Origin: Terriglobia bacterium
GTDB lineage: Bacteria; Acidobacteriota; Terriglobia; Terriglobales; Acidobacteriaceae
DNA: 64,000 nt
Assembly (NCBI GenBank): GCA_032252755.1
Contig: JAVUPY010000017.1
Coordinates: forward strand, 62,001-126,000
Reading direction: 5' to 3'
Translations under genes and position numbers: made by a program
The notes under the pieces: model-generated
What the model was told of the DNA's origin: nothing
Database searches by the model: none
The model's input: the letters and a program-made list of their open reading frames with translations, nothing else
Shown: positions 1-64,000 of the stretch, one piece after another
Layout: each line of letters starts with the position of its first letter
Position numbering within the stretch: position 1 is the stretch's first letter

Positions 1-47
1 TACTGGGTCGATGGTTTCCATTCGTCCAAATGTGGAACCGCCGTTCG

Positions 48-2264
48 TCAATTCGACCAGTAATAGGTCATCTTCACCTGGAACTGGTATGACGCCCGTT
101 CCAACCCGCGTCCCGTGGTCTGCGTGTAGATCGCAAAGAAATCGCTGTTCGGACGGAAGATATAGCGCAGCCTGACATTCACACTCGAGAGCTTGGCGTC
201 GTTGTTGATCTGCACGAACGTCGAACTCAGCAACTTGCGCGAAACGTTCACGTTCATTCGCCCGCCGATCAGGTTCGTCGAGAAGTTTCCCTGCGGCAGT
301 CGCACGCGGTTGAAACGGTCCGTCAGTTCCAGCATGAAATGCGCATCGGGACGGACTACGAAAGCAGCACCGGTTTCATACAGCTGTCCGGAATAGAAAT
401 CACCCCACGCCTGTTCCACTTCCCACATGAACCGCTTGCTCGCATCACTGACGTACTCAACCGACGGACGCAAGAAATGGTACGTAGCCTGAGGAATGAC
501 GATCCCCGGACGGATCTCGAAGGGCCCCGGCAGCGCGTCCGTCAGGTCCTCGGCGCGGAACTCGAAGGCCGCCGAATTCTTGAAGTCGGTTCTCCAGTTC
601 AACTCCGCCTGTCGCGTTGAGAGTCGTCCCTGCCGGTTCTCGTGGTACTCCATCGCGTTCTCGAACTGCATCTGCCGCACGAAAGGCAGAAACTTCGGAC
701 GCGGCTTGTATGCAGCCACGCCGTAATACTGGCGATCTCCCGTGCGCTCGACAAAGCCCATCTCCGGGTTAAAGTTCTTGCCGATGTCCTCGACAACACC
801 GTTGAAAGTCCAGAGGTCATCCTTGTACTCGGCCTGCATGCGCGCCGAATGCGTATCGGAATGCAACCCGGGCGTTGCGGTCGCCATCAGGATTCCGATC
901 ACATGGAAATGATCGGTCAGGTTCAGAGTCGTATCGGCCCCGAAGCCGCGGTTATAGTCGTGTGGCACACCGCCTTCCCGGTTTACGACCATTGCGCCCA
1001 CGTATGATCGCTTCAGGATTCCAGCTTTCACCCGACCAACCGTGAATTGCTGGCGTGGAATTCCGTTCGCGCCAATTGTCCCCAGTTCTCGCGTCTGCAC
1101 CTGCAGAAAACCGATGTCGAAGCGGCCCGTCTTCCCCGTTAACTTCGCGCCGTAGTCGATGGGCACTGGTTCCCCGTCCTCGGTTAAGCCGATGCGCCGG
1201 CTGAAGAATAACTGGTTCCAGTGCGAGCGCCCGAAATCGAAAATGCCCGCATTTTCCAGGAAGAATTCGCGCTTCTCGGGGAAGAAGAGCGGAAAACGCG
1301 ATAGGTTCACTTGCTGCTCGTCTACTTCCGTCTGCCCGAAATCGGGGTTCGCCGTCACCTCAGCCGTGAGCGACGGAGTCACGCCGATTCTCGCCACCTC
1401 GAGCCCACCAGCACCGAACATCCCGGCGTCATAACCCGCATAGCCGATGCGCTCAACGCCTTGGCGCCAGCCGGAAGTCACATATGGTTTGATCTCGAAC
1501 AGACGTCTCCGATGCAGTTCGCCTACTCCGTCCAGATCGCCGGCCTGCGACACGCGCTCCAGGGCGAAGCTGCGCTGCCAGCCACTCCAGAGATTCTCTT
1601 CGTTCTTTCGCCGAATGACTCGTGAGACATTGAATCCCCAGCGGTCGCGCCCTTCTTTGAATCGCAGACTGCTGAGCGGAATTGCGATCTCCACCGTCCA
1701 GCCGCCCTTGTCCACCCGCGCCTCGCTGACCCACGCCGTATCCCAGGAGATGTTGGTTGGGTCTTCGTCCTCGTAATCGCCGCCCAAGCCGTCTTCGGTA
1801 ATGAGAGCATCCTGTTGAGTACCCAGCGGTGTTACTGTAAAGCGGTACGCGCTGCGCCGGTCGTGATACGTGTCAAGTACGATCGCGATCTTGTCGTCAT
1901 TGCTGAAATCCGCGTCGCGCACCAACTCGCGCGCGTTTATTCGTCGAGGCTCACTGTCCCAGGCACGAATTCCGAGGTAGAGGTTCCTGTTGTCATAAAG
2001 AACCCGGATTTCAGTCCTTTCGCTAGCCGGTGCTCCTTCTTGCGGCTCTCGCTGTCGAAAATTATTGGCAGCTTCTGCTCGCGACCACACGGGTTCATCA
2101 AGACGTCCGTCCACCTTGATCGGCTCGGAAATGTGCAACGCGCGTATATGTGGCTGCGCGGTGGACACCTCGGAACTTGGAGTCTGAGCCTTACCCGCGA
2201 CCGCACACGCACAAACGGCCAGGACCGCTGTCAGGAAGGTCAGCCTTGAAAAGCCTTGCAGCAT
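48..2264 (-). CDS. CBM9-like / DUF5916 outer-membrane protein
   Basis: The 738-residue product begins with a signal peptide (hydrophobic stretch about residues 8-26, ending near GKAQ). A CBM9-like sugar-binding fold follows at about residues 40-200, opening with a VDGRLDEPVW motif. The rest looks like the DUF5916 beta-barrel, including the family-typical NPDFGQTEVDEQQVNLSRFP segment and the FPEKREFFLENAG motif. It ends in an aromatic-rich YYWSN tail, as outer-membrane barrels often do. The family is common in Acidobacteria and Bacteroidetes and its substrate is generally unknown; a role in carbohydrate or peptide handling at the outer membrane is inference. It stands alone on the minus strand, with 429 bases of non-coding DNA upstream. 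Confidence 0.85.
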   Translation of the reverse strand: MLQGFSRLTFLTAVLAVCACAVAGKAQTPSSEVSTAQPHIRALHISEPIKVDGRLDEPVWSRAEAANNFRQREPQEGAPASERTEIRVLYDNRNLYLGIRAWDSEPRRINARELVRDADFSNDDKIAIVLDTYHDRRSAYRFTVTPLGTQQDALITEDGLGGDYEDEDPTNISWDTAWVSEARVDKGGWTVEIAIPLSSLRFKEGRDRWGFNVSRVIRRKNEENLWSGWQRSFALERVSQAGDLDGVGELHRRRLFEIKPYVTSGWRQGVERIGYAGYDAGMFGAGGLEVARIGVTPSLTAEVTANPDFGQTEVDEQQVNLSRFPLFFPEKREFFLENAGIFDFGRSHWNQLFFSRRIGLTEDGEPVPIDYGAKLTGKTGRFDIGFLQVQTRELGTIGANGIPRQQFTVGRVKAGILKRSYVGAMVVNREGGVPHDYNRGFGADTTLNLTDHFHVIGILMATATPGLHSDTHSARMQAEYKDDLWTFNGVVEDIGKNFNPEMGFVERTGDRQYYGVAAYKPRPKFLPFVRQMQFENAMEYHENRQGRLSTRQAELNWRTDFKNSAAFEFRAEDLTDALPGPFEIRPGIVIPQATYHFLRPSVEYVSDASKRFMWEVEQAWGDFYSGQLYETGAAFVVRPDAHFMLELTDRFNRVRLPQGNFSTNLIGGRMNVNVSRKLLSSTFVQINNDAKLSSVNVRLRYIFRPNSDFFAIYTQTTGRGLERASYQFQVKMTYYWSN

Positions 2265-2693
2265 GGAGTGTTCGAAACAGATTCTTTCAACTGTCGGTTC
2301 TCAGGTACATGCTGCCGCATGGAAACACCGGTTGCAGCAGCGAAGGTCACATAGGCAGGTGATTCAACGGTTCACTCGGAGGAAATCAGCGAGAAGGCTG
2401 AACGGGCAAAATGGGATGGTTCATCACGTCGTCCACTTCATGGAGAGCACAGGGTCTTATTTCAGGAACACGCCAGAAATGTGGTAGAGAAATCGAGCGA
2501 GCAGAATGGCTCCTACCGCCGCGCACGTCACAACCACAACGAGTTCCTCACCTGGTGCGAGTACGGCCGACCGTTCAGCGCGAGAGGGTAGGGCAGTTAT
2601 TCTGGCCGTGCCTGAAAACAGAAGGTCGCGAATCGAGGGGGCGACGGTTTTCAATCGTCAATCCGAAAATAGTCAATCGTCAGTTCAGTCACC
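2265..2693. other. Intergenic region with a short direct repeat
   Basis: This 429-base stretch lies between the start of the DUF5916 gene and the end of the UDP-glucose dehydrogenase gene, so it should hold the DUF5916 promoter. Near its right end the 10-mer TCAATCGTCA occurs twice, at 2651-2660 and 2673-2682, 22 bases apart. A 65-codon minus-strand frame (2457-2654) ends in a hydrophobic segment, but it would start at TTG and has no recognisable homology, so it is not called as a gene. No clear promoter or terminator was identified. Confidence 0.4.
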
Positions 2694-4103
2694 TCACGCC
2701 GCCTCGGTTTTCCCAATCTCGACGTCGCGAACCCGGCCAGGAACAGTCTCCGGACGTCCAACGCTGACGTAGTTGAACCCGCGCCGCTCCATCTCCTGGA
2801 GCGAGTACAAGTTTCGCCCGTCGATAAGAATTGGGTGGCGGAGTTCCTTGCGCATCCGATCAAAATCGAGCGCCGTGAACTCTTCCCAATCGGTGAGCAC
2901 CAGCATCGCATCGGCACCTTTCGCGGCGTCATAGGCACTCGCGGCAAACGTGACTGAATCTGATTCGAGTTCCTCACGAGCGCGATCCATCGCTGCTGGA
3001 TCGTAGGCGACGATCTGGCATTTCTCCTTCAGCAGCATTTTCACCAGCGCTATCGCCGGAGACTCGCGGATATCGTCCGTTCCGCCCTTGAAGGCGAGTC
3101 CGAGAACCGCAAGTCGCTTCCCTTTCAATGTCCAGAGCACGTTGCGGACTTTGCGCAGGAAGAATTTACGCTGGTCTTCGTTGATCCGCATAACTTCCTC
3201 GAGCAGGTGGAACCCGCAGCCGTACTCGCGCGCGGCCGAGTGCAGCGCCGTCAGGTCTTTGGGGAAGCAGGAACCGCCATAGCCGATTCCCGGCTTGAGG
3301 AACTTGTTCCCGATGCGCTGGTCCGAGCCCATGCCTTCGCAGACTTCCTGGATGTCTGCACCTGCGGACTCGCAGAGATTCGCGACCGCATTGATGAACG
3401 ACACCTTCATCGCCAGGAACGCATTCGATGCGTGCTTGATCATCTCTGCGCTGCGCGTATGCGTGACAATCATTGGCGCCGGGAGCGGAGCCGCGTCGGG
3501 AATGGGAATTGCCCCCTTGGTTCGCGCGTAAGTTCCAAGCGTGAGCGGCAGATAAGCTTGCTCAAGAATGAGCCTTGATTTCAGGCAGTCGGAACCGATC
3601 ACGATGCGGTCCGGAAAAAGGAAGTCTGTTACGGCGGTGCCTTCCCGCAGGAACTCGGGATTCGAGGCGACGCAGAACAGCTTGGGCGATGCACCGTATC
3701 GAATCAGGATCCGCTTCACCCAGTCGTTAGTACCGACTGGAACCGTGCTCTTGACCACGATCACTTTATGCCGGTCAATGTTGACGGCAATGTCGTGGCA
3801 AACTGATTCGAGAACGGACAGGTCCGCTTCCCCAGTTTCGCAAGGCGGCGTGCCGACAGCGATGAACACGATGGAACTGGCCCGAACAGCCTCATGCAGG
3901 CTTGAAGTAAAGATAAGGCGATCGCCGGAGTGCCGCTTGAGCAACTCCGGCAGGAACTCCTCGTGAATGATACATTCGCCTCTTCTCAGGGCCTGAATTT
4001 TGGATTCATCATTATCAACACTGATTACATGGTGACCAACTTCCGCCATGCACGCGGCCGCTACCAGGCCGACGTACCCAGACCCAATGATCGCGATATT
4101 CAT
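2694..4103 (-). CDS. UDP-glucose 6-dehydrogenase family protein
   Basis: This 469-residue nucleotide-sugar dehydrogenase should oxidise UDP-glucose to UDP-glucuronate with NAD. It shows the N-terminal Rossmann motif IGSGYVGLVAAACMAEVG at residues 6-23. The conserved VKSTVPVGT segment lies at 118-125 and the catalytic-cysteine motif GIGYGGSCFPKDL has C279. The C-terminal domain contains GLAFKGGTDDIRESPA. The frame is open further upstream, but family alignment starts at MNIAIIGSG, so the ATG at 4103 was chosen. It is the last gene of a three-gene operon, 32 bases after the radical SAM gene. GDP-mannose dehydrogenase is a less likely alternative. Confidence 0.92.
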   Translation of the reverse strand: MNIAIIGSGYVGLVAAACMAEVGHHVISVDNDESKIQALRRGECIIHEEFLPELLKRHSGDRLIFTSSLHEAVRASSIVFIAVGTPPCETGEADLSVLESVCHDIAVNIDRHKVIVVKSTVPVGTNDWVKRILIRYGASPKLFCVASNPEFLREGTAVTDFLFPDRIVIGSDCLKSRLILEQAYLPLTLGTYARTKGAIPIPDAAPLPAPMIVTHTRSAEMIKHASNAFLAMKVSFINAVANLCESAGADIQEVCEGMGSDQRIGNKFLKPGIGYGGSCFPKDLTALHSAAREYGCGFHLLEEVMRINEDQRKFFLRKVRNVLWTLKGKRLAVLGLAFKGGTDDIRESPAIALVKMLLKEKCQIVAYDPAAMDRAREELESDSVTFAASAYDAAKGADAMLVLTDWEEFTALDFDRMRKELRHPILIDGRNLYSLQEMERRGFNYVSVGRPETVPGRVRDVEIGKTEAA

Positions 4104-4135
4104 CCCTTTGATCGTCCCTTCTTCAGTTTGAAGCC

Positions 4136-5437
4136 TCAGCTTTCTTTCTGGACTAACCCTTCCAGTTGCACCAGCGGCGCCGGTTTTTGCTCCTGGATGT
4201 CGCTGTAATCCTTGTCGTCGAACGATCCTGTGTAGTAAGCGTGAGCGCGTTCCCAAGCCTCGTCGTCAGGCAGAGCGCCGAATGTTTCGATGTAAAGCGG
4301 ACTGCCCGGGAACGGGAACATCGGCACGGGCTCGCTCACCCAGACATCATGTTGCTTGAGATTCTCCTGCCAGATACGGATATCGTTCTTGTCGTCGTGC
4401 TCGGTGAGGATGAGGTTCGCCTGCACCCATGGGATACGCTGCTTGGCATAGATGAGCAGCTCTGTTATGCGTTCGGTGCTCATCCGGCAGTTCTTGTTCA
4501 GATCCTCGCGGCCTTCTTCGGTGATGGACTCAATCCCGACTTCTATGGAGATGGTGTTAGCGCGGCCGAGCAGGTCGAGCGTTTCTTCGTTCCACAGATC
4601 GATACGCGTCTGGAAACCGATCTGAACGTTGCGCTCCGCGATAGCTTCGAGAAGGCGACGGACGTTCTTGCCAACCCCGAATATCTCGTCGATGAAGTAG
4701 ATGTAATCGACTCCACGGTCGACCAGGCGATCGACTTCGAGCAGCACTTCCTCAACCTCGCGCTCGTGGAATTTGTTGCGGAAGAGCGTCTTGTTGCAGA
4801 AGGTACACGCCCAAGGACATCCACGAGCAAACTCGAGTTCGGCGCCGCGACCTTCGCCCCAGAAGACGTGATGACGATGCCAGTGCTTCTCGACGTTGTA
4901 ATTGTCGAAATCAAGCGCCTTGAGGGTCTTCATATCAGCGGCGCCCAGTGTCGAAGCAATGTGTTCACCTTGCTCGTCACGCCAGCAGCATCCGTCGATT
5001 TCCTGCCATGGGCGAGAAGCAAGATCGGCAATCGCCTGATCGGGCTCCCCCTTGAGGACGACATCGGCCCCGGTTTTGCGGAGAGCGGCGCGCGGAGTGG
5101 CCGAACCGTGCGGACCAATGAGCACCTTAGTGGCTCCTTGGCCTAGCGCGGCAAACCACTCCATGGGGACGCGCAACTCTGGAGGAGGGCATCGCCAGAA
5201 CAGATACGACGGAGCAGAAGGGATGATCAGAAAATCTGGATGAAAGGAGCGCATTCGCGAGCGCACTTCGTCCAAAGACACGTTATCAGTCTGTGCGTCG
5301 ATGAGCATGGGCTCGTGGTCCGCCTCCCGAACCTTGTCATAGGCGAACATGAGTTCGAGAGGAACGTGGGGATCGCGGCATCCGAAATAGGTGGATCCCG
5401 TGAAATCCCAGTTCGGATTCACGAAGGCGAATTTCAT
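4136..5437 (-). CDS. B12-binding-domain radical SAM protein
   Basis: The 433-residue protein has a cobalamin-binding-like N-terminal half (about residues 1-195, with LIIPSAPSYLFW and VLIGPHGS) and a radical SAM core. The core carries the cluster motif CPWACTFC (C207, C211, C214), then an IYFIDEIFG strand and a SIEVGIES segment typical of the SAM barrel. It resembles the TIGR04295 group of B12-type radical SAM proteins, from memory. The chemistry is unknown; genes of this kind usually sit with sugar-nucleotide or glycosylation genes, as here. Its start overlaps the stop of the upstream epimerase gene by four bases (ATGA), which suggests translational coupling. Confidence 0.85.
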   Translation of the reverse strand: MKFAFVNPNWDFTGSTYFGCRDPHVPLELMFAYDKVREADHEPMLIDAQTDNVSLDEVRSRMRSFHPDFLIIPSAPSYLFWRCPPPELRVPMEWFAALGQGATKVLIGPHGSATPRAALRKTGADVVLKGEPDQAIADLASRPWQEIDGCCWRDEQGEHIASTLGAADMKTLKALDFDNYNVEKHWHRHHVFWGEGRGAELEFARGCPWACTFCNKTLFRNKFHEREVEEVLLEVDRLVDRGVDYIYFIDEIFGVGKNVRRLLEAIAERNVQIGFQTRIDLWNEETLDLLGRANTISIEVGIESITEEGREDLNKNCRMSTERITELLIYAKQRIPWVQANLILTEHDDKNDIRIWQENLKQHDVWVSEPVPMFPFPGSPLYIETFGALPDDEAWERAHAYYTGSFDDKDYSDIQEQKPAPLVQLEGLVQKES

Positions 5438-6540
5438 GCGGTTCGCCCCAACTCCAGGCTGGTGTTCTGTGCGGCCTCGGACTCCGACGGCCGAACAGCG
5501 GCAATCAGCTCGCGGTTTTTGCGGTACCAGGCGAGCATTCGTTCCAGCACATCACGAACATTCACTTCTGGCCTCCAGCCGGTAATTCGGGTGAGCTTGG
5601 AGTAGTCACTCACGTAATACAGCTGATCTCCGGCGCGAAGCCGATCGCGCTCAAAGTCGATTCGCTCACCTGTAAGTTCACGTATGTGTTCGATGAGCTC
5701 CAGCAACGAGACTGAGTTCGCTTCACCGCCACCAACGTTGAATACCTCTCCTGCGGTCTGGTCCTGCCGCTCGCGAACGACTTCAAAGGCGCGAAGGAGA
5801 TCTTCGACATAGAGAACATCACGCACCTGAAGACCGCTGCCGTAGATCGTGATAGGTGCTCGCTGCATGGCAGAGTACAGGAAGTGAGCGACCCAGCCCT
5901 GGTCTTCGTTGCCGAACTGGCGCGGGCCCGCGATGCACGACATGCGGAACACCACCGTGGGCAGGCCGTAAATGCGCGCGTAGTCGTGGACGTACTGGTC
6001 GGCCGCTCCCTTCGAGCAGCCATAAGGAGAGTGAAAGTCGAGAGGCTGCGATTCGTCGGTCGCCGCTACGTTACCGGTAATGATGTATCGGGTAGGCTGG
6101 GCGACGGCGGTTCGGCCCGCGAGATCACCGTAAACTTTATTGGTGGATGTGAAGAGCAAGAAAGGATTGCGGCCCGTTTGCCGTGCGGCCTCGAGTACAT
6201 TGATAGTTCCACCCACATTAATGTCGAAGTCGTAGCGGGGATCGGCGACGGCAGTCGTCACCGCGACCTGTGCGGCGAAGTGGTAGATCTCTGTCGCGTG
6301 TTTGACGACTTTAGCAACTTTGGCCTGATCGCGAACATCTCCGATGGTAATTTGCAGGCGACCGCTCTTGCCCGCGGCCTTCTGGAGGAAGTCGAGGTTA
6401 TGACGCGCGCCTGGGCGCGAGAGATTGTCGAAGACGTGGACCTTGGCCTCGGTGGACTCGAGCAATCTACGAGCCCAGTTCGAGCCGATAAAACCCGCAC
6501 CGCCAAGGATCAAAACTGACCGAAACCGCTCCATCTTCAT
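5434..6540 (-). CDS. NAD-dependent epimerase/dehydratase (CDP-paratose 2-epimerase-like)
   Basis: The 368-residue extended SDR begins with the NAD-binding motif LILGGAGFIGSNWARRLL. It carries the TSTNKVYGDL segment and the catalytic SPYGCSK (YxxxK) motif, followed by VVFRMSCIAGPRQFG. The long insert and the GNEDQGWVAHF segment resemble CDP-tyvelose/paratose 2-epimerases, but the true substrate cannot be set from sequence. It is the first gene of an operon with the radical SAM and UDP-glucose dehydrogenase genes, which together may make an unusual sugar nucleotide for surface polysaccharide. Two ATGs are possible, at 6540 and 6534; neither has a strong ribosome-binding site. Confidence 0.87.
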   Translation of the reverse strand: MKMERFRSVLILGGAGFIGSNWARRLLESTEAKVHVFDNLSRPGARHNLDFLQKAAGKSGRLQITIGDVRDQAKVAKVVKHATEIYHFAAQVAVTTAVADPRYDFDINVGGTINVLEAARQTGRNPFLLFTSTNKVYGDLAGRTAVAQPTRYIITGNVAATDESQPLDFHSPYGCSKGAADQYVHDYARIYGLPTVVFRMSCIAGPRQFGNEDQGWVAHFLYSAMQRAPITIYGSGLQVRDVLYVEDLLRAFEVVRERQDQTAGEVFNVGGGEANSVSLLELIEHIRELTGERIDFERDRLRAGDQLYYVSDYSKLTRITGWRPEVNVRDVLERMLAWYRKNRELIAAVRPSESEAAQNTSLELGRTA

Positions 6541-6834
6541 CTTGAAAGGTTCACTCCGAACTCGGAAGTAGACACGCCTTTGGCGCCCTTGGGTAAGTAG
6601 ATGCGAGGGGTATGCTCTCGTGTTTGCCCCGGCTTGGAAAAGGAAGAGAATGTTTCAAGAAAAGAAAAACCGTCACGTGCAACTAGTCCTCCGGTAAGTC
6701 ATGCGAGAGAATTTCCGGCGCCGGCGTTGCGCCAAAGCGCGCCAGCGGAATGGCAAGACGCTTGCCTCAAAATGGCTCAAGGTTCTTGAGAGGATGTTAA
6801 AGGTGATCCAATCGGATTTAGGAGATATGAAACA
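6541..6834. promoter_or_regulatory. Divergent intergenic region, epimerase operon / NAPRTase
   Basis: This 294-base gap separates the divergently transcribed epimerase operon and the nicotinate phosphoribosyltransferase gene and must hold both promoters. The only element read with confidence is the AGGAGAT ribosome-binding site at 6820-6826, placed for the GTG start at 6835. An ATG at 6827 inside it opens only a three-codon frame (Met-Lys-Gln-stop). Confidence 0.45.
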
Positions 6835-7866
6835 GTGATCGACAGCCGCGGGTTGGACCGCTACACGGACCATTACTTCCTCAATTCGCGTATTGCTTTC
6901 CAGCACTGCGGTAATCAGCGACGTGTGATGTACCAGGTCTTCCAGCGCGGCGAGGTTATGCTGTGCGGGATGAGTTATGTCCGCGAGTTGCTGAGCTCCA
7001 TCGGATCGGAGATTGAGATTTCTGCTCTCGACGATGGAGACAGGGTGTCGCCGATGGAGTCGGTAATGCATATTGTGGGACCGATTGACAGGCTCCTGAC
7101 TTACGAGACCGTGTACCTCGGGCTGCTCGCGCGCATGACTCGGATTGCGACGAACGTGAGCGAGGCAGTGGACGCGGCAGGCGGGAAACCGGTGCTGTTC
7201 TTCCCTGCCCGCTTCGACATTCCAGAGGCACAAGAGTATGACGGCTATGCAGCGAAGATCGGCGGGGCTTTCGGGGCTTCGACGCAAGCGGAAGCCGACG
7301 CGTTTCACCAGCCCGCGGTGGGCACAATGCCTCACGCCATGATCGCAGCATTTAAGGGCAACACTGTTGCGGCAGCCCTGGCGTATGCAGAAGCTCTACC
7401 GAACGAGCCCCTCTGGGCATTGGTGGATTTCGAGAATGATTCGGCGCGAACGGCTGTTGAGGTTTTCAGGGCATTGAGGGATCGTCGGCACCGGCTGGCG
7501 GGAGTTCGATTGGATACGAGCCAGGACTTAGTGGATCGAGCCCTGCAGGAGCAGAGAATCGAATCGCCCGGAGTACAACCGCAGCTGGTCTTCGAAGTGA
7601 GGCGCCGGTTGGATGAAGCGGGTGCCCGCGACGTGAAGATTTCTGTCAGCGGTGGATTCTCGGCGGAGAAGATTCGGACTTTTGAGGAGAGGAAAACTCC
7701 GGTTGACGTCTATGCGATTGGGGAACGCTTTCTGAGAGGCTCGACTCCATTCACATCGGATGTGGTCGGGTATTACGAAGGGGACGCATTCATCCCTTGC
7801 GCCAAAGTGGGGCGGGAGTTCCGGCCGAACTCGAGGCTGAAAAGAATGGTATTTCCGGCAAAATGA
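6835..7866 (+). CDS. Nicotinate phosphoribosyltransferase
   Basis: The 343-residue enzyme would make nicotinate mononucleotide from nicotinate and PRPP in NAD salvage. It matches the short, archaeal-like NAPRTase group. The N-terminal motif is TDHYFLNSRIAF. The active-site region contains FGASTQAEADAF and GTMPHAMIAAF, with the conserved histidine that is phosphorylated in the family. The phosphate-binding ISVSGGFSAEKI segment lies near the C terminus. The start is GTG at 6835, with AGGAGAT eight bases upstream. The gene appears to be monocistronic, divergent from the epimerase operon and convergent with msrB. Confidence 0.9.
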   Translation: MIDSRGLDRYTDHYFLNSRIAFQHCGNQRRVMYQVFQRGEVMLCGMSYVRELLSSIGSEIEISALDDGDRVSPMESVMHIVGPIDRLLTYETVYLGLLARMTRIATNVSEAVDAAGGKPVLFFPARFDIPEAQEYDGYAAKIGGAFGASTQAEADAFHQPAVGTMPHAMIAAFKGNTVAAALAYAEALPNEPLWALVDFENDSARTAVEVFRALRDRRHRLAGVRLDTSQDLVDRALQEQRIESPGVQPQLVFEVRRRLDEAGARDVKISVSGGFSAEKIRTFEERKTPVDVYAIGERFLRGSTPFTSDVVGYYEGDAFIPCAKVGREFRPNSRLKRMVFPAK

Positions 7867-7921
7867 GCGGCGGCACCTGCCGCCGCGACTGCCGGCTAAA
7901 TAGTCCTGCGGTATGAACTTT

Positions 7922-8317
7922 TTACTTCTTATCCAGTTTGAGCGAAGCGCTGTTGATGCAGTAACGCAGGCCTGTCGGGCGTGGGCCGTCAGGAAAGACG
8001 TGGCCGAGATGTGAACCGCAGGCCGAGCAGGTGACCTCGACGCGGCGCATTCCGAAGGTGTTGTCGGAGTGCTCTTCGACCTTGTCTTTGTCCATTGCTT
8101 CGTAGAAGCTGGGCCACCCGCTGCCGGAATCGTACTTCGTCTCCGAACTGAAGAGATCCTGGCCACACGCGGCGCACTTGTAAGTGCCTGGCACTTTGGT
8201 GTGTGCATACTCGCCGGTAAAGGCCGGTTCCGTTCCCTTCTGGCGCAGGACGCGGTACTGCTCAGGAGTAAGTTCCTTCTTCCATTCTTCTTCTGTCTTT
8301 TGAACTTTGGCCGTCAT
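7922..8317 (-). CDS. msrB: Peptide-methionine (R)-S-oxide reductase MsrB
   Basis: The 131-residue cytosolic repair enzyme reduces the R-epimer of methionine sulfoxide. The zinc ligands are the CxxC pairs C48/C51 and C97/C100. The family motifs [11 protein letters not shown] and LGHVFPDGP are intact and the catalytic cysteine is C120 in [10 protein letters not shown] thiol residue, not selenocysteine, occupies the active site. Length and ends match single-domain MsrB. It is followed by the SDR gene on the same strand after 75 bases, so co-transcription is possible in the order SDR, msrB. Confidence 0.95.
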
Positions 8318-8392
8318 TGTTGGTCCACCTGTTGATTAGATGGAGAATGCGCGCGAAAGATACAGAGGATGGAAGATCTGCAATTCGCGCAT

Positions 8393-9205
8393 CTACTTCT
8401 TTGCTCCCAGTGCGAGTCCTTCGACCCAGGGACCGGAGCCGAGCAGGGATTGTCCGCCATCGCAGACCATTACAGTTCCCGATATGTAAGACGCAGACTC
8501 GCTCCCGAGGAAGATGGCAACTTCGGCGATGTCGTCTTTTGTCCCGAAGCGGCGAAGTGGGATGCTGTGGGTGAGCGTGTCGCGGACCTGCTGGTTCGCA
8601 GCGAGGCGCGTCATGCCTTCAGTGTCGTCGATTGGCCCGGGGACGATGGAGTTGACGCGGACTCCTTCAGGACCCCACTCGATCGCCAGCGTGCGCGTGA
8701 TCATATCGACGCCCGCCTTTGCGGCACATACGTGCGACTGCAACGGCATGGGCGTGAAAGCCTGCGGCGCGGAGATATTAATAATGACAGCTCCGGGTTT
8801 GCGCAGAAACTCGTAGGCTGCGCGGCAGGCGTTAAACGTACCGAGGAGATCGATATCGACCACAGACTTGAAGGCATTGGACGACATGCCGGCGGCCATC
8901 GCGGGGAAGTTTCCGGCGGCACCACAAACGAGAATGTCGATTGGACCGAGAGCGGAATGGATTTCGGCAATGGCACGAGAGAGAGACGGATAGTCGCGCA
9001 CGTCGGCGGAAATCCCGATCGCGGCGGTGTCCAGGCTCTTGAGTTTCTCAACCGCCCCGTCGAGCTTCTCCTGCTTGCGCCCGATGATGCCGAGCTTCGC
9101 TCCTTGCTGTGCGAACCGTTCGGCGATACGAAGGTTGATTCCGGAACCACCGCCCGTGATGACGGCGAGTTTGTTCGCGAAGAGGCCGTTCTTAAAAGCG
9201 GACAT
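8393..9205 (-). CDS. SDR oxidoreductase, 2,4-dienoyl-CoA reductase-like
   Basis: The 270-residue short-chain dehydrogenase carries the NADP-binding motif TGGGSGINLRIAERFA and the segment CGAAGNFPAMAAGMS, followed by VDIDLLGTFN, which typifies 2,4-dienoyl-CoA reductases. The usual YxxxK catalytic tyrosine is absent: the site reads SHVCAAKAGVDM, with histidine five residues before the lysine, as in peroxisomal DECR. The GPIDDTEGM loop also fits that group. A role in unsaturated fatty acyl-CoA oxidation is therefore likelier than a FabG role. The frame extends upstream into a repeat region, so the start was set at ATG 9205 (MSAFKNGLF). Confidence 0.82.
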   Translation of the reverse strand: MSAFKNGLFANKLAVITGGGSGINLRIAERFAQQGAKLGIIGRKQEKLDGAVEKLKSLDTAAIGISADVRDYPSLSRAIAEIHSALGPIDILVCGAAGNFPAMAAGMSSNAFKSVVDIDLLGTFNACRAAYEFLRKPGAVIINISAPQAFTPMPLQSHVCAAKAGVDMITRTLAIEWGPEGVRVNSIVPGPIDDTEGMTRLAANQQVRDTLTHSIPLRRFGTKDDIAEVAIFLGSESASYISGTVMVCDGGQSLLGSGPWVEGLALGAKK

Positions 9206-9213
9206 AAGAGTAG

Positions 9214-9280
9214 AGGTACAAGGTGTAGGTACAAGGTGCAAGAGAAAAACATCCTGAACCTTGCACCTTGAACCTTGCAC
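9214..9280. repeat. Inverted and direct short repeats
   Basis: The left half contains AGGTACAAGGTG twice (9214-9225 and 9227-9238). The right half contains TGAACCTTGCAC twice (9255-9266 and 9269-9280). CAAGGTGCAAG (9232-9242) is the exact inverse of CTTGCACCTTG (9260-9270), giving an 11-bp stem with a 17-base loop. The element fills the gap between the DinB gene and the SDR gene. It may be a transcript hairpin or a decayed intergenic repeat; there is no U-tract. Confidence 0.75.
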
Positions 9281-9288
9281 TACGAATT

Positions 9289-9855
9289 TTATTGTCCGCG
9301 GCTGGCCGGTGGAATGATCCCGTTGGAGCGAACGTATTCGACCATCTGGCCATAGTGGTCGTAGGGGTGACTGACACCTAGCATAATGAGGCCGAGGCGG
9401 GTGGGCTTATTCTTGCCACCAAAAGGATTCTCGACCTGGCCGTCGATGTTGTCCTTATTCACGCTGGCGAACGCCTTGTGAAGATAGTCGAACGAATCCT
9501 TCAGAAACTTGATTTTCTCAGCCTTGGTCTTGAGATCGGGACCGTTTTCGCCCTTGCCGATATCAACGGGGATCTTCTCCCCGAGAAGTGCGGCGCCGAT
9601 CATGTAGTTGGTCGCACCAACATGCGTAACCTGCTGGCCGAAATTGCGCACGCCCTTGAATTCACCGTTTGTGGGCGCATAGTCGAACTTATCGTCGGGC
9701 ATAGCTTCCGCGAGTGGGACAAACTCGTGTTCAACGCCTGACAGGGACCGATCGGCAGCCTGGGTGACTGTGGGAGCCGATTGCTGTGCTTGTGCGAACA
9801 GCAGCGGTGCCACAAAGAGCACCAGGAACACCGCAAAAACCACGGACTTCTTCAT
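9289..9855 (-). CDS. Exported DinB-family protein
   Basis: The 188-residue product starts with a signal peptide (MKKSVVFAVFLVLFVAPLLFAQA). A DinB/YfiT-like four-helix fold follows, with a probable metal site supplied by the histidine in QQVTHVGA and the two in SHPYDHYGQM. The family includes thiol-dependent metalloenzymes, but this member's substrate is unknown. Export to the periplasm is inferred from the signal peptide. The start at ATG 9855 is supported by an AGGAGG ribosome-binding site just upstream; a longer frame exists but lacks one. Confidence 0.82.
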   Translation of the reverse strand: MKKSVVFAVFLVLFVAPLLFAQAQQSAPTVTQAADRSLSGVEHEFVPLAEAMPDDKFDYAPTNGEFKGVRNFGQQVTHVGATNYMIGAALLGEKIPVDIGKGENGPDLKTKAEKIKFLKDSFDYLHKAFASVNKDNIDGQVENPFGGKNKPTRLGLIMLGVSHPYDHYGQMVEYVRSNGIIPPASRGQ

Positions 9856-10049
9856 ACCATCCTCCTGAATTGAAAACGGCAGAGCCACACATTGTTACGG
9901 GAGACTTCGGATCACGGAAATCCTAGTCGTATTGGACGCGCTGTCAACCGAAAGGTTACTCGAGATAGGTTCGCCAGCGGTTCGCTGGCCGAAGAGTCAC
10001 TGGCGGATGCGCCAACTCCGGATTAGGGTGCCGTTCTTTGCCGGTGAAC

Positions 10050-12683
10050 TCATTGGTGCGCGCTCAGGATGTTCACGAACAACCGCAACGCCCCGGGCAC
10101 GCCATAGGGCAACTGGCGGAAGAACGCGTAGCCGGTGTAGACGTACGTGCCCTTACCGTAATTGGCGCGCAGCAGGCCGCCCTGGAGCGGCGGTTCGCCG
10201 GGATCATGGGACGCAAGGAGCGGGATGAGTTTGCCACCCCAACTACTCATGAAATTGAGGCCACGCTCCTGGATCCAGCCATTGAAATCGGCCTCCACGA
10301 TGTCGTTCGGGTCGTTAAAGATGAAGTCCTTGGGATCGAGGATTTCAACTGGCGCCTGTTCAACTGTCACTCTGCCGCGACCTAGTTCAGCGGGATACGG
10401 GGTGTAATTGCCGGAGTTAAATTCGGAGATGGCGGAATTGTATTGCACGACGAGGGTGCCGCCCTTCTGAACAAATGACAACAGGCGTGCGTTGTTCTTG
10501 CGCACGTCCTCGTTCACATCGTAAGCGCGAATACCGAGGATGATGGCGTTGTAGCGCGAGAGATCGCCCGAGGCGAGTTCCTCGGGCGAGATCATGCGGA
10601 CGCTAAGCCCCGCCTGCCGGAGGACCGACGGAATTTCGTCTCCGGCCCCCATGATGTAGCCGACTTCGAAGTTCTGTGGCAGTTCCAGCCGAACAACGCT
10701 GACACGCTGCAGCGCGGGCTGATAGTAATAGGCGGTGCCAAGATCGGGACGCGACACCGTCGTGAAGCCCTGGCTATAGACGTGCCCGTTGTAGTCGAGA
10801 TTGGCGTTGATCTGAAAACGCATCTCGTGATCGGCATTCGGGAAGAGGTAGAACTTGTACACGCGCTCGGTTCCCTTCCCCTCGATGGAAACAGGCTGCG
10901 AAACAGGTTCTACGCGCCAATCGGAACCCGCCGAAACGGACAGCTGTGCGCCACGAATTTTGGGGACGAAGCTGCGGACGCGAACGTTGATCTCGACTGG
11001 CTGCGTCTGGCCGACGCGAACGACACGAGTCGGATCCGAAAACAGGACGGAAGCTTCCGGTGCAACGGCGAGCGGAGCCGCACGGGTGCCGCCTTCGAGG
11101 ACGGAATCCGCTTCAACCAGTTGGGTCACCTTACTTGTAATTCCATTCAACTCGTATTCCACTTCCGCGCGGACCGGAGGTGGTGTAAGCGGTAAACCCA
11201 GGTCGGCTGGATTGTCGACTTTGTAGATGGTGTCCACTTCCGGGTCATCCCGATGGAAGTAGGGCTTCGTATATTGTGCGGACGACGAGACTTTGACACT
11301 GAAGCGGCGCTCAAGTGGCGAGGCGTTGTCGGGCGGGAGTTCCGTTACGGTCCAACCTTCCGGAGTAAGGATCGCGGCGTGCTGAATGTGCGCTCCTGCG
11401 GGCGCATGCAGTTGCAGCTTCACGGTTAACTGCTGCCCAGGAACGATAAGTTCTGCCGACGGCGTTGCGTTCGCATCGAGTTTCGCGTCCAGAGAGACGC
11501 CTTCGGCAACATTAATCGCGTGCTCGATGGCGGCATGCGTCGGCAAATGGGCCTCGACATCGTTTAAGGCGACTTTGCCGATACCGGCACGAGCCATCTC
11601 GTTATCCAGATCGGTGAGGGTCGTGTCGGCTTCGCCGAGTGCTTTCGCAGCGGCCTGCGGATCTTTCTCCGCGGAGGTTGCGGCGGCCTCGATCCGGGAT
11701 TGTAGATCGGCGAATAAACCGGGCAAGCGTTCCGACCGATGCGATTCAGGACCCAACCGCTTGACGAGTCCCCTGATCGAAGTGTCGATGCCGTCAAAGA
11801 AGCTGTTCTCGTGGCCGTTCTCGTCCAGCGTATTCGGAAGAACGGAGTCCACCAGTTTGTAGCGTGCGTAACGCGGGCCCGACGGGACGTGGAACTGACC
11901 CGCGCCCTGCGAGGTCTGATGGCGCAGGCCCTCAATGGCGAACTGCTGGTAACTCGTGCCGAGCAGAGCCGAATCCTTCGTGGTCTCAATCTTTATGGTG
12001 TAGTCCGTACTCTCGCGGAACCCTGTACCGATGTAGAGCTTCTTCGCCTGCCAGGGGAGCAGCCCTTCTTCGATCTGCTCTGGAAACTTATTCGGATCGG
12101 CGGCAGCGCGGAACGCTTCTTTGGTAAGAATGCCGGCGGCCTGGTGATGCCCGTGTCCGTCATTGGCATTGCCCTGAAAGCGAGAGACGATGACGTCAGG
12201 CCGGAAGGTTCGGATGACCCGCACCATATCCGCCAGCGGAACCTCGTGACCCCACTTCTGAAAGGTCTCGTCCGCGGTCTTGCTGAACCCGAAGTCGCAG
12301 ACGCGAGTGAACCGCTGGTGAACATCGTAGTAGCGGTCGGCGTCCGTGAGTTCCAGCGTGCGAAGCACGCCAAGTTCGTCGAACAGCCCGCTGCCCGTAC
12401 GGTTCTGGCCTCCCTCGCCGCGATTCAGCGTGAGCAACTCCACATGCACGCCATCTCCGCGCGAAAGCAGCGTCAAAAGGCCTCCGTCTTCGTCATCAGG
12501 GTGAGCGGTGGTGTGCAGCAGGCGTCCTGTGTTCTGCAGATGGCGGATAGCCTGCACAAGTCCGGCGGTGCCGGTGTCCTGCGGAAGCGGCGGGAGGCCT
12601 TCCTGTGCGGCCTGGGCACTCGCAACTGCGGCGAGCGAGAGAATCAGAAAAATAGCAGTTGCGAAGCGACGCGCTGGTCGCAT
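10050..12683 (-). CDS. Large exported PIG-L (LmbE-like) deacetylase
   Basis: The 877-residue protein has a signal peptide (residues 1-24). The zinc-dependent N-deacetylase domain follows, with the hallmark HPDDE at 61-65 and a second metal motif GHGHHQAAG about residue 175. The region from about 400 to 640 looks like beta-sandwich domains (NEW3-like), and the C-terminal quarter resembles a class I glutamine-amidotransferase-like fold with ILGIRAYDVNE. Long multi-domain versions of this family are common in Acidobacteria and are thought to act on exported amino-sugar conjugates; the substrate here is unknown. It is a single gene on the minus strand, preceded by 117 bases of non-coding DNA. Confidence 0.85.
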   Translation of the reverse strand: MRPARRFATAIFLILSLAAVASAQAAQEGLPPLPQDTGTAGLVQAIRHLQNTGRLLHTTAHPDDEDGGLLTLLSRGDGVHVELLTLNRGEGGQNRTGSGLFDELGVLRTLELTDADRYYDVHQRFTRVCDFGFSKTADETFQKWGHEVPLADMVRVIRTFRPDVIVSRFQGNANDGHGHHQAAGILTKEAFRAAADPNKFPEQIEEGLLPWQAKKLYIGTGFRESTDYTIKIETTKDSALLGTSYQQFAIEGLRHQTSQGAGQFHVPSGPRYARYKLVDSVLPNTLDENGHENSFFDGIDTSIRGLVKRLGPESHRSERLPGLFADLQSRIEAAATSAEKDPQAAAKALGEADTTLTDLDNEMARAGIGKVALNDVEAHLPTHAAIEHAINVAEGVSLDAKLDANATPSAELIVPGQQLTVKLQLHAPAGAHIQHAAILTPEGWTVTELPPDNASPLERRFSVKVSSSAQYTKPYFHRDDPEVDTIYKVDNPADLGLPLTPPPVRAEVEYELNGITSKVTQLVEADSVLEGGTRAAPLAVAPEASVLFSDPTRVVRVGQTQPVEINVRVRSFVPKIRGAQLSVSAGSDWRVEPVSQPVSIEGKGTERVYKFYLFPNADHEMRFQINANLDYNGHVYSQGFTTVSRPDLGTAYYYQPALQRVSVVRLELPQNFEVGYIMGAGDEIPSVLRQAGLSVRMISPEELASGDLSRYNAIILGIRAYDVNEDVRKNNARLLSFVQKGGTLVVQYNSAISEFNSGNYTPYPAELGRGRVTVEQAPVEILDPKDFIFNDPNDIVEADFNGWIQERGLNFMSSWGGKLIPLLASHDPGEPPLQGGLLRANYGKGTYVYTGYAFFRQLPYGVPGALRLFVNILSAHQ

Positions 12684-12800
12684 TCAAGTCTCCGGGTGGG
12701 TGATATGAATTGCGCTCTTCATCGGATGCAAGACTGCATACAGACGAAGCAGAAACTGCGCCGACCATTGTAGTGGACGATCCGAGATGTAGCGAGTCTG

Positions 12801-13850
12801 TCAGGCAAATTGAGTATCGTGCCATCCTCCCACCGTGCCATCCGAAAGAACCTGACTCACTCGCAACACCGCAGCGCCTTCCATCTCGCTGTGCTTCATC
12901 GCGAGGATGGCTTCGTTGGCGTGCTCAAGGCGGAATTCGTCCACCGTTGTGTGGATTGGAACTTCGGCAGCGAGAGAGAGGAACTCGCGCACGTCCTGAT
13001 GCGTGCTGTTGGCGACGCTGCGCAGGACGCGTTCGTGGTAGATCAGGTCGTATGGCATCTGCGGGATGTCGCTCATGGTGATTCCCGCCAGCGCGACGGT
13101 TCCGCCCTTGCGGATACCTCGTAGTGCGGTGAGGACGAGCCCTCCCGCGGGTGCGAAGACGATAGCGGCATCGGCGAGCGTGGGCGGAATCTCTTGCGCG
13201 GTGCCGACCCAGGCGGCTCCAAGTTCTCGTGCCAGCCGCTGGTGCTTTTCGCTACGGGTGATGACGTACACGTTGCAGCCCTCATGTCTCGCGAGTTGAA
13301 GGACGATGTGCGCGGAGCCCCCAAACCCGAGCAGCGCGATGGTTTCGCCCTTGCGAATCCCGCTCAGGCGGTACGAGCGATATCCGATGACTCCAGCACA
13401 TAACAGCGGCGCAGCGTTGAGGTCGGTAAAGGCCCGCGGGATCGAGTACGCGCTCGCGGCGGGTACGATCACGCACTCGGCGTATCCACCATGGACATGA
13501 AAGCCAGTGAACCGTGCACCTTCGCAGAGATTCTCCTGCCCGCGACGACAATACCCGCACGTCCCGTCTGTCGAATAAAGCCAGGGAACCCCCACGCGAT
13601 CGCCTTCGCGATGAGATTGAACTTCCGCTCCGAGCGCATCGACGGTGCCCACGATCTGGTGCCCTGGAATGACCGGAAACTTCGGCGGATGTATGTCGCC
13701 TTCCACTATGTGCAGGTCGGTATGACACACCCCGCAGACGTTCACGCAAACGCGAACCTCGCCGGGGCCAGGCGAAGGCAGCGGCACTTCTTCCAGACGC
13801 AGCCCACGCTGCTCGGCGGGCCCTTGTTGGTGGAGAACCATGGCGCGCAT
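12801..13850 (-). CDS. Zinc-dependent alcohol dehydrogenase family protein
   Basis: The 349-residue medium-chain dehydrogenase has catalytic zinc ligands C42 and H64 (CGVCHTDLHIVEGD and PVIPGHQIVG) and a Rossmann segment IALLGFGGSAHIVLQLAR. It best fits the group related to TIGR02822 and AdhP. In the structural-zinc lobe the pattern TDGTCGYCRRGQENLC supplies C98, C101 and C109, but aspartate (D95) stands where the first cysteine is expected. The substrate is unknown. It is divergent from the PLP decarboxylase gene. Confidence 0.88.
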   Translation of the reverse strand: MRAMVLHQQGPAEQRGLRLEEVPLPSPGPGEVRVCVNVCGVCHTDLHIVEGDIHPPKFPVIPGHQIVGTVDALGAEVQSHREGDRVGVPWLYSTDGTCGYCRRGQENLCEGARFTGFHVHGGYAECVIVPAASAYSIPRAFTDLNAAPLLCAGVIGYRSYRLSGIRKGETIALLGFGGSAHIVLQLARHEGCNVYVITRSEKHQRLARELGAAWVGTAQEIPPTLADAAIVFAPAGGLVLTALRGIRKGGTVALAGITMSDIPQMPYDLIYHERVLRSVANSTHQDVREFLSLAAEVPIHTTVDEFRLEHANEAILAMKHSEMEGAAVLRVSQVLSDGTVGGWHDTQFA

Positions 13851-13918
13851 AGACGAAGTCTAGCACCGTGATTCAGCCGCGCTATTCTAGAATGAAGCTT
13901 CTTCCCATCGGAGCCATC

Positions 13919-15355
13919 ATGCCTACGGAAACTAAGCCTTCCTTTTCCTTTCCCCCTGAAACCGATGAAGCCTGGCAGCAATATGTAGAAGATTTCCGCC
14001 GGTCGGGTCATCTGACGGTGGATTGGATTGCCCGCTACTTGGAGCACGTGCGCGAGTATCCGGTTTTGGCGAGGACCAAGCCGGGCGAACTCGTGGACGC
14101 GCTGCCGAAGCAGGGGCCAGAGCATGGCGAGTCCTTCGACGCTATGCTGCGCGATTTCCAGGAGATCGTCCTCCCGGCGGTGACGCACTGGAATCACCCG
14201 AACTTCTTTGCTTACTTCGCATGTACTGGATCCACGCCGGCCATTTTGGGCGAAATGTTGGCCGCAGCACTGAACACCAACGGCCTGCACTGGAAAACTT
14301 CGCCCGCGGTTGCGGAACTGGAGACCGTTGCGCTCGGGTGGTTGCGGCAGTGGATGGGTCTGCCGGATGACTTTTTCGGAATCGTCTACGACACGGCTTC
14401 GGTCAGCAGCTTCCACGCAATCTGCGCCGCGCGCGACAAGTTCGATCCGGCAGCGCGGGAAAATGGCCATCCTGCAGGATTAGTGCTGTACACGAGCGAC
14501 CAGGCGCACTCTTCCATCGAGAAAGGCGCCATTGCCGCCGGGGTCGGCCAGAAGTTCGTGCGAAAAATCCCTTCCGATGCCGAATTCCGCATGGACGTCA
14601 ACGCGCTGGCGGCGGCGATTGAGCGAGATAAGGAAGCGGGGCTGAAACCGTTCTGCGTCGTTGCAACGTTAGGAACGACTTCCAGCACGAGCGTGGACCC
14701 CCTGCCCGCGATCGCCGATCTCTGCGCAAAGCACAATCTGTGGCTTCACGCTGACCTGGCATATGCGGGCGCATGCGCCATCCTGCCCGAGTATCGCGGG
14801 ACCTTTGCAGGCATCGACCGCGCCGACTCCATCGTGGTGAATCCGCACAAGTGGCTCATGACACCCATCGACCTCAGCGCCTTCTATACGCGGCATCCCG
14901 ACATTTTGCGGCGGGCCTTTTCGCTCACGCCGGAGTACCTGCGGACGACCGGCGATCCGCGAGAGCATAACCTGATGGACTATGGCGTGCCCCTCGGACA
15001 TCGCTTCCGCGCCCTGAAGTTCTGGTTCGTGCTGCGATACTTCGGCCGCGAGGGGTTGCAGTCCATTCTCCGATCGCACATTGAGATGGCGAAAGAGTTT
15101 GCGTCGTGGGTGGAACAGGATTCGCGATTCGAATTGTCGGCGCCCGTTCCCTTCTCAACGGTTTGCTTCCGATACCGCGGCAGCGATGACGAGAATCGCG
15201 CCCTGTTGGAACGAGTGAATGCCGATGGAAAACTCTTCATCTCGCATACCACCTTGGCCGGGAAAATCGTTCTTCGGGTGGCAATCGGGAATCTTGGAAC
15301 CCGTCGCGAGGACGTCCTCAGGGCTTGGGAGTTAATCCAGCGCCGGACAAATTAG
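13919..15355 (+). CDS. Group II PLP-dependent (aromatic amino acid-type) decarboxylase
   Basis: This enzyme of about 478 residues carries the PLP-lysine motif NPHKWL, the family segment HWNHPNFFAYFACTGSTPAI, and the LWLHADLAYAGACA aspartate segment that contacts the cofactor pyridine nitrogen. Length and architecture match aromatic-L-amino-acid decarboxylases, which make tryptamine, tyramine or phenylethylamine; the substrate cannot be fixed from sequence. The start at ATG 13919 is preferred because GGAG lies five bases upstream; in-frame starts at 13868 and 13892 would add up to 17 residues. No partner gene is evident. Confidence 0.87.
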   Translation: MPTETKPSFSFPPETDEAWQQYVEDFRRSGHLTVDWIARYLEHVREYPVLARTKPGELVDALPKQGPEHGESFDAMLRDFQEIVLPAVTHWNHPNFFAYFACTGSTPAILGEMLAAALNTNGLHWKTSPAVAELETVALGWLRQWMGLPDDFFGIVYDTASVSSFHAICAARDKFDPAARENGHPAGLVLYTSDQAHSSIEKGAIAAGVGQKFVRKIPSDAEFRMDVNALAAAIERDKEAGLKPFCVVATLGTTSSTSVDPLPAIADLCAKHNLWLHADLAYAGACAILPEYRGTFAGIDRADSIVVNPHKWLMTPIDLSAFYTRHPDILRRAFSLTPEYLRTTGDPREHNLMDYGVPLGHRFRALKFWFVLRYFGREGLQSILRSHIEMAKEFASWVEQDSRFELSAPVPFSTVCFRYRGSDDENRALLERVNADGKLFISHTTLAGKIVLRVAIGNLGTRREDVLRAWELIQRRTN

Positions 15356-15396
15356 AATTCCCGGGCTGCGCCGAGTCCCAGACGGCACATTATTTT

Positions 15397-15410
15397 GTGA
15401 CGGATATCAC
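15397..15410. promoter_or_regulatory. Crp/Fnr-like palindrome upstream of the TonB receptor
   Basis: GTGACGGATATCAC has the form GTGAC-N4-(A/G)TCAC with one mismatch from a perfect palindrome, and it is flanked by TTTT and TATTAAAA. It lies 262 bases upstream of the TonB receptor start. The same core occurs near the dsr and apr promoters. Binding is inferred. Confidence 0.4.
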
Positions 15411-15490
15411 TATTAAAATCAATAGGTTGTCAGATTATCCCCTTCCAAATTACGGAGCCCACAATCCGGCTTCCCCCGTATGCTATTAAA

Positions 15491-15521
15491 ACTAAAGTGG
15501 TTAGTCTCACCACTAAAGTGG
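15491..15521. promoter_or_regulatory. Paired operator-like repeats ACTAAAGTGG
   Basis: ACTAAAGTGG occurs at 15491-15500 and 15512-15521, exactly 21 bases (two helical turns) apart. The second copy is part of the palindrome CCACT-AA-AGTGG (15510-15521), and AGTGGT/ACCACT also forms an inverted repeat across the spacer (15496-15501 and 15509-15514). A separate inverted repeat GTCGC-GATAG-GCGAC lies at 15638-15652 just before the ribosome-binding site, and its core GCGATAGGCG recurs at 15585-15594. The arrangement suggests a dimeric repressor site in the 316-base leader. Confidence 0.45.
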
Positions 15522-15671
15522 AGAAGAACGTGCATCAACTCTGTTGAGCTCCTCTCGCAAACAATCTGGTTCCTGTGGAAGACCGCGATAGGCGCGAGTT
15601 TCGGCCAATTACCAATCTTAAACAACCGGAACGCTCGGTCGCGATAGGCGACTGAATCCTATGGAGGCTCT

Positions 15672-18600
15672 ATGAGGTGTTTTACACGCCTGATCGTGAC
15701 AGTAGCGCTGGTGCTTCTCTGCGCACTCGGGGCGATCGCGCAAACCAGTAACGGCACCCTCGCGGGCGTCGTCACCGATTCGACCGGTGCGGCGATCGTC
15801 AACGCGAAGGTAACCGCAACTTCCGTTCAAACCGGAGACGTGCGCACCGCAACAACCAATTCGGTGGGCGCTTACCGCTTTGAATCTCTCCTTCCGGGGA
15901 CCTATCATGTCGAGGCTACCGCGGATCGCTTCTCCGTCATCAAGTTGAGTGGTGTTCAGGTTGCCGCCTCAATCATCACGTCGGTGAACATCCAGTTGAA
16001 GCCCGGCGCAAGTTCGGAAACCGTTGAGGTTTCCGCACAGGCGGTTCAACTGCAAACTGAGAGCGGTGAAATCAGCGACACCATCGGTGCCACCGCGGTC
16101 GAATCTCTTCCGATCGCGAATCTGAATGCTTACTCGCTGGCTACTACGCTCCCGGGTATCGTCACGGGCCCTGCGAACGATTTCACTAACGGCACGAACT
16201 TCTCTGTCAACGGGAACCGAGCCCGTTCAAACAACTTCCTGATCGAAGGTCAGGACAATAACGATGCCGGTATCGCTGGACAGGGCATGCAACCAGGCAA
16301 CCTCGAAGCCATCCAGGAAGTCAGCGTGATGACGAACGCCTATGCTGCCGAGTTTGGTCACGGTGGCGGTTCGGTCAATAACCTGATTTTCAAGAGCGGG
16401 ACGAATAATTTCCACGGCTCGGCTTGGGAGAGGTTCTCAAGTTCGGCCATGGACGCCAATGACCATGGAAACAACTTCAACGGCGTAACGAAAGCAAAGT
16501 ACCACGAGAATGTTTTCGGATTCGCTCTCGGCGGCCCGATTGTGAAGGACAAGTTGTTCTTCTTCGCTTCGTATCAGTGGGACAAGTACCGCGCTGCTTT
16601 GAATGGCGACCCGATTACTGTCTTTACCCCGGCCGGTATTGCTCAACTGAAGGCTCTCCTGCCGAGTGAAAGTGCAGCGCAGCAGGCACAGATAAATACT
16701 TTATTGCAGGTTTACGACAACCCTGAATTGCAGGGGCCGTTCAATCCATTGACGATCAATGATGTTCCGCTGGGATTTGATCCGAATATCGCCGGGTTTG
16801 ACCGCGGAACAGTACAGATCGGCAAGATGCAGCGTGAGGGCATTGCGGCGAACTACGAATCGCCTGAGTTGGACCTGAAGGGCGACTACCTCATTACGCG
16901 AAACGATACTCTGAACCTGCGACTGATCAGAACCTACTACACAACCCCCTACGACATCGGTAACTTCTCGACTCAGTTGCCGGGATTCGACACTTACCAA
17001 TACGGCCCAGCTTACAATGCTGGTATTACTTATACCCATGTCTTTACGCCAAACCTGCTGAACGAATTGCGTATGTCATATGGGCGCATCGGCTTTACGT
17101 TTGATTGGCGTCCTGATACTTACAGCAATCCACTGGTTGATAATGGGAATATGCCCGCTGTCAACATCGGTGGCACCTATGCCCTGACCGGGTGGGGACC
17201 TCCAAGCGGAACTCCCCAGGGACGTTTCCACAACACCTACCAGTTGCAGGATTCCATAAGCTGGACGACCGGTCGCCACACCTGGAAGTTCGGATTCGAT
17301 ATCGCCGACATCCGCGTGGTTGACACGATTCCCTTCAGCAACTACTTCGGCTCAATCGGTTACTCCGACAGCAGCGTGAACGGCGAAGTTTACAGAGGCA
17401 TCGCGAACTTCATAGACGGCTTTTCCGGAAGCGGTTCGGCCAGTCAGACCTTTGGCAGCAACCTGGCCCGCGCTCCCATCAAGTCGCAGAACTACTTTGC
17501 GCAGGACACCTGGAAATTGCGCTCGAACCTGACGCTCACTCTTGGTGTCCGGTATGAGTACAATAGCCCGTTCGCAAACGAGATTCCGTACCCAGCCATG
17601 AACATCAATGATCCGGCCCCGGCCAATTATCCGGTACGGATCGAGCAGAAGAAGGATACGAACGACTGGGGTCCGCGCGTCAGCTTCGCTTATACGCCCC
17701 GGATCTGGACGAAGTTGTTTGGTGACAACAAGACCGTGGTCCGCGGCGGCTTCGGTACCTTCTACGATCACGGATTCACTAATATCCTGGATAACAACCT
17801 GTCCGGCGCGCCGAATGACGTGCCGGCCACGCTAACGAACAAACCCGTTCCGGCGACTCCGCGTGGTCGAGCGGGATGGTCATGGGCTTATGCAAAGCCA
17901 CTGCTCTCGCCAATCCTGAATCCTTATGCCAGCGTAACGAGCATCCAGTCCAACCTGAGGAGTCCCGAGATTTACCAGTGGAACTTGAGCGTTGAACGTG
18001 AACTGGGAGCCGGGTTCTTCGCCACTGTTGGTTACGTCGGAACGCGCGGCGCGCACCTGTACGGCACCGATGCACTGAACCCGTACATCAACGATCCGAA
18101 TGATCCGCTATTCCAGTCTGTTTGCGGCGGCGCCACCTACTGCCGCATCTTCCCGGACCGCGGCTCGATCGGAATTCGCGATAATACCGGCGACTCGATT
18201 TACCACGGGTTGCAGGCTGATGTGCTGCGGAAGTTCTCGAAGGGCATGGAAGTGCGCGCGAATTACACATGGTCGCATGCTATTGATGACGTCTCGGAGG
18301 TCTTTACAACGGGCAACTACTCCACCTACCCGGTCGTACAGTACAACGTTGCGGGACGTGGAGTTTATGACCGTGGTCCCTCCACGATGGATCGCCGTCA
18401 TCGAGTGGCAATTAGCTATGTGTACACAGTTCCGAACCTGCCTGCGGCGAAGTTTGCAGATAACAAAGCCTTGGCAGTCCTGGGACAGATTTACACGAAC
18501 TGGCAAATCTCGGGAACGACCTCGTTCCAGAGTGGAGCTCCGGCGAACGTTGAAAATGGCTACTGGCTCGGATCCTATGACTGGAACTGGGACGGCATCG

Positions 18601-19034
18601 GCAACGACCGCCCGACTCTCGGAAACCCGAAGGCTCCGCTCGATACGTATGGCGTCTACGAGGGCTCCAATGTCTGCGACGGTCCTTCCTATATGAACGG
18701 CGATCCGTGCTCACCGGTCGATCCTAGCTCGGTACACTGGATTACCGGAGAACTGTTCGCTGCTGGCGCGCCAAAAGGGATGCTTGGACGCAATTCGTTC
18801 CTCACCCACGGCCGGCAGGATTGGACGTTCGCTCTGGCGAAGTCGTTCAAACTTGGAGAAGGAAGCCAGAAGCTGGAATATCGGATGGAGATGTTCAACC
18901 CGTTCAACCATGGCAACACTCGTGTTCCTGACCTCACGTTGCAAACTGGCTCAGCTTACGGCGACTTTGCTGATTACCGGTACACCGTTGAAGGCAACCG
19001 CAGTATCCGCATGTGGCTGAAGTTGTCGTTCTGA
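15672..19034 (+). CDS. Oar-like TonB-dependent receptor with carboxypeptidase-regulatory domain
   Basis: The 1,120-residue outer-membrane receptor has a signal peptide (about 1-24). A carboxypeptidase-regulatory-like beta domain follows (about 27-110; GTLAGVVTDSTGAAIVNAKV and GAYRFESLLPGTYHV), then a plug region (about 120-250; FSVNGNRARSNNFLIEGQ). The remainder is a long TonB barrel ending in phenylalanine (MWLKLSF). This architecture is very abundant in Acidobacteria and is thought to import large carbohydrates or peptides; the ligand is unknown. GGAGG lies at 15662-15666 before the ATG. The 316-base leader holds several palindromes, so expression is probably controlled. A strong terminator follows. 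Confidence 0.92.
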   Translation: MRCFTRLIVTVALVLLCALGAIAQTSNGTLAGVVTDSTGAAIVNAKVTATSVQTGDVRTATTNSVGAYRFESLLPGTYHVEATADRFSVIKLSGVQVAASIITSVNIQLKPGASSETVEVSAQAVQLQTESGEISDTIGATAVESLPIANLNAYSLATTLPGIVTGPANDFTNGTNFSVNGNRARSNNFLIEGQDNNDAGIAGQGMQPGNLEAIQEVSVMTNAYAAEFGHGGGSVNNLIFKSGTNNFHGSAWERFSSSAMDANDHGNNFNGVTKAKYHENVFGFALGGPIVKDKLFFFASYQWDKYRAALNGDPITVFTPAGIAQLKALLPSESAAQQAQINTLLQVYDNPELQGPFNPLTINDVPLGFDPNIAGFDRGTVQIGKMQREGIAANYESPELDLKGDYLITRNDTLNLRLIRTYYTTPYDIGNFSTQLPGFDTYQYGPAYNAGITYTHVFTPNLLNELRMSYGRIGFTFDWRPDTYSNPLVDNGNMPAVNIGGTYALTGWGPPSGTPQGRFHNTYQLQDSISWTTGRHTWKFGFDIADIRVVDTIPFSNYFGSIGYSDSSVNGEVYRGIANFIDGFSGSGSASQTFGSNLARAPIKSQNYFAQDTWKLRSNLTLTLGVRYEYNSPFANEIPYPAMNINDPAPANYPVRIEQKKDTNDWGPRVSFAYTPRIWTKLFGDNKTVVRGGFGTFYDHGFTNILDNNLSGAPNDVPATLTNKPVPATPRGRAGWSWAYAKPLLSPILNPYASVTSIQSNLRSPEIYQWNLSVERELGAGFFATVGYVGTRGAHLYGTDALNPYINDPNDPLFQSVCGGATYCRIFPDRGSIGIRDNTGDSIYHGLQADVLRKFSKGMEVRANYTWSHAIDDVSEVFTTGNYSTYPVVQYNVAGRGVYDRGPSTMDRRHRVAISYVYTVPNLPAAKFADNKALAVLGQIYTNWQISGTTSFQSGAPANVENGYWLGSYDWNWDGIGNDRPTLGNPKAPLDTYGVYEGSNVCDGPSYMNGDPCSPVDPSSVHWITGELFAAGAPKGMLGRNSFLTHGRQDWTFALAKSFKLGEGSQKLEYRMEMFNPFNHGNTRVPDLTLQTGSAYGDFADYRYTVEGNRSIRMWLKLSF

Positions 19035-19058
19035 CAAACGTTTAGCAGTTGCATCTTT

Positions 19059-19086
19059 GGGCCAGCCTTCGGGCTGGCCCTCTTTT
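19059..19086 (+). terminator. Rho-independent terminator of the TonB receptor gene
   Basis: A perfect 9-bp stem GGGCCAGCC/GGCTGGCCC (19059-19067 and 19072-19080) encloses a TTCG tetraloop and is followed by TCTTTTT. It starts 24 bases after the receptor stop codon. Its stability and U-tract make it the clearest terminator in the window. Confidence 0.93.
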
Positions 19087-19244
19087 TGGCGCTTGCGGCC
19101 TACCGTCGACCCCCAGAAGAAGTTGTCGCTGACAACGTCCCACAGTGAGCTCCGCCGCTCGCACCCCAACTTTCAAGGGTCTTCCTGTCAACCCGGGTTT
19201 TTAGATTTAAGCTCCTTGTTTTCACACTTTTACAGTAAAAATTT

Positions 19245-19320
19245 CCGCAAATTATTGAAAACAAAGATCCGCAAAATAGGGGGGTAGGGGTCTTCCCGCA
19301 AGTATTTGAAAATAAGGCTC
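19245..19320. repeat. Imperfect intergenic repeat flanking a G-run
   Basis: Two related units, CCGCAAATTATTGAAAACA... (19245-19270) and CCGCAAGTATTTGAAAATA... (19296-19320), lie 51 bases apart around the G-rich block ATAGGGGGGTAGGGG. They occupy the 379-base gap between the TonB receptor and the guanine deaminase gene. Apart from this repeat and the terminator, nothing else was recognised in the gap. Confidence 0.6.
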
Positions 19321-19413
19321 CCCCGCTCATGTTGAGTTTGCCGCGGCGCAATCGTCAGCTAGAATGTCTTGGGAACTGAGGAGACGCCATGCGTCTCCTT
19401 TTTCGTGAGGGAC

Positions 19414-19881
19414 ATGCAAAACGAATTCATGGCGCGAGCGATCGCGCTCTCGATCGAGAACGTGAAGCACGGCAAGGGCGGACCCTTCGGGTGTGTCGTC
19501 GTGCGCCATGGCAAGATCATCGCCGAAGGCGCGAACGAGGTGACGGCCACGAAGGACCCCACAGCGCACGCCGAGATCGTAGCCATAAGGAAAGCCTGCA
19601 ACGCTCTAGGGAGTTTTCAACTCGACGGCTGCGAGATCTATACGTCTTGCGAACCCTGCCCCATGTGTCTCGGCGCCATCTACTGGGCGCGCCCTGCGCG
19701 TCTCTATTTCGCATCGACGGCCGAGGACGCCGCTCGCGTGGGATTCGACGACCGGTTTATCTACGAGCAACTCGAGGTCCCCTACGCGGAGCGCACGATT
19801 CCGGCCGAGCAGATTATGCGCGAAGAGGCCAAAAAAGCCTTCGCGCTCTGGCGAGAGAGCGCGAGTAAGGTCGAGTATTAG
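19414..19881 (+). CDS. guaD: Guanine deaminase-type nucleoside deaminase
   Basis: The 155-residue zinc deaminase closely resembles Bacillus GuaD, which converts guanine to xanthine. Zinc and catalytic residues are H52 and E54 in PTAHAEIVAI and C82/C85 in SCEPCPMCLGAIYWARP. The C-terminal GFDDRFIYEQ and the terminal EY also match that group. A tRNA adenosine deaminase (TadA) is less likely because the C-terminal half follows GuaD. The ATG at 19414 was chosen from alignment; the only Shine-Dalgarno-like match, GAGGG, lies very close to it. The frame could also begin at TTG 19369. Confidence 0.85.
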   Translation: MQNEFMARAIALSIENVKHGKGGPFGCVVVRHGKIIAEGANEVTATKDPTAHAEIVAIRKACNALGSFQLDGCEIYTSCEPCPMCLGAIYWARPARLYFASTAEDAARVGFDDRFIYEQLEVPYAERTIPAEQIMREEAKKAFALWRESASKVEY

Positions 19882-19892
19882 CATGGCCGCGG

Positions 19893-21626
19893 TTATTTGC
19901 CCCGCTGCTCGATTTTCGCCCAGGTGTCTTTCAGAGCGACGGTGCGGTTGAAGGCCAAGCGGTCGCCGCTTGAGTCTGGATCGACGCAGAAGTAACCAAG
20001 TCGCTCGAACTGGAACCGATCTCCAGGCTTGGCACCGGCCAGCGTGGGTTCGACCTTTGCGTTCTGCACAACTTCAAGCGAGTTAGGATTCAGGTTCGCG
20101 GTGAAGTCCTTCCCTTCCTCAACATGGTTAGGATTCTGCATGTTGAACAGCTTGTCGTAGAGTCGAACCTCGGCATCGAGAGCAGTGGCAGCAGAAACCC
20201 AGTGAATCGTAGCCTTTACTTTGCGCTTGTCGGGCGCATTGCCGCTGCGGGTCTCAGGATCGTATGTGCAATGGACCTCAACCACCTCGCCGGCTGAGTT
20301 CTTGCGTACATCGGTGCACTTGATGAAGTACCCACCTCGCAGCCGAACTTCGCGTCCAGGCGAAAGCCGAAAGAACTGCTTCGGCGGATCTTCCCGGAAG
20401 TCGTCTTGCTCGACGTATAGCTCGCGAGAAAACGGAACCTTTCGCACCCCGGCGGAAGTATCCTCTGGATTCACCGCGAGTTCGAGTTCTTCCTTCTGAT
20501 TCTCAGGGTAATTGTCGATGACAACTTTCAGCGGGCGAAGCACGGCCATGGCTCGCGGAGCGTGTTTGTTCAGATCCTCGCGAACGAAGTATTCGAGCAT
20601 GGCGAAGTCGGTGGTGCCGTTAGTCCGCGAGACGCCGACTGCCGCGCAGAAATTGCGGATCGCTTCCGGCGTATAGCCGCGGCGGCGAATGCCGCAGAGA
20701 GTGGGCATGCGCGGGTCGTCCCAGCCGCTGACGTATTTTTCCTGCACCAGTTGCAGCAGCTTGCGCTTGCTGAGCAACGTATAAGTAAGGTTGAGGCGGT
20801 CGAACTCGATTTGCTGCGATGGAAAGATGCCAAGTTCGCGAATGTACCATTGATAAAGCGGCTGGTGATCGGTGAACTCGAGCGTACACATCGAATGCGT
20901 GACGCGCTCGATCGAGTCGGATTGCCCATGCGCGAAATCGTACATCGGATAGATGCACCACTTATTTCCGGTTCTGTGATGTTCGGCGTGCAGGATGCGG
21001 TACATCACCGGGTCGCGCATATTCAGGTTCGGAGAGGCCATGTCAATCTTCGCGCGAAGGGTCTTTGAACCGTCCGGAAATTCACCTGCACGCATGCGCT
21101 CGAACAGATTCAGGTTCTCTTCTATGGAGCGGTTGCGGAATGGGCTCTCATCCCCCGGTTCGGTGAGGGAGCCTCGATAGCGGCGGATTTCATCCTGCGA
21201 GAGATCGTCGACGTAAGCTTTGCCGGCATTGATTAGTCGTACGGCCCACGCGTAAAGCTGGTCGAAATAATCGGATGCGTAGTAGAGGCCGTCCCAGTGG
21301 AAGCCGAGCCACTTGACGTCGGCCATGATGGACTCGACGTACTCGGTCTCTTCCTTCTCGGGGTTGGTGTCGTCGAAGCGCAAGTTGGTGTGGCCGCCGA
21401 ACTCGTCCGCAAGACCGAAGTCGAGACAGATGGCCTTGGCGTGCCCGATGTGGAGATAACCGTTGGGTTCGGGTGGAAAGCGCGTCTGGACGCGACCTTC
21501 GTACTTGTTGGTCTTGAGATCTTCAATGAACCTTTCGCGGATGAAATTGCTGGGGGCGGCTGCGGGCGAGCTTTCGGCGGGAGTAGCGGCCGGATTGGAA
21601 GTCTCTTCTTTAGAGAGGTTCGACAT
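19893..21626 (-). CDS. glnS: Glutamine--tRNA ligase
   Basis: The 577-residue class I aminoacyl-tRNA synthetase has the signature [17 protein letters not shown] near residue 50, followed by [12 protein letters not shown] and [13 protein letters not shown]. The KMSKS counterpart is LLSKRKL, and the family-typical [21 protein letters not shown] follows it. The two C-terminal anticodon-binding barrels are present. Residues 1-28 form an Ala/Pro/Ser-rich extension. Its presence implies direct charging of glutamine in this organism. It converges with guaD, leaving 11 bases between stop codons. Confidence 0.96.
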
Positions 21627-21792
21627 AATCTGCGGGCACGAAAAGCGCCAAGTTTTATTTTATAACAGGCTGTGGCAGAGCCTCTGAGAGCGGATCCTTG
21701 TTGCGCTTTACTTGATCTTCCTGTATTGTCACTCCACTTTCCCCCGGCCAAAGGCGTTGAATCCAAGGTTCATTTCTCCAGAGGTTCGTCCG

Positions 21793-22449
21793 ATGCAAGC
21801 AGCACGCCTTACCACGCCCAAGAATCTGTTCTATTTCGCCGTCGCCATTGCCACGCTATTCGTGCTCTACAACAACGAGCGATTCTTCCTGCACGACCGA
21901 ACGGACCCTGAGTGGGTACACCTTCGTCCGGTCGGCAATTGGATCTTCTTGCATGGCATCCCCGGCGCGATCGCGCTTCTCAGTGCGCCAATTCAGTTTT
22001 CGAGCCGCATCCGCAACCGTTATCCCGTATTCCATCGCACCACCGGCTACGTCTACTTCGTCTCAGTTCTGATCGCTGCGCCGTTGGGCATGTATGTCGC
22101 CCGCCTGCTTAGCTCGAATCCAGTGAGCTACACGATCAGTTGGGTTCACGGTGGCTGCTGGCTACTCTGCACTCTCATCGCCATCAAGTTGGTACGCAAC
22201 CGCGACATTACTCGCCATCGTGAATGGATGATGAGGTCTTACTCCTGGGCGCTGATCTTCCTCACCGCGCGGATTGCGATCCGGGTCATCCATCCGACCG
22301 ACCCGAATACAATCGATGCCATCGTCTGGATCACCATGGGCACCGCAATGCTCTGGCCGCAACTGATCATCAACTGGCGACAAATTTTCCCGAAGCGCAA
22401 AACACAGGCCGTGCCGATTGGTCGCACCGCAGTAGCCGCGGGCGATTAG
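21793..22449 (+). CDS. DUF2306 membrane protein
   Basis: The 218-residue integral membrane protein has about six hydrophobic segments. It carries the DUF2306 pattern of conserved histidines: HRTTGYVYF, the SWVHGGCWLL helix and the RHREWMMRSY loop. The function is unknown; the histidine layout recalls heme- or quinone-associated membrane proteins, but this is only a resemblance. An AGAGG ribosome-binding site precedes the ATG at 21793; a longer upstream frame (from 21712) is considered spurious. Confidence 0.78.
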   Translation: MQAARLTTPKNLFYFAVAIATLFVLYNNERFFLHDRTDPEWVHLRPVGNWIFLHGIPGAIALLSAPIQFSSRIRNRYPVFHRTTGYVYFVSVLIAAPLGMYVARLLSSNPVSYTISWVHGGCWLLCTLIAIKLVRNRDITRHREWMMRSYSWALIFLTARIAIRVIHPTDPNTIDAIVWITMGTAMLWPQLIINWRQIFPKRKTQAVPIGRTAVAAGD

Positions 22450-22529
22450 CTCGAACGGAGCGGCAAGTTAGGTAACGCTTCGATCGATTGGTGCGTCAAG
22501 GGTAAAGGCTCTTGGAACGGCCCAAGCAC

Positions 22530-23270
22530 TCAAGGAATCTGCCACTGCTTCTGAAAACGCTGGTACTCGGATTCGGGGAGTTGGACCAGCACCGCGTGAT
22601 CTTTGCGACCGATCCAGTCGACAATGGCCTCGATGTTCTCGATTGGCATTGCAGTGCAACCGGCAGTACCAGTCGTCGAGTTGGTCCACTTATGGAGAAA
22701 GATGCAGGAACCGTTACCGGGCACGGCGTGGTCCATGTTGTAGTTGACGATGACCCCCCATACGTACTGAGGTATCTCGCGCATCTTCTCCGAGCTGTTC
22801 CAGTCAACGTTCTGCACTTTGAGGCGGTCGACCACCTGCCCGTAATACTGCGACTTGACGTCGTCAACGCACTCCGTGGTGGGAGTTAACGACCTATAGT
22901 TTCCCGACTCGGAGAGCGAGGGCGCAAAACCGAACGTGCCCCGATTGAGCGGAAAAATGCCAGCGGGAGATCGGCCATCGCCTTCGTGCTTCACGGGGCC
23001 GGGATATAGCTCGGAGTGGCCTCGGGCGAGTGATGGATCCCAGGCAAGGCCATTCTTGCCGACTACGATCTCGATTTTGTCGCCTACTCGCTTCCAGTGC
23101 TTGCCATGTCGCTCATAACGCGTCAGGGTTCCCTGAAGATTGTTCCAATCAGGGGTGGTAACGACAATGAGTTTATTCGCCGATGCCAATACCGGGGGGA
23201 CTTGTGCAAACAGGCTCGCGGTCAAGAGAGTTACGGATCCAATCAGCAGAGTTAGGATGGGCCGAGGCAT
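22530..23270 (-). CDS. Exported L,D-transpeptidase (YkuD-like) family protein
   Basis: The 246-residue product has a signal peptide (about 1-23). The YkuD-type catalytic region holds GNGSCIFLHKW and the cysteine motif GTAGCTAMP, equivalent to HxxxxxxxxSxGC. Such proteins cross-link or modify peptidoglycan stem peptides in the periplasm. The middle segment with GDGRSPAGIFPL is typical of the YkuD subgroup annotated as hypothetical exported proteins. The neighbouring TPR and porin genes lie on the same strand but with no obvious functional link. Confidence 0.85.
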   Translation of the reverse strand: MPRPILTLLIGSVTLLTASLFAQVPPVLASANKLIVVTTPDWNNLQGTLTRYERHGKHWKRVGDKIEIVVGKNGLAWDPSLARGHSELYPGPVKHEGDGRSPAGIFPLNRGTFGFAPSLSESGNYRSLTPTTECVDDVKSQYYGQVVDRLKVQNVDWNSSEKMREIPQYVWGVIVNYNMDHAVPGNGSCIFLHKWTNSTTGTAGCTAMPIENIEAIVDWIGRKDHAVLVQLPESEYQRFQKQWQIP

Positions 23271-23312
23271 GCAGCCATGATACTTCGAAAGCGCGCAGCC
23301 GTCGCGGTGACC

Positions 23313-24332
23313 TTACGGTTCTGCAGCGTTGAATTTCGAAGAGAGTGCCATCACTTCCTGTAAACACTCTCGCGCACTTTCAGCAAGAGCGGCTTGGCTA
23401 TGAAGCAGAAACCAATCTCGCGACTCGGTAAATAGCCGCAAAGCCCGCTCCAGGTGCAGCCTGGGATTTTCGCCAAGCGAAGCTAATCGCAACAGTGCTT
23501 GTCCACAATTGAATTGGGCAAAGGCATAGATCCTGGGGGATGCTTCTTCATCGAGTGTACGGAGAGCGAGTTCAAAGTGGCGAAGGGCCGCCAGCGCACG
23601 TCGAATGTTTCGTCTTGGATCATCGGCAGACACTGACAACAATGCTGTTCCAATATTGTTGTGGATAGAGGGGCTCCCGGTCCGAAACTCCTGGTTAGAG
23701 ATCTGCAATGCCCGTCGGTAACAGCGCAAAGCTCGGCAAATATTCTCTCGGCGATCGCCTGTTTTCAATTCTCGGTATGCCGTACCGAGATTCTGAAGGA
23801 CCTTGGCATATCGCTTCGCGTCCTGATCTCGCGTCCATACCTGTAAGGCTGCGGTGTAATGTTGAACCGCATGCTGCCACTTGTCCGGAGATGACTTCTG
23901 AGGACATTCGCACCATGTATTTCCCAGGTTGTATTCCTCCCTCGCCCAATGGTCGAGATCTCCCTGCGACTGATACATGGCGGATGCCTGCCGTTGGCAT
24001 TCCAAGGCAGCCCCGACCCGTGCCTTTACGGGTAGCTGATGAGATGCCAGATAGGTGTTCCCCAGTGTTGAAAGAACAGAAGCACGATCTTCAATCTTCG
24101 CCGAACCCGGCAAGAGTGAAAGTGCATTTTGGAGATGATAGAGCGCAACGTCAGGGTCGACTAAGGGGTGAAGCAGGCAGCCGCCTGCAAAGCAGAGGCC
24201 GAGGTGATATTGAACCTTCCACTCTTGCGGAGCGAGTTGGGCAGCGCTTTCCAAGGCTCGGATAGCGGCTTCACATTCATGCCGACTACATTGAGCGGCC
24301 GCATTATCCATCAGTTGATCTATGTCTGACAT
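23313..24332 (-). CDS. Tetratricopeptide-repeat protein
   Basis: The 339-residue protein is built of TPR-like helical pairs from about residue 10 to 320, including WKVQYHLGLCFAGG, ASVLSTLGNTYLA, AKVLQNLGTAYREL and SIHNNIGTALLSV. No signal peptide or catalytic domain is visible, so a cytoplasmic scaffolding role is the most that can be said. The ATG at 24332 has no clear ribosome-binding site. It lies between the porin and the L,D-transpeptidase-like gene on the same strand. Confidence 0.75.
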   Translation of the reverse strand: MSDIDQLMDNAAAQCSRHECEAAIRALESAAQLAPQEWKVQYHLGLCFAGGCLLHPLVDPDVALYHLQNALSLLPGSAKIEDRASVLSTLGNTYLASHQLPVKARVGAALECQRQASAMYQSQGDLDHWAREEYNLGNTWCECPQKSSPDKWQHAVQHYTAALQVWTRDQDAKRYAKVLQNLGTAYRELKTGDRRENICRALRCYRRALQISNQEFRTGSPSIHNNIGTALLSVSADDPRRNIRRALAALRHFELALRTLDEEASPRIYAFAQFNCGQALLRLASLGENPRLHLERALRLFTESRDWFLLHSQAALAESARECLQEVMALSSKFNAAEP

Positions 24333-24390
24333 ATCAGGCGCTAATCATGCGTTCACGTTGCCAACAGGAACTAATTTCGCTGCACTGCCG

Positions 24391-25971
24391 CTAAAACGCG
24401 ATCTGCAGGCGCTCCATCACCGCATGCTCCGTGGGACGATTTCCTATCACCGCACCTTGTCCGAAGCGTGTCTGCTCATAGTTGAAGGCCAGTCTTGTGA
24501 AGTAGTTCAAATACCAGTTGAGGCCGACGCACCAGGCACGCGCCGAATTGGCCGACTTGGTGGAATCGGCGAAGCCCACGGTGAAAGCGGTGGGGTCAAT
24601 CGTCAGTTCGGAGTAGCGCGCAGCCAATTCCCATGCGCCAATTCCGAGCGGGATATTCCCGCCCTCCAGCCCGGTTCGGGGGACAACACCTCGGAACGTC
24701 TTCTGCTCGCCCGTGATGACCCACGATCCGGCGATCTGCCAGGCGTGATCGTCAACGGCCTGATTGATCATTTCCCCGGCAGCATTGGTTCCGGCAATTT
24801 GCTGGCGCAGAGTCACATATTCCGCCATCAACCCGAACGGGCCCGCATAGTAATGAGCCTGTGGTGAATAAGTGAGTCGCCGACCGTCCGCAATTATGTT
24901 TGTCACGCTCTGCGTACCGCTATAAGTGAAGAACGTCGCCTGTCCAGCGGCACTCTTAAAGTTGGGCAGCACTGCGTTCTCATCTTGTCGCCCGGTTGAT
25001 GCTGCGATGCCAAAGCCCAAGCCCTTCAGGAGCGGCTGCCCACCGCGCGCGAACGGCGTCGCGAAGATGCGGCCCACGACATCCTTGCCATTGTGGGTTG
25101 TCGCACCGGTGGGCGCGATTCCGTCGATGTTGCCGCCGGCGGGCGCGCCGTTGAGTACTGCCGCCTGGTATGCAAGGCGACCACGAATGTCCCCATAAAG
25201 CTGAAATCCCTCATCACGATTGGGCACAAGATTATTCGTCAGCGATTGTTCGATGAATGTTCGGTCCGCGTCGTTTTGCAGCAGTTCCAGGCCAAGGGGT
25301 GTCTTGAACTTGCCACCACGAAGGACGGTGTAAGGCGTCAGCTTAAGATCGGCATAGGCGTCGTAGATTGAGTTTGAGCCGTTTCCGAACTCAGGCATGA
25401 AACGAAAACTCACAAACCTGCCAAGATCGCCTTCCAGGATGGCGCGGGCGCGGCGAATATTGAATACATTTATTAGCGGAACTCCCTGCCTGTCGATGAA
25501 GGATTTGCCGTCCATTTGCACGTGGCCGCCAAATCTCAACCGGAAGTTCTTGTCCGGGCTGACGATTGAGAACGTATCGCGGCCGGCAGTAACGCCGGGC
25601 GCTTCCTTTGCGTTTGCATTGTGTTGCAGGAGGTCACCTCTCTCACCGATCTCCTCCAAGCGGCTGCTCAGGTCCACGGGAGCAGAGGTGGGGGCAGGTC
25701 TCACCTGCGAGGCCGCATTGATGCGGTTCCTGAGTTCGATTTGCTCGGCCTTGAGTTGCTGATTTTCCAACTCAAGCTGCTGTATTTTCTGTTCCAGGGC
25801 AACAAGCCGAGCTTCCACCTTTGCGTCAGAGGCGGAGTTCACCGCCACTTCTCGCGTGCCCTCATCAGCCGCGGATTGAGCGTGGGCCGGCTGGGTATCG
25901 TTCGATTGTGCGCAGGCGAAACCGGCCAGAACGAAAATAGCCGCAGCAGCACCAGTTATGAAACGCATCAT
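24391..25971 (-). CDS. OprP/OprO-type porin
   Basis: The 526-residue outer-membrane porin has a signal peptide (about 1-21). A periplasmic coiled coil follows at about residues 50-80 (LEQKIQQLELENQQLKAEQ), as in trimeric phosphate-selective porins, and the barrel opens with KNFRLRFGGHVQMDGKSF. It ends in IAF, a C-terminal aromatic signature of barrel assembly. Phosphate selectivity is not demonstrated; sulfate or other anions are equally possible given the neighbouring sulfur genes, which is inference. AGGAGAGA precedes two consecutive ATG codons. It is divergent from the universal stress protein gene. Confidence 0.87.
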   Translation of the reverse strand: MMRFITGAAAAIFVLAGFACAQSNDTQPAHAQSAADEGTREVAVNSASDAKVEARLVALEQKIQQLELENQQLKAEQIELRNRINAASQVRPAPTSAPVDLSSRLEEIGERGDLLQHNANAKEAPGVTAGRDTFSIVSPDKNFRLRFGGHVQMDGKSFIDRQGVPLINVFNIRRARAILEGDLGRFVSFRFMPEFGNGSNSIYDAYADLKLTPYTVLRGGKFKTPLGLELLQNDADRTFIEQSLTNNLVPNRDEGFQLYGDIRGRLAYQAAVLNGAPAGGNIDGIAPTGATTHNGKDVVGRIFATPFARGGQPLLKGLGFGIAASTGRQDENAVLPNFKSAAGQATFFTYSGTQSVTNIIADGRRLTYSPQAHYYAGPFGLMAEYVTLRQQIAGTNAAGEMINQAVDDHAWQIAGSWVITGEQKTFRGVVPRTGLEGGNIPLGIGAWELAARYSELTIDPTAFTVGFADSTKSANSARAWCVGLNWYLNYFTRLAFNYEQTRFGQGAVIGNRPTEHAVMERLQIAF

Positions 25972-26464
25972 TCTCTCCTGAGATCCGTCGCCAACCCAGG
26001 AAGCGTCGCCACTGCCGATTCAACGGAAGGTACCGTTAACTCGCAAACCCGTCAGAGTACTGCAATACGGCACATCTCATAACTGCAATCTCGAGACTGC
26101 GCTTAGGAAAAAGAATGATGGCTGTATCAACAGGAACTGACGGCATTTCGACTTTCCCTTCCGCCGAACGTCGATTGCCAAAAACCTTTTGGCGAAACGC
26201 TAGCTGAGAGCGAACAGCGTAGAGTTGAGCCATTGTGGCCAACACCTCAGTTCGAAACAGTGAGCGTCATCACCGTAACTCGTGAGTTTTGCTGCGCACT
26301 GGCGTACGCCTGAGCACTCGGATCGAGAGAGTACCGGCAAATGGACCAAGCAGTTGCTCCACATCACCGATCACCGTGCTATTCATCACGGAATCCCATG
26401 ACGCGCTTCAGTACTGTGAGGATGATCTGCGCTGCGCTTTGAACGGTAGTTGGGGAGGGTCCCC
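25972..26464. promoter_or_regulatory. Divergent porin / universal stress protein promoter region
   Basis: This 493-base region has no credible gene. It contains GTGA-GCGTCA-TCAC (26260-26273), a CRP-like half-symmetric site, and the inverted repeat CCGTG-N8-CACGG (26374-26391), which also reads GTGC-N6-TCAC. These lie about 200 and 80 bases upstream of the universal stress protein start and could serve an oxygen or redox regulator. The ribosome-binding site GGGGAGGG ends just before ATG 26465. Confidence 0.35.
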
Positions 26465-27316
26465 ATGGCAGCTTCCGTCGCCTCCGTCGGTCTTAAGAGC
26501 ATCCTCGTTGCGCTCGATCTATCCCCAAGATCCCAGTTGGTCTTGGACTATGCCGCTCTGATTGCGCGGCATCACTGCTCCAAGATCATTGCTACGCACA
26601 TTCTGTATTATGGCTCTCCTTTTCCATATGACGAGATTCCGCCCAGCGGTTTCCAGGACGTCGGAAGCGCGCGGCGAAGCCTCGAATCAATGTTGTCTTC
26701 AAAACTTCCCGATGTTGAACACGAGGTCCGGATGTCAGGTGGCGATGATGCGCCAAAAACACTCCAAGCCATCGCGTCTGAATACCACGTAGACCTGATC
26801 GTTGCCGGGACACAGGGCAGAAAAGGGCTGAAGAAACTGGTTGCCGGGTCTGTTGCAGAATCACTTCTCCGCCGTGTCAATTGCCCCGTGATGACAATAG
26901 GACCCTTGGTAAGCGGGTGCCCGGCAACGGGCAGCTTGCACCATATCCTCGTCGCAACCGATTTCTCATCCGCGTGTGCGCGCGCCTTATCTTTCTCGTG
27001 CGAATGGTCTCGCACCTACAATGCCGGATTGACCATCCTGCATGTGTGTGAAGAGTCAGAGGTGGCGGCCTCGAAAGCAAAGCTGCAATGCTGCCCGGAA
27101 GCAGGGATCGAGAAACTTGTCGAAACCGGCGATGTTGCAGAACGTATCGCACGAGTGGCAGAACAAAAAGGGAGCGGACTGATCACGATGGCGCTGCATC
27201 CTGAATCCCCGTTCCTTGCGTCCCATCTGGGGCGGACCGTTGTGCACCGTGTGATCACGTCCGTGCATTGTCCTGTGCTCACATTCCCCTGCACCGCTCA
27301 ATCGCCGAACAGGTAG
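26465..27316 (+). CDS. Universal stress protein, tandem UspA domains
   Basis: The 283-residue protein contains two UspA folds. The first (about 10-145) opens with KSILVALDLSPRS and carries an ATP-binding-type GTQGRKGLKKLVAGSVAESLL motif. The second (about 155-280) opens with HHILVATDFSS, but its glycine-rich motif is degenerate (PFLASHLGRTVVHRVI). Such double proteins often act in energy or redox stress. It converges with the end of the sulfur operon, leaving 24 bases between genes. ATG 26465 with a strong ribosome-binding site is preferred to TTG 26450. Confidence 0.88.
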   Translation: MAASVASVGLKSILVALDLSPRSQLVLDYAALIARHHCSKIIATHILYYGSPFPYDEIPPSGFQDVGSARRSLESMLSSKLPDVEHEVRMSGGDDAPKTLQAIASEYHVDLIVAGTQGRKGLKKLVAGSVAESLLRRVNCPVMTIGPLVSGCPATGSLHHILVATDFSSACARALSFSCEWSRTYNAGLTILHVCEESEVAASKAKLQCCPEAGIEKLVETGDVAERIARVAEQKGSGLITMALHPESPFLASHLGRTVVHRVITSVHCPVLTFPCTAQSPNR

Positions 27317-27340
27317 GTCTTGCCGCAGTCTGTTTTATTC

Positions 27341-29035
27341 CTACCGCGTAACCTCCGAGCGTGACTGCGCGGTCGCAGCCCATTCTGTGAGGTCCTCAGG
27401 CAGGTGATTGTAAGTCCGCAGCCCGCCTGATAATAGTTTCGCATTGAACCCATGCTGCAGCAGAATGCGCACGGCGTAATATGCGATCTGGCCTGCGCCG
27501 CAGCAGACCAGGATTTCGCGTTCGCGCGGCAGTTCGTGTAACCGTTGACGCAACTGCTCGACCGGGATGTTGCGTGCGCCATCCAATCGCCCGGCGGCAA
27601 ACTCGAATGGCTGCCTCACGTCGATCACAAATGAATCCCGGCTTCGCACAAAGTCTTCCCATTCGGCGCAAGGCACGTCGCCTCGCATGACATTGGCTGC
27701 AATCATTCCCGCTAAGTTGACCGGATCCTTTGCCGACTTGTACTGCGGGTACCGAGAAGCCCGGCAAAGTTCCGCATCCTCCAAATCGAAAACCTTAGCA
27801 CCCATATGGATGGCCATTGCTATCACATCAATAGTTCGCTCGTCGCCGTTCTCACCGATTTCCTGCGCGCCCAGGACCTTGCCATCGACAACGGAGAAGA
27901 TCAGCTTTATGTGCATGGGACTGGCCCCCGGCTTGTAAGAGGGATGATTGTCGGGATGCAAATAAATACTTTTGAAGTCGGTGATGCCGGAGGATCGGAG
28001 CGCACTCTCCGTTGCTCCCGTGGTGGCCAACGTAAGACCGAATGCCTTGCAGACGCCGGTGCGTTGCAGACCTCGGAATCGTGTCGGACGTCCGCAAATG
28101 GCATCCGCGGCAATACGTCCCTGGCGGTTCGCAAGAGCGGCCGACGCTACCACGCGCGACTCAGTGTCAGGCCATTCAGAGGATTCTGCGATGTCGCCAA
28201 CGGCCCATATGCATGGATCGCTGGTGCGCATCTGAGAATCGACAATGACTCCTCCCCAAGGTCCGAGTTCGAGTCCAGCCTTGGCAGCGAGTACCGTTTC
28301 TGGCCGCAAGCGGGTCGAGACCACCGCCATATCTGTGGCGAAGTGTTTAGTACAACTCGTGCGCACGAGAAGCGCTCCATCCTGAGAAAGGCCAAATGCG
28401 ATCACGTCCTCCTTCAAGTGCACGTCAACGTGACATTCGAGCAGGCGCACCCTGACAAACTCGGCCATCTCGGGATCGAGGCACGGCAGCACTTGCCCCT
28501 GTCTTTCTAGGATTGTGACCTTCAGCCCACGACGCACGAGTTCCTGCGCGGTTTCGAGTCCTATTAACCCTGCGCCGACTATAACCGCCGACTTTGGCCG
28601 ATGGACATCAATCCATTGCTGGATTGACCGGTCGTCGGGAACTGACCGCTGAACAAAAACGCCCGGCAAATCAATACCCGGGAGCGCCGGAGGCCGCGGC
28701 GATGCAAACGGCGCCAGCACGAGAGCCGTGTAGTGATCGTGATAGGTTTCGCCGTTCGTGAGCTGCTTTACGGTCACTTCCTTATTCAGCCGGTCGATGG
28801 CTTCAACCTTGTGCCCGGCCCGAACTTCGATATTGAAACGTGAACTCAGCAGCTTGAGCGAAGCAGGGATCTTGGCCTTCTCTTCATCGGCTGAGGCGCA
28901 GGATTCGGTGCTCGCAACGTATTCGGTCCGTTTGAACAAGACAATCTCAGCGTGCTCATCTAATCGTCGTGCCCGAACTGCGCAGGCTAACCCTCCTGCA
29001 ACCCCACCGACGATCAAAATGCGGTTCCTCGACAT
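27341..29035 (-). CDS. CoA-disulfide reductase-like flavoprotein fused to rhodanese
   Basis: The 564-residue flavoprotein belongs to the pyridine nucleotide-disulfide reductase class: FAD motif LIVGGVAGGLACAVRARRL, NAD motif AVIVGAGLIGLETAQELVRRG and TSDPCIWAVGDIAE. A rhodanese domain occupies about residues 460-555 (DSFVIDVRQPFEFAAGRL), with active-site loop VCCGAGQIAYYA. The architecture matches CoADR-Rhd/NADH persulfide reductases, which act on CoA persulfides and polysulfide. The usual SFANCGLPY redox-cysteine motif is replaced by ASTESCASADEE, so the active site is altered or shifted. AGGAG precedes ATG 29035. It is the last gene of the minus-strand sulfur arm. Confidence 0.88.
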   Translation of the reverse strand: MSRNRILIVGGVAGGLACAVRARRLDEHAEIVLFKRTEYVASTESCASADEEKAKIPASLKLLSSRFNIEVRAGHKVEAIDRLNKEVTVKQLTNGETYHDHYTALVLAPFASPRPPALPGIDLPGVFVQRSVPDDRSIQQWIDVHRPKSAVIVGAGLIGLETAQELVRRGLKVTILERQGQVLPCLDPEMAEFVRVRLLECHVDVHLKEDVIAFGLSQDGALLVRTSCTKHFATDMAVVSTRLRPETVLAAKAGLELGPWGGVIVDSQMRTSDPCIWAVGDIAESSEWPDTESRVVASAALANRQGRIAADAICGRPTRFRGLQRTGVCKAFGLTLATTGATESALRSSGITDFKSIYLHPDNHPSYKPGASPMHIKLIFSVVDGKVLGAQEIGENGDERTIDVIAMAIHMGAKVFDLEDAELCRASRYPQYKSAKDPVNLAGMIAANVMRGDVPCAEWEDFVRSRDSFVIDVRQPFEFAAGRLDGARNIPVEQLRQRLHELPREREILVCCGAGQIAYYAVRILLQHGFNAKLLSGGLRTYNHLPEDLTEWAATAQSRSEVTR

Positions 29036-29134
29036 ATGGGCTCCTAAACTTCAGAGGGTTTACGGCAGCTGCGACGCGATAGGAAAGTACGCTGAAGTAC
29101 TGGCTCCGAGATGCCAAAAGACCGGTTCATCGCT

Positions 29135-31714
29135 CTACCTGTGATCCTCTGTTTTGCCGGCCGTTGTACTCTGGCTGGCATCTTGTTTCGTTGCGGCGAA
29201 GGTGTAATTGCCTTGCAGAAACTGCTCTACAAACCATCGCATAACGGCATCACTGGTCATATACATGTCAAGTTGACTGGCGGAAGCCATGAGGCGCCCG
29301 AGAATATCGAGGTTGGCCTCAGTTTCTTCCGCCGGCGCTTTCTTGAACCAGGCATTAACGAGATCGGCACGGCGATCGACGACGAAGCCATAGTGCGCGA
29401 GACAAGCCTCTATGAAACATGCGCGAAGATTGCGCCGATAGTGCACTGCGCCGCCCCCAGCGAAGCGGAATGAAATATAGTTATGACTCGGTACGTCGCT
29501 CAGGCAGGCATCGACCAGGCTGAAGTGATAGGCAAGCCGGGAGTTCAGGTTCATGTACTCGTCGGCCACGAGCAGATAGCTCATGTCTCCAAGCGCGCGG
29601 GTTGGACCGTGAACTGCCGTGAGGGCATTGGAAATCACAGACGCCAGATCACCAAAGCTAGCGGGTATCTCGCGTCTCCAACTGACGTCTGGCCGGCTCA
29701 TTCCTCGCCAAAGAGCCTGAAAAGGTCTGGAAACAATTTCTTCCGGCCTGACTTCCTCAGTTGAACCATTCGTACTGGCCAATCCCCCACCTAAATCGAG
29801 GACGTGGAGATTGACCGGCACTGGGGTGAGGAGCCTCCGGGAAGTGCGCCGGGATCCGCTTTCCAGTTCGATGTCACCTACCTCAAACATGATTCCGATG
29901 GCTTTCTCGTGGCAGAAGCGGAGCACATCGTGGGCCGACTTGCAGCCGGATGGTCGAAAATCGGCGGCTGCGGGATCAAGCAAATGAAGTGTAAGCAGGC
30001 GCTCGCTGATCGGATCTACTGGATTTTTCCACCGACGGTCACTGCCACTTACCTCGATCGTGCGGGACGGCCACAGGTTTCCGGCATAAACCCTCGGCTG
30101 AACAGCATCGAGGCTGACGGGATCGCCCGCATGTATTTTTTCGAAGACGCCGTTCAGTTGAAAAATGGCGGGAATCTTGGCTTCCCGTAATAAAGCGGCG
30201 GCGTGCCCTGTCACGTTTCCCGACTCTGCGACAAGGCCGGCAATACGGGGGAACACTTCCACGATTTCAGGCGAAGCTCTGCGTACAAAAAGTATTGCTC
30301 CCTCCGGGGTGGTTTGCAGAAGTCTGGGTTCAGAAACCAAATATGCTGTTCCCGACACTCTCCCGGGGTACACAGTACGGCCACCGGCCAGCAATGGTTC
30401 CTGTTTGATCCGCGATTTCGCCTTGATGGAAGCGGCTGTCGCAAGAGCTAACGTCCGTGACTGCACGATCCAGAGCTTGCCTGCGTCATCCAGAACCCAT
30501 TCCACATCCTGCGGCGTTTTGAAATGTTCCTCCAACTGCACGGCCCATGCAGCGAGAGTCTCAACTTCGGTGGGGGTCAGGCTTGGCGCAGTGACCTGCG
30601 TTGAGGGAAGTGGGCGACGAGCGTGCCCACCTGTTTCCAGAAGTACAATTTCCTCCTCCTTGGCGGCGACGCTCTGCTCGACAATGTGGTGCGGTCGCCG
30701 GCGAGTAACCACAAACAGGTCGGCCGGCACCCGGCCGCTGGCAATATCCAGTCCCAGTCCGTGAGTGGCCGTGATCCACAGAACGTTGCTCTTCGGGTCT
30801 GCCGGATCGCGACTATACAAGATGCCCGACGCGCGTGCGCGAAGAGTATTCAGAAAAAGGACAGGGAGCGCCGTCTCGATTTCCGACAGTCCGGCTGAGA
30901 GGCGATAGAACAGGGCGCGCTCGCTGAAGCGTCCGGCGACAACACGCTTGTAGGCATCGATCAACTGATGAGGTGGAACGTTGAGCAAGCTCACGAACTG
31001 GCCTGCAAAAGTGCGCTCTCCTCCTTCACCCACCGCACTGGAGCGGACCGCCAATCCAGCCGATCCCTGGAGTGCGCGAGCTCGCTCGATGATTGCTACC
31101 TCGATCGCCCGCGGAACGGGCAACTCCATCACCATCGCAGTGAGTTGAGCGGAGATTCTTTGCAAGGCGGCGAGATCGTTGAGATCCAGATTGTGAGTGG
31201 CGTCGCGAATCTTCTCCCACAGCGGCGTTCCGCAGAATTGCCGGTAAGCTTCGGCGGTAAGCACAAAGCCGTCGGGCACGGGCAGATGAAGCTTGTTACG
31301 AATTTCGCCCAGGGCTGCTGCCTTGCCGCCCGCTTCGGCGATGTCGGTTCCCTGGACCTCATCCATGCGGTGGGAAAAATCCGGGGGGATCAATTCCTCG
31401 CGCGCTGCCACATAGCGTTCCACTTCGTTTCGTTGGACCTGAAGAGACTGATGGAGTTGTGAAAACGACAGTCCGCTCAGGCATTCGAGCGCGGAGACCG
31501 TACCGTCCGCTTTCTGGAAGACCGCTGCGGTTTTTTGGCCCATTATCTCCCGACGCGGTGAGACAAAGCGGAGGTCTTCCTGTATCCCCGCCATCAGTTC
31601 CAGACATTCATTATTGAAAGAGAGTAGTTCACGGAAACACACATAACGGCGTCGGATCCGATCTTCAGTAGCGCCGGCAGGTTCAGCTGGCTTCTTTTTT
31701 GACCACCATGACAT
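29135..31714 (-). CDS. PEP synthase-like protein (PEP/pyruvate-binding plus phosphohistidine domains)
   Basis: The 859-residue protein has a family-specific N-terminal region (1-120) and a PEP/pyruvate-binding (ATP-grasp) domain from about 125 to 430 (GTDIAEAGGKAAALGEI, AVRSSAVGEGGERTFAGQF, VEWVLDDAGKLWIVQSRT). A swivelling phosphohistidine domain follows at about 450-550, with the histidine in AESGNVTGHAAALLRE. The C-terminal 300 residues do not show the TIM-barrel PEP-binding domain of true PEP synthase. The reaction is therefore uncertain; phosphoryl transfer from ATP to histidine is plausible. It lies between the lipoprotein gene and the CoADR-rhodanese gene in the sulfur arm. Confidence 0.8.
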   Translation of the reverse strand: MSWWSKKKPAEPAGATEDRIRRRYVCFRELLSFNNECLELMAGIQEDLRFVSPRREIMGQKTAAVFQKADGTVSALECLSGLSFSQLHQSLQVQRNEVERYVAAREELIPPDFSHRMDEVQGTDIAEAGGKAAALGEIRNKLHLPVPDGFVLTAEAYRQFCGTPLWEKIRDATHNLDLNDLAALQRISAQLTAMVMELPVPRAIEVAIIERARALQGSAGLAVRSSAVGEGGERTFAGQFVSLLNVPPHQLIDAYKRVVAGRFSERALFYRLSAGLSEIETALPVLFLNTLRARASGILYSRDPADPKSNVLWITATHGLGLDIASGRVPADLFVVTRRRPHHIVEQSVAAKEEEIVLLETGGHARRPLPSTQVTAPSLTPTEVETLAAWAVQLEEHFKTPQDVEWVLDDAGKLWIVQSRTLALATAASIKAKSRIKQEPLLAGGRTVYPGRVSGTAYLVSEPRLLQTTPEGAILFVRRASPEIVEVFPRIAGLVAESGNVTGHAAALLREAKIPAIFQLNGVFEKIHAGDPVSLDAVQPRVYAGNLWPSRTIEVSGSDRRWKNPVDPISERLLTLHLLDPAAADFRPSGCKSAHDVLRFCHEKAIGIMFEVGDIELESGSRRTSRRLLTPVPVNLHVLDLGGGLASTNGSTEEVRPEEIVSRPFQALWRGMSRPDVSWRREIPASFGDLASVISNALTAVHGPTRALGDMSYLLVADEYMNLNSRLAYHFSLVDACLSDVPSHNYISFRFAGGGAVHYRRNLRACFIEACLAHYGFVVDRRADLVNAWFKKAPAEETEANLDILGRLMASASQLDMYMTSDAVMRWFVEQFLQGNYTFAATKQDASQSTTAGKTEDHR

Positions 31715-31791
31715 CGGATTGACACCTCAGTACAAAACAACGGAACGACCGTTGCGTCATAAGTGGCGGCCGTAACTCCACCCGAACGGTT

Positions 31792-32391
31792 TCAATGTCC
31801 TCCGCCGCCGCTCTTAGCCAAGTCGGTCTTGGTCACATTCATGAGACGAATGGCCTGGCCGGGCTGCTTGTAGTAATAGCGCACCTCATCGCCAGCCTTC
31901 CAGGTTTCGTCAGGGAGCGCGACGTCCGCATCCGTCAATGCAAGCGTAACCAGCATCCGCTCCGACGGGGAGTATAGAGTCAGGGTCTTGTTTTGGCGAT
32001 CAATTGCGGGCAGTTGCCTCTTAGCAACGCGATCATCGTCGCTGGTAACTCCTTTGCTCTCGGCAATCGGCGAGTAGCGAAGACTCCTAAGGGTTTGCTC
32101 ATGATAAAAAACGATCTCCCGCTTTTTGGCATTGAGGAGGAGTAGTTTCCCGGGATCGGGAGCGGGCCCCATTTCGCTTGCTATACCTGGAATCCGTACT
32201 TCGCGCACGGGCAAAGCATACCTGGGTTCTCCGGGGCGAGGATTGTCGGCTTCGAGGACTATTGTCATGACGCCCCTGGACTTGTCGTACTCGACCACGC
32301 GGCCCTGGCTGACTCGTCCCAGTTTGCAGCCGGAAAGCAACACAAGGCCCAAGGTTGCGGCGAGAGTAACAGACCATGATTTGTTAAACAT
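31792..32391 (-). CDS. DUF4881-like lipoprotein
   Basis: The 199-residue product has a lipoprotein signal peptide with lipobox LLSGC. The mature part begins with GRVSQGRVVEYDKSRGVMT and ends with the conserved-looking WKAGDEVRYYYKQPGQAIRLMN. From memory this matches DUF4881 proteins of Desulfovibrio-type sulfate reducers; the function is unknown. The frame is open 30 bases further upstream, but ATG 32391 has AGGTG before it and yields a proper signal peptide. It follows the TauE gene by 16 bases, so it is probably co-transcribed. Confidence 0.75.
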   Translation of the reverse strand: MFNKSWSVTLAATLGLVLLSGCKLGRVSQGRVVEYDKSRGVMTIVLEADNPRPGEPRYALPVREVRIPGIASEMGPAPDPGKLLLLNAKKREIVFYHEQTLRSLRYSPIAESKGVTSDDDRVAKRQLPAIDRQNKTLTLYSPSERMLVTLALTDADVALPDETWKAGDEVRYYYKQPGQAIRLMNVTKTDLAKSGGGGH

Positions 32392-32407
32392 GTTCACCTC
32401 GTCAGAA

Positions 32408-33481
32408 TCAGGCGTGAACAAGGTCAGCCTTGCTCTCCTTGCGCAGAGCGCGTTCCTCGCGTACGCCGCGGATGAACTTCATAAGAATGAACAGCGACAA
32501 CGCAGAAACGAGTCCTATGATGAGAACGGTCGCGGAGATGTCCAGAATCCCTTTTAGGCTGGGCACTGCTGAGGCAAGGATCTTGAACAGGATCGACACG
32601 CCGCAGCCGATAACCGCGATCCCGAAAAATACGCGGATGCCATATCCCTTGACGTACTTGGTGGCTATCGAACCGATCTGCGCGCCGATAGATGAGCCCA
32701 CGAGCATGATGAGGGCTGCCAGAAGTTCAGTCCGACCCTTGTAGCTGTAGGACGCGGCACCATACAGGCCGGAGATAACAATCTCAAACAGGTCGGTTCC
32801 GACCGCGATATGTGTTGGACAGCCAATCAGGTAGATCAGCGCAGGCATGCGGATCAATCCGCCGCCTATGCCCAGTACTCCGGCGAGCCAACCCGTGAAA
32901 AAGCTTACAAGGATAGGCAGCCAGATGGAGCAGCGGATACCTGCCCGTTTGAAGTGCACTACGGGAGGAATTTTTATCTTGTGGAGCGTCTTGTGCCACT
33001 CTATGCCCGTGGCGAGCGCATCCAACTGCCGCCCGGAGGCCAGCGCTTCGCGTTCCTTCTTTCGACGCTTGGAAACATCCGTGAACACCAGCCAGGCGAT
33101 CAGGGTAAGTAACACAAGGTAGCCAACGCGAACATAAAGATCAATTTTGCCGATCCTCTCCAGCCACATGATCATCTGGGCGCCAGTCTCAAAACCGCCG
33201 ACGGTGCCAATCACCATGATCAGACCGAGACGATAATCCACGTTGCCGAACTTACCGTGACGCAATGTGGAAACGAGTGATGGACCGGACATCTGGGCAA
33301 CATCCGTGCCAATAGCGAAGGCCATGGGGAATCCGAGGATATTCAGGCCCGGTGTGACCATCCACCCGCCGCCCATGCCAAAGAACCCACCGATCATCCC
33401 GACGCCGAAACCGAGGACTACAAGACCCGGCCAAAATATCTCCGTTCCCGAAATTGGCATGAATATGTGGAGCCAATCCAT
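32408..33481 (-). CDS. TauE/SafE-family permease (fourth, divergent copy)
   Basis: The 357-residue membrane protein has about eight to nine hydrophobic segments and the two TauE/SafE repeats, GFFGMGGGWMVTPGLNILG and LGIGGGLIRMPALIYLIG. The central cytoplasmic loop is longer than in the three tandem copies upstream and holds KRRKKEREALASG. Family members export or import sulfite, sulfoacetate or other organosulfur anions; sulfate or sulfite uptake is the natural inference here. The start is ATG 33481, with GGAGG nine bases upstream. It is preceded by the small membrane-protein gene. Confidence 0.85.
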   Translation of the reverse strand: MDWLHIFMPISGTEIFWPGLVVLGFGVGMIGGFFGMGGGWMVTPGLNILGFPMAFAIGTDVAQMSGPSLVSTLRHGKFGNVDYRLGLIMVIGTVGGFETGAQMIMWLERIGKIDLYVRVGYLVLLTLIAWLVFTDVSKRRKKEREALASGRQLDALATGIEWHKTLHKIKIPPVVHFKRAGIRCSIWLPILVSFFTGWLAGVLGIGGGLIRMPALIYLIGCPTHIAVGTDLFEIVISGLYGAASYSYKGRTELLAALIMLVGSSIGAQIGSIATKYVKGYGIRVFFGIAVIGCGVSILFKILASAVPSLKGILDISATVLIIGLVSALSLFILMKFIRGVREERALRKESKADLVHA

Positions 33482-33509
33482 TTGTTTAGACCTCCGTTCC
33501 ACGCACCGC

Positions 33510-33800
33510 TCAGTGTTCCGACAGTTCTCGAGACTTCAGGTTGATGCCGAGGCGTACCATTACAATGCTGGTCAATCTGCCGAATATCAGAGCGGTCACG
33601 GGGATAACAACGATCGTGATCGCGGCAAACCAGAAATGGCTATCGTTGTAGAGATTGGCCCACCAAGCCTGCCAGCCGGTGAACTTACGGCTGTCGGCTA
33701 CGATCACCGGGGAGTCGCCGGGACGTGGCGCGGCAAACAGCCACAAAGGCAGGAGCACCAAACTGAGTGTGGTCATTACTCGAGCGAATTGTCTGGCCAT
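33510..33800 (-). CDS. Small two-helix membrane protein
   Basis: The 96-residue product has an N-terminal hydrophobic segment (about 10-27, possibly a signal anchor), a short periplasmic-type stretch rich in tryptophan (GWQAWWANLYNDSHFWF) and a second membrane helix (about 54-76), then a basic tail. I do not recognise a family. Its place directly before the fourth TauE/SafE gene, 28 bases apart, suggests an accessory subunit of that transporter. A longer open frame exists upstream (to 33965), but ATG 33800 with GAGG in front gives a sensible protein. Confidence 0.65.
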   Translation of the reverse strand: MARQFARVMTTLSLVLLPLWLFAAPRPGDSPVIVADSRKFTGWQAWWANLYNDSHFWFAAITIVVIPVTALIFGRLTSIVMVRLGINLKSRELSEH

Positions 33801-33837
33801 ACACAACCTCTCTTTCCAGCCTTCAGGCGCACGGAGG

Positions 33838-34653
33838 TCAGGAGCGCATCGGCACCATGAGTTCATGAGTATCGAGACCGCTGACTCCCGGCACTGCGCT
33901 TGCGACGCGGCGCACCGCATCAAGTTGTTCGATCGTGTTGAGTTTGCCGCGGATCGATACGACACCCAACTCGCTTGAGGTCTCGACCTCCACGTCCCCG
34001 GTCGCCCGGTCGAGCGCGAGTTCGGCGCGCACGCGGCTCGCCAAGGCGAAATCGTCCATACACTGCTTGCACCGGGAGGTGAACTCGAAACAGCGCTCCA
34101 ACATTACAGTGCTGATCAAATTGCAGGCATTTTCGATCGTCAGGTGTTCGAGATTGATCACCACGTCGTAAAGAGATGAATCTTCCCAGTTGACTCCATA
34201 GAGAAGCTGAGTCCACTTGCGGCGGTCTTCATCCATCCGGTGGATGTAGGCGATAGCCTCGTCGCGCCCGTATTTCAGGCGATCGCGAACCATTTCAATT
34301 CTCTGTTCGATGGGTGCGATGACACGTGTGCGAAGGATATGTGGTCCGCCTTGCAGGAGAAGGTGTCCGGCCAATCCGTGATAGATCGCCTTGCCGTCCT
34401 TGACCTCCTCCGTCAGCGCTGCCTGGATCAGTGCCAGGTAGACATAGCGGCGATGACTGAAGCGCTCGAAGAATCCCGGAGGCCGTTCCAGCGCTTCCCG
34501 GATCTCTTGTTGAGTCACGCCTCTTCCGGACGCGGCCGCACGCTCCACGATGACGTCACGGTCGATGCAGCGATAGCCGAGTTTCTTGGAGAGGCACTCG
34601 GCGAGCGTCTTGCCGCCGCTGAAGGAACCCCGGGATATCGTGATGATCGCCAT
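33838..34653 (-). CDS. Cytidylate kinase-like protein with C-terminal BON domain
   Basis: The 271-residue protein begins with a nucleotide-kinase-like P-loop (ITISRGSFSGGKTLAECL), followed by GYRCIDRDVIVE, as in cytidylate kinase-like proteins. Arginine-rich lid elements follow (RTRVIAPIEQRIEMVRDR). Residues about 205-270 form a BON domain (VRAELALDRATGDVEVETSS and GVVSIRGKLNTIEQLDAV). The substrate is unknown; similar fusions occur in sulfate reducers, from memory. AAGGAG precedes ATG 34653. It sits between the TIGR02186-type gene and the small membrane protein gene in the sulfur arm. Confidence 0.82.
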   Translation of the reverse strand: MAIITISRGSFSGGKTLAECLSKKLGYRCIDRDVIVERAAASGRGVTQQEIREALERPPGFFERFSHRRYVYLALIQAALTEEVKDGKAIYHGLAGHLLLQGGPHILRTRVIAPIEQRIEMVRDRLKYGRDEAIAYIHRMDEDRRKWTQLLYGVNWEDSSLYDVVINLEHLTIENACNLISTVMLERCFEFTSRCKQCMDDFALASRVRAELALDRATGDVEVETSSELGVVSIRGKLNTIEQLDAVRRVASAVPGVSGLDTHELMVPMRS

Positions 34654-34720
34654 TGCATACTCCTTTATCTGAGATTCTGGAAATCCTCCACACACTCACC
34701 TGCACGACTGCAGTTGCGCT

Positions 34721-35623
34721 TCAATGGTGCACGACCCGTTCGCCCGGGGCCTCGACTTCTTTCTCCGCAGGAACGCCCACTGGCGGTGGAAGTTCCGGCG
34801 GACGGGGCCTTGTCGGTCGCCGCAATCTTGAAACAACCGCATCGATTCCGAACCCCGCGCACATTGCAGACAATACAGCGAGCAAGCCATACCACCACGG
34901 ATGCTTGTGGGCAAGCGTTACCATGAACTCTGGAAAGCCAACCTCCACCAGGTTCAGCGTCGTGGCGGCGCGACCCACAACGGCGCGGTCCCGGCATGCG
35001 TACACCTCGACCTCATAAGCACCGGGCGAAGCCGTCCTCGGCCAGTGAAACGACAACGTGTAGTGCCCCGCAGGACCTTCGTTTGCGATATCTACCCGGT
35101 TTGCGACGCGACGGTAGGTTCCGTCACTTTTCTTCAGGTCGAGATAACTCTTTTCGATCAAATCCCGGTATAGCGGGTCCGGATCGCCCTTTCCTGTCCG
35201 GATATGCATCCTCTTCTTGACCGACAATTCGTCTAGTTCGTAGTCATCAATGGTCGCGCGGTCGAGAAAGGTATGCATGTCCGCGCTGCTGAACCTTAGG
35301 AACAGTGACGGAGTTCCGGTCACGTGGACCTTATCCACCGTCACCCAGATCGGACCTACGCGGCCTTTCTTGTTGAACAGTTCGTCCTTCGCGGGACCTC
35401 GAACGATGACGATGATCTGCGACCCCCTCGGCACCGTTCCCTCGATGCGCACCGGCGCGCCATTGTAGAACGTCCCCATCTCGATCTTTTCGGGGGAAAG
35501 CCGCAAGGTGGTCGCCGGCATCGCCATGGCCGCGTCAGCCGGTGCCGGGACCTTCTCGGTCTGAGAGAAAGCTTGTCCCCCGAAGCAAAGGGCAGCGAAT
35601 AACAATACGATTACCGGTACCAT
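34721..35623 (-). CDS. TIGR02186-type (Alph_Pro_TM) membrane protein
   Basis: The 300-residue product has a signal peptide (about 1-20) and a large periplasmic region containing IEMGTFYNGAPVRIEGTVPR and QIIVIVRGP. One membrane helix lies near residues 232-255, followed by a proline-rich cytoplasmic tail. It matches the TIGR02186/PF09608 family first noted in Alphaproteobacteria, where it adjoins TauE/SafE permeases, as here. An accessory role in sulfur oxyanion transport is inferred. It starts one base after the stop of the upstream TauE gene, with GAGG eight bases before the ATG. Confidence 0.8.
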   Translation of the reverse strand: MVPVIVLLFAALCFGGQAFSQTEKVPAPADAAMAMPATTLRLSPEKIEMGTFYNGAPVRIEGTVPRGSQIIVIVRGPAKDELFNKKGRVGPIWVTVDKVHVTGTPSLFLRFSSADMHTFLDRATIDDYELDELSVKKRMHIRTGKGDPDPLYRDLIEKSYLDLKKSDGTYRRVANRVDIANEGPAGHYTLSFHWPRTASPGAYEVEVYACRDRAVVGRAATTLNLVEVGFPEFMVTLAHKHPWWYGLLAVLSAMCAGFGIDAVVSRLRRPTRPRPPELPPPVGVPAEKEVEAPGERVVHH

Positions 35624-35624
35624 G

Positions 35625-36641
35625 CTAATGACCTCGTGATGCCCATACCTGGGCTACCGCAGTGCGATGGTCACGCTGGACTTCGGCGTGCCCGCCTGAA
35701 GGCGAAAGCGGGTTGGCAGGCGGCAGCACGATGCCCACTGCCATTCGTATTCCGACCGCAAGCGCCAAAACTCCGAGCACAATGAGCAGTTGCTCGCCCC
35801 TCAGCCGCTTGCTCACTCGTGCACCGATCTGCGCCCCGATTGTCGATCCGGCGGCGATCAGGATCGCCAAAACGACATCGACCGTGTGATTGGTGGCCGC
35901 CTGCATGAGAGTCACTCCGATACACGTGAACATGATCTGGAACAGATCGGTACCAACCGCCACGTGAGCCGGCATGCGAAGGATGTACACCATCATCGGC
36001 ACCATGATGAAACCGCCACCGACGCCCATTACGGCGGTCATGATGCCGACAAGACCACAGAGACAAAAAGGCACCAGGAGCGAATGCCTGACGCCCGAAC
36101 GTTCAAAGCTGATTTGGAATGGAAGTCGCTCCAGCATAGAGACCCTGTGGGTTGGCCTGCTGCTGTGCTTTGGCTCCATTACGCCGCGCCGTAGCTTCTT
36201 GATACTGTCGCGCAAGGTGAAGCTTCCAACCCCACCCAGCACGACGATATACATGATGGTGATCAGAAAATCGGCGCCACCCGATGCTCGCAGGATCTTA
36301 ATCACTTGCACGCCCAGCGCCGATCCAAATACCCCCCCGACAAGGCATACAGTTCCCATCCGCAGGTCTACATTCTTCAGGCGAAAATGGGCCGCGACAC
36401 CGGAGGCCGAGGTCGCGACGATAGCATTCGTATCGGAAGCCGCAGCCACCGTGAGCGGAACCCCGATCATCGCCAGGATCGGGGTCATGAGAAAGCCGCC
36501 TCCGACTCCGAGTAAGCCCGACAAGAAACCGATCACGGCCCCAGCCGTTATCAATAACGCGAAATTGATGGATAACCCCGCAATTGGAAGGAGGATCGGA
36601 ACTGCCGCAACTGCCACCACGGCCACCAACAGGAATTTCAC
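35625..36641 (-). CDS. TauE/SafE-family permease, tandem copy 3
   Basis: The 338-residue polytopic membrane protein carries the repeats GLLGVGGGFLMTPILAMIG and VMGVGGGFIMVPMMVYILR. It shares the strings LPIAGLSIN and ASDTNAIVATSASGVAAHF with copies 1 and 2, so these arose by tandem duplication. The start is placed at GTG 36641 because it lines up with the ATG of copy 2 and overlaps that gene's stop codon by four bases (GTGA); a GTG at 36647, closer to GGGGAGG, is the alternative. The open frame extending to 37211 overlaps copy 2 and is spurious. Confidence 0.87.
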   Translation of the reverse strand: MKFLLVAVVAVAAVPILLPIAGLSINFALLITAGAVIGFLSGLLGVGGGFLMTPILAMIGVPLTVAAASDTNAIVATSASGVAAHFRLKNVDLRMGTVCLVGGVFGSALGVQVIKILRASGGADFLITIMYIVVLGGVGSFTLRDSIKKLRRGVMEPKHSSRPTHRVSMLERLPFQISFERSGVRHSLLVPFCLCGLVGIMTAVMGVGGGFIMVPMMVYILRMPAHVAVGTDLFQIMFTCIGVTLMQAATNHTVDVVLAILIAAGSTIGAQIGARVSKRLRGEQLLIVLGVLALAVGIRMAVGIVLPPANPLSPSGGHAEVQRDHRTAVAQVWASRGH

Positions 36642-37657
36642 CGGCACAGACACCTCCCCACTGGACATGCGCTGGCAACGATCACATGTGGCCGCTGCAG
36701 GGATGCAGCTGGTCCCGCAGGACGCTTCAAAACGTTGGGCGGCGCCAGCACAAGGGCCAGCAACATCTTCATCATCATCGCAAGCGCCAGGACTGCCATG
36801 AGTCCCATCAGTTGATCGCCGCGGAGGAAACGGCTCAGGCGTGCTCCGGCCTGCGCACCCAGCGTCGAACCCAGGGCCACGATCAACGCCAGTACAATAT
36901 CGACCGTATGGTTCGCCCCCGCCTGCATCACTGTCGTGCCCGCACATGTGAACAGGATCTGAAACAGGCTCGTACCCACGGCAACGTGCGCTGGCATGCC
37001 CAGCAGGTACACCATCGCAGGCACCAGGATGAATCCACCACCGACGCCCATGATGGCGGTCATCAGGCCGACGATAACTGCCAGCGCAAGAGGCACCAGC
37101 ACGGAATGGCGAACTCCAGAGCGTGGAAAATCCAACTGCCATGGCAGCTTCGAGAGAATCGGCGAAGTAGCTCGTCGTTCGTCTTTTGCCTGCATGGCTC
37201 CTCGGCGCCACTTACGTATGCTGTCGTGCAGAATCAGGCCGCCAACGATTCCGAGCATGGCGACATAGGCCAGATTGATGACGAGATTGGCGTTTCCCAC
37301 TCTTTCAAGCGATTCCAGGATGCGCACACCGAACGCGGACCCGAGCAGACCGCCGATAAGAGCGACGACTCCGATGCGCAAATCGACATTCTTCAACCGG
37401 AAATGCGCGGCCACTCCGGACGAAGATGTCGCCACGATAGCATTCGTGTCGGAAGCCGCGGCCACTATCGGCGGAACACCGATCGTGATGAGAATTGGCG
37501 TCAGCAGAAAACCTCCACCCACGCCGAGCAGTCCAGAAAGGAGACCGATCAAAATCCCCGATCCGATCAGGAAACTGGAATTGATCGACAGGCCAGCGAT
37601 GGGCAACAGGACTGCAGCGGAGAAAACGAGCATAGCCGCGACCACTACGGTCTTCAT
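36638..37657 (-). CDS. TauE/SafE-family permease, tandem copy 2
   Basis: The 339-residue membrane protein has about eight helices and the two glycine motifs GLLSGLLGVGGGFLLTPILI and AIMGVGGGFILVPAMVYLLG. Most of its length aligns by eye with the copies on either side; NTVDIVLALIV-type and GSTLGAQAGARLSRFLRGDQ segments are shared. The start ATG 37657 overlaps the stop of copy 1 by four bases (ATGA), and its own stop overlaps the GTG of copy 3 in the same way. The three products are therefore likely made in coupled amounts and may act together. Confidence 0.9.
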   Translation of the reverse strand: MKTVVVAAMLVFSAAVLLPIAGLSINSSFLIGSGILIGLLSGLLGVGGGFLLTPILITIGVPPIVAAASDTNAIVATSSSGVAAHFRLKNVDLRIGVVALIGGLLGSAFGVRILESLERVGNANLVINLAYVAMLGIVGGLILHDSIRKWRRGAMQAKDERRATSPILSKLPWQLDFPRSGVRHSVLVPLALAVIVGLMTAIMGVGGGFILVPAMVYLLGMPAHVAVGTSLFQILFTCAGTTVMQAGANHTVDIVLALIVALGSTLGAQAGARLSRFLRGDQLMGLMAVLALAMMMKMLLALVLAPPNVLKRPAGPAASLQRPHVIVASACPVGRCLCR

Positions 37658-38661
37658 GGTCGCGACCTCCGGTGCGGTGTCGAAAACAACTGCGATGGTA
37701 GATTCGAATTCGTATCGGCGATCACGAATACCTCATGCTGAGCCGATGCGACTGAACCTGTCGGGTGCCTCAACAGGTGGTCGGGGGCCACTACGAGACC
37801 GATTACCATCTTGAACATCACCGCGAGCGCCAGGACACCAAGCAAGCCCATCAGTTGGTCGCCGCGCAGCAGGCGGCTCAACCGTACGCCTATTTGCGCG
37901 CCGATGGTCGAGCCCACTGCGAGCAGCAGTGCCAGCACAACATCCACAGTGTGATTAGTTCCCGCCTGCAGGTAGGTTGCTCCCAGGCAAGTGAACAGGA
38001 TTTGAAAAAGACTTGTACCCACGGCAACGTGCGCCGGCATCCCCAGGAGGTAGACCATTAATGGGACCAGCATGAAGCCGCCACCCACTCCCATAACAGC
38101 GGTCAGAAGCCCGACTGCGACACACACGAACAGAGGCACAAGGACGGAATGACGAACCCGCGAATGGGGGAAATCAACCTGCAACGGCAGCCGCGATAAC
38201 CAGTTCAGGCCGCGAGGTGTAATACTGGCCCGATAAATACTGCCGGAGCGCCATCTGCGAAGACTCGTACGGAGAATGAAGAAACCCACCGCTCCGAGCA
38301 TAATGATGTAAGCGAGATCTATGACGAGGTTAGCGCTTCCTGCAGCCTCTAACCCTTCCATGATCCGCACTCCAAAGGCTGAACCCGCCAATCCGCCAAG
38401 CACGGCGATTGCACCCATGCGTAGATCAACGTTTTTCAAGCGAAAATGGGCGCCGACTCCAGAGGAGGATGTCGCGAGAATGGCGTTGGTGCCTGAAGCG
38501 GCGGCGACCACGGGCGGGACACCGATCGTGATCAGCATCGGGGTGAGCATGAAACCGCCCCCGACGCCTAACAGGCCGCACAAAACGCCAATGAGTCCGC
38601 CCCCGACGATCAACAGCACGATGCTGATGCTGATCCCGGCAACCGGTAAAAGCACGTGCAT
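37654..38661 (-). CDS. TauE/SafE-family permease, tandem copy 1
   Basis: The 335-residue membrane protein has the motifs GLLGVGGGFMLTPMLITIG and AVMGVGGGFMLVPLMVYLLG. The N terminus is a few residues shorter than in copies 2 and 3. ATG 38661 was chosen because GGAG lies five bases upstream; a GTG six bases earlier is possible. It lies 193 bases downstream of sat and begins the block of transport genes. Since Sat needs cytoplasmic sulfate and AprBA/DsrAB generate sulfite, sulfate uptake or sulfite traffic is the likely job; ion and direction are not readable from sequence. Confidence 0.88.
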   Translation of the reverse strand: MHVLLPVAGISISIVLLIVGGGLIGVLCGLLGVGGGFMLTPMLITIGVPPVVAAASGTNAILATSSSGVGAHFRLKNVDLRMGAIAVLGGLAGSAFGVRIMEGLEAAGSANLVIDLAYIIMLGAVGFFILRTSLRRWRSGSIYRASITPRGLNWLSRLPLQVDFPHSRVRHSVLVPLFVCVAVGLLTAVMGVGGGFMLVPLMVYLLGMPAHVAVGTSLFQILFTCLGATYLQAGTNHTVDVVLALLLAVGSTIGAQIGVRLSRLLRGDQLMGLLGVLALAVMFKMVIGLVVAPDHLLRHPTGSVASAQHEVFVIADTNSNLPSQLFSTPHRRSRP

Positions 38662-38811
38662 ACGCACTCCATGCCCGTTTATGGGCTCTTCCGCTTTGCA
38701 GAAGACACGGAGTGAAGCTTTCCGGCAGGAAACGGGAGCGCGTTTCCGGTCGCAATTGGACTGCTACTTACCCGGCGTGGTCCCACGAGGAACTCGCGCC
38801 GTATGGAGGTT

Positions 38812-38841
38812 CGGCGGCGCGGGCTCTCTCGCGCGCCGCCG
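38812..38841 (-). terminator. Stable hairpin directly after sat
   Basis: A perfect 10-bp GC stem (CGGCGGCGCG, 38812-38821, with its inverse at 38832-38841) and a 10-base loop lies 13 bases past the sat stop codon in the direction of transcription. There is no U-tract, so it may attenuate or process the transcript between the Sat and transport genes rather than end it. The remaining bases between 38662 and 38811 show nothing recognisable. Confidence 0.6.
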
Positions 38842-38854
38842 GCTTCCATGTCGG

Positions 38855-40117
38855 CTACTTCTTTACCCCGGTTGCAGCCGAGTGCAGCTTAACTTCGACT
38901 TTTTCTTCCAGCTTGTCGTAATACTCTTTCAGGATCGCAATTACTTCCGGCCGAGAGAATTCCGCCGGCACGGGTTTACCTTCGCTCATCAGTTTCCGCA
39001 GCAACGTACCCGAGAGCAGGAGGCGCGCACCACCCTTGTAATTGCCATTGTCGTCAATCACCGCCTTGCTCTCGTGAGGGCAAGTCTTCATCGACGCCAT
39101 GCTTCCACACTCATAACAATAGAATGTCCAGTCCATGCAAAGGGGCTGCAGACGCAACGCTCCTGCCGGGACTTCATTGAAGATCTTCTGTGCATCGAAC
39201 GGCCCGTAGTAGTCGCCAACCCCGGCATGATCGCGCCCCACAATCAGGTGCGAGCATCCGTAGTTCTGGCGGAAGACGGCATGCAGCAGAGCCTCGCGAG
39301 GTCCGGCGTAACGCATCTCCATTGGATATCCGCCCTGGATAACTCGCTCCTTGCGGAAGTACTTGTTAACGAGCGCGTCGATTGCCTTGACGCGCACGTC
39401 CGCCGGAATGTCGCCGGGCTTCAGCTTGCCCAGGAGCTGGTGAACGTACACGCCGTCGCACACCTCGATGGCGATCCATGCAAGGTATGCGTGGGAGTTG
39501 TGCATCGGGTTTCTCAACTGCAGGGCCGCCACCGTGCTCCAGCCGCGTGATTCAAATTCCTTGCGAGCTTCCGCGGGACGCTGGTAAATCCCCTTGAACT
39601 CATCCGGGAAGAATGACTCGGAGATGACCTTGACCGGTCCGGCCAGGTTCACATCCGGCTGTTCCATGACCTTCTGGACTCCGGGATGCGCCGGATCAAC
39701 CGTGCGGAAAACTTCCTTGCACTCGTGTTGCTTGTCGTACTTGTATTTCTCGGTCACTTTCATCGTTCCCATCAGTTCATTGGTTTCGCTATCCCACAGC
39801 GCCACCTCTTCCCCTAGGGCGATGGAGTTCGCCAGATCTTCCTTGACGGATAAAGTGATCGGGATTGGCCAGAAAAGCCCTTTCCTGCTCGGCAAGCTGT
39901 AATCGTCGCAGCTCCCTTTCCAGTCGTCCTTGCCCATGAATCCGTCGAGTGGAGTGAAAGCGCCGATCGCCATCATCAGCAGGTCGCCGGTTTCCCGACT
40001 GGTCATCGGCACCTTCTTCATGCGGGCGGCCCGGCTGATCTCCTCGATTTGCTGGGCGCCTTCCAGTAACAGCGGTTTAAGTTCCGTACTGCCATGTGGA
40101 GGAACTAGTTTGCTCAT
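38855..40117 (-). CDS. sat: Sulfate adenylyltransferase (ATP sulfurylase)
   Basis: The 420-residue enzyme activates sulfate to APS, or runs in reverse to make ATP. It is the homo-oligomeric dissimilatory/fungal-like type: [10 protein letters not shown] at 200-209 is the HxxH nucleotide motif, and GRDHAG is at 294-299. A zinc-binding cluster [17 protein letters not shown] (C334, C337, C346, H348) is typical of dissimilatory Sat. No APS-kinase domain is present. The ATG at 40117 has GAGGAGG eight bases upstream. It follows qmoC by 76 bases in the aprBA-qmoABC-sat order. Confidence 0.96.
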
Positions 40118-40193
40118 GTATGATGCCTCCTCAAAATTAATCCCTTGGTCCAAACCCCTATTGAATGCCCGCGCCGCGAGCTGTCTGGCAGTT

Positions 40194-41372
40194 TCATCCA
40201 TGCTCTGTTGCCGGAGTTGCAGCCCCAGTCTCCAATGCCTCCAACTTCGCGGATTCTGCCAGCACCCCGGCAACATAGATCCCCAGTGGCCGGTACAACA
40301 GGTGGGCCCACTTCCCGAATGGCACTTCGACCACCAGCATCGGCACGGCGATCATCATGTGCACGGCGTAGGTCGTGTACGTCGCGATCGGCAGATTCAT
40401 CAACCGAAACACATTAACGGCAATTCCTGTAACAGCCGTCAGCAGCAGCAGCACAGGGAACAGCCAGTCAGAAAGGTGGCTGAAGCGATGCATCTCCGAT
40501 GACTTGCGCATCCGGTCAACGATCATCCATATCGTTACAACCACCAGCACAGCCGTGGCGTAGTAGCCGAGAATGCTCGTCCACTGGAAACTCGCGTCTT
40601 TCACCTGGAACCATGGCAGGAACACCACCACCATGGTGAACATGCTGCCGTACCCGGTTACGAGCAAGAGATGTCGTATCCAATTCTTGAGCGCTTCCGG
40701 GTCGTTGCACTGTTTCCATCGCGATTGCGCCACAGCCTGTATCACGAACTGCGGAAGCTGCGTCAGATAAATGCGGAAGCGGATGCGCCTGCCCGCGGTG
40801 AGACGCAGGAACATCCGCAGCGCATTGCTCATCAGGAGAAGGCTGAGAATTAATGCCAGCACCGTGTCGCCCAAGTGCACCATCTTGACCGGAGCGAACT
40901 TCTCCAGCATTACGGTGGACATCGCCTCGGGTCCGGAACGGTGCAGCAGTCCGAAGCCAAAGCTCTGCGGGACGGTAAACAACGTTCCAACAAGTACCGC
41001 AACCAGGAGGAGAATCCCGATCTCCCAGTACGCCGAGCGATACATCAGCCGCGACAAACCGGTCCAGTCATACGCGGTAGTGAGATACCGGCGCAAGGCC
41101 ATCATCATCTCGCCGGGATCCGCCTTGCGAGGACAGAGCTTGGAACATTCGCCGCAGTAGAAACAGAGCCACGGTCCGGGATCCGCCAGAAGTTCGTCCC
41201 TCAATCCCCACTGAGCCAGCAGCACCTGCTTGCGTGGAAACTGGTGCTCCGACGTCGCCAGACTGCAAGCGGAAACACAGGTAGCGCACTGGTAACACTT
41301 CTTGAACTCTCCGCCGCATTCCAACGCGTCTTCGATAAACTTCCGGTCCGGCCGAATCGTTACCGTAGCCAC
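40194..41372 (-). CDS. qmoC: Quinone-interacting membrane-bound oxidoreductase subunit QmoC
   Basis: The 392-residue subunit fuses an HdrC-like ferredoxin domain to a membrane cytochrome b-like domain. The ferredoxin part has [11 protein letters not shown] (C26, C29, C32, C36) and [11 protein letters not shown] (C70, C73, C76, C80). About six hydrophobic segments follow, with histidines suitable for heme b. It would pass electrons from menaquinol to QmoAB and AprBA. The true start is GTG 41372, one base after the qmoB stop; the open frame further upstream overlaps qmoB. The order qmoA-qmoB-qmoC matches sulfate reducers. Confidence 0.94.
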
Positions 41373-41373
41373 A

Positions 41374-43626
41374 CTAGAACCCCTTGTAAGGATTGGGACC
41401 GAGGTCCCGTACCTTTGCGACAAATTGGTTGATCGTGTCCGGCAGCGTGAGATAGTCGTCTGCCGACACTTGCACCAACTGGATGCGCTCGGATTCCAAC
41501 TGCAAGCGCTGCAGAGTTTCCTTGACGTTTTCCAGGCGGCGATTCGCCAGTTCGCTCCCACGCACGAAGTGGCATTGGTAATCGTCGCCGAACTTGCATC
41601 CCAGCAGCAGGATGCCGTCCACACCACGGGAGAGGGCGTCGGCAATCCACACGATGTTCATCGACCCTAGGCAGCGCAGCGGAATGATCCGCACACTGGC
41701 GTCGTATTGCAGGCGTTCCATGCCGACCTGGTCGAGCACCGGGCAGGCATCGTTCTCGCAGGCGAAGATGACGATGCGCGGCTTCTCTTCATCTTCTTCC
41801 GGAACTTCGATCGCCTTCACCATGCTTGCGATCATTTCCACCGAGTAGTTCTTGAAAGATACGATCCGCTCCGGACAGGCCCCCATGCAGATGCCGCACC
41901 GCCGGCAGCGATAAGCATTGAACTTCGGCGTGCCCTTCTCGTCCTCGTCGAGAGACCCAAATGGACATTCCTCGGTGCAGCGTTTGCACTGCGTACAGCG
42001 CTGCAGAGAGAAGACGGGATACGAAAGATCGCCGGCGCGGGGATGCAACGCCTGCCCTTGCGAGGCCATGTGCACACTTTGGATTGCCTTCATTACAGCG
42101 CCCGCAGCGTCTTCCTCGGCGCGCACCATGTCCATCGGCGCGCGTACGGCACCCGCCGTGAATATCCCCGTCCGCCGAGTCTCGTATGGGAAGCAGATAA
42201 AGTGGGAGCTCGGGAACCCACCGTTACGTACTGGCAGATCCGGCCCTTGACGGTAGGTCAACCGAAGGATCTCCGTGCCCTCGTGTCGTTTCAGTTGCTC
42301 TACTGTTAACTCCGCTTCCCGGCGTTGGGTTTCGGACTCATTGCGGGCGACTTTTTGCTGCGCATCGTGCAACGCGCGGATGGCTTCGCCGTCGGCGGAG
42401 TTGGGAACCATGCCTGTTGCCAGAACCACCATGTCCACAGGGATGCTGATCGATTTCCCAAGCGGCGAATCGGTTACCGTGACGGAGAGCTTTCCGTCGC
42501 CACCGCGTGCCACCCCCTTCACTTCTCCCTTGGTGAAAAAATTGAGCGGGTGGTTCTGGACCTTCTGGTAGTACTCTTCGTACCGTCCCGGAGTGGTGAC
42601 ATCCTTGTAGATGACAAAAACATTCGCGGTGGGATTCTGTTCGCGGATGTACTCCACCTGTTTCAGCGTCGTCATGCAGCAAGTGGAAGAGCAGTAAGCG
42701 AGATGTTGCGCGTCACGCGATCCGGCGCACTGCACGAACAAGATGCTCTCTACCGGCTTCCCGTCCGAGACCCGCTTGATCGGCCCCGCTGCACCGAGGC
42801 TCTCCAGTTCGACGCTGGTTACGACATCCGCAACTCCATATCCGAGTGCACCAAGCTTCTTTGCGTCGTATGGCTTCCATCCGGTTGCCATCACGATCGC
42901 GCCTACCCGGTGCACCGCGCTGGAGGCGCCATTCTGAAGTGTCACATCGAATGCCCCGGGCTGCCCCTCAGTGCGTACGATTGTCGTCGAGCAGAACACC
43001 TTTACGCGGGGGTGCGACATAACCGCCGCAATGCGCTCCGGTAGCGGACTTGGCACGGCCTCTGTGAAGGGCGCGTGCATGGGATAGGTCTTCTTTATGC
43101 CGGCGAGCGCTCCGCCCAGGCATCGCTGCTTCTCGACAAGCAGTACGTCACACCCGGCGTTGGCAGCGTCGAGCGCCGCAGTGATTCCGGTAATTCCACC
43201 ACCGACCACGAGGAGTGTGTGGGAGACCGGGTCCGCCAGCGGTTCCAGCGGTTCCATGTGCCGCACTTTGCTGACGCCCATCCGCAGAGAATCTTCCGCT
43301 AATGCCTGGGTCTCTTCGTCTTTCGGCACATGGCACCAGGCAACCTGCTCACGGAGGTTTACCCGGTCGCTGACTACAGCACCGTTGAAGTTGAACTGCT
43401 GAGTCTTCGCGCGCGACGAACAACCCGCAATGACGACAGCGTCGATACCGGCACCTTCGATATCCTGCCGGATCTGTGCGGTGCCTTCGTCGCCGCAAAG
43501 GAATTCATGCGTCCGGCACAACTCTGCCTTGCACTCTTTCATCGCGACGCTCTTGAGGCTTTCAACATCAAGCGCTTCGCCGATCGAACAACCGGTGCAG
43601 ACATAGACTCCGACACGCTTATTCAT
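41374..43626 (-). CDS. qmoB: Quinone-interacting membrane-bound oxidoreductase subunit QmoB
   Basis: The 750-residue flavoprotein is HdrA-like. It has an FAD motif (VVGGGITGITAALDAANAG), a pair of [4Fe-4S] motifs at residues 544-588 (CTQCKRCTEECPFG and CRRCGICMGACPERI), and an MvhD-like C-terminal domain (about 615-740; FACENDACPVLDQVG, RCLGSMN and LLGCKFGDDYQCHF). It partners QmoA and QmoC in electron delivery to AprBA. The ATG at 43626 overlaps the qmoA stop by eight bases and has AGGGG upstream. Confidence 0.95.
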   Translation of the reverse strand: MNKRVGVYVCTGCSIGEALDVESLKSVAMKECKAELCRTHEFLCGDEGTAQIRQDIEGAGIDAVVIAGCSSRAKTQQFNFNGAVVSDRVNLREQVAWCHVPKDEETQALAEDSLRMGVSKVRHMEPLEPLADPVSHTLLVVGGGITGITAALDAANAGCDVLLVEKQRCLGGALAGIKKTYPMHAPFTEAVPSPLPERIAAVMSHPRVKVFCSTTIVRTEGQPGAFDVTLQNGASSAVHRVGAIVMATGWKPYDAKKLGALGYGVADVVTSVELESLGAAGPIKRVSDGKPVESILFVQCAGSRDAQHLAYCSSTCCMTTLKQVEYIREQNPTANVFVIYKDVTTPGRYEEYYQKVQNHPLNFFTKGEVKGVARGGDGKLSVTVTDSPLGKSISIPVDMVVLATGMVPNSADGEAIRALHDAQQKVARNESETQRREAELTVEQLKRHEGTEILRLTYRQGPDLPVRNGGFPSSHFICFPYETRRTGIFTAGAVRAPMDMVRAEEDAAGAVMKAIQSVHMASQGQALHPRAGDLSYPVFSLQRCTQCKRCTEECPFGSLDEDEKGTPKFNAYRCRRCGICMGACPERIVSFKNYSVEMIASMVKAIEVPEEDEEKPRIVIFACENDACPVLDQVGMERLQYDASVRIIPLRCLGSMNIVWIADALSRGVDGILLLGCKFGDDYQCHFVRGSELANRRLENVKETLQRLQLESERIQLVQVSADDYLTLPDTINQFVAKVRDLGPNPYKGF

Positions 43627-44887
43627 TTCTGGCCCCTGCCACAACCTGCAATGCCTTCAGTGCGGCCCCAGTTGCATCCCGCACCGTTGCCGACACCTCC
43701 GCTGGTCGCTTGACGCAGCCTGCGGCATAAATCCCGCTGCTGCCGGTAACGAACCCGAACTCGTCCACGCTCACGGCGGCAGGCAACCCGGTACTCTGCG
43801 GCACCATGCCTGTCGCCAGTACCACCAGGTCGAAGCGACACGTGATCTTCTCGCCCCCTAGCACATCGTCTGCAGTAACCAGCAGGTCGCGCGTGGTCGG
43901 GTCTTCTTCAATCTTGCCAACCTTCCCCTTGATCAGTTCGATCCCGCCCATCGCCTTGACGGCCGCGCCGAACTCCTCCAGTTGCCCGGGCGTGCGCAAG
44001 TCTATATAGAAGATCGTTACCTGGGCTTCGGGATACTGTGTGCGAATGTAGTTGGCGTGTTTCAGCGAGGCGCTACAACACACTGCCGAACAATAGGGGA
44101 GATGGTTCTCGTCGCGTGAGCCGGCGCATTGCACGAATGCTACCGAACGCGGCTCTTTTGCGTCCGAAGGCCGCAGCACTTTGCCTTGCGTGGGACCGCT
44201 CGGTACGGCCAGCCGCTCAAGCACAACATTGGTGACGACGTTCTTGAACTTCCCGTACCCGAGATTGGTAATTTTCGTGGCGTCGTATGGGGTCCAGCCC
44301 GCCGCCACTACAACCGCCGCAACCTGTAACGTCAGCTGTTTCGGACCCTGCTGCAACTCAATTGCTCGGTAGCGGCAGGCGTCGGCGCACTCGTGACAAT
44401 CTTCAGGACACGCGCTTCGTTCAATCGCATACTGGCCGGGAAAAGCAGTTCCCCGGATGAGGTGGATGGCTTTTGTCTTTGACAGTCCGTAGTTGAACTC
44501 ATCAGTGACTTCCACCGGGCACGCCTGCGTGCACTCGTCGCACATTGTGCAGGCTTCGGTGACATAGCGGGGATTCAATTTCAGGACGACTTCGAATGCC
44601 CCGGGCGCGCCGGCGATGCTCTCCACCTCGGCCAGCGTATGCACCTTCACATGGGGGTTCTTCTTCAGCCGCTGGAAGTTGATTTCCAGGCCGCAAGCCG
44701 GCGGACACATCTTGGGGAAATAGTGGTTGAGCCGCGCCACGCGTCCCCCAAGCCACGCCGACTTCTCCGCCAACACGACCTCGCATCCCGCCTCGGCCAG
44801 TTCAATCGCCGTTGTGATGCCGGCGATGCCGCCGCCGATCACCAGAATGGGCTTCCCTTTCCCGTTCGTTGGTCCAGTGTTCTGCAT
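43619..44887 (-). CDS. qmoA: Quinone-interacting membrane-bound oxidoreductase subunit QmoA
   Basis: The 422-residue HdrA-like flavoprotein starts with the FAD motif LVIGGGIAGITTAIELAEAG. It carries MCPPACGLEIN, a four-cysteine motif CTMCDECTQACPVE and further cysteines in CPEDCHECADACRYRAI. The GIYAAGCVKRPAEVSATV segment near the C terminus is typical of QmoA. It lies one base after the YkgJ-type gene. In sulfate reducers qmoA usually follows aprA directly; here two small genes intervene. Confidence 0.95.
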   Translation of the reverse strand: MQNTGPTNGKGKPILVIGGGIAGITTAIELAEAGCEVVLAEKSAWLGGRVARLNHYFPKMCPPACGLEINFQRLKKNPHVKVHTLAEVESIAGAPGAFEVVLKLNPRYVTEACTMCDECTQACPVEVTDEFNYGLSKTKAIHLIRGTAFPGQYAIERSACPEDCHECADACRYRAIELQQGPKQLTLQVAAVVVAAGWTPYDATKITNLGYGKFKNVVTNVVLERLAVPSGPTQGKVLRPSDAKEPRSVAFVQCAGSRDENHLPYCSAVCCSASLKHANYIRTQYPEAQVTIFYIDLRTPGQLEEFGAAVKAMGGIELIKGKVGKIEEDPTTRDLLVTADDVLGGEKITCRFDLVVLATGMVPQSTGLPAAVSVDEFGFVTGSSGIYAAGCVKRPAEVSATVRDATGAALKALQVVAGARNE

Positions 44888-44888
44888 G

Positions 44889-45713
44889 TCACTTAATGGC
44901 TGCGGCGCTTTCTGCGGGCTGTGTCTCCACCCGCTGTGTCGCGATCTTCTTGAGCTTCATCCGTTTTGCGTGGAGGATGGAAAAAGCGATCCAGTCGAAG
45001 GCGAACTCCAGCAACTCTTCGTCGTCGGTGCGAATTGCTTCTATACGGGTCTCATCCACTTCAAAGAAGTCAAGGAACTTGGTTTGGAAGATGAAGCGGC
45101 GGAAGCGATCGACGTCATATGCGGCCATGTAGAACATGGCCAGTTTGTCCGGCGTCAGCGCCTCGCGGTTCTCCCATCCGCCGTGTCCCATCAGTCGCCG
45201 GAATGACTCGTCCAGGGCTTCCGCAGCGTCCACTTGCTGCTCTGCCATCCAGTCGCGCACCGAGAGTTCCCGCTCGGCTGCGTGTCCTTCGCAAATCTCC
45301 TCGCGAACGACGAAAAAGAATCGTTGCGAAACCTGGGCACTATCTTTCGGTTCCGCCATCCCCAGCGGATACATGCGGCACGACCACGGGCGCTGTGAAT
45401 AGACGGCGCATCCCCGCTCACCGACAAACGGACAATTCTGAGAATTCTCGTCCATCTTGAGGAAAACTACCGGCGTGCCTTTTTCCTTCGATTCCAGCAC
45501 CAGCGTGTACTTTTCGAGGAAATCGGAGGAATCCATCTTCAAAGCGCGCTTCATCCGCAACACGTCATAGGGAGTCAGCAGGATGGAGACGTCATGACAG
45601 CATCGGGTAAAACACTTCAGGTCTTTGTCGCAACGGAAGCAGAAGTGGTCGTCTAGCCCGAGCCGTGGAGAGTTTTCTACTACCGCATTCGCCTTGAGGT
45701 CAGTTTCGATCAT
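44889..45713 (-). CDS. YkgJ-family cysteine-cluster protein
   Basis: The 274-residue protein has the cysteine pattern of the YkgJ (CxxxCxxCC) family: FCFRCDKDLKCFTRCCHDV near residues 24-42, then NCPFVGERGCAVYSQRPWSCRMYPLG. The family probably binds zinc or an iron-sulfur cluster; its role is not established. The C-terminal half is helical with no known domain. Its ATG lies inside the 3' end of the zinc-ribbon gene (14-base overlap), and qmoA follows after one base, so it is locked into the apr-qmo operon. A part in cluster assembly or APS reductase maturation is conjecture. Confidence 0.82.
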   Translation of the reverse strand: MIETDLKANAVVENSPRLGLDDHFCFRCDKDLKCFTRCCHDVSILLTPYDVLRMKRALKMDSSDFLEKYTLVLESKEKGTPVVFLKMDENSQNCPFVGERGCAVYSQRPWSCRMYPLGMAEPKDSAQVSQRFFFVVREEICEGHAAERELSVRDWMAEQQVDAAEALDESFRRLMGHGGWENREALTPDKLAMFYMAAYDVDRFRRFIFQTKFLDFFEVDETRIEAIRTDDEELLEFAFDWIAFSILHAKRMKLKKIATQRVETQPAESAAAIK

Positions 45714-45996
45714 TCGTTGGGTCCCTTTCCGGTCGCAGATAGTTCTTCAGGGCGTCGACCGACCAGACGGGAAGAGGTCCGTTGTCACCCGTCTGTGGGT
45801 CGAGGCGATACCGATACGAAGCATTGACATTGAATTGCGACCGCATCCAAGCCCAGCCCCGGAGGAAATACGGACAGGAATCGTTGAAGCAAACGAGTTG
45901 ATATTCGTCGCTCCAGCAGGCTAGCTGCGGGTTGTTCCACATCCGCAACCGCTCACCGCAGTGTGGACAATGGTTTCTCTCTTCCGGCAGACTCAT
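45700..45996 (-). CDS. Small zinc-ribbon protein
   Basis: The 98-residue protein opens with a zinc-ribbon pattern, CPHCGERLRMW and then CWSDEYQLVCFNDSCPYF, resembling the ogr/Delta-like zinc-finger class. The rest is rich in aromatic residues (RGWAWMRSQFNVNASYRYR) and has no membrane segment. The function is unknown. It lies between aprA and the YkgJ-type gene in the apr-qmo operon, overlapping the latter by 14 bases. The paired metal-binding small genes suggest a maturation or regulatory module for AprBA or Qmo, which is inference. Confidence 0.78.
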   Translation of the reverse strand: MSLPEERNHCPHCGERLRMWNNPQLACWSDEYQLVCFNDSCPYFLRGWAWMRSQFNVNASYRYRLDPQTGDNGPLPVWSVDALKNYLRPERDPTNDRN

Positions 45997-46005
45997 AGCG
46001 ATTCA

Positions 46006-46189
46006 GTTGGGGGAGTTACCCGCTCCAGCAACTCCCCCGCCAAGTCCCCGCCAGTCCGCAGCAGCTTGTGCCTGGGCTTGCGGGAAATCGTGAAAAGTTG
46101 GGGGGAGTTACCCGCTCCAGCAACTCCCCCGCCTTATCCCGCTAGTCCGCAGCTTTTGCCTGGGCTTGCGGGAAGACGTGGAAAATGGG
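46006..46189. repeat. Tandem duplication of the aprA 3' end with a hairpin
   Basis: Two units of about 91 bases lie head to tail. Each holds the hairpin GGGGGAGTT-N12-AACTCCCCC (46009-46038 and 46101-46130) and a copy of the last aprA codons. The functional copy ends AprA with FPQAQAKAAD; the second copy would read FPQAQAQAAAD and continue, so it is a relic. On the minus-strand transcript both hairpins fall between aprA and the zinc-ribbon gene, where they could stabilise or attenuate the message. Confidence 0.8.
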
Positions 46190-48064
46190 CCGTTTGAACA
46201 GCTCCCAGTTCCCGGTTTTTGGATCGCACCGGCAGTTCGCGAAGACATGCCAGTTCTTCTCGTCCAGCTTCGGCGTATCCGCCCGGAAGTAATACCCGGG
46301 CCAACGCGTCTCTTCACGGAACAGCATGGTGCGGACATGGGCTTCCGCCTGCCACATACGGTGCACGTTCTCCCAGCACCGCATCAGTTCGTGAAGGTTC
46401 TTGGCGCCAAGTTTCAACGAGTCTTCCTTCAGGAAGGCCAGCAATTCCAGCGCCCGTTCCAGTTGTTTCTTGTTGGTGGTGAACTGTGAGGTTACTCCGC
46501 CCGCGTATTCGTCCATGATCTTCTGCAAACGGAACATGAACATGCGTGGCCGGATGTAGTTCGGGTTCACCTCGTCGTCGGTGGTCAGCTTCTCGTTGCC
46601 TTCGAATGTCTCAAGAGGCTTGAGAATCTCCGCAATCAACGCGTCCAGCGCTGCCTGATCGACTTTGGGCTTGGTATTGTTTTCGACGATGAATTTCACG
46701 GCCGATTTGGCAGCGATGCGTCCTTCAGCGTGCGAGCCGGACGAGAACTTGTGGCTCGATGCCCCGGATGCGTCGCCGGCGCAGAACAGCCCTTTCACCG
46801 TCGACATGTTCGAATAACCCCAGAAGTACGCGTTCCGTGTCTCAGAGGTCTGAAGATCTTCCGGGCCACTGACCCACGCTCCCGAAGCTCCCGAGTGCGA
46901 TCCGATGAAATACGGCTCGGCAGCGGCGATCTCCGAAGCCTTCTGTTCCGGCTGGACGTTAGTCGCAGCCCAAAGGATTGCCTGCGAGATCGTCATGTCG
47001 AGGAAGTCTTCCCAGGCTTCCGACTCCAGTTCCTTCATCTTCTTCTTGTAGGCTTTGGGGTCGTCCTTGTACTGATCGGCGATCTTCTGCATGGCCTCTT
47101 CGGTCCGCATAAAGATCGGGCCTTTGCCTTCCATGACATCGAGCATGCCCAGGTAGTTGCGCAGGTTGGCGGGAATGGGCTTCACCCGCCCGTACGGTCC
47201 CCACTTCTCCAGTTCGGGTCTGCGTTCCACCATGTATTCGCCGCCCATGGCGTTCGTGGCGCGCGACTTGAACAGCAGGAACCAGGCTCCGACCGGACCG
47301 TAAGCGTCCTTGAAGCGCACTGGGATGAAGCGAACTTCCTGGCAGGTCATCTCCGCGCCTGCCTTCAGCGTGAAGTACGCCGAAGAGCCGGAGTTCCACG
47401 GTGGATACCAGGCTCGACCGAAGCCTTCGCCCGAGCTCCGTGGCTTGAATACGTGAACGGCGCCACCCATCGCGGTCAATGTGGCCTTCGCCTTGAAGAC
47501 GAAAACCTTGTTTTCGCGGACTGAAAAACCGATGGCGCCGGCGCAACGCTCGCCATCCATCAGCGGACCTACGATGAAGACACGCTCGTAGATCTCGCCA
47601 ACGCCGCCCTGCAGCAGGGCGTTCTTCGCCGCTTCTGCGACTACCACCTTGTAGGACTCGCCGTTGATCATGAGCTGCCACCGGCCCTCATGAACGTACT
47701 TGCCGTTCTCGTCCTTCCAGATCGGCAGGCCCCACTTCTCGAAGAGGTGGACCGTCGAATCTACGTGGCGCGCGATATCAGCCACGAGATCCTCGCGCGT
47801 TACTCCCATCAGGTCATTGCGAACGTAGTCAACATAGTCCTTCACGGTGTTGGCTCCGTCGCGCAGCCCGACGTACTGGTTTATGGCGGAAAGGCCCATG
47901 GCTACCGCGCCAGAACGATCTACCGCGGCCTTGTCCACCAGTGTGACTTTCAACCCATGCTGCTTCGCCCAGTAGGCGGCTTCGACGGCAGCGCCGCACG
48001 CCGCCATGCCTCCGCCGAGGATGAGCAGATCGGTTTCGACAACAACGGTTTCGAATTTAGCCAC
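46142..48064 (-). CDS. aprA: Adenylylsulfate (APS) reductase subunit alpha
   Basis: The 640-residue FAD subunit reduces APS to sulfite and AMP, or the reverse. It has the FAD motif ETDLLILGGGMAACGAAVEA and the stretch RSGAVAMGLSAINQYVG. Active-site segments resemble archaeal and bacterial AprA closely (VHLFEKWGLPIWKDENGKYV, YFIGSHSGASGAWVSGPEDL, NPHK-equivalent SSHKFSSGSHAEGRIAA). The start is placed at GTG 48064, with GGAGG five bases upstream and an eight-base overlap with the aprB stop; ATG 48076, which lacks a ribosome-binding site, is the alternative (644 residues). Confidence 0.96.
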   Translation of the reverse strand: MAKFETVVVETDLLILGGGMAACGAAVEAAYWAKQHGLKVTLVDKAAVDRSGAVAMGLSAINQYVGLRDGANTVKDYVDYVRNDLMGVTREDLVADIARHVDSTVHLFEKWGLPIWKDENGKYVHEGRWQLMINGESYKVVVAEAAKNALLQGGVGEIYERVFIVGPLMDGERCAGAIGFSVRENKVFVFKAKATLTAMGGAVHVFKPRSSGEGFGRAWYPPWNSGSSAYFTLKAGAEMTCQEVRFIPVRFKDAYGPVGAWFLLFKSRATNAMGGEYMVERRPELEKWGPYGRVKPIPANLRNYLGMLDVMEGKGPIFMRTEEAMQKIADQYKDDPKAYKKKMKELESEAWEDFLDMTISQAILWAATNVQPEQKASEIAAAEPYFIGSHSGASGAWVSGPEDLQTSETRNAYFWGYSNMSTVKGLFCAGDASGASSHKFSSGSHAEGRIAAKSAVKFIVENNTKPKVDQAALDALIAEILKPLETFEGNEKLTTDDEVNPNYIRPRMFMFRLQKIMDEYAGGVTSQFTTNKKQLERALELLAFLKEDSLKLGAKNLHELMRCWENVHRMWQAEAHVRTMLFREETRWPGYYFRADTPKLDEKNWHVFANCRCDPKTGNWELFKRPIFHVFPQAQAKAAD

Positions 48065-48509
48065 GGGCGCCTCCATTCAACGTGAAGACTTCGGGCAGTC
48101 CCAGTGATTCTGGTTCGGTGGACAATGCAGGACCATTCAGGTCGCCTTTGTCCTTGTATCCACCGCTGGGTACGGCCGAGCCTTCCGGCGTTGTCCGAAT
48201 CGGGAACTTAAACCGCTTCACGTCGCCGTTGCGGAACTTCACCGTCCACATAATGGAGTCGGTGGACCGCAGCGGAGTGGCGGAAGCTCCCAGTGGCACA
48301 AAGTCCTGGTAACCGCGCACTTCGACGGCCTGGGTGGGGCAAATCTTTACGCAGTTGTAGCATTCCCAGCACATCGAAACGTCCCGGTTGTAGGCCTTCA
48401 TCTTTTCTTTATCCAGGACCATCAGGTCGTTGGGGCAAATGTATTGGCAAGCAGTCTTGTCCAATGCCTTGCACCCGTCGCATTTGTCGGGATTAACGTA
48501 GCTAGGCAA
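48057..48509 (-). CDS. aprB: Adenylylsulfate (APS) reductase subunit beta
   Basis: The 150-residue subunit holds two [4Fe-4S] clusters that relay electrons from Qmo to AprA FAD. Cysteines are C10, C13, C21 and C25 (CDGCKALDKTACQYICP) and C47, C50, C53 and C57 (CWECYNCVKICPTQAVEVRG). The C-terminal tail (about 95-150) is the part that wraps around AprA in the family. It starts at TTG 48509, with no in-frame ATG nearby. The GGAGGTG site seven bases upstream supports this. It is the first gene of the aprBA-qmoABC-sat stretch. Confidence 0.95.
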   Translation of the reverse strand: MPSYVNPDKCDGCKALDKTACQYICPNDLMVLDKEKMKAYNRDVSMCWECYNCVKICPTQAVEVRGYQDFVPLGASATPLRSTDSIMWTVKFRNGDVKRFKFPIRTTPEGSAVPSGGYKDKGDLNGPALSTEPESLGLPEVFTLNGGARG

Positions 48510-49231
48510 TAGAGCACCTCCGGGTCGCAGTTAGAGGAACGACCCCGTTATCGGTGACAGCCAATCGATTTTTTAGTGGGAGAGAAACGTGCAGAACAAA
48601 TGGGATAGGGGCCAATGGCCCGCACAACCGGCAATAAAAAGAGGAAATAGATCTGAATTTATAAGATTAATGAGACCCGAATTTCCGGTTGCGCCCGCTG
48701 AGCTGCACGCGTCAGAGAGACGGCGGAGGTGGTCGTTGCAGGTCGTAAGCTTCCAGTATCTCCGCTCGGGCAGCTTCGGCCTTGCGGAGCGTTGCCCGGA
48801 TCCATCCACGCTGGGGAAGCCACCGGTCCCGCACCGATGCGTGAGGGAGCCTTACCCTGAAGATCGACATCGAGTTTTGGTTCGGGGTCATGCTTACTCC
48901 CCCTTCACCGCGATCTACAGATTTGCCTCGTGTCGAATCATCGTCCTCTTAGTTCTTTCATTGCGGTGACTTGCGTCACGTTTCTCTGTGGTAATTAATC
49001 GAGATTCGTCCGAATGCGCTCAGGCCATCCAAACTCCACCGCACCGAGATGTTTCCGGCCTTCCCGCGCGATTTAGTCGGAAAAAGCAGCGATGCATGTG
49101 CTCGCTTCGTTATCTAACGAACTTCGCCACGTGACGTAGATCACAGGAATTTTAAGAAGGAACGTTGGTGGTGATGGAACCTTTTGCTCGAGGAGGAGCG
49201 ATTGGAACCGGAGGTCAGTCCGTGCAAAACC
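48510..49231. promoter_or_regulatory. aprB upstream region with two Crp/Fnr-like palindromes
   Basis: This 722-base gap carries no credible gene. It contains the perfect palindrome GTGAC-TTGC-GTCAC (48966-48979) and a near-perfect one, GTGAC-GTAG-ATCAC (49131-49144). An AT-rich block near 48640-48670 includes a minus-strand TATAAAT (48657-48663) that could be a -10 element, about 150 bases before aprB. The palindromes are 450-630 bases upstream of aprB, farther than usual for an activator, so a second promoter or a long leader is possible. Confidence 0.45.
48515..48521 (-). promoter_or_regulatory. Strong ribosome-binding site for the TTG start of aprB
   Basis: GGAGGTG on the minus strand, followed by TGCTCTA-type spacing of seven bases counted from GGAGG, fixes the aprB start at TTG 48509. 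No in-frame ATG or GTG gives a better match to AprB N termini. Confidence 0.75.
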
Positions 49232-49873
49232 TCACCGTCGCCCAGGTCGGGGGTTCCGTCCCATGAATTCCGCGAACGCTTCGCGATCAACGATGCTTTC
49301 CAGCAGTTTTGCGCGGCGCGCAGCCGACAGTCTTTGCGAGAGAATCTTTCGGCGCTGCTCGCCAACTTCCTCCAGCCAGGCGCCGTACTCCGGGCCAAAC
49401 TGCTGTTCCAATTCTGCTCGCAGCCGTTTTGCCAGGGCCGGACTGCGGCCATCCGTCGATATCGCGATCTGCAGTGCTCCGCGCCTGACCACGGCCGAGT
49501 AGAAGAAATCGCAGTGCTCAGGATCATCGACCGCATTACAAAGCACGCCCATCCGTTGGCAGTGGCGTGAAATCTCGCGATTCTTCGCTACTGAATCGGT
49601 AGCTGCCACCACGAGGAGAGCCCCGCGCAAATCTGTCGGCTGAAAGGAACCCTTTCTCCATGTGACACTTCCCGCGGCCGCTAGTTTTTTAATCACGGGG
49701 CGAACACGAGGTGCAACCACCAAAACGCGGGCGCCAGAATGAAGCAGACCCATGGCCTTGCTTTCGCCGATCGCTCCTCCGCCGACGATCACACATGTTT
49801 TTCCTCTCAGCTTAAGAAAAATCGGAAATAGAGAAGTCTGATCCTGGATCTTCCCTGTCTTCCCGTTGCGCAC
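49232..49873 (-). CDS. dsrV: Precorrin-2 dehydrogenase / sirohydrochlorin ferrochelatase (DsrV-type)
   Basis: The 213-residue protein is the CysG N-terminal/Met8-like enzyme that oxidises precorrin-2 and inserts iron to give siroheme, the DsrAB cofactor. It has LFPIFLKLRGKTCVIVGGG with the NAD motif, VVAATDS and LCNAVDDPEHCDFFYSA. The C-terminal helical domain has STDGRSPALAKRLRAELE. The start is a GTG at 49873. It is transcribed divergently from dsrA. Its DsrV name follows the dsr-linked siroheme genes of green sulfur bacteria, from memory. Confidence 0.9.
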   Translation of the reverse strand: MRNGKTGKIQDQTSLFPIFLKLRGKTCVIVGGGAIGESKAMGLLHSGARVLVVAPRVRPVIKKLAAAGSVTWRKGSFQPTDLRGALLVVAATDSVAKNREISRHCQRMGVLCNAVDDPEHCDFFYSAVVRRGALQIAISTDGRSPALAKRLRAELEQQFGPEYGAWLEEVGEQRRKILSQRLSAARRAKLLESIVDREAFAEFMGRNPRPGRR

Positions 49874-49967
49874 CGCCCTGGCCTCCCGACCCGCGATTTA
49901 TCTGCTCAGAAGCATACGCCTTCACGTGAGAGATCAAACCGTTTCCTCATGTTGTCACATCTGAAGC

Positions 49968-49981
49968 GTGACTCGGGTCAC
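49968..49981. promoter_or_regulatory. Crp/Fnr-like palindrome in the dsrV/dsrA spacer
   Basis: GTGAC-TCGG-GTCAC is a perfect palindrome about 100 bases upstream of dsrA and dsrV in their 206-base shared spacer. GTCACATC also occurs as a direct repeat at 49954-49961 and 49977-49984. The core matches the wider Crp/Fnr class and resembles HcpR-like sites of sulfate reducers, from memory. The regulator is not in this window. Confidence 0.5.
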
Positions 49982-50079
49982 ATCAATTCATCCGCGCTTC
50001 GGAGTACGGTGACGCTTGTGCGACCGCTCCCGCACGAGGCAATTCATCATACATTCGGTTTAGGCGAAGGGAGCGGACT

Positions 50080-51279
50080 ATGGCCGACGCCGGCAATGGT
50101 AAGCCGAAGACGAAACTCCTGGACGAATTAGAAAAAGGTCCCTGGCCCAGTTTCGTCACGGAAATCAAATCAGCTTCTCAATCCAGCGAAAGCGCCCAGG
50201 ATCTCCTCGGGCAGCTTGAACTTTCCTACGAGGAAAAGAAGGGTCACTGGAAACACGGCGGTATGGTCGGCGTCCTCGGATATGGCGGCGGCGTTATCGG
50301 CCGTTACAGCGATGTCCCCGAAAAATTTCCAAAGGTCGCGCACTTCCATACCATTCGTGTGAACCAGCCCGCTGGTTGGTTTTACACCAGCGATGCCCTG
50401 CGTAAGATCTGCGATATCTGGGAGCGCCATGGATCGGGGCTCACCAATATGCACGGATCCACCGGCGACATCATTCTGCTGGGGACCACAACCGATCAGC
50501 TCGAGCCGACTTTTCAGGAGCTGGCCCAAAACGGTTTCGATCTCGGCGGATCCGGGTCTGCGGTGCGCACTCCCAGTTGCTGCGTGGGCATGGCGCGATG
50601 CGAATGGTCGTGTTTCGACACGATGAAGCTTTGCTATGACGTAACGCAGAACTATCAGGACGAACTCCATCGCCCGGCGTTCGCGTACAAGTTCAAGTTC
50701 AAATTCTCCGGCTGTCCCAACGATTGTGTGGCATCGATCGCCCGCGCCGATCTTTCGATCATCGGCACATGGAAGGACGATATCCAGGTGGATGACGCGG
50801 AGGTGGCGAACTATGCCGCCGCCGGTCTCGACATCCAGAAGGATGTCTGCGATCTCTGCCCCAGCAAGACCATGGGTTGGGACGGCAAGAAGCTCTCGAT
50901 CAACAACCGCGAGTGCGTCCACTGCATGCACTGTATTAATGCGATGCCGAAAGCGCTACGGCCCGGTAAGGAGCGCGGAGCGGTCATCCTGCTCGGCTCA
51001 AAAGCACCCATCATCCAGGGTGCTCTCCTTTCCTCGGTGCTGATTCCGTTCGTGCCCGCAGAAGAACTCTTCGACACGATTAAAGAACTCGTTCGCCGCA
51101 TTTGGGACTTCTGGGACGAATACGGCAAGAACCGCGAGCGCATCGGCGAGTTGATTCAGCGGGTCGGCATGCCGGCGTTCCTTGATGGCATTGGCCTTGA
51201 CCCGGTGCCAGAGATGGTCTCGGCGCCTCGTGACAACCCATACATATTCTTCCAGACAGAGAAAGGGGACGAGAAATGA
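50080..51279 (+). CDS. dsrA: Dissimilatory sulfite reductase subunit alpha
   Basis: The 399-residue subunit has siroheme/[4Fe-4S] ligands C168-x5-C174 (CCVGMARC) and C212-x3-C216 (SGCPNDC). The inserted ferredoxin domain holds C257/C260 and C279, C282 and C285 ([15 protein letters not shown]). It forms the alpha-2-beta-2 core with DsrB that reduces sulfite or oxidises reduced sulfur in reverse. GGGAG precedes ATG 50080. DsrB overlaps its stop by four bases. Whether it clusters with reductive or oxidative types needs a tree. Confidence 0.97.
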
Positions 51280-52361
51280 GCACTGCACCGAAACAGCCCC
51301 GCATCACCGATATTGGGCCGCCGCACTACGAGAAGTTTCTGCCCCCGATCATCAAGAAGAACTACGGTACTTGGAAGTATCACGAGATTCTCTCTCCCGG
51401 CGTGCTGGTACACGTCGGCGAAAGCGGTGACCGCCTCTATTCCGTGCGCGTCGGCACTCCAAGGCTTATCTCGGTTCAAACGCTCCGGAAGTTTGCCGAG
51501 TTGGCCGACAAGTACTCCGGTGGACACCTGCGCTTCACGAGCCGAAACAATGTCGAATTCCTGCTCGAGAAGAAGGAGAACATCGAACCTCTTCGCAAAG
51601 AGATCGAGGCGATGGGATACCTGATCGGCGGGACCGGCAACTCCATCAGCAACATTGTTCACACACAGGGTTGGGTACACTGCCACTCGTCAGCGACCGA
51701 TGCATCGGGCATAGTGAAGTGCGTCATGGACGCGCTGCACGAGCACTTCACGCACCAGAAACTGCCTGCGAAGTTGCGCATCGCCCTGGCCTGCTGCCTC
51801 AACATGTGCGGCGCAGTGCACTGCTCCGACATCTCGATCCTTGGCATCCATCGTATGCCGCCCAAAGTGCAGCACGATTTGTTGCCCAAGGTTTGCGAGG
51901 TGCCAACCCTGATCGCCTCCTGCCCGACGGGCGCCATTCGCCCTGCTACCTATGAGGGAAAACCGTCGGTCGAAGTCGTGAAAGAGCAGTGCATGTTCTG
52001 CGGCAACTGCTACACCGTTTGCCCCGCCATGCCGCTCAGCGATCCCGACAATGATGGCCTTTCAATCTGGGTGGGCGGCAAGGTCAGCAACGCCCGGTCG
52101 GCTCCGAAATTCTCGAAGCTCGCCGTTCCGTTCCTTCCGAATAATCCTCCGCGTTGGCCGGAAGTCGTCGAGGCGGTGGTCAAGATTGTCGATGTGTACG
52201 CGGAGAACGCGCGCCCGTACGAACGAGTGGGAGAGTGGATCGAGCGCATCGGCTGGCCGCGCTTCTTCCAACTCACCGGGTTCCCGTTCACTCGTCATCA
52301 CATTGACGATTTCAAACATGCAGGGCTGACGTTTGCACGTTCCGCGCATGTGAAGTACTGA
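51276..52361 (+). CDS. dsrB: Dissimilatory sulfite reductase subunit beta
   Basis: The 361-residue subunit shows the DsrB signature [16 protein letters not shown] and the cluster motif [19 protein letters not shown] (C173/C174, C178, C183). Its ferredoxin domain has [16 protein letters not shown] (C239, C242, C245, C249). The ATG overlaps the dsrA stop (ATGA), so the two subunits are translationally coupled. dsrL follows after 26 bases rather than dsrD or dsrN, which differs from classical sulfate reducers. Confidence 0.97.
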
Positions 52362-52387
52362 CCGTCGGTTGGAAAGAGGTTCGGCCC

Positions 52388-54052
52388 ATGGCTCTGTTCA
52401 AAGAAGTCAAGAAGCCGGTAATCAAGGGGGCGGCTGCGGGCAGTGGTGATATCAGCCCGCTGCGCCCCCAATACATAGCCAAAACGCCGCCATGCTCGTC
52501 TCACTGTCCCAATGGCACCGAGATCCGCGAGTTGCTGATCACCATCGCGCAGGCGGCAGCATACGGTCGTACAAACGAGCAGGCGTTCGAAGTCGCATGG
52601 ACGCGCCTGGTGGAACGCAATCCGTTCCCCGGCGTGTGCGGGCGTGTGTGTCCTCATCCCTGTGAGGATGGATGCAATCGCAAGAACAAGGACGGCGCAG
52701 CTTCCATCAATGCGGTGGAACGCTTCCTCGGCGACTTCGCAATCTCTAAGGGCCTGAAACTCTCCAGGCTCCGGTCCGAGCAGCACGCCGAAAAAATCGC
52801 GGTGATCGGTTCCGGTCCCGCTGGCTTGTCCTGCGCCTATCAACTTGCTCGTCGCGGTTATCACGTCACGGTTTTCGAGGCTTTCTCAAAACCCGGCGGA
52901 ATGTTGCGCTACGGCATCCCACGGTACCGCCTGCCGCGCGAGGTTCTCGATGCCGAAATCGGGAGAATCCTCGAAGTCGGTGTCGAACTGAAGTGCAACA
53001 CCGTCGTTGGCAAGGATATTGCTCTCGAGCAATTGCGCAACGAGTACAAGGTGGTATTCGTCGGCATCGGCGCGCAGAAGGGCATGAAGCTCAAGGTGCC
53101 CGGGGAGGACGCAATCAACGTCTTCACTGGAACCGACTTTCTCAACATCGTGAACAGCGGCGGTACGCCCGAGGTAGGCAAGAAGGTCATCGTCATTGGC
53201 GGCGGCGACACCGCGATTGACGCAGCCCGCGTCTCACGCCGTCTGGGTGCGGAGGAAGTCACGATCCTCTATCGGCGCACACGGACCGAAATGCCTGCCG
53301 TTCATTCCGAGATAGAAGGTGCTTTGGAAGAAGGAGTCAAGATCGAGTTCCTCGCTGCGCCAGTTGAGATCCTCACCCACAATGGCATCGTCAGCGGCAT
53401 GCGCTGCATTCGAATGGAGCTTGGCGCGCCCGACTCCTCAGGCCGTCCACGCCCGGTGCCCGTTGCGGGCAGCGAGTACGAACTTGAGGCCACTACGATC
53501 ATCCCGGCAATCAGCCAGGAGCCTGACTTCCAGGGCTTGGACTCTCTCCACACAGGCAAGGACTGGCTCAAGGCGGACCCAAACGGTGCCATGCAAGTGC
53601 CCGGTGTTTTTGCCGGTGGTGACGACGTCGAATTAGGCTTGGTGACGATAGCTATCGCCCAGGGCCGATTCGCCGCAGAGGCAATCGAAGCCTACATCAG
53701 CGGCAAAGCTCTCGATAAGCCCCAGCAGCCGCCCGTGATCACCTCTGACAAGGTCAAGCTCGAGTTCTATCCGCCGCTGCCACGCCATGACCGACAGCAC
53801 GTTGCGGTTGCCGAGCGCTTACCGGATACGGAAATCGAACTTGGTCTCACCGAGGCCGAAGTCCTTGAAGAAGCCAAGCGCTGCATGTCCTGCGGGATGT
53901 GCATGGATTGTGAAACCTGCTGGATGTACTGCACCAACAACTGTTTCGTGAAACTGCCGAAAGGCGAGCACTACAAGGTGAAGATGGAGCTCTGCAACGG
54001 TTGCAAGAAGTGCGCCGATGCATGCCCCTGCGGTTATATCGAAATGCACTAA
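52388..54052 (+). CDS. dsrL: DsrL NAD(P)H:acceptor iron-sulfur flavoprotein
   Basis: The 554-residue enzyme resembles the small subunit of glutamate synthase. N-terminal cysteines C36, C40, C84, C88, C92 and C96 probably bind [4Fe-4S] clusters; then come FAD (VIGSGPAGLSCAYQLARRG) and NAD(P) (IVIGGGDTAIDAARVSRRLG) motifs. The C-terminal cluster has CMSCGMCMDCETCWMYC and CNGCKKCADACPCG (about 499-546). DsrL hands electrons between NAD(P)H and DsrAB; it is essential in sulfur oxidisers and occurs in some reducers. Gene order dsrABLC supports the assignment. Confidence 0.93.
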   Translation: MALFKEVKKPVIKGAAAGSGDISPLRPQYIAKTPPCSSHCPNGTEIRELLITIAQAAAYGRTNEQAFEVAWTRLVERNPFPGVCGRVCPHPCEDGCNRKNKDGAASINAVERFLGDFAISKGLKLSRLRSEQHAEKIAVIGSGPAGLSCAYQLARRGYHVTVFEAFSKPGGMLRYGIPRYRLPREVLDAEIGRILEVGVELKCNTVVGKDIALEQLRNEYKVVFVGIGAQKGMKLKVPGEDAINVFTGTDFLNIVNSGGTPEVGKKVIVIGGGDTAIDAARVSRRLGAEEVTILYRRTRTEMPAVHSEIEGALEEGVKIEFLAAPVEILTHNGIVSGMRCIRMELGAPDSSGRPRPVPVAGSEYELEATTIIPAISQEPDFQGLDSLHTGKDWLKADPNGAMQVPGVFAGGDDVELGLVTIAIAQGRFAAEAIEAYISGKALDKPQQPPVITSDKVKLEFYPPLPRHDRQHVAVAERLPDTEIELGLTEAEVLEEAKRCMSCGMCMDCETCWMYCTNNCFVKLPKGEHYKVKMELCNGCKKCADACPCGYIEMH

Positions 54053-54079
54053 TAAACGAAATACACGAGGTGGAGACAG

Positions 54080-54397
54080 ATGCCTACATTCGAAGTGGAA
54101 GGAAGAAAGTACGAAGTCGATGAAGACGGCTTTATGCAGGAGCCCGAACGCTGGAGCGACGAAGTAGCGAAGGACTTTGCCCACAGCGAGGGGATCGAGG
54201 CGCTCACGGAAGAGCACTGGAAGATGATCCACTACATCCGCGATTACTACGTTCAGTTCGGAATCGCGCCGATGGTGCGCAAGCTCTGCAAAGAGACCGG
54301 GTTCCCTCTGAACAAGGTATATCAGTTGTTCCCGTCGGGGCCAGCCAAGGGTGCTTGCAAGCTTGCCGGGCTGCCAAAACCGACCGGTTGCGTGTAG
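54080..54397 (+). CDS. dsrC: DsrC sulfur-carrier protein
   Basis: The 105-residue protein is the co-substrate of DsrAB, forming a trisulfide between its two C-terminal cysteines. Both are present, C93 and C104 in KGACKLAGLPKPTGCV, so it is true DsrC and not a TusE homologue. The basic motif and helix with PMVRKLCKETGFPLNKVYQL match the family. It has GAGGTGGAG upstream. dsrT follows after four bases. Confidence 0.97.
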   Translation: MPTFEVEGRKYEVDEDGFMQEPERWSDEVAKDFAHSEGIEALTEEHWKMIHYIRDYYVQFGIAPMVRKLCKETGFPLNKVYQLFPSGPAKGACKLAGLPKPTGCV

Positions 54398-54401
54398 GCC
54401 C

Positions 54402-54845
54402 ATGCAGGCGGACGCTATCGTCGAACCATGGTTCGCGAGGACGGTGGAATTGTATCCCGAGTTGACGGCGCGTTTCCTCACCGCCGAAGAGGATCCCTTC
54501 CGCAATCCCGTGGGCCACGCCTTGCGGCAAAGCCTTGCCACTCTCGCCAACGAACTCGTTGGCGAGATGGACAAGGAGAAGATCGCAGCCGCTCTCGACG
54601 ATATCGTGCGCATCCGCGCCGTTCAGGATTTTTCCCCGAGCGAGGCCGTGGGTTTCATTTTTCTTGCGAAGCCGATCATTCGTCGGCTCACAACCTCCGA
54701 TTACGACTTTTTCGATAGACGGATTGATGAGCTCGTATTGCTGGCCTTCAACGCCTACATGCGGTGCCGGGAGCAACTCGCTGACGTTCGCATCCACGAA
54801 GCACAACGTGCGCTCGGCCGATACTGGCACCCGGAACAAGGTTGA
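54402..54845 (+). CDS. dsrT: DsrT-like protein (RsbRD N-terminal domain)
   Basis: The 147-residue protein is a lone RsbRD N-terminal-type domain: DPFRNPVGHALRQSLATL, then DDIVRIRAVQDFSPSEAVGF. Proteins of this kind, named DsrT in green sulfur bacteria (from memory), precede dsrMKJOP in many dsr operons; the role is unknown, perhaps regulatory or sensory. It has no membrane segment. The ATG at 54402 lies just after dsrC; the frame upstream of it lies inside dsrC. Confidence 0.8.
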   Translation: MQADAIVEPWFARTVELYPELTARFLTAEEDPFRNPVGHALRQSLATLANELVGEMDKEKIAAALDDIVRIRAVQDFSPSEAVGFIFLAKPIIRRLTTSDYDFFDRRIDELVLLAFNAYMRCREQLADVRIHEAQRALGRYWHPEQG

Positions 54846-54851
54846 GAAATC

Positions 54852-55865
54852 ATGGCTGCCCTTTACTCATTCCTTGCTGTTGCGGTCGTGATAGCGGTCG
54901 CCGCCCTGGCGGGACGATCGAGCGAAGGCCGTTTCCTCCTCTACACGGTGATTCCGTACACGGCCGCCGCAATCTTCCTTGGCGGCTTCTGCTACCGTGT
55001 AATCGCCTGGGCAATGTCGTCCGTTCCCTTCCGAATCCCTACAACTGCCGGTCAACAGAAGTCTTTGGCGTGGATTCGAAACGCTAAGCTCGACAATCCG
55101 TTCACGGGTTTTGCGGCAGTCGGACGGATGGCGGTCGAAGTACTGCTCTTCCGTTCGTTGTTCCGCAACAATCGGTCGCGCCTCGAAGACGGACGTCTGA
55201 TTTTTGGCGAGAACAAGTATCTCTGGCTGGCAGCACTGTCGTTTCACTGGTCGCTGCTGGTCATCCTGCTTCGGCATTTGCGCCTATTGATCGAGCCGGT
55301 TCCTGCTTTCGTCCTCTGGCTGGAGAAACTCGACGGCTTCTTCCAGGTGGGGACCCCAGCGATATACATGTCCGACATCGTTGTGATCGTCGCACTGGCT
55401 TACCTCCTGCTACGCCGTTTCCGGGATCCGCTGGTTCGCTACGTGTCGCTCTTCACCGACTACTTCGCGCTGTTTCTGCTTCTTGGTATCGCCATCACCG
55501 GATTCACGATGCGAAACATCACCCGGGTTGATGTGGTCTCGGTGAAACAGTTCGCACTCGGAATCGTCTCGTTCCATCCGGCGGTGCCGCAAAACCTCGG
55601 CGCAATGTTTCTGGTTCATCTCGCGCTCGTCGCAACACTGGCGGCGTACTTCCCCTTTAGCAAGCTCATGCACATGGGCGGAATCTTCCTCAGCCCAACG
55701 CGCAACCTTGCCAACAACAACCGTGCCCAGCGGCACATTAACCCGTGGAACTATCCCGTGAAGACGCATACCTACGCCGAATGGGAAGAGGAATTCCACG
55801 ACAAGCTGGAAGCAGCGGGTATCCCGCTCGAGAAGGAACATGTCGGAACCTCTCACGCAGATTGA
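54852..55865 (+). CDS. dsrM: DsrM membrane cytochrome b subunit
   Basis: The 337-residue NarI-like subunit has about six hydrophobic helices. Histidines in LSFHWSLLVILLRHLRLLI and FLVHLALVATLAAYFPFSKLMHMGG are suited to heme b. It is the quinone-side subunit of DsrMKJOP, which links menaquinone to DsrC. An extra N-terminal region with the conserved segment LDNPFTGFAAVGRM is typical of DsrM. dsrK overlaps its 3' end by 26 bases. Confidence 0.94.
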   Translation: MAALYSFLAVAVVIAVAALAGRSSEGRFLLYTVIPYTAAAIFLGGFCYRVIAWAMSSVPFRIPTTAGQQKSLAWIRNAKLDNPFTGFAAVGRMAVEVLLFRSLFRNNRSRLEDGRLIFGENKYLWLAALSFHWSLLVILLRHLRLLIEPVPAFVLWLEKLDGFFQVGTPAIYMSDIVVIVALAYLLLRRFRDPLVRYVSLFTDYFALFLLLGIAITGFTMRNITRVDVVSVKQFALGIVSFHPAVPQNLGAMFLVHLALVATLAAYFPFSKLMHMGGIFLSPTRNLANNNRAQRHINPWNYPVKTHTYAEWEEEFHDKLEAAGIPLEKEHVGTSHAD

Positions 55866-57441
55866 GATAAAACCGCGGCCTCCTCGCGGCGACTGGCAGG
55901 ATCCGAAAGTCGAGTTCCGCAAGGGTGTGTACTGCTACGCCGCAGCGCCCAAGAACCTGAAGGCACTTGGTCTGCCGAACGCGCGTGAATGGCAGCCCTT
56001 CGACGCCGACTGGAAGCTGCCGCCGGACTGGAAAAAGATCATCCTCGACGGGATGCGCGAGCGCATGCGTCGCTTCCGCTCCTTCCGTCTCTTCATGGAC
56101 ATCTGCGTGCGCTGCGGAGCGTGCGCCGACAAGTGCCATTTCTATCTCGGATCGAGCGATCCCAAGAACATGCCTGTAGCCCGCGCCGAGCTGGTGCGCT
56201 CGATATATCGGCGCTATTTCACGATGACCGGGCGCATCTTCCGCGGCCTCGCAGGCGGCCGAGAGTTGACCGAGGATGTCATCAAGGAGTGGTACTACTA
56301 CCTCTATCAGTGCACCGAGTGCCGGCGCTGCTCGGTCTTCTGTCCTTATGGCATCGACACCGCCGAGATCACGATGATCGGCCGTGAACTGCTGAACCTC
56401 ATCGGATGCAATACCAACTGGGTGCTCGAGCCCGCCGCCAACTGCTTCCGCACCGGCAACCACCTGGGAATCCAGCCGCACGGCTTCAAGGACAGCCTCG
56501 AGTTTGCCGCCGATGAACTCGCCGAGATCACCGGCGTACGCGTGGACGTTCCCATATTCCGCAAGGGCGCCGAAGTTCTCTTCGTCATGCCTTCGGCCGA
56601 CTACTTCGCCACACCGCATTACTACACCCTACTCGGCTACATGATGCTTCTTCATGAGATCGGCCTGGACTTCACCTTCAGCGCCTATGCCTCGGAAGGC
56701 GGCAACTTCGGGCTCTTCAGTTCGCACGAAATGATGAAGCGGCTGAACGCCAAGATCTACGACGAAGCGCGCAGGCTGAAGGTCAAGTGGATCCTCGGCG
56801 GCGAGTGCGGCCACATGTGGCGCGTCTTGCACCAGTACATGGACACAATGAACGGTCCCGCCGACTTTCTCGAGGTCCCGGTTTCTCCCATCACCGGCAC
56901 TCGCTTCGAGCACGCGAAGTCAACGCGGATGGTGCACATCTGCGAGTTCACCGCCGACCTCATCCACAACGGCAAGCTGAAACTCGATCCCAGCCGCAAT
57001 GACCACTGGAAGGTCACTTGGCACGATTCCTGTAATCCAGCGCGCGCCGTCGGATTGTTGGAGGAACCGCGCTACATCATTCGCAACACGTGCCACAACT
57101 TCCACGAAATGCCGGAGAACACGATCCGCGAGCAGACTTTCTGCTGCGGCAGCGGCTCCGGGTTAGGCTCCGATGAAAACATCGAGATGCGCCTGCGCGG
57201 CGGCTTCCCTCGCGCTAATGCAGTCAAGTACGTGAAGGAGAAGCACGGAGTCAACCTGCTGGCGTGTATGTGCGCAATCGACAAGGCGACGCTGCCGACT
57301 CTGCTCGAGTACTGGGTTCCCGGCGTCGAGGTCGGCGGCGTTCATGAGCTTCTTGGAAACGCTCTCGTCATGAGCGGCGAGAAGGAGCGTACGACAGATT
57401 TGCGCGGCCAAACACTCGCGCAGGAGGTGGTCCATGCGTGA
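55840..57441 (+). CDS. dsrK: DsrK HdrD-like iron-sulfur subunit
   Basis: The 533-residue subunit is the proposed site of DsrC trisulfide reduction. Two [4Fe-4S] motifs lie at C89, C92, C95 and C99 (CVRCGACADKCHF) and C158, C161, C164 and C168 (CTECRRCSVFCPYG). The C-terminal CCG-type region includes GGECGHMWR, WHDSCNPAR and FCCGSGSGLGSDENIEMR, which would hold the non-cubane cluster. The ATG lies inside dsrM with AAGGA before it. dsrJ overlaps its end by eight bases. Confidence 0.95.
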   Translation: MSEPLTQIEIKPRPPRGDWQDPKVEFRKGVYCYAAAPKNLKALGLPNAREWQPFDADWKLPPDWKKIILDGMRERMRRFRSFRLFMDICVRCGACADKCHFYLGSSDPKNMPVARAELVRSIYRRYFTMTGRIFRGLAGGRELTEDVIKEWYYYLYQCTECRRCSVFCPYGIDTAEITMIGRELLNLIGCNTNWVLEPAANCFRTGNHLGIQPHGFKDSLEFAADELAEITGVRVDVPIFRKGAEVLFVMPSADYFATPHYYTLLGYMMLLHEIGLDFTFSAYASEGGNFGLFSSHEMMKRLNAKIYDEARRLKVKWILGGECGHMWRVLHQYMDTMNGPADFLEVPVSPITGTRFEHAKSTRMVHICEFTADLIHNGKLKLDPSRNDHWKVTWHDSCNPARAVGLLEEPRYIIRNTCHNFHEMPENTIREQTFCCGSGSGLGSDENIEMRLRGGFPRANAVKYVKEKHGVNLLACMCAIDKATLPTLLEYWVPGVEVGGVHELLGNALVMSGEKERTTDLRGQTLAQEVVHA

Positions 57442-57832
57442 CCGGATACTCATCTCCGTAGGCTTGCTCCTGTTCCTGGCTCTCTTTAGCTACCCGGCCT
57501 GGCATGCCGTGTTTGCCGACACGAGCACCGCCGGGCCCAAAATCGAACTTCCGCAAAACGAGAAGACTTGTGTTGCTCCGCGGGAAACCATGCGCGCCGC
57601 GCACCAAAAGTTACTGATCCAATGGCGCGAGAACGCCGTCCGCAATGGCGACCTGACCTATACGGCATACAACGGCAAGAAATACCACGTGGGGCTTTCG
57701 ACCAACTGCATGCAATGCCACCACAACAAGGCCCAGTTCTGCGACAGCTGCCACACCTATGCCGGCGTTTCGGGTCCCTACTGCTGGGACTGCCACGTCG
57801 CTCCAACGCTGACTGCGCGGAGGACCCCATGA
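57434..57832 (+). CDS. dsrJ: DsrJ triheme cytochrome c
   Basis: The 132-residue periplasmic subunit has an N-terminal membrane anchor (about 5-27) and three CxxCH heme motifs: CMQCH (92-96), CDSCH (103-107) and CWDCH (117-121). A cysteine outside them, C46 in KTCVAPRE, corresponds to the cysteine proposed as an unusual axial ligand in Allochromatium DsrJ (from memory). AGGAGG precedes the ATG. The dsrO start overlaps its stop by four bases (ATGA). Confidence 0.95.
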   Translation: MRDRILISVGLLLFLALFSYPAWHAVFADTSTAGPKIELPQNEKTCVAPRETMRAAHQKLLIQWRENAVRNGDLTYTAYNGKKYHVGLSTNCMQCHHNKAQFCDSCHTYAGVSGPYCWDCHVAPTLTARRTP

Positions 57833-58587
57833 AGATCACCCGAAAGGAGTTCCTCACGATCGCAGGTCTGGCCGGCGCCGGCGTGGGTGCCACCAAACTG
57901 GTTCGCGCCATCGAACCCGCTGAGCCAATGACAGGGTCAAAAGGGAAGCAGTTCGGCTTGGTCATCGATTTCCAGAAATGCCGCAACGATAAAGGTTGCG
58001 AACAATGTCTCACCGCTTGCCGGCTCGCCCACAATATCCCTCAAATCCCCGAGCCGGCACATGCGGTGAAGTGGATATGGAAGGAACCGGTCGACAAGGT
58101 CTTCCCCTTCCAGCAGAACGACTACACACGGCAGATGTTTTCCGGCCATGTGTTGCCGATCCTCTGCAATCACTGTGCCGACCCTGCCTGCACGCGCGTT
58201 TGTCCTACGCAGGCGACCTGGAAGCGACCTGAAGACGGGATCGTCATGATGGACTGGCACCGCTGCATCGGTTGCCGCTACTGCATGGCCGCATGTCCCT
58301 ACGGCTCGCGCAGTTTTAACTGGGTCGATCCGCGACCCTACATCCATCCCGAAACCGCTGATTTCCCCAGTCGAACCAAGGGTGTGGTGGAGAAGTGCAA
58401 TTTCTGCGAGGAACGGCTGGCTGTCGGCAAGCAGCCGGCATGTGTCGAAGCCTGCGCCGAGAAGGCGCTCGTCTTCGGTGACTTGAATGATCCGAACTCC
58501 CCCGTCCGCGAACTCCTGCGAACGCGCTTTGCGATTCAGCGCCAGCCGGAACTGGGGACGGGACCTTCGATCTTTTACCTGGTGTAA
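57829..58587 (+). CDS. dsrO: DsrO periplasmic ferredoxin-like subunit
   Basis: The 252-residue subunit carries four-cluster ferredoxin motifs: C51, C57, C60 and C64; C113, C116, C121 and C125 (CNHCADPACTRVCP); C146, C149, C152 and C156 (CIGCRYCMAACPYG); and CNFCEERLAVGKQPACVEAC. DsrO is normally exported by Tat. Here the N terminus reads MKITRKEFLTIAGLAGAG, with Arg-Lys instead of the twin arginine, an unusual signal. The ATG overlaps the dsrJ stop. The longer open frame from 57568 is out of register with dsrJ. Confidence 0.94.
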   Translation: MKITRKEFLTIAGLAGAGVGATKLVRAIEPAEPMTGSKGKQFGLVIDFQKCRNDKGCEQCLTACRLAHNIPQIPEPAHAVKWIWKEPVDKVFPFQQNDYTRQMFSGHVLPILCNHCADPACTRVCPTQATWKRPEDGIVMMDWHRCIGCRYCMAACPYGSRSFNWVDPRPYIHPETADFPSRTKGVVEKCNFCEERLAVGKQPACVEACAEKALVFGDLNDPNSPVRELLRTRFAIQRQPELGTGPSIFYLV

Positions 58588-58593
58588 ACGACT

Positions 58594-59751
58594 ATGTTCA
58601 TGCTCGAAAAGGCGATCGTCGGCAGTCGCAGGTACTGGAGTTGGGTGGCACTTCTGCTGGCGGTGATCGGCCTCGCTTTCTCCGCCTATCTCCGTCAGTT
58701 CACCCAAGGTCTGGGAATCACCGGCATGAGCCGCGATGTCAGTTGGGGCCTCTACATTGCCCAGTTCACGTTTTTCGTCGGCATTGCCGCCTCTGCCGTG
58801 ATGGTGGTCCTTCCCTACTACCTGCACAATGTCAAGGCGTTCGGCCGGATCACAATTGTTGGCGAGTTCCTCGCGATCTCCGCTGTGACCATGTGCATGC
58901 TCTTCATCTTTGTGGACATGGGCCAGCCGACGCGCGTGCTCAACGTGATGCTGCATCCCAGCCCGCGCTCCATCATGTTCTGGGACTTCATCTCACTCAC
59001 TGGCTACTTGCTGCTGAATTTCGTGATATCGCTGGTGATGCTTAGCTCGGAGCGCGAGGGCGTCGCCCCGCCTCATTGGATCAAGCCCGTCATTATTCTT
59101 TCGATCCCGTGGGCGGTCAGCATTCACACCGTAACGGCCTTTCTCTACAGCGGCCTGCCGGGTCGCGGGTTCTGGCTCACCGCCATCATGGCGCCGCGCT
59201 TCCTCGCCTCGGCGTTTGCTTCCGGACCGGCGCTGCTCATCTTGCTCTGCCTTCTGCTCCGGCGTGTCACCTCGTTCGATTGCGGCAGTGAAGCGATTCG
59301 AAAGCTGAGCGTGATCGCGACATATGCCATGTCATTGAGCGTCTTCTTCGTTCTGCTGGAAATCTTCACTGCGTTTTACAGCGCGCGCCCGGAAGAGATG
59401 GAGCATTTCAAGTACATCTATATCGGCTTGAATGGCGATCGCCATCTCGCCTGGTGGATGACCCTGTCCGTCACGCTCGGCGTAATCGCGCTCGTGTTGC
59501 TGCTCGTTCCGAAGCTCCGTAACAACGAGAAACTTCTGGCCGTCGCTGCGGTCTGCGTCTTCGGCTCACTCTGGATCGAGAAAGGCATGGGCCTGATTAT
59601 CGGCGGCTTCGTGCCTTCGCCGCTCGGCGACGTTACTCGTTATTCGCCCACGTTGCCCGAGTGGACAATCGCAGCCGGCATCTGGGCCATAGGTGCATTA
59701 ATGATCACCGTCTTCTGCAAGATCACCATATCCGTCCGGGAGGCGAATTGA
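58594..59751 (+). CDS. dsrP: DsrP NrfD-like membrane subunit
   Basis: The 385-residue integral membrane subunit has about ten hydrophobic helices and NrfD/PsrC-type sequence, including FILVDMGQPTR-like FIFVDMGQPTRVLNVMLHP and SIPWAVSIHTVTAFLYSGLPG. It interacts with quinone and, with DsrJ and DsrO, forms the periplasmic branch of the DsrMKJOP complex. ATG 58594 and ATG 58600 are both possible. dsrW begins three bases after its stop. Confidence 0.94.
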   Translation: MFMLEKAIVGSRRYWSWVALLLAVIGLAFSAYLRQFTQGLGITGMSRDVSWGLYIAQFTFFVGIAASAVMVVLPYYLHNVKAFGRITIVGEFLAISAVTMCMLFIFVDMGQPTRVLNVMLHPSPRSIMFWDFISLTGYLLLNFVISLVMLSSEREGVAPPHWIKPVIILSIPWAVSIHTVTAFLYSGLPGRGFWLTAIMAPRFLASAFASGPALLILLCLLLRRVTSFDCGSEAIRKLSVIATYAMSLSVFFVLLEIFTAFYSARPEEMEHFKYIYIGLNGDRHLAWWMTLSVTLGVIALVLLLVPKLRNNEKLLAVAAVCVFGSLWIEKGMGLIIGGFVPSPLGDVTRYSPTLPEWTIAAGIWAIGALMITVFCKITISVREAN

Positions 59752-59753
59752 AG

Positions 59754-61463
59754 ATGGCACAGATCGGAAAAGTGTATTTGGTAGGTGCAGGGCCTGGTCA
59801 TCCCGAGTTGCTCACCATCAAGGCGGCCGAACTGATCAAGACCGCCGACGTAGTCATCTATGATCGCCTGATCCAGGAAGAAGTACTCGCGCTGGCGCGC
59901 CCCTCTTCACAACGCATCTACATGGGCAAGCCAGTCGGCAAACACGACTCGCGCCAGGATGAAGCGAACGAGTTGATGGCGCGAAAGGCACGCGAAGGCA
60001 ATATGGTGGTCCGCCTGAAGGGCGGCGATCCTTTCCTCTTTGGCCGCGGCGGCGAAGAAGCTGAATACCTGGCGGATCACGGAATTCCCTTTGAGGTGAT
60101 TCCCGGCGTCTGCTCGGCCCTTTCGGCGCCACTCAGCGCGGGAATTTCGGTTACGCATCGCGACGCGGCTTCCGCAGTGGCTATCGTGACCGGCCACAAT
60201 GCTGATAGCACCGAGTCGCGCATCGATTGGAATGCCCTCGCGAAAATAGACACCCTCGTTTTCCTGATGTGCGTTCACAATCTTGAAAAAATCGCGGACA
60301 GCCTGATCGCCGCGGGTCGTTCACCCGAAACGCCGGCCGCCCTCGTGCAGATGGCTTTCTGGCATGATGAGGCGGCCCTGACCGGCACGCTTTCGACGAT
60401 AGCCGCGGACGCAAAACGGTCAGGCATCAAGCCGCCGGCCACATTGGTGATCGGCGAAGTGGTTCGTCTGCGCGAGAAATTGAAAACTTCACAACGGGAC
60501 TTGCAGCGCGTTGGCCACACTTCCGGGCTCCCCGGTCCCGCCCCCGATGAACTCCTTCGTCTAGCAACAGGGAGTTTCGGATCGCAGGTCCTGGGATGGG
60601 CTCTCGAGACCGGCATCTTCGACTTGCTGGAAGAAGCGCAGCCTGTTTGCGATGTCGCGTCCGAACTCTCGCTTGACGCGGACGCTCTGAACGAAATCCT
60701 GCAATCGCTGGTGGCCCTGCGCCTTCTCGAGTTCCGTCCGGAGGGATATCGCAACCTGGAACTCGCATCGCGTTATCTGCGCCGGCAATCGTCCCAGAGC
60801 CTCCACGCAGCCCTGCTCTACCACGTGACACAGTTCTGCCGCTGGGATCGCCTGAGCGAGTTCGCACGCCACGGCAAACGAGCAGGCGATCCAACGCGGC
60901 ATAGCGAGTTGCGACTGCAGATGGCCGAGTGCCTTGCCGCATTTGCCGCTCCTGCCGTGGCCGACCAGATGGAGCTTCCGACGCTGGCTCCGGTCCTGGT
61001 CATCGGTTGGGGCGCGAAGGCCTACCGCGACGTCATTGCGCAGCGGTGGCCCTCGCTCGAAGTCCGCGAATGGAATGTCTTTCGCGACCAGCCTTACCCC
61101 GCTATCCCGGGCCGGTACGGAGCCGTGATCCTTTCCGGCGTCCTGGAGTGGTGTGGTGCGGCGGAACTCGAGTCCTTGCTCGGACAGGTGCAGTTCGCGC
61201 CGGGTGCACTGTTGTTCTGCCAGGACACGCTGCTGCCCATCGGAGTGCAACCACCGCCGCACGTCTCGTTGCGCATGCTCGCGCTCCAGGTCGCAAATGG
61301 CCATTCGCACGCGTGGTCGACTACGCGGTTAACCACTTCACTGCAGAAATTGGGCTTTGCCGTTGAGCAAGGTAAACCCGTACTTGCGGGTTCCGCGCTG
61401 ATCATCGCGCGCAGCCCGCAAACAGTTAACGCAGCACTAGTCGCTGCATCGGCCGCGGACTGA
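59754..61463 (+). CDS. dsrW: Uroporphyrinogen-III C-methyltransferase fused to a methyltransferase-like module (DsrW-type)
   Basis: The 569-residue protein has an N-terminal SUMT domain (1-245) that makes precorrin-2 for siroheme: YLVGAGPGHPELLTIKAAEL, RLKGGDPFLFGRGGEE, PGVCSALSAPLSAGISVTHRD. Residues about 262-345 form a winged-helix dimerisation-like segment (GSQVLGWALETGIFDLLEEA). Residues 420-569 resemble a class I SAM methyltransferase lacking an obvious glycine-rich SAM motif. Normal SUMT enzymes are about 250-280 residues. GGGAGG precedes ATG 59754. With dsrV and dsrN it supplies the DsrAB cofactor. Confidence 0.88.
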   Translation: MAQIGKVYLVGAGPGHPELLTIKAAELIKTADVVIYDRLIQEEVLALARPSSQRIYMGKPVGKHDSRQDEANELMARKAREGNMVVRLKGGDPFLFGRGGEEAEYLADHGIPFEVIPGVCSALSAPLSAGISVTHRDAASAVAIVTGHNADSTESRIDWNALAKIDTLVFLMCVHNLEKIADSLIAAGRSPETPAALVQMAFWHDEAALTGTLSTIAADAKRSGIKPPATLVIGEVVRLREKLKTSQRDLQRVGHTSGLPGPAPDELLRLATGSFGSQVLGWALETGIFDLLEEAQPVCDVASELSLDADALNEILQSLVALRLLEFRPEGYRNLELASRYLRRQSSQSLHAALLYHVTQFCRWDRLSEFARHGKRAGDPTRHSELRLQMAECLAAFAAPAVADQMELPTLAPVLVIGWGAKAYRDVIAQRWPSLEVREWNVFRDQPYPAIPGRYGAVILSGVLEWCGAAELESLLGQVQFAPGALLFCQDTLLPIGVQPPPHVSLRMLALQVANGHSHAWSTTRLTTSLQKLGFAVEQGKPVLAGSALIIARSPQTVNAALVAASAAD

Positions 61464-61481
61464 CGCGGCCCAGGAGGATGT

Positions 61482-61739
61482 ATGCCAGAAACAGTATCAG
61501 CCGAACAAGTCGCTGAAGATATGTATGCCATGGTTGCCGAATGTGCCGGCAAGCGGAACATCAAGCCCGGAGACCTGATCAAGGCAATGGTGGCGAAGTA
61601 CGGCGAAGCTGCCTGCAGCCGTGACACCTGCAAGCAGGCTATTCGCATCCTGATCGAATCCAGCCGTTGCGTATACAGCTACCTTGGCGGCTCGTACATT
61701 CAGTTGCCGCCCAAGGAGGACGTCGCGAGCTCTAACTGA
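61482..61739 (+). CDS. Small winged-helix protein, DsrD-like
   Basis: The 85-residue protein has a predicted winged-helix layout: a helix with IKPGDLIKAMVAKYG, a recognition helix CSRDTCKQAIRILIES and a beta wing CVYSYLGGSYIQLPP. Size and position in a dsr operon resemble DsrD, which stimulates sulfite reduction in sulfate reducers, but similarity by eye is weak and it contains extra cysteines. AGGAGG lies just upstream of ATG 61482. dsrN follows four bases after its stop. Confidence 0.7.
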   Translation: MPETVSAEQVAEDMYAMVAECAGKRNIKPGDLIKAMVAKYGEAACSRDTCKQAIRILIESSRCVYSYLGGSYIQLPPKEDVASSN

Positions 61740-61743
61740 CAGG

Positions 61744-63180
61744 ATGCCACTGGTGAAAATCGTGAACAGTCATCCCTTGCCTCGTCTCATGGTGGCCGGC
61801 CTCACTGGCGGCAGCGGAAAGACGCTTGTCTCCATGAGCCTGCTGATCGCCGCGCGACGCTCCGGCGTCCCCGTGTGCGGATTCAAGAAGGGACCTGACT
61901 ACATCGACAGCAACTGGCTCAGCTGGGCTTCGCGGTGCCGCGCCCGCAATCTCGATTCCTATCTCATGGGTTTCGATCGCGCAGCCGCCTCATTCGAGGC
62001 GACCGCCTGCGGTGGGTTCAACCTCGTCGAGGGCAATCGCGGAGTTTTTGACGGGCTTGACGCCGTTGGCACCCACAGCAGCGCCGCGCTCGCCAAGCGT
62101 CTCCAACTTCCAGTGATCCTCGTCCTGAACGTGACCAAGGTTACCCGTTCGGCGGCGGCATTCGTGCTCGGTGCTCGCGCCCTCGATCCCGAACTCAATA
62201 TCGCCGGCATCGTCTTGAACAACCTTAACGGACGCCGCCACGAACGAGTTGTGCGCGATGCGATCGCGTCCGCCTGTGATATCCCGGTGGTCGGCGCGGT
62301 GCCCAGACTCGATATCTCCGAACTGGTCCCGGAGCGTCATCTCGGACTGGTTACACCGGAGGAGTTCCCCGTCCTCAGTGCCCTTGAGCACCAGCTCGGA
62401 GAGATCGCGTCGCACAATGTAGATCTTGATGCCATCCTGCGAATCGCCGCCACTGCCCCGCCCCTCACGATCACACCACTCCCCGAGACGACTTGCCGCT
62501 GCGGTTCCGGATTGAAGATCGCCTATATAAAGGACCGCGCGTTCAGCTTCTACTACGCCGAGAACCTGGAAGCTATCGAGCGCTCCGGAGCACAACTGGT
62601 CGAAATCTCAGCGCTGTCGAATTCCGAGCTTCCGCCGGACATCAACGCTCTCTACGTTGGGGGCGGTTTTCCCGAGACGCAGGCTGTGACGCTTCGTGCC
62701 AACGAGAGTTTCCTTCGATCGCTGCGGAACGCCGCCGAGCGAGGCCTTCCTATTTACGCCGAGTGCGGCGGCCTCATGCTGCTGTCGCATTCCATTCTCT
62801 GGAAGGGGAAGTCGTTTCCAATGGCGAACGTTTTCCCATTCGATGTGCAGGTGCAGTCGACCAAGCAGGGACACGGGTACACCGAACTGCAAGTGGACCA
62901 CCCAAATCCTTTCTTCGAAATGGGAACGAGTTTACGAGGGCACGAGTTTCACTACTCTCACGTGGTCCTTGAAGGTACAGTGCCCGCAACCGCCTGCGCT
63001 GTACGGCGTGGCACAGGGATCGGGAATAACCGCGACGGTCTCATCACGAAAAACGTTTTTGGCAGCTACACCCACCTGCACTCTCTTGCCACACCGGAGT
63101 GGGCCAATGGGCTGCTGAAGGCGGCGAGGCGATATGCCGATTCGCATGCCACTCTGGCAGTCGTCTCGGAGAAAGCGTAA
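61744..63180 (+). CDS. dsrN: DsrN siroheme amidase (cobyrinate a,c-diamide synthase-like)
   Basis: The 478-residue CbiA/CobB-type enzyme has an N-terminal P-loop GLTGGSGKTLVSM and a class I glutamine-amidotransferase domain with nucleophile C341 in YAECGGLMLLS, plus histidine near GSYTHLHSL. In dsr operons DsrN amidates siroheme to siroamide. No other cobalamin synthesis gene is present, which favours that role. The start ATG 61744 lies four bases after the preceding stop; GTG 61753 is another option. It closes the plus-strand dsr arm. Confidence 0.92.
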   Translation: MPLVKIVNSHPLPRLMVAGLTGGSGKTLVSMSLLIAARRSGVPVCGFKKGPDYIDSNWLSWASRCRARNLDSYLMGFDRAAASFEATACGGFNLVEGNRGVFDGLDAVGTHSSAALAKRLQLPVILVLNVTKVTRSAAAFVLGARALDPELNIAGIVLNNLNGRRHERVVRDAIASACDIPVVGAVPRLDISELVPERHLGLVTPEEFPVLSALEHQLGEIASHNVDLDAILRIAATAPPLTITPLPETTCRCGSGLKIAYIKDRAFSFYYAENLEAIERSGAQLVEISALSNSELPPDINALYVGGGFPETQAVTLRANESFLRSLRNAAERGLPIYAECGGLMLLSHSILWKGKSFPMANVFPFDVQVQSTKQGHGYTELQVDHPNPFFEMGTSLRGHEFHYSHVVLEGTVPATACAVRRGTGIGNNRDGLITKNVFGSYTHLHSLATPEWANGLLKAARRYADSHATLAVVSEKA

Positions 63181-63209
63181 AGGCGAAGGCTAACCGTCCT
63201 CCTAGTGGG

Positions 63210-63240
63210 GTGCCGGGTACCAGGTACCGGGTGCCGGGTA
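63210..63240. repeat. GGTGCCGGGTA-type intergenic repeat
   Basis: Three near-identical units (GTGCCGGGTA, CCAGGTACCG, GTGCCGGGTA) form a near-palindrome around GGTACCAGGTACC. It lies just after dsrN, followed by a small hairpin GGCGT-GAT-ACGCC (63251-63263). No U-tract is present. The remaining bases up to 63344 hold nothing recognisable. Confidence 0.7.
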
Positions 63241-63344
63241 AACCTCAGACGGCGTGATACGCCCTCCCCCGGCTCATTCTCTGGAATCAACGACAGTTAC
63301 GTGGTGAATACTCGTCGCGAATTCGATAGCATTGTTTCCGCGCG

Positions 63345-64000
63345 ATGCTGACCAAAAGTCAATCACGTTCTACCGGCAAAGAACGCGATGGTGAGACCGG
63401 GCTGGATTATTTCGGAGCAAGGTATTACTGGTCAAACATGGGCAGGTGGATGTCACCTGATTGGAGCGTTGAGCCAAAGGCCGTGCCGTATTCTGACCTC
63501 GCCGATCCACAGACACTTAATCTATATGGGTACGTGCGAAATAATCCGCTTGGCCATCCTGACGTTAATGGGCACTGCCCCCAATGTATCGTCGTGCTGG
63601 GGTGGGCTGTCGGAGTCGAACTTGGCCTATGGACTGGTGGCAGCATTTACTTTCACCTGCAGAAAGCGACTGCTGATGCAAAATATCAAGAGGAGACGGG
63701 AAGGCTTTACATAGACGCAAACAGGTTTCCGAATAGTCCTGGCTATTCACAACTCGATATCAATTCGCTCGCCCGCCAGACTACACTGAGTCAAGTCCAG
63801 ACCTTTAAAGATGCGATTCAGGTCGGCCAAGACATCAATTCGATCGCTGGCAAAGGAAACCTGACGAGGGGCTCAGGAACCGCCACGGAAAAAGCAATCG
63901 GGGTGGGCCTGAGTACAGGGACTAAGACGGTTAGCGATTTTGTGAAGGATACAACTCCGACGACGCAGAATAAACAGCAAGACACTCAACGGACAGGCCA
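63345..64000 (+). CDS. RHS-repeat core domain protein, N-terminally short, cut by the window end
   Basis: From ATG 63345 the frame stays open to the window edge. The first 70 codons encode the RHS-repeat-associated core: STGKERDGETGLDYFGARYY, then GRWMSPDWS, LNLYGYVRNNPLGHPDVNG. A variable, hydrophobic then polar tail follows, as at the tips of RHS/YD-repeat proteins that carry toxin domains; no toxin fold was recognised. An in-frame stop at 63327-63329 means the long upstream YD-repeat body is missing, so this is an orphan tip or a pseudogene fragment. No ribosome-binding site was seen. Confidence 0.65.
   Translation, partial: MLTKSQSRSTGKERDGETGLDYFGARYYWSNMGRWMSPDWSVEPKAVPYSDLADPQTLNLYGYVRNNPLGHPDVNGHCPQCIVVLGWAVGVELGLWTGGSIYFHLQKATADAKYQEETGRLYIDANRFPNSPGYSQLDINSLARQTTLSQVQTFKDAIQVGQDINSIAGKGNLTRGSGTATEKAIGVGLSTGTKTVSDFVKDTTPTTQNKQQDTQRTG

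Follow-up and report, generated by a model that had tools for sequence, protein, structure and literature searches.

The block of five genes at positions 31792-35623 of the window (the 64,000-nucleotide stretch of contig JAVUPY010000017.1 analyzed here) comprises parts of two modules built around TSUP permeases, not a single system. Module A consists of TauE3, encoded just outside the block, and an Alph_Pro_TM/TIGR02186-like protein, a pattern known from Alphaproteobacteria. Module B is a triplet formed by a DVU0150-family protein, the permease TauE4, and a DUF4881 lipoprotein; this pattern matches that of the DVU0150-DVU0146 operon of Desulfovibrio vulgaris. The triplet is a good candidate for the passage of sulfate or a related sulfur anion across the membrane, and its sequence divergence is such that it appears to have been exchanged by Acidobacteriota and Desulfobacterota separately from apr.

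An earlier note on this DNA had described five closely packed genes. All five indeed lie on the minus strand with gaps of 16-67 bp (Table 1), and each of the named protein families was confirmed with Pfam or NCBIfam profiles; the start positions in the program-made list of open reading frames were mostly too long. An aprBA-qmoABC-sat island, accompanied by dsr genes, has its downstream end here; the block itself is only part of a longer co-oriented gene run. The Alph_Pro_TM gene is preceded by TauE3 (stop at 35625), two more TauE genes, and then sat, and the DUF4881 gene is followed by a PPDK-like gene, in whose product (859 aa) no PEP barrel was found, and a CoA-disulfide reductase-rhodanese gene. 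The sulfur genes of the window include sat, qmoABC, aprBA, dsrAB, dsrL, and dsrMKOP-like genes. Those encoding Sat, AprA, AprB, DsrA, and DsrB all score above the curated cut-offs (apr: TIGR02061, 903 bits; TIGR02060, 203 bits), QmoC remains below its own (NF038018, 217 bits; cut-off 300), QmoA and QmoB are recognized as HdrA-like, and the CxxCxxCC protein of the qmo-apr run belongs to PF03692. The source genome, a member of Acidobacteriota with a completeness of 99.98%, has ten TSUP genes.

Table 1. Genes of the five-gene block and its surroundings in the window.
Feature	Position	Strand	Profile match
CoA-disulfide reductase-like flavoprotein + rhodanese	27341..29035	-	TIGR03385 E 7e-89 (below cut-off), PF00581 E 2e-12
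PPDK-like phosphotransferase, ATP-grasp + phospho-His domains, 859 aa	29135..31714	-	PF01326 E 6e-69, PF00391 E 2e-14
DUF4881 lipoprotein, 199 aa, lipobox LLSGC	31792..32391	-	PF16222 E 3e-45
TauE4, TSUP permease of the triplet, 357 aa	32408..33481	-	PF01925 E 1e-41
DVU0150-family small Trp-rich membrane protein, 96 aa	33510..33800	-	NF040783 E 2e-25, 89.2 bits, cut-off 70
Cytidylate-kinase-like P-loop protein + C-terminal BON (kinase-BON), 271 aa	33838..34653	-	Cytidylate_kin2 PF13189 E 6e-35, BON PF04972 E 3e-6
Alph_Pro_TM/TIGR02186-like periplasmic protein, C-terminal membrane helix, 300 aa	34721..35623	-	PF09608 E 3e-44
TauE3, TSUP permease	35625..36668 (start 36647 or 36668)	-	PF01925 E 7e-47
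TauE2, TSUP permease	36638..37657	-	PF01925 E 1e-45
TauE1, TSUP permease	37654..38661	-	PF01925 E 9e-42
sat, sulfate adenylyltransferase	38855..40201 (start 40117 or 40201)	-	TIGR00339 360 bits, cut-off 323
qmoC, qmoB, qmoA, CxxCxxCC protein, aprA, aprB	40194..48509	-	profile matches

The triplet is identical in order and strand at all 15 loci found via its permease. Among 247 genomes of the Desulfovibrio class, 98 of the 99 DUF4881 genes sit one permease length behind a DVU0150 gene (spacing 1146-1253 bp), and aprA is present in every genome with DUF4881 (99/99) or DVU0150 (115/115) versus 214/247 overall (hypergeometric 9e-9 and 1e-10, respectively, with kinship ignored). This bears out the proposal that this DNA and sulfate reducers have a transport module in common. 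In a set of 61 relatives, DUF4881 occurs in only two genomes (one gene is partial), both of which are among the three that are aprA-positive. The triplet is missing from most Acidobacteriota, and many aprA-positive genomes are without it.

The remainder of the block has a different distribution. Five genes had been proposed as one unit, but a single five-gene system must be rejected because kinase-BON and Alph_Pro_TM do not accompany the triplet into Desulfobacterota: the kinase-BON gene, which the earlier note took to occur mostly in Desulfovibrio-type bacteria, adjoins it at none of 29 Desulfobacterota loci, and the Alph_Pro_TM gene is likewise absent there. Kinase-BON genes (8/12 Acidobacteriota loci, with three copies in genome G008) and PPDK-like genes (8/12 Acidobacteriota and 22/29 Desulfobacterota loci) are frequent neighbors of the triplet. 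The suspected co-location with sat/apr holds for Acidobacteriota, where sulfur genes (sat/apr/qmo/dsr) flank the triplet at 9 of 12 loci, but not for Desulfobacterota (0/29), whose triplet stands apart and is divergent from its own one-component sigma-54 regulator.

DVU0150 of D. vulgaris is the founder of the family to which the small protein of the window belongs, and in relatives the genes for small protein, TauE permease, and DUF4881 lipoprotein are arranged as in the window. The DVU0150-DVU0146 operon of D. vulgaris Hildenborough is predicted to be targeted by the sigma-54 activator DVU0151 (PMC4641369). At the Desulfobacterota loci a sigma-54 activator lies divergently upstream, whereas in the window the DVU0150-family gene is preceded by the kinase-BON and TauE genes and no DVU0151-type activator is found. 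The triplet of the window also differs by its location within an apr-qmo-sat island and by the absence of two further genes that trail the triplet of Desulfobacterota. A search of the available literature found nothing on DUF4881, TIGR02186, or DVU0149/0148.

Lateral exchange of the triplet, already suspected in the earlier note, is probable: across the two phyla, permease and lipoprotein have diverged much less than AprA. The ratio of between- to within-phylum divergence is 1.64 for TauE and 1.53 for DUF4881 versus 12.9 for AprA, and TauE4 shares 63-87% identity with its counterparts from triplets of the two phyla. Among Desulfobacterota, the distance matrix of TauE correlates with that of DUF4881 (r 0.79) more closely than with that of AprA (r 0.27); among Acidobacteriota, the correlation between TauE and DUF4881 is not significant (r 0.09, n = 10). 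A mobile element was considered as the carrier of the triplet and rejected: the plasmid-borne relatives of TauE4 are haloarchaeal and just 38% identical, and tRNA and Rfam searches of the window gave no match. If the exchange is real, the acidobacterial sulfur island would be a mosaic whose transport parts differ in history from its enzymes.

TauE4 matches PF01925 over its full length (143.7 bits, cut-off 32.6; profile positions 1-236 of 237) and, judging from its family, would form the channel. The DVU0150-family protein, which has two hydrophobic segments by hydropathy, 5 Trp in 96 aa, and the conserved motifs VADSR...YNxxH...SRELAEH, may be a small membrane subunit, as suggested by its size, topology, and strict linkage. 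The DUF4881 protein, whose lipobox cysteine is kept in 16 of 16 aligned members, is predicted to be all-beta (AlphaFold2, mean pLDDT 89.6); held by its lipid anchor, the beta-domain would sit on the outer face and might serve in docking or substrate handling. Although the model is confident, its possible OB-like arrangement is too generic to indicate a function: the best VIA-align hit (CusF, Z 8.2) covers only 72 of 178 residues at 3.3 Å, and Foldseek returned no match at E ≤ 0.001. Sequence searches among solved structures gave none for TauE4 or Alph_Pro_TM and one chance-level match for DUF4881.

The import of sulfate by dissimilatory sulfate reducers is a poorly settled question. According to the available part of a survey of their TSUP proteins, the superfamily that includes TauE4, some genomes lack all well-characterized transporter families; TSUP proteins are abundant, their function is unknown, and they are suspected to be the main sulfate transporter where SulP, DASS, and CysP are missing (PMC5840216). 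The survey classifies TSUP genes by their phylogeny and by how far they lie from sat/apr, with no mention of DVU0150 or DUF4881 partners in the available part. When three families of sulfate transporter (SulP, DASS, and the sulfate-binding ABC protein) were searched for, the source genome had no SulP and neither DASS nor the ABC protein above cut-off, so that, within this scope, TSUP proteins are the leading candidate for sulfate entry. Genome G515 (2.36 Mb, one contig) carries the triplet, and none of these three families has a match in it. However, since the source genome has ten TSUP genes, TauE4 need not be the entry route, and some triplet genomes also carry SulP or DASS. An island of the same type is present in the dissimilatory sulfur clusters of the peatland Acidobacteria SbA1-7 (PMC6018796). 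SbA1 carries the triplet (locus L020), and SbA7 is described in the available text as having the pathway without sulP or dass. In Figure 2 of that paper, four syntenic genes of the SbA clusters are labeled as having an unknown function; the available main text on the clusters names neither TauE nor TSUP.

Substrate, transport direction, and a physical complex of the triplet are what we infer, and sulfate import is the favored reading. The explanation that the triplet transports a sulfur oxyanion, most probably taking up sulfate for use by Sat, and was exchanged across phyla independently of apr has about an even chance of being correct. The notion of a three-component TSUP sulfate importer, encountered to date solely alongside aprA or in settings of dissimilatory sulfur metabolism, which moved between phyla apart from apr and supplies lineages without SulP, DASS, and ABC transporters, is possible but tentative. 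The permease falls in the TauE/SafE Pfam family, and TauE of Cupriavidus is thought to export sulfite (or sulfonate). Such an export would guard against sulfite, an intermediate made by the island, whether it stems from AprBA or from a reversed pathway; a dsrL-like gene is present in the source genome, and the available text on these Acidobacteria proposes a reverse pathway as possible (PMC6018796). We nevertheless consider sulfite export unlikely: it would waste an electron acceptor after an outlay of ATP, the annotated neighbors include no identified genes for sulfonate degradation, and membership in the Pfam family TauE cannot tell importers from exporters.

The isolation of the desulfobacterotal triplet from sat/apr and its divergent sigma-54 activator, which has a weak match to a periplasmic dCache domain, would also agree with the transport of another small anion. 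Such domains often bind organic ligands, and the substrate might be an organic acid that sulfate reducers use and that the DVU0151-type regulator senses; the place of the triplet in the island would then be due to a common physiology rather than to sulfate chemistry. For the D. vulgaris operon, the only description given is "transmembrane transport" (PMC4641369), but the sulfur genes around most acidobacterial triplets, the restriction to aprA genomes, and a source genome without the tested sulfate importers make a different anion rather improbable. It is very improbable that the five genes are ordinary neighbors with separate histories, joined by chance in one lineage of Acidobacteriota, as two phyla share the three-gene core in collinear form, far beyond chance. 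The absence of kinase-BON and Alph_Pro_TM from Desulfobacterota loci speaks for such a chance assembly, which stands for the block as drawn and is already contradicted for the triplet. With its strict collinearity, two dedicated partners, and restriction, within the Desulfovibrio class, to genomes with aprA, the triplet draws attention to one particular TSUP group for experimental work, and D. vulgaris (DVU0150-0146) is a genetically tractable host.

A further reason against a single five-gene unit is that the TIGR02186-type pairing belongs to a different TauE outside the block. The Alph_Pro_TM gene lies directly downstream of TauE3 (gap 1 bp), and the two products may constitute another TSUP system, in which the periplasmic partner is anchored in the membrane. 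By its profile scores, the Alph_Pro_TM protein is a member of the Pfam family (PF09608, 152 bits; cut-off 24.5) but not the equivalog TIGR02186 of Alphaproteobacteria (71 bits; cut-off 255); its structural model, built from four sequences, is of low quality (pLDDT 51.5). Desulfovibrio has an extra gene behind DUF4881, for which a kinship with Alph_Pro_TM found no support (hhalign probability 1.9). The claim that TIGR02186 occurs near TauE in Alphaproteobacteria proved accurate at all three annotated loci (Ruegeria, S. meliloti, and Sphingomonas), but the permease concerned corresponds to TauE3 and not to TauE4 inside the block. Unlike the window, these loci are not surrounded by sat/apr, and their TIGR02186 proteins are only 22-25% identical to Alph_Pro_TM of the window; the two genes are adjacent or overlapping, in the same order as TauE3 and Alph_Pro_TM.

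The five proteins of the earlier note are real, and all five were confirmed with curated profiles, but the limits of the single block that it drew around them were wrong. The block resolves into two modules within a co-oriented run of genes (see table below), in which most intergenic gaps are shorter than 100 bp; larger gaps lie behind aprA (428 bp) and between sat and TauE1 (about 190 bp or less, according to where the adjacent gene is taken to begin). The window is located on contig 17 of a 5.39-Mb genome (G000; 99.98% complete), and in gene content it matches the sulfur islands described for peatland Acidobacteria (PMC6018796); the nearest loci by the permease TauE4 are from Terriglobia (Acidobacteriota).

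Features of the window and of the loci compared with it
Feature	Locus	Coordinates	Strand	Remarks
Co-oriented run	window	48509 (aprB) to 27341 (CoA-disulfide reductase-rhodanese)	minus	
Run, first half	window		minus	aprB, aprA, CxxCxxCC protein, qmoA, qmoB, qmoC, sat, TauE1, TauE2, TauE3
Run, second half	window		minus	Alph_Pro_TM, kinase-BON, DVU0150, TauE4, DUF4881, PPDK-like, CoA-disulfide reductase-rhodanese
dsrA, dsrB, dsrL, dsrMKOP-like genes	window		plus	beyond the run
PPDK-like gene	window	29135-31714		ATP-grasp and phospho-His domains
PPDK-like gene	L030	4363-6924		ATP-grasp and phospho-His domains
CoA-disulfide reductase-rhodanese gene	window	27341-29035		closes the run
UspA gene	window	26450-27316		
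85-aa ORF	window	61482-61739		
Gene pair (~110 aa and ~290 aa)	L079	8661-9946		turned to the triplet's strand
Gene pair (~110 aa and ~290 aa)	L083	8575-9823		turned to the triplet's strand
Gene pair (~110 aa and ~290 aa)	L078	8500-10074		turned to the triplet's strand
Second TauE4-type permease	L025	11827-12882		
aprBA-qmoABC-sat and following genes	L016 (G008)	948-20000		

The first module consists of TauE3 and Alph_Pro_TM (TIGR02186-like), and the second is the triplet DVU0150-TauE4-DUF4881. TauE3, which had been left out of the block, ends 1 bp from Alph_Pro_TM. The proposed vicinity of TIGR02186 and TauE in Alphaproteobacteria was found at all three annotated loci examined (Ruegeria, Sinorhizobium, and Sphingomonas), where the TIGR02186 gene lies immediately behind a TauE gene, without surrounding sulfate-reduction genes, but the corresponding partner in the window is TauE3 and not TauE4. 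The triplet is the part of the block that constitutes a transport module shared with sulfate reducers. A single scan of genome contigs with the TauE4 alignment yielded 15 loci (12 from Acidobacteriota, 3 deltaproteobacterial), at all of which the permease is preceded by DVU0150 and followed by DUF4881 in one orientation; because neighbours played no part in the selection, this test of linkage is unbiased, albeit among close relatives. Of 247 Desulfovibrio-class genomes, 99 carry DUF4881 and 115 carry DVU0150, including all 99. In 98 of the 99, DUF4881 follows DVU0150 in the same orientation at a distance of 1146–1253 bp, which leaves space for one TauE gene. The kinase-BON fusion, which had been tied to the Desulfovibrio module, was not observed at the 29 Desulfobacterota triplet loci. 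At Acidobacteriota locus L025, a second TauE4-type permease (69% identical) immediately behind DUF4881 is an apparent tandem duplication.

The adenylylsulfate reductase gene aprA is present in 214 of the 247 Desulfovibrio-class genomes but in every one with DUF4881 (99/99) or DVU0150 (115/115; hypergeometric 9e-9 and 1e-10, respectively, ignoring shared ancestry). DUF4881 exceeds the cut-off in 53 of 395 genomes of the wider phylum of genome G454 and is rare in Acidobacteriota (1/396 sampled genomes; 2/61 relatives). Both DUF4881-bearing relatives carry aprA, one of them partially at a contig end. The 15 triplet genomes comprise 12 with full and 1 with partial aprA; the two without it, SbA1 and G450, are MAGs. 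The co-occurrence with sulfate-reduction genes extends to the flanks of the triplet in Acidobacteriota, where sat, apr, qmo, or dsr-associated genes were found at 9 of 12 loci, but not in Desulfobacterota (0/29). The third relative with aprA, the complete genome G008, lacks the triplet; its aprBA-qmoABC-sat genes are followed by three copies of kinase-BON, two TauE, a PPDK-like gene, and Alph_Pro_TM. Behind sat, the TSUP modules thus seem to be exchangeable. The QmoC stretch of G008 shares just 29% identity with that of the window.

A transfer of the module, as had been suspected, is probable. The median identity of TauE4 is 67% between phyla vs. 71 and 74% within, whereas AprA of the same genomes shows 53% vs. 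85 and 83%. The between/within-phylum ratios in maximum-likelihood trees are 1.64 for TauE4, 1.53 for DUF4881, and 12.9 for AprA, a comparison confined to these three genes, in which saturation in fast-evolving genes could depress the ratio. If the triplet had split alongside the apr genes, far greater divergence across phyla would be expected than was observed. The simplest reading of these sequences is that the histories of the triplet and the apr genes differ and that the triplet probably moved laterally between Acidobacteriota and Desulfobacterota, once or a few times and in either direction. All Desulfobacterota permeases fall on one side of a branch with 100/99 support in the TauE4 tree, so very recent exchange is not indicated.

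Genomic context makes sulfate import the best-supported guess for the function of the triplet. A search restricted to SulP, DASS, and sulfate-binding ABC proteins yielded no SulP, only a sub-threshold DASS match (24.8 vs. 27 bits), and no sulfate-binding ABC protein above the cut-off (23.7 vs. 155.5 bits) in G000; the single-contig triplet genome G515 did not match any of these families. These absences favour sulfate import, together with the placement behind sat, the restriction to aprA genomes, and published cases: according to PMC5840216, TSUP proteins are the only candidates in the two sulfate reducers Desulfohalobium and Ammonifex, and PMC6018796 describes acidobacterial SbA7 as having the pathway without sulP or dass. 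DVU0150, which has two hydrophobic segments, appears to be a small membrane subunit. The DUF4881 protein is a lipoprotein, with a lipobox in 16/16 members and a confidently predicted all-beta fold. Among solved structures, OB-fold proteins come nearest to this fold, led by CusF with a Z of 8.2 across 72 residues, approximately the level of unrelated models. In Desulfobacterota, the distance matrices of TauE4 and DUF4881 correlate as would be expected of partners (0.79 vs. 0.27 for TauE4 and AprA); in ten Acidobacteriota, those of TauE4 and DUF4881 do not correlate.

The Desulfobacterota triplet is divergent from a sigma-54 activator that matches dCache weakly and, in one instance, HAMP as well, again weakly; this is consistent with the published regulon in which DVU0151 controls DVU0150-DVU0146 ("transmembrane transport"; PMC4641369). 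At many of these loci, DUF4881 is followed by a two-helix protein (~110 aa) and a ~290-aa protein that has a periplasmic domain between membrane helices, a YWFGxxMWRG motif, and, in the one example scanned (L030), no Pfam family; they are possibly DVU0147 and DVU0146. A universal stress protein gene lies immediately upstream of DVU0150 at several Desulfobacterota loci (L071, L076, L080, L085, and L152); UspA of the window is at the opposite end of the run.

The PPDK-like gene flanks the triplet at 22/29 Desulfobacterota and 8/12 Acidobacteriota loci. By sequence reading, its product retains a histidine in the swivelling-domain motif (TGHAA), and kinase-BON has an intact P-loop (GSFSGGKT); a PEP barrel was not found in the PPDK-like protein, whose C-terminal ~300 aa have no Pfam match. 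Per sulfate, Sat and AprBA convert ATP to AMP and PPi, and nucleotide recycling could therefore be a task of an NMP kinase and of a dikinase-like phosphotransferase encoded beside sat; for the PPDK-like protein, one idea is a role in recycling this AMP and PPi.

The CoA-disulfide reductase-like protein with a rhodanese domain, also encoded at Acidobacteriota loci L017 and L025, is perhaps a persulfide or polysulfide reductase. The 85-aa ORF matches neither Pfam nor the DsrD profile; it has homologs (61–76% identity) at four Acidobacteriota loci, adjoining dsr/CbiA genes, and resembles DsrD in size and place.
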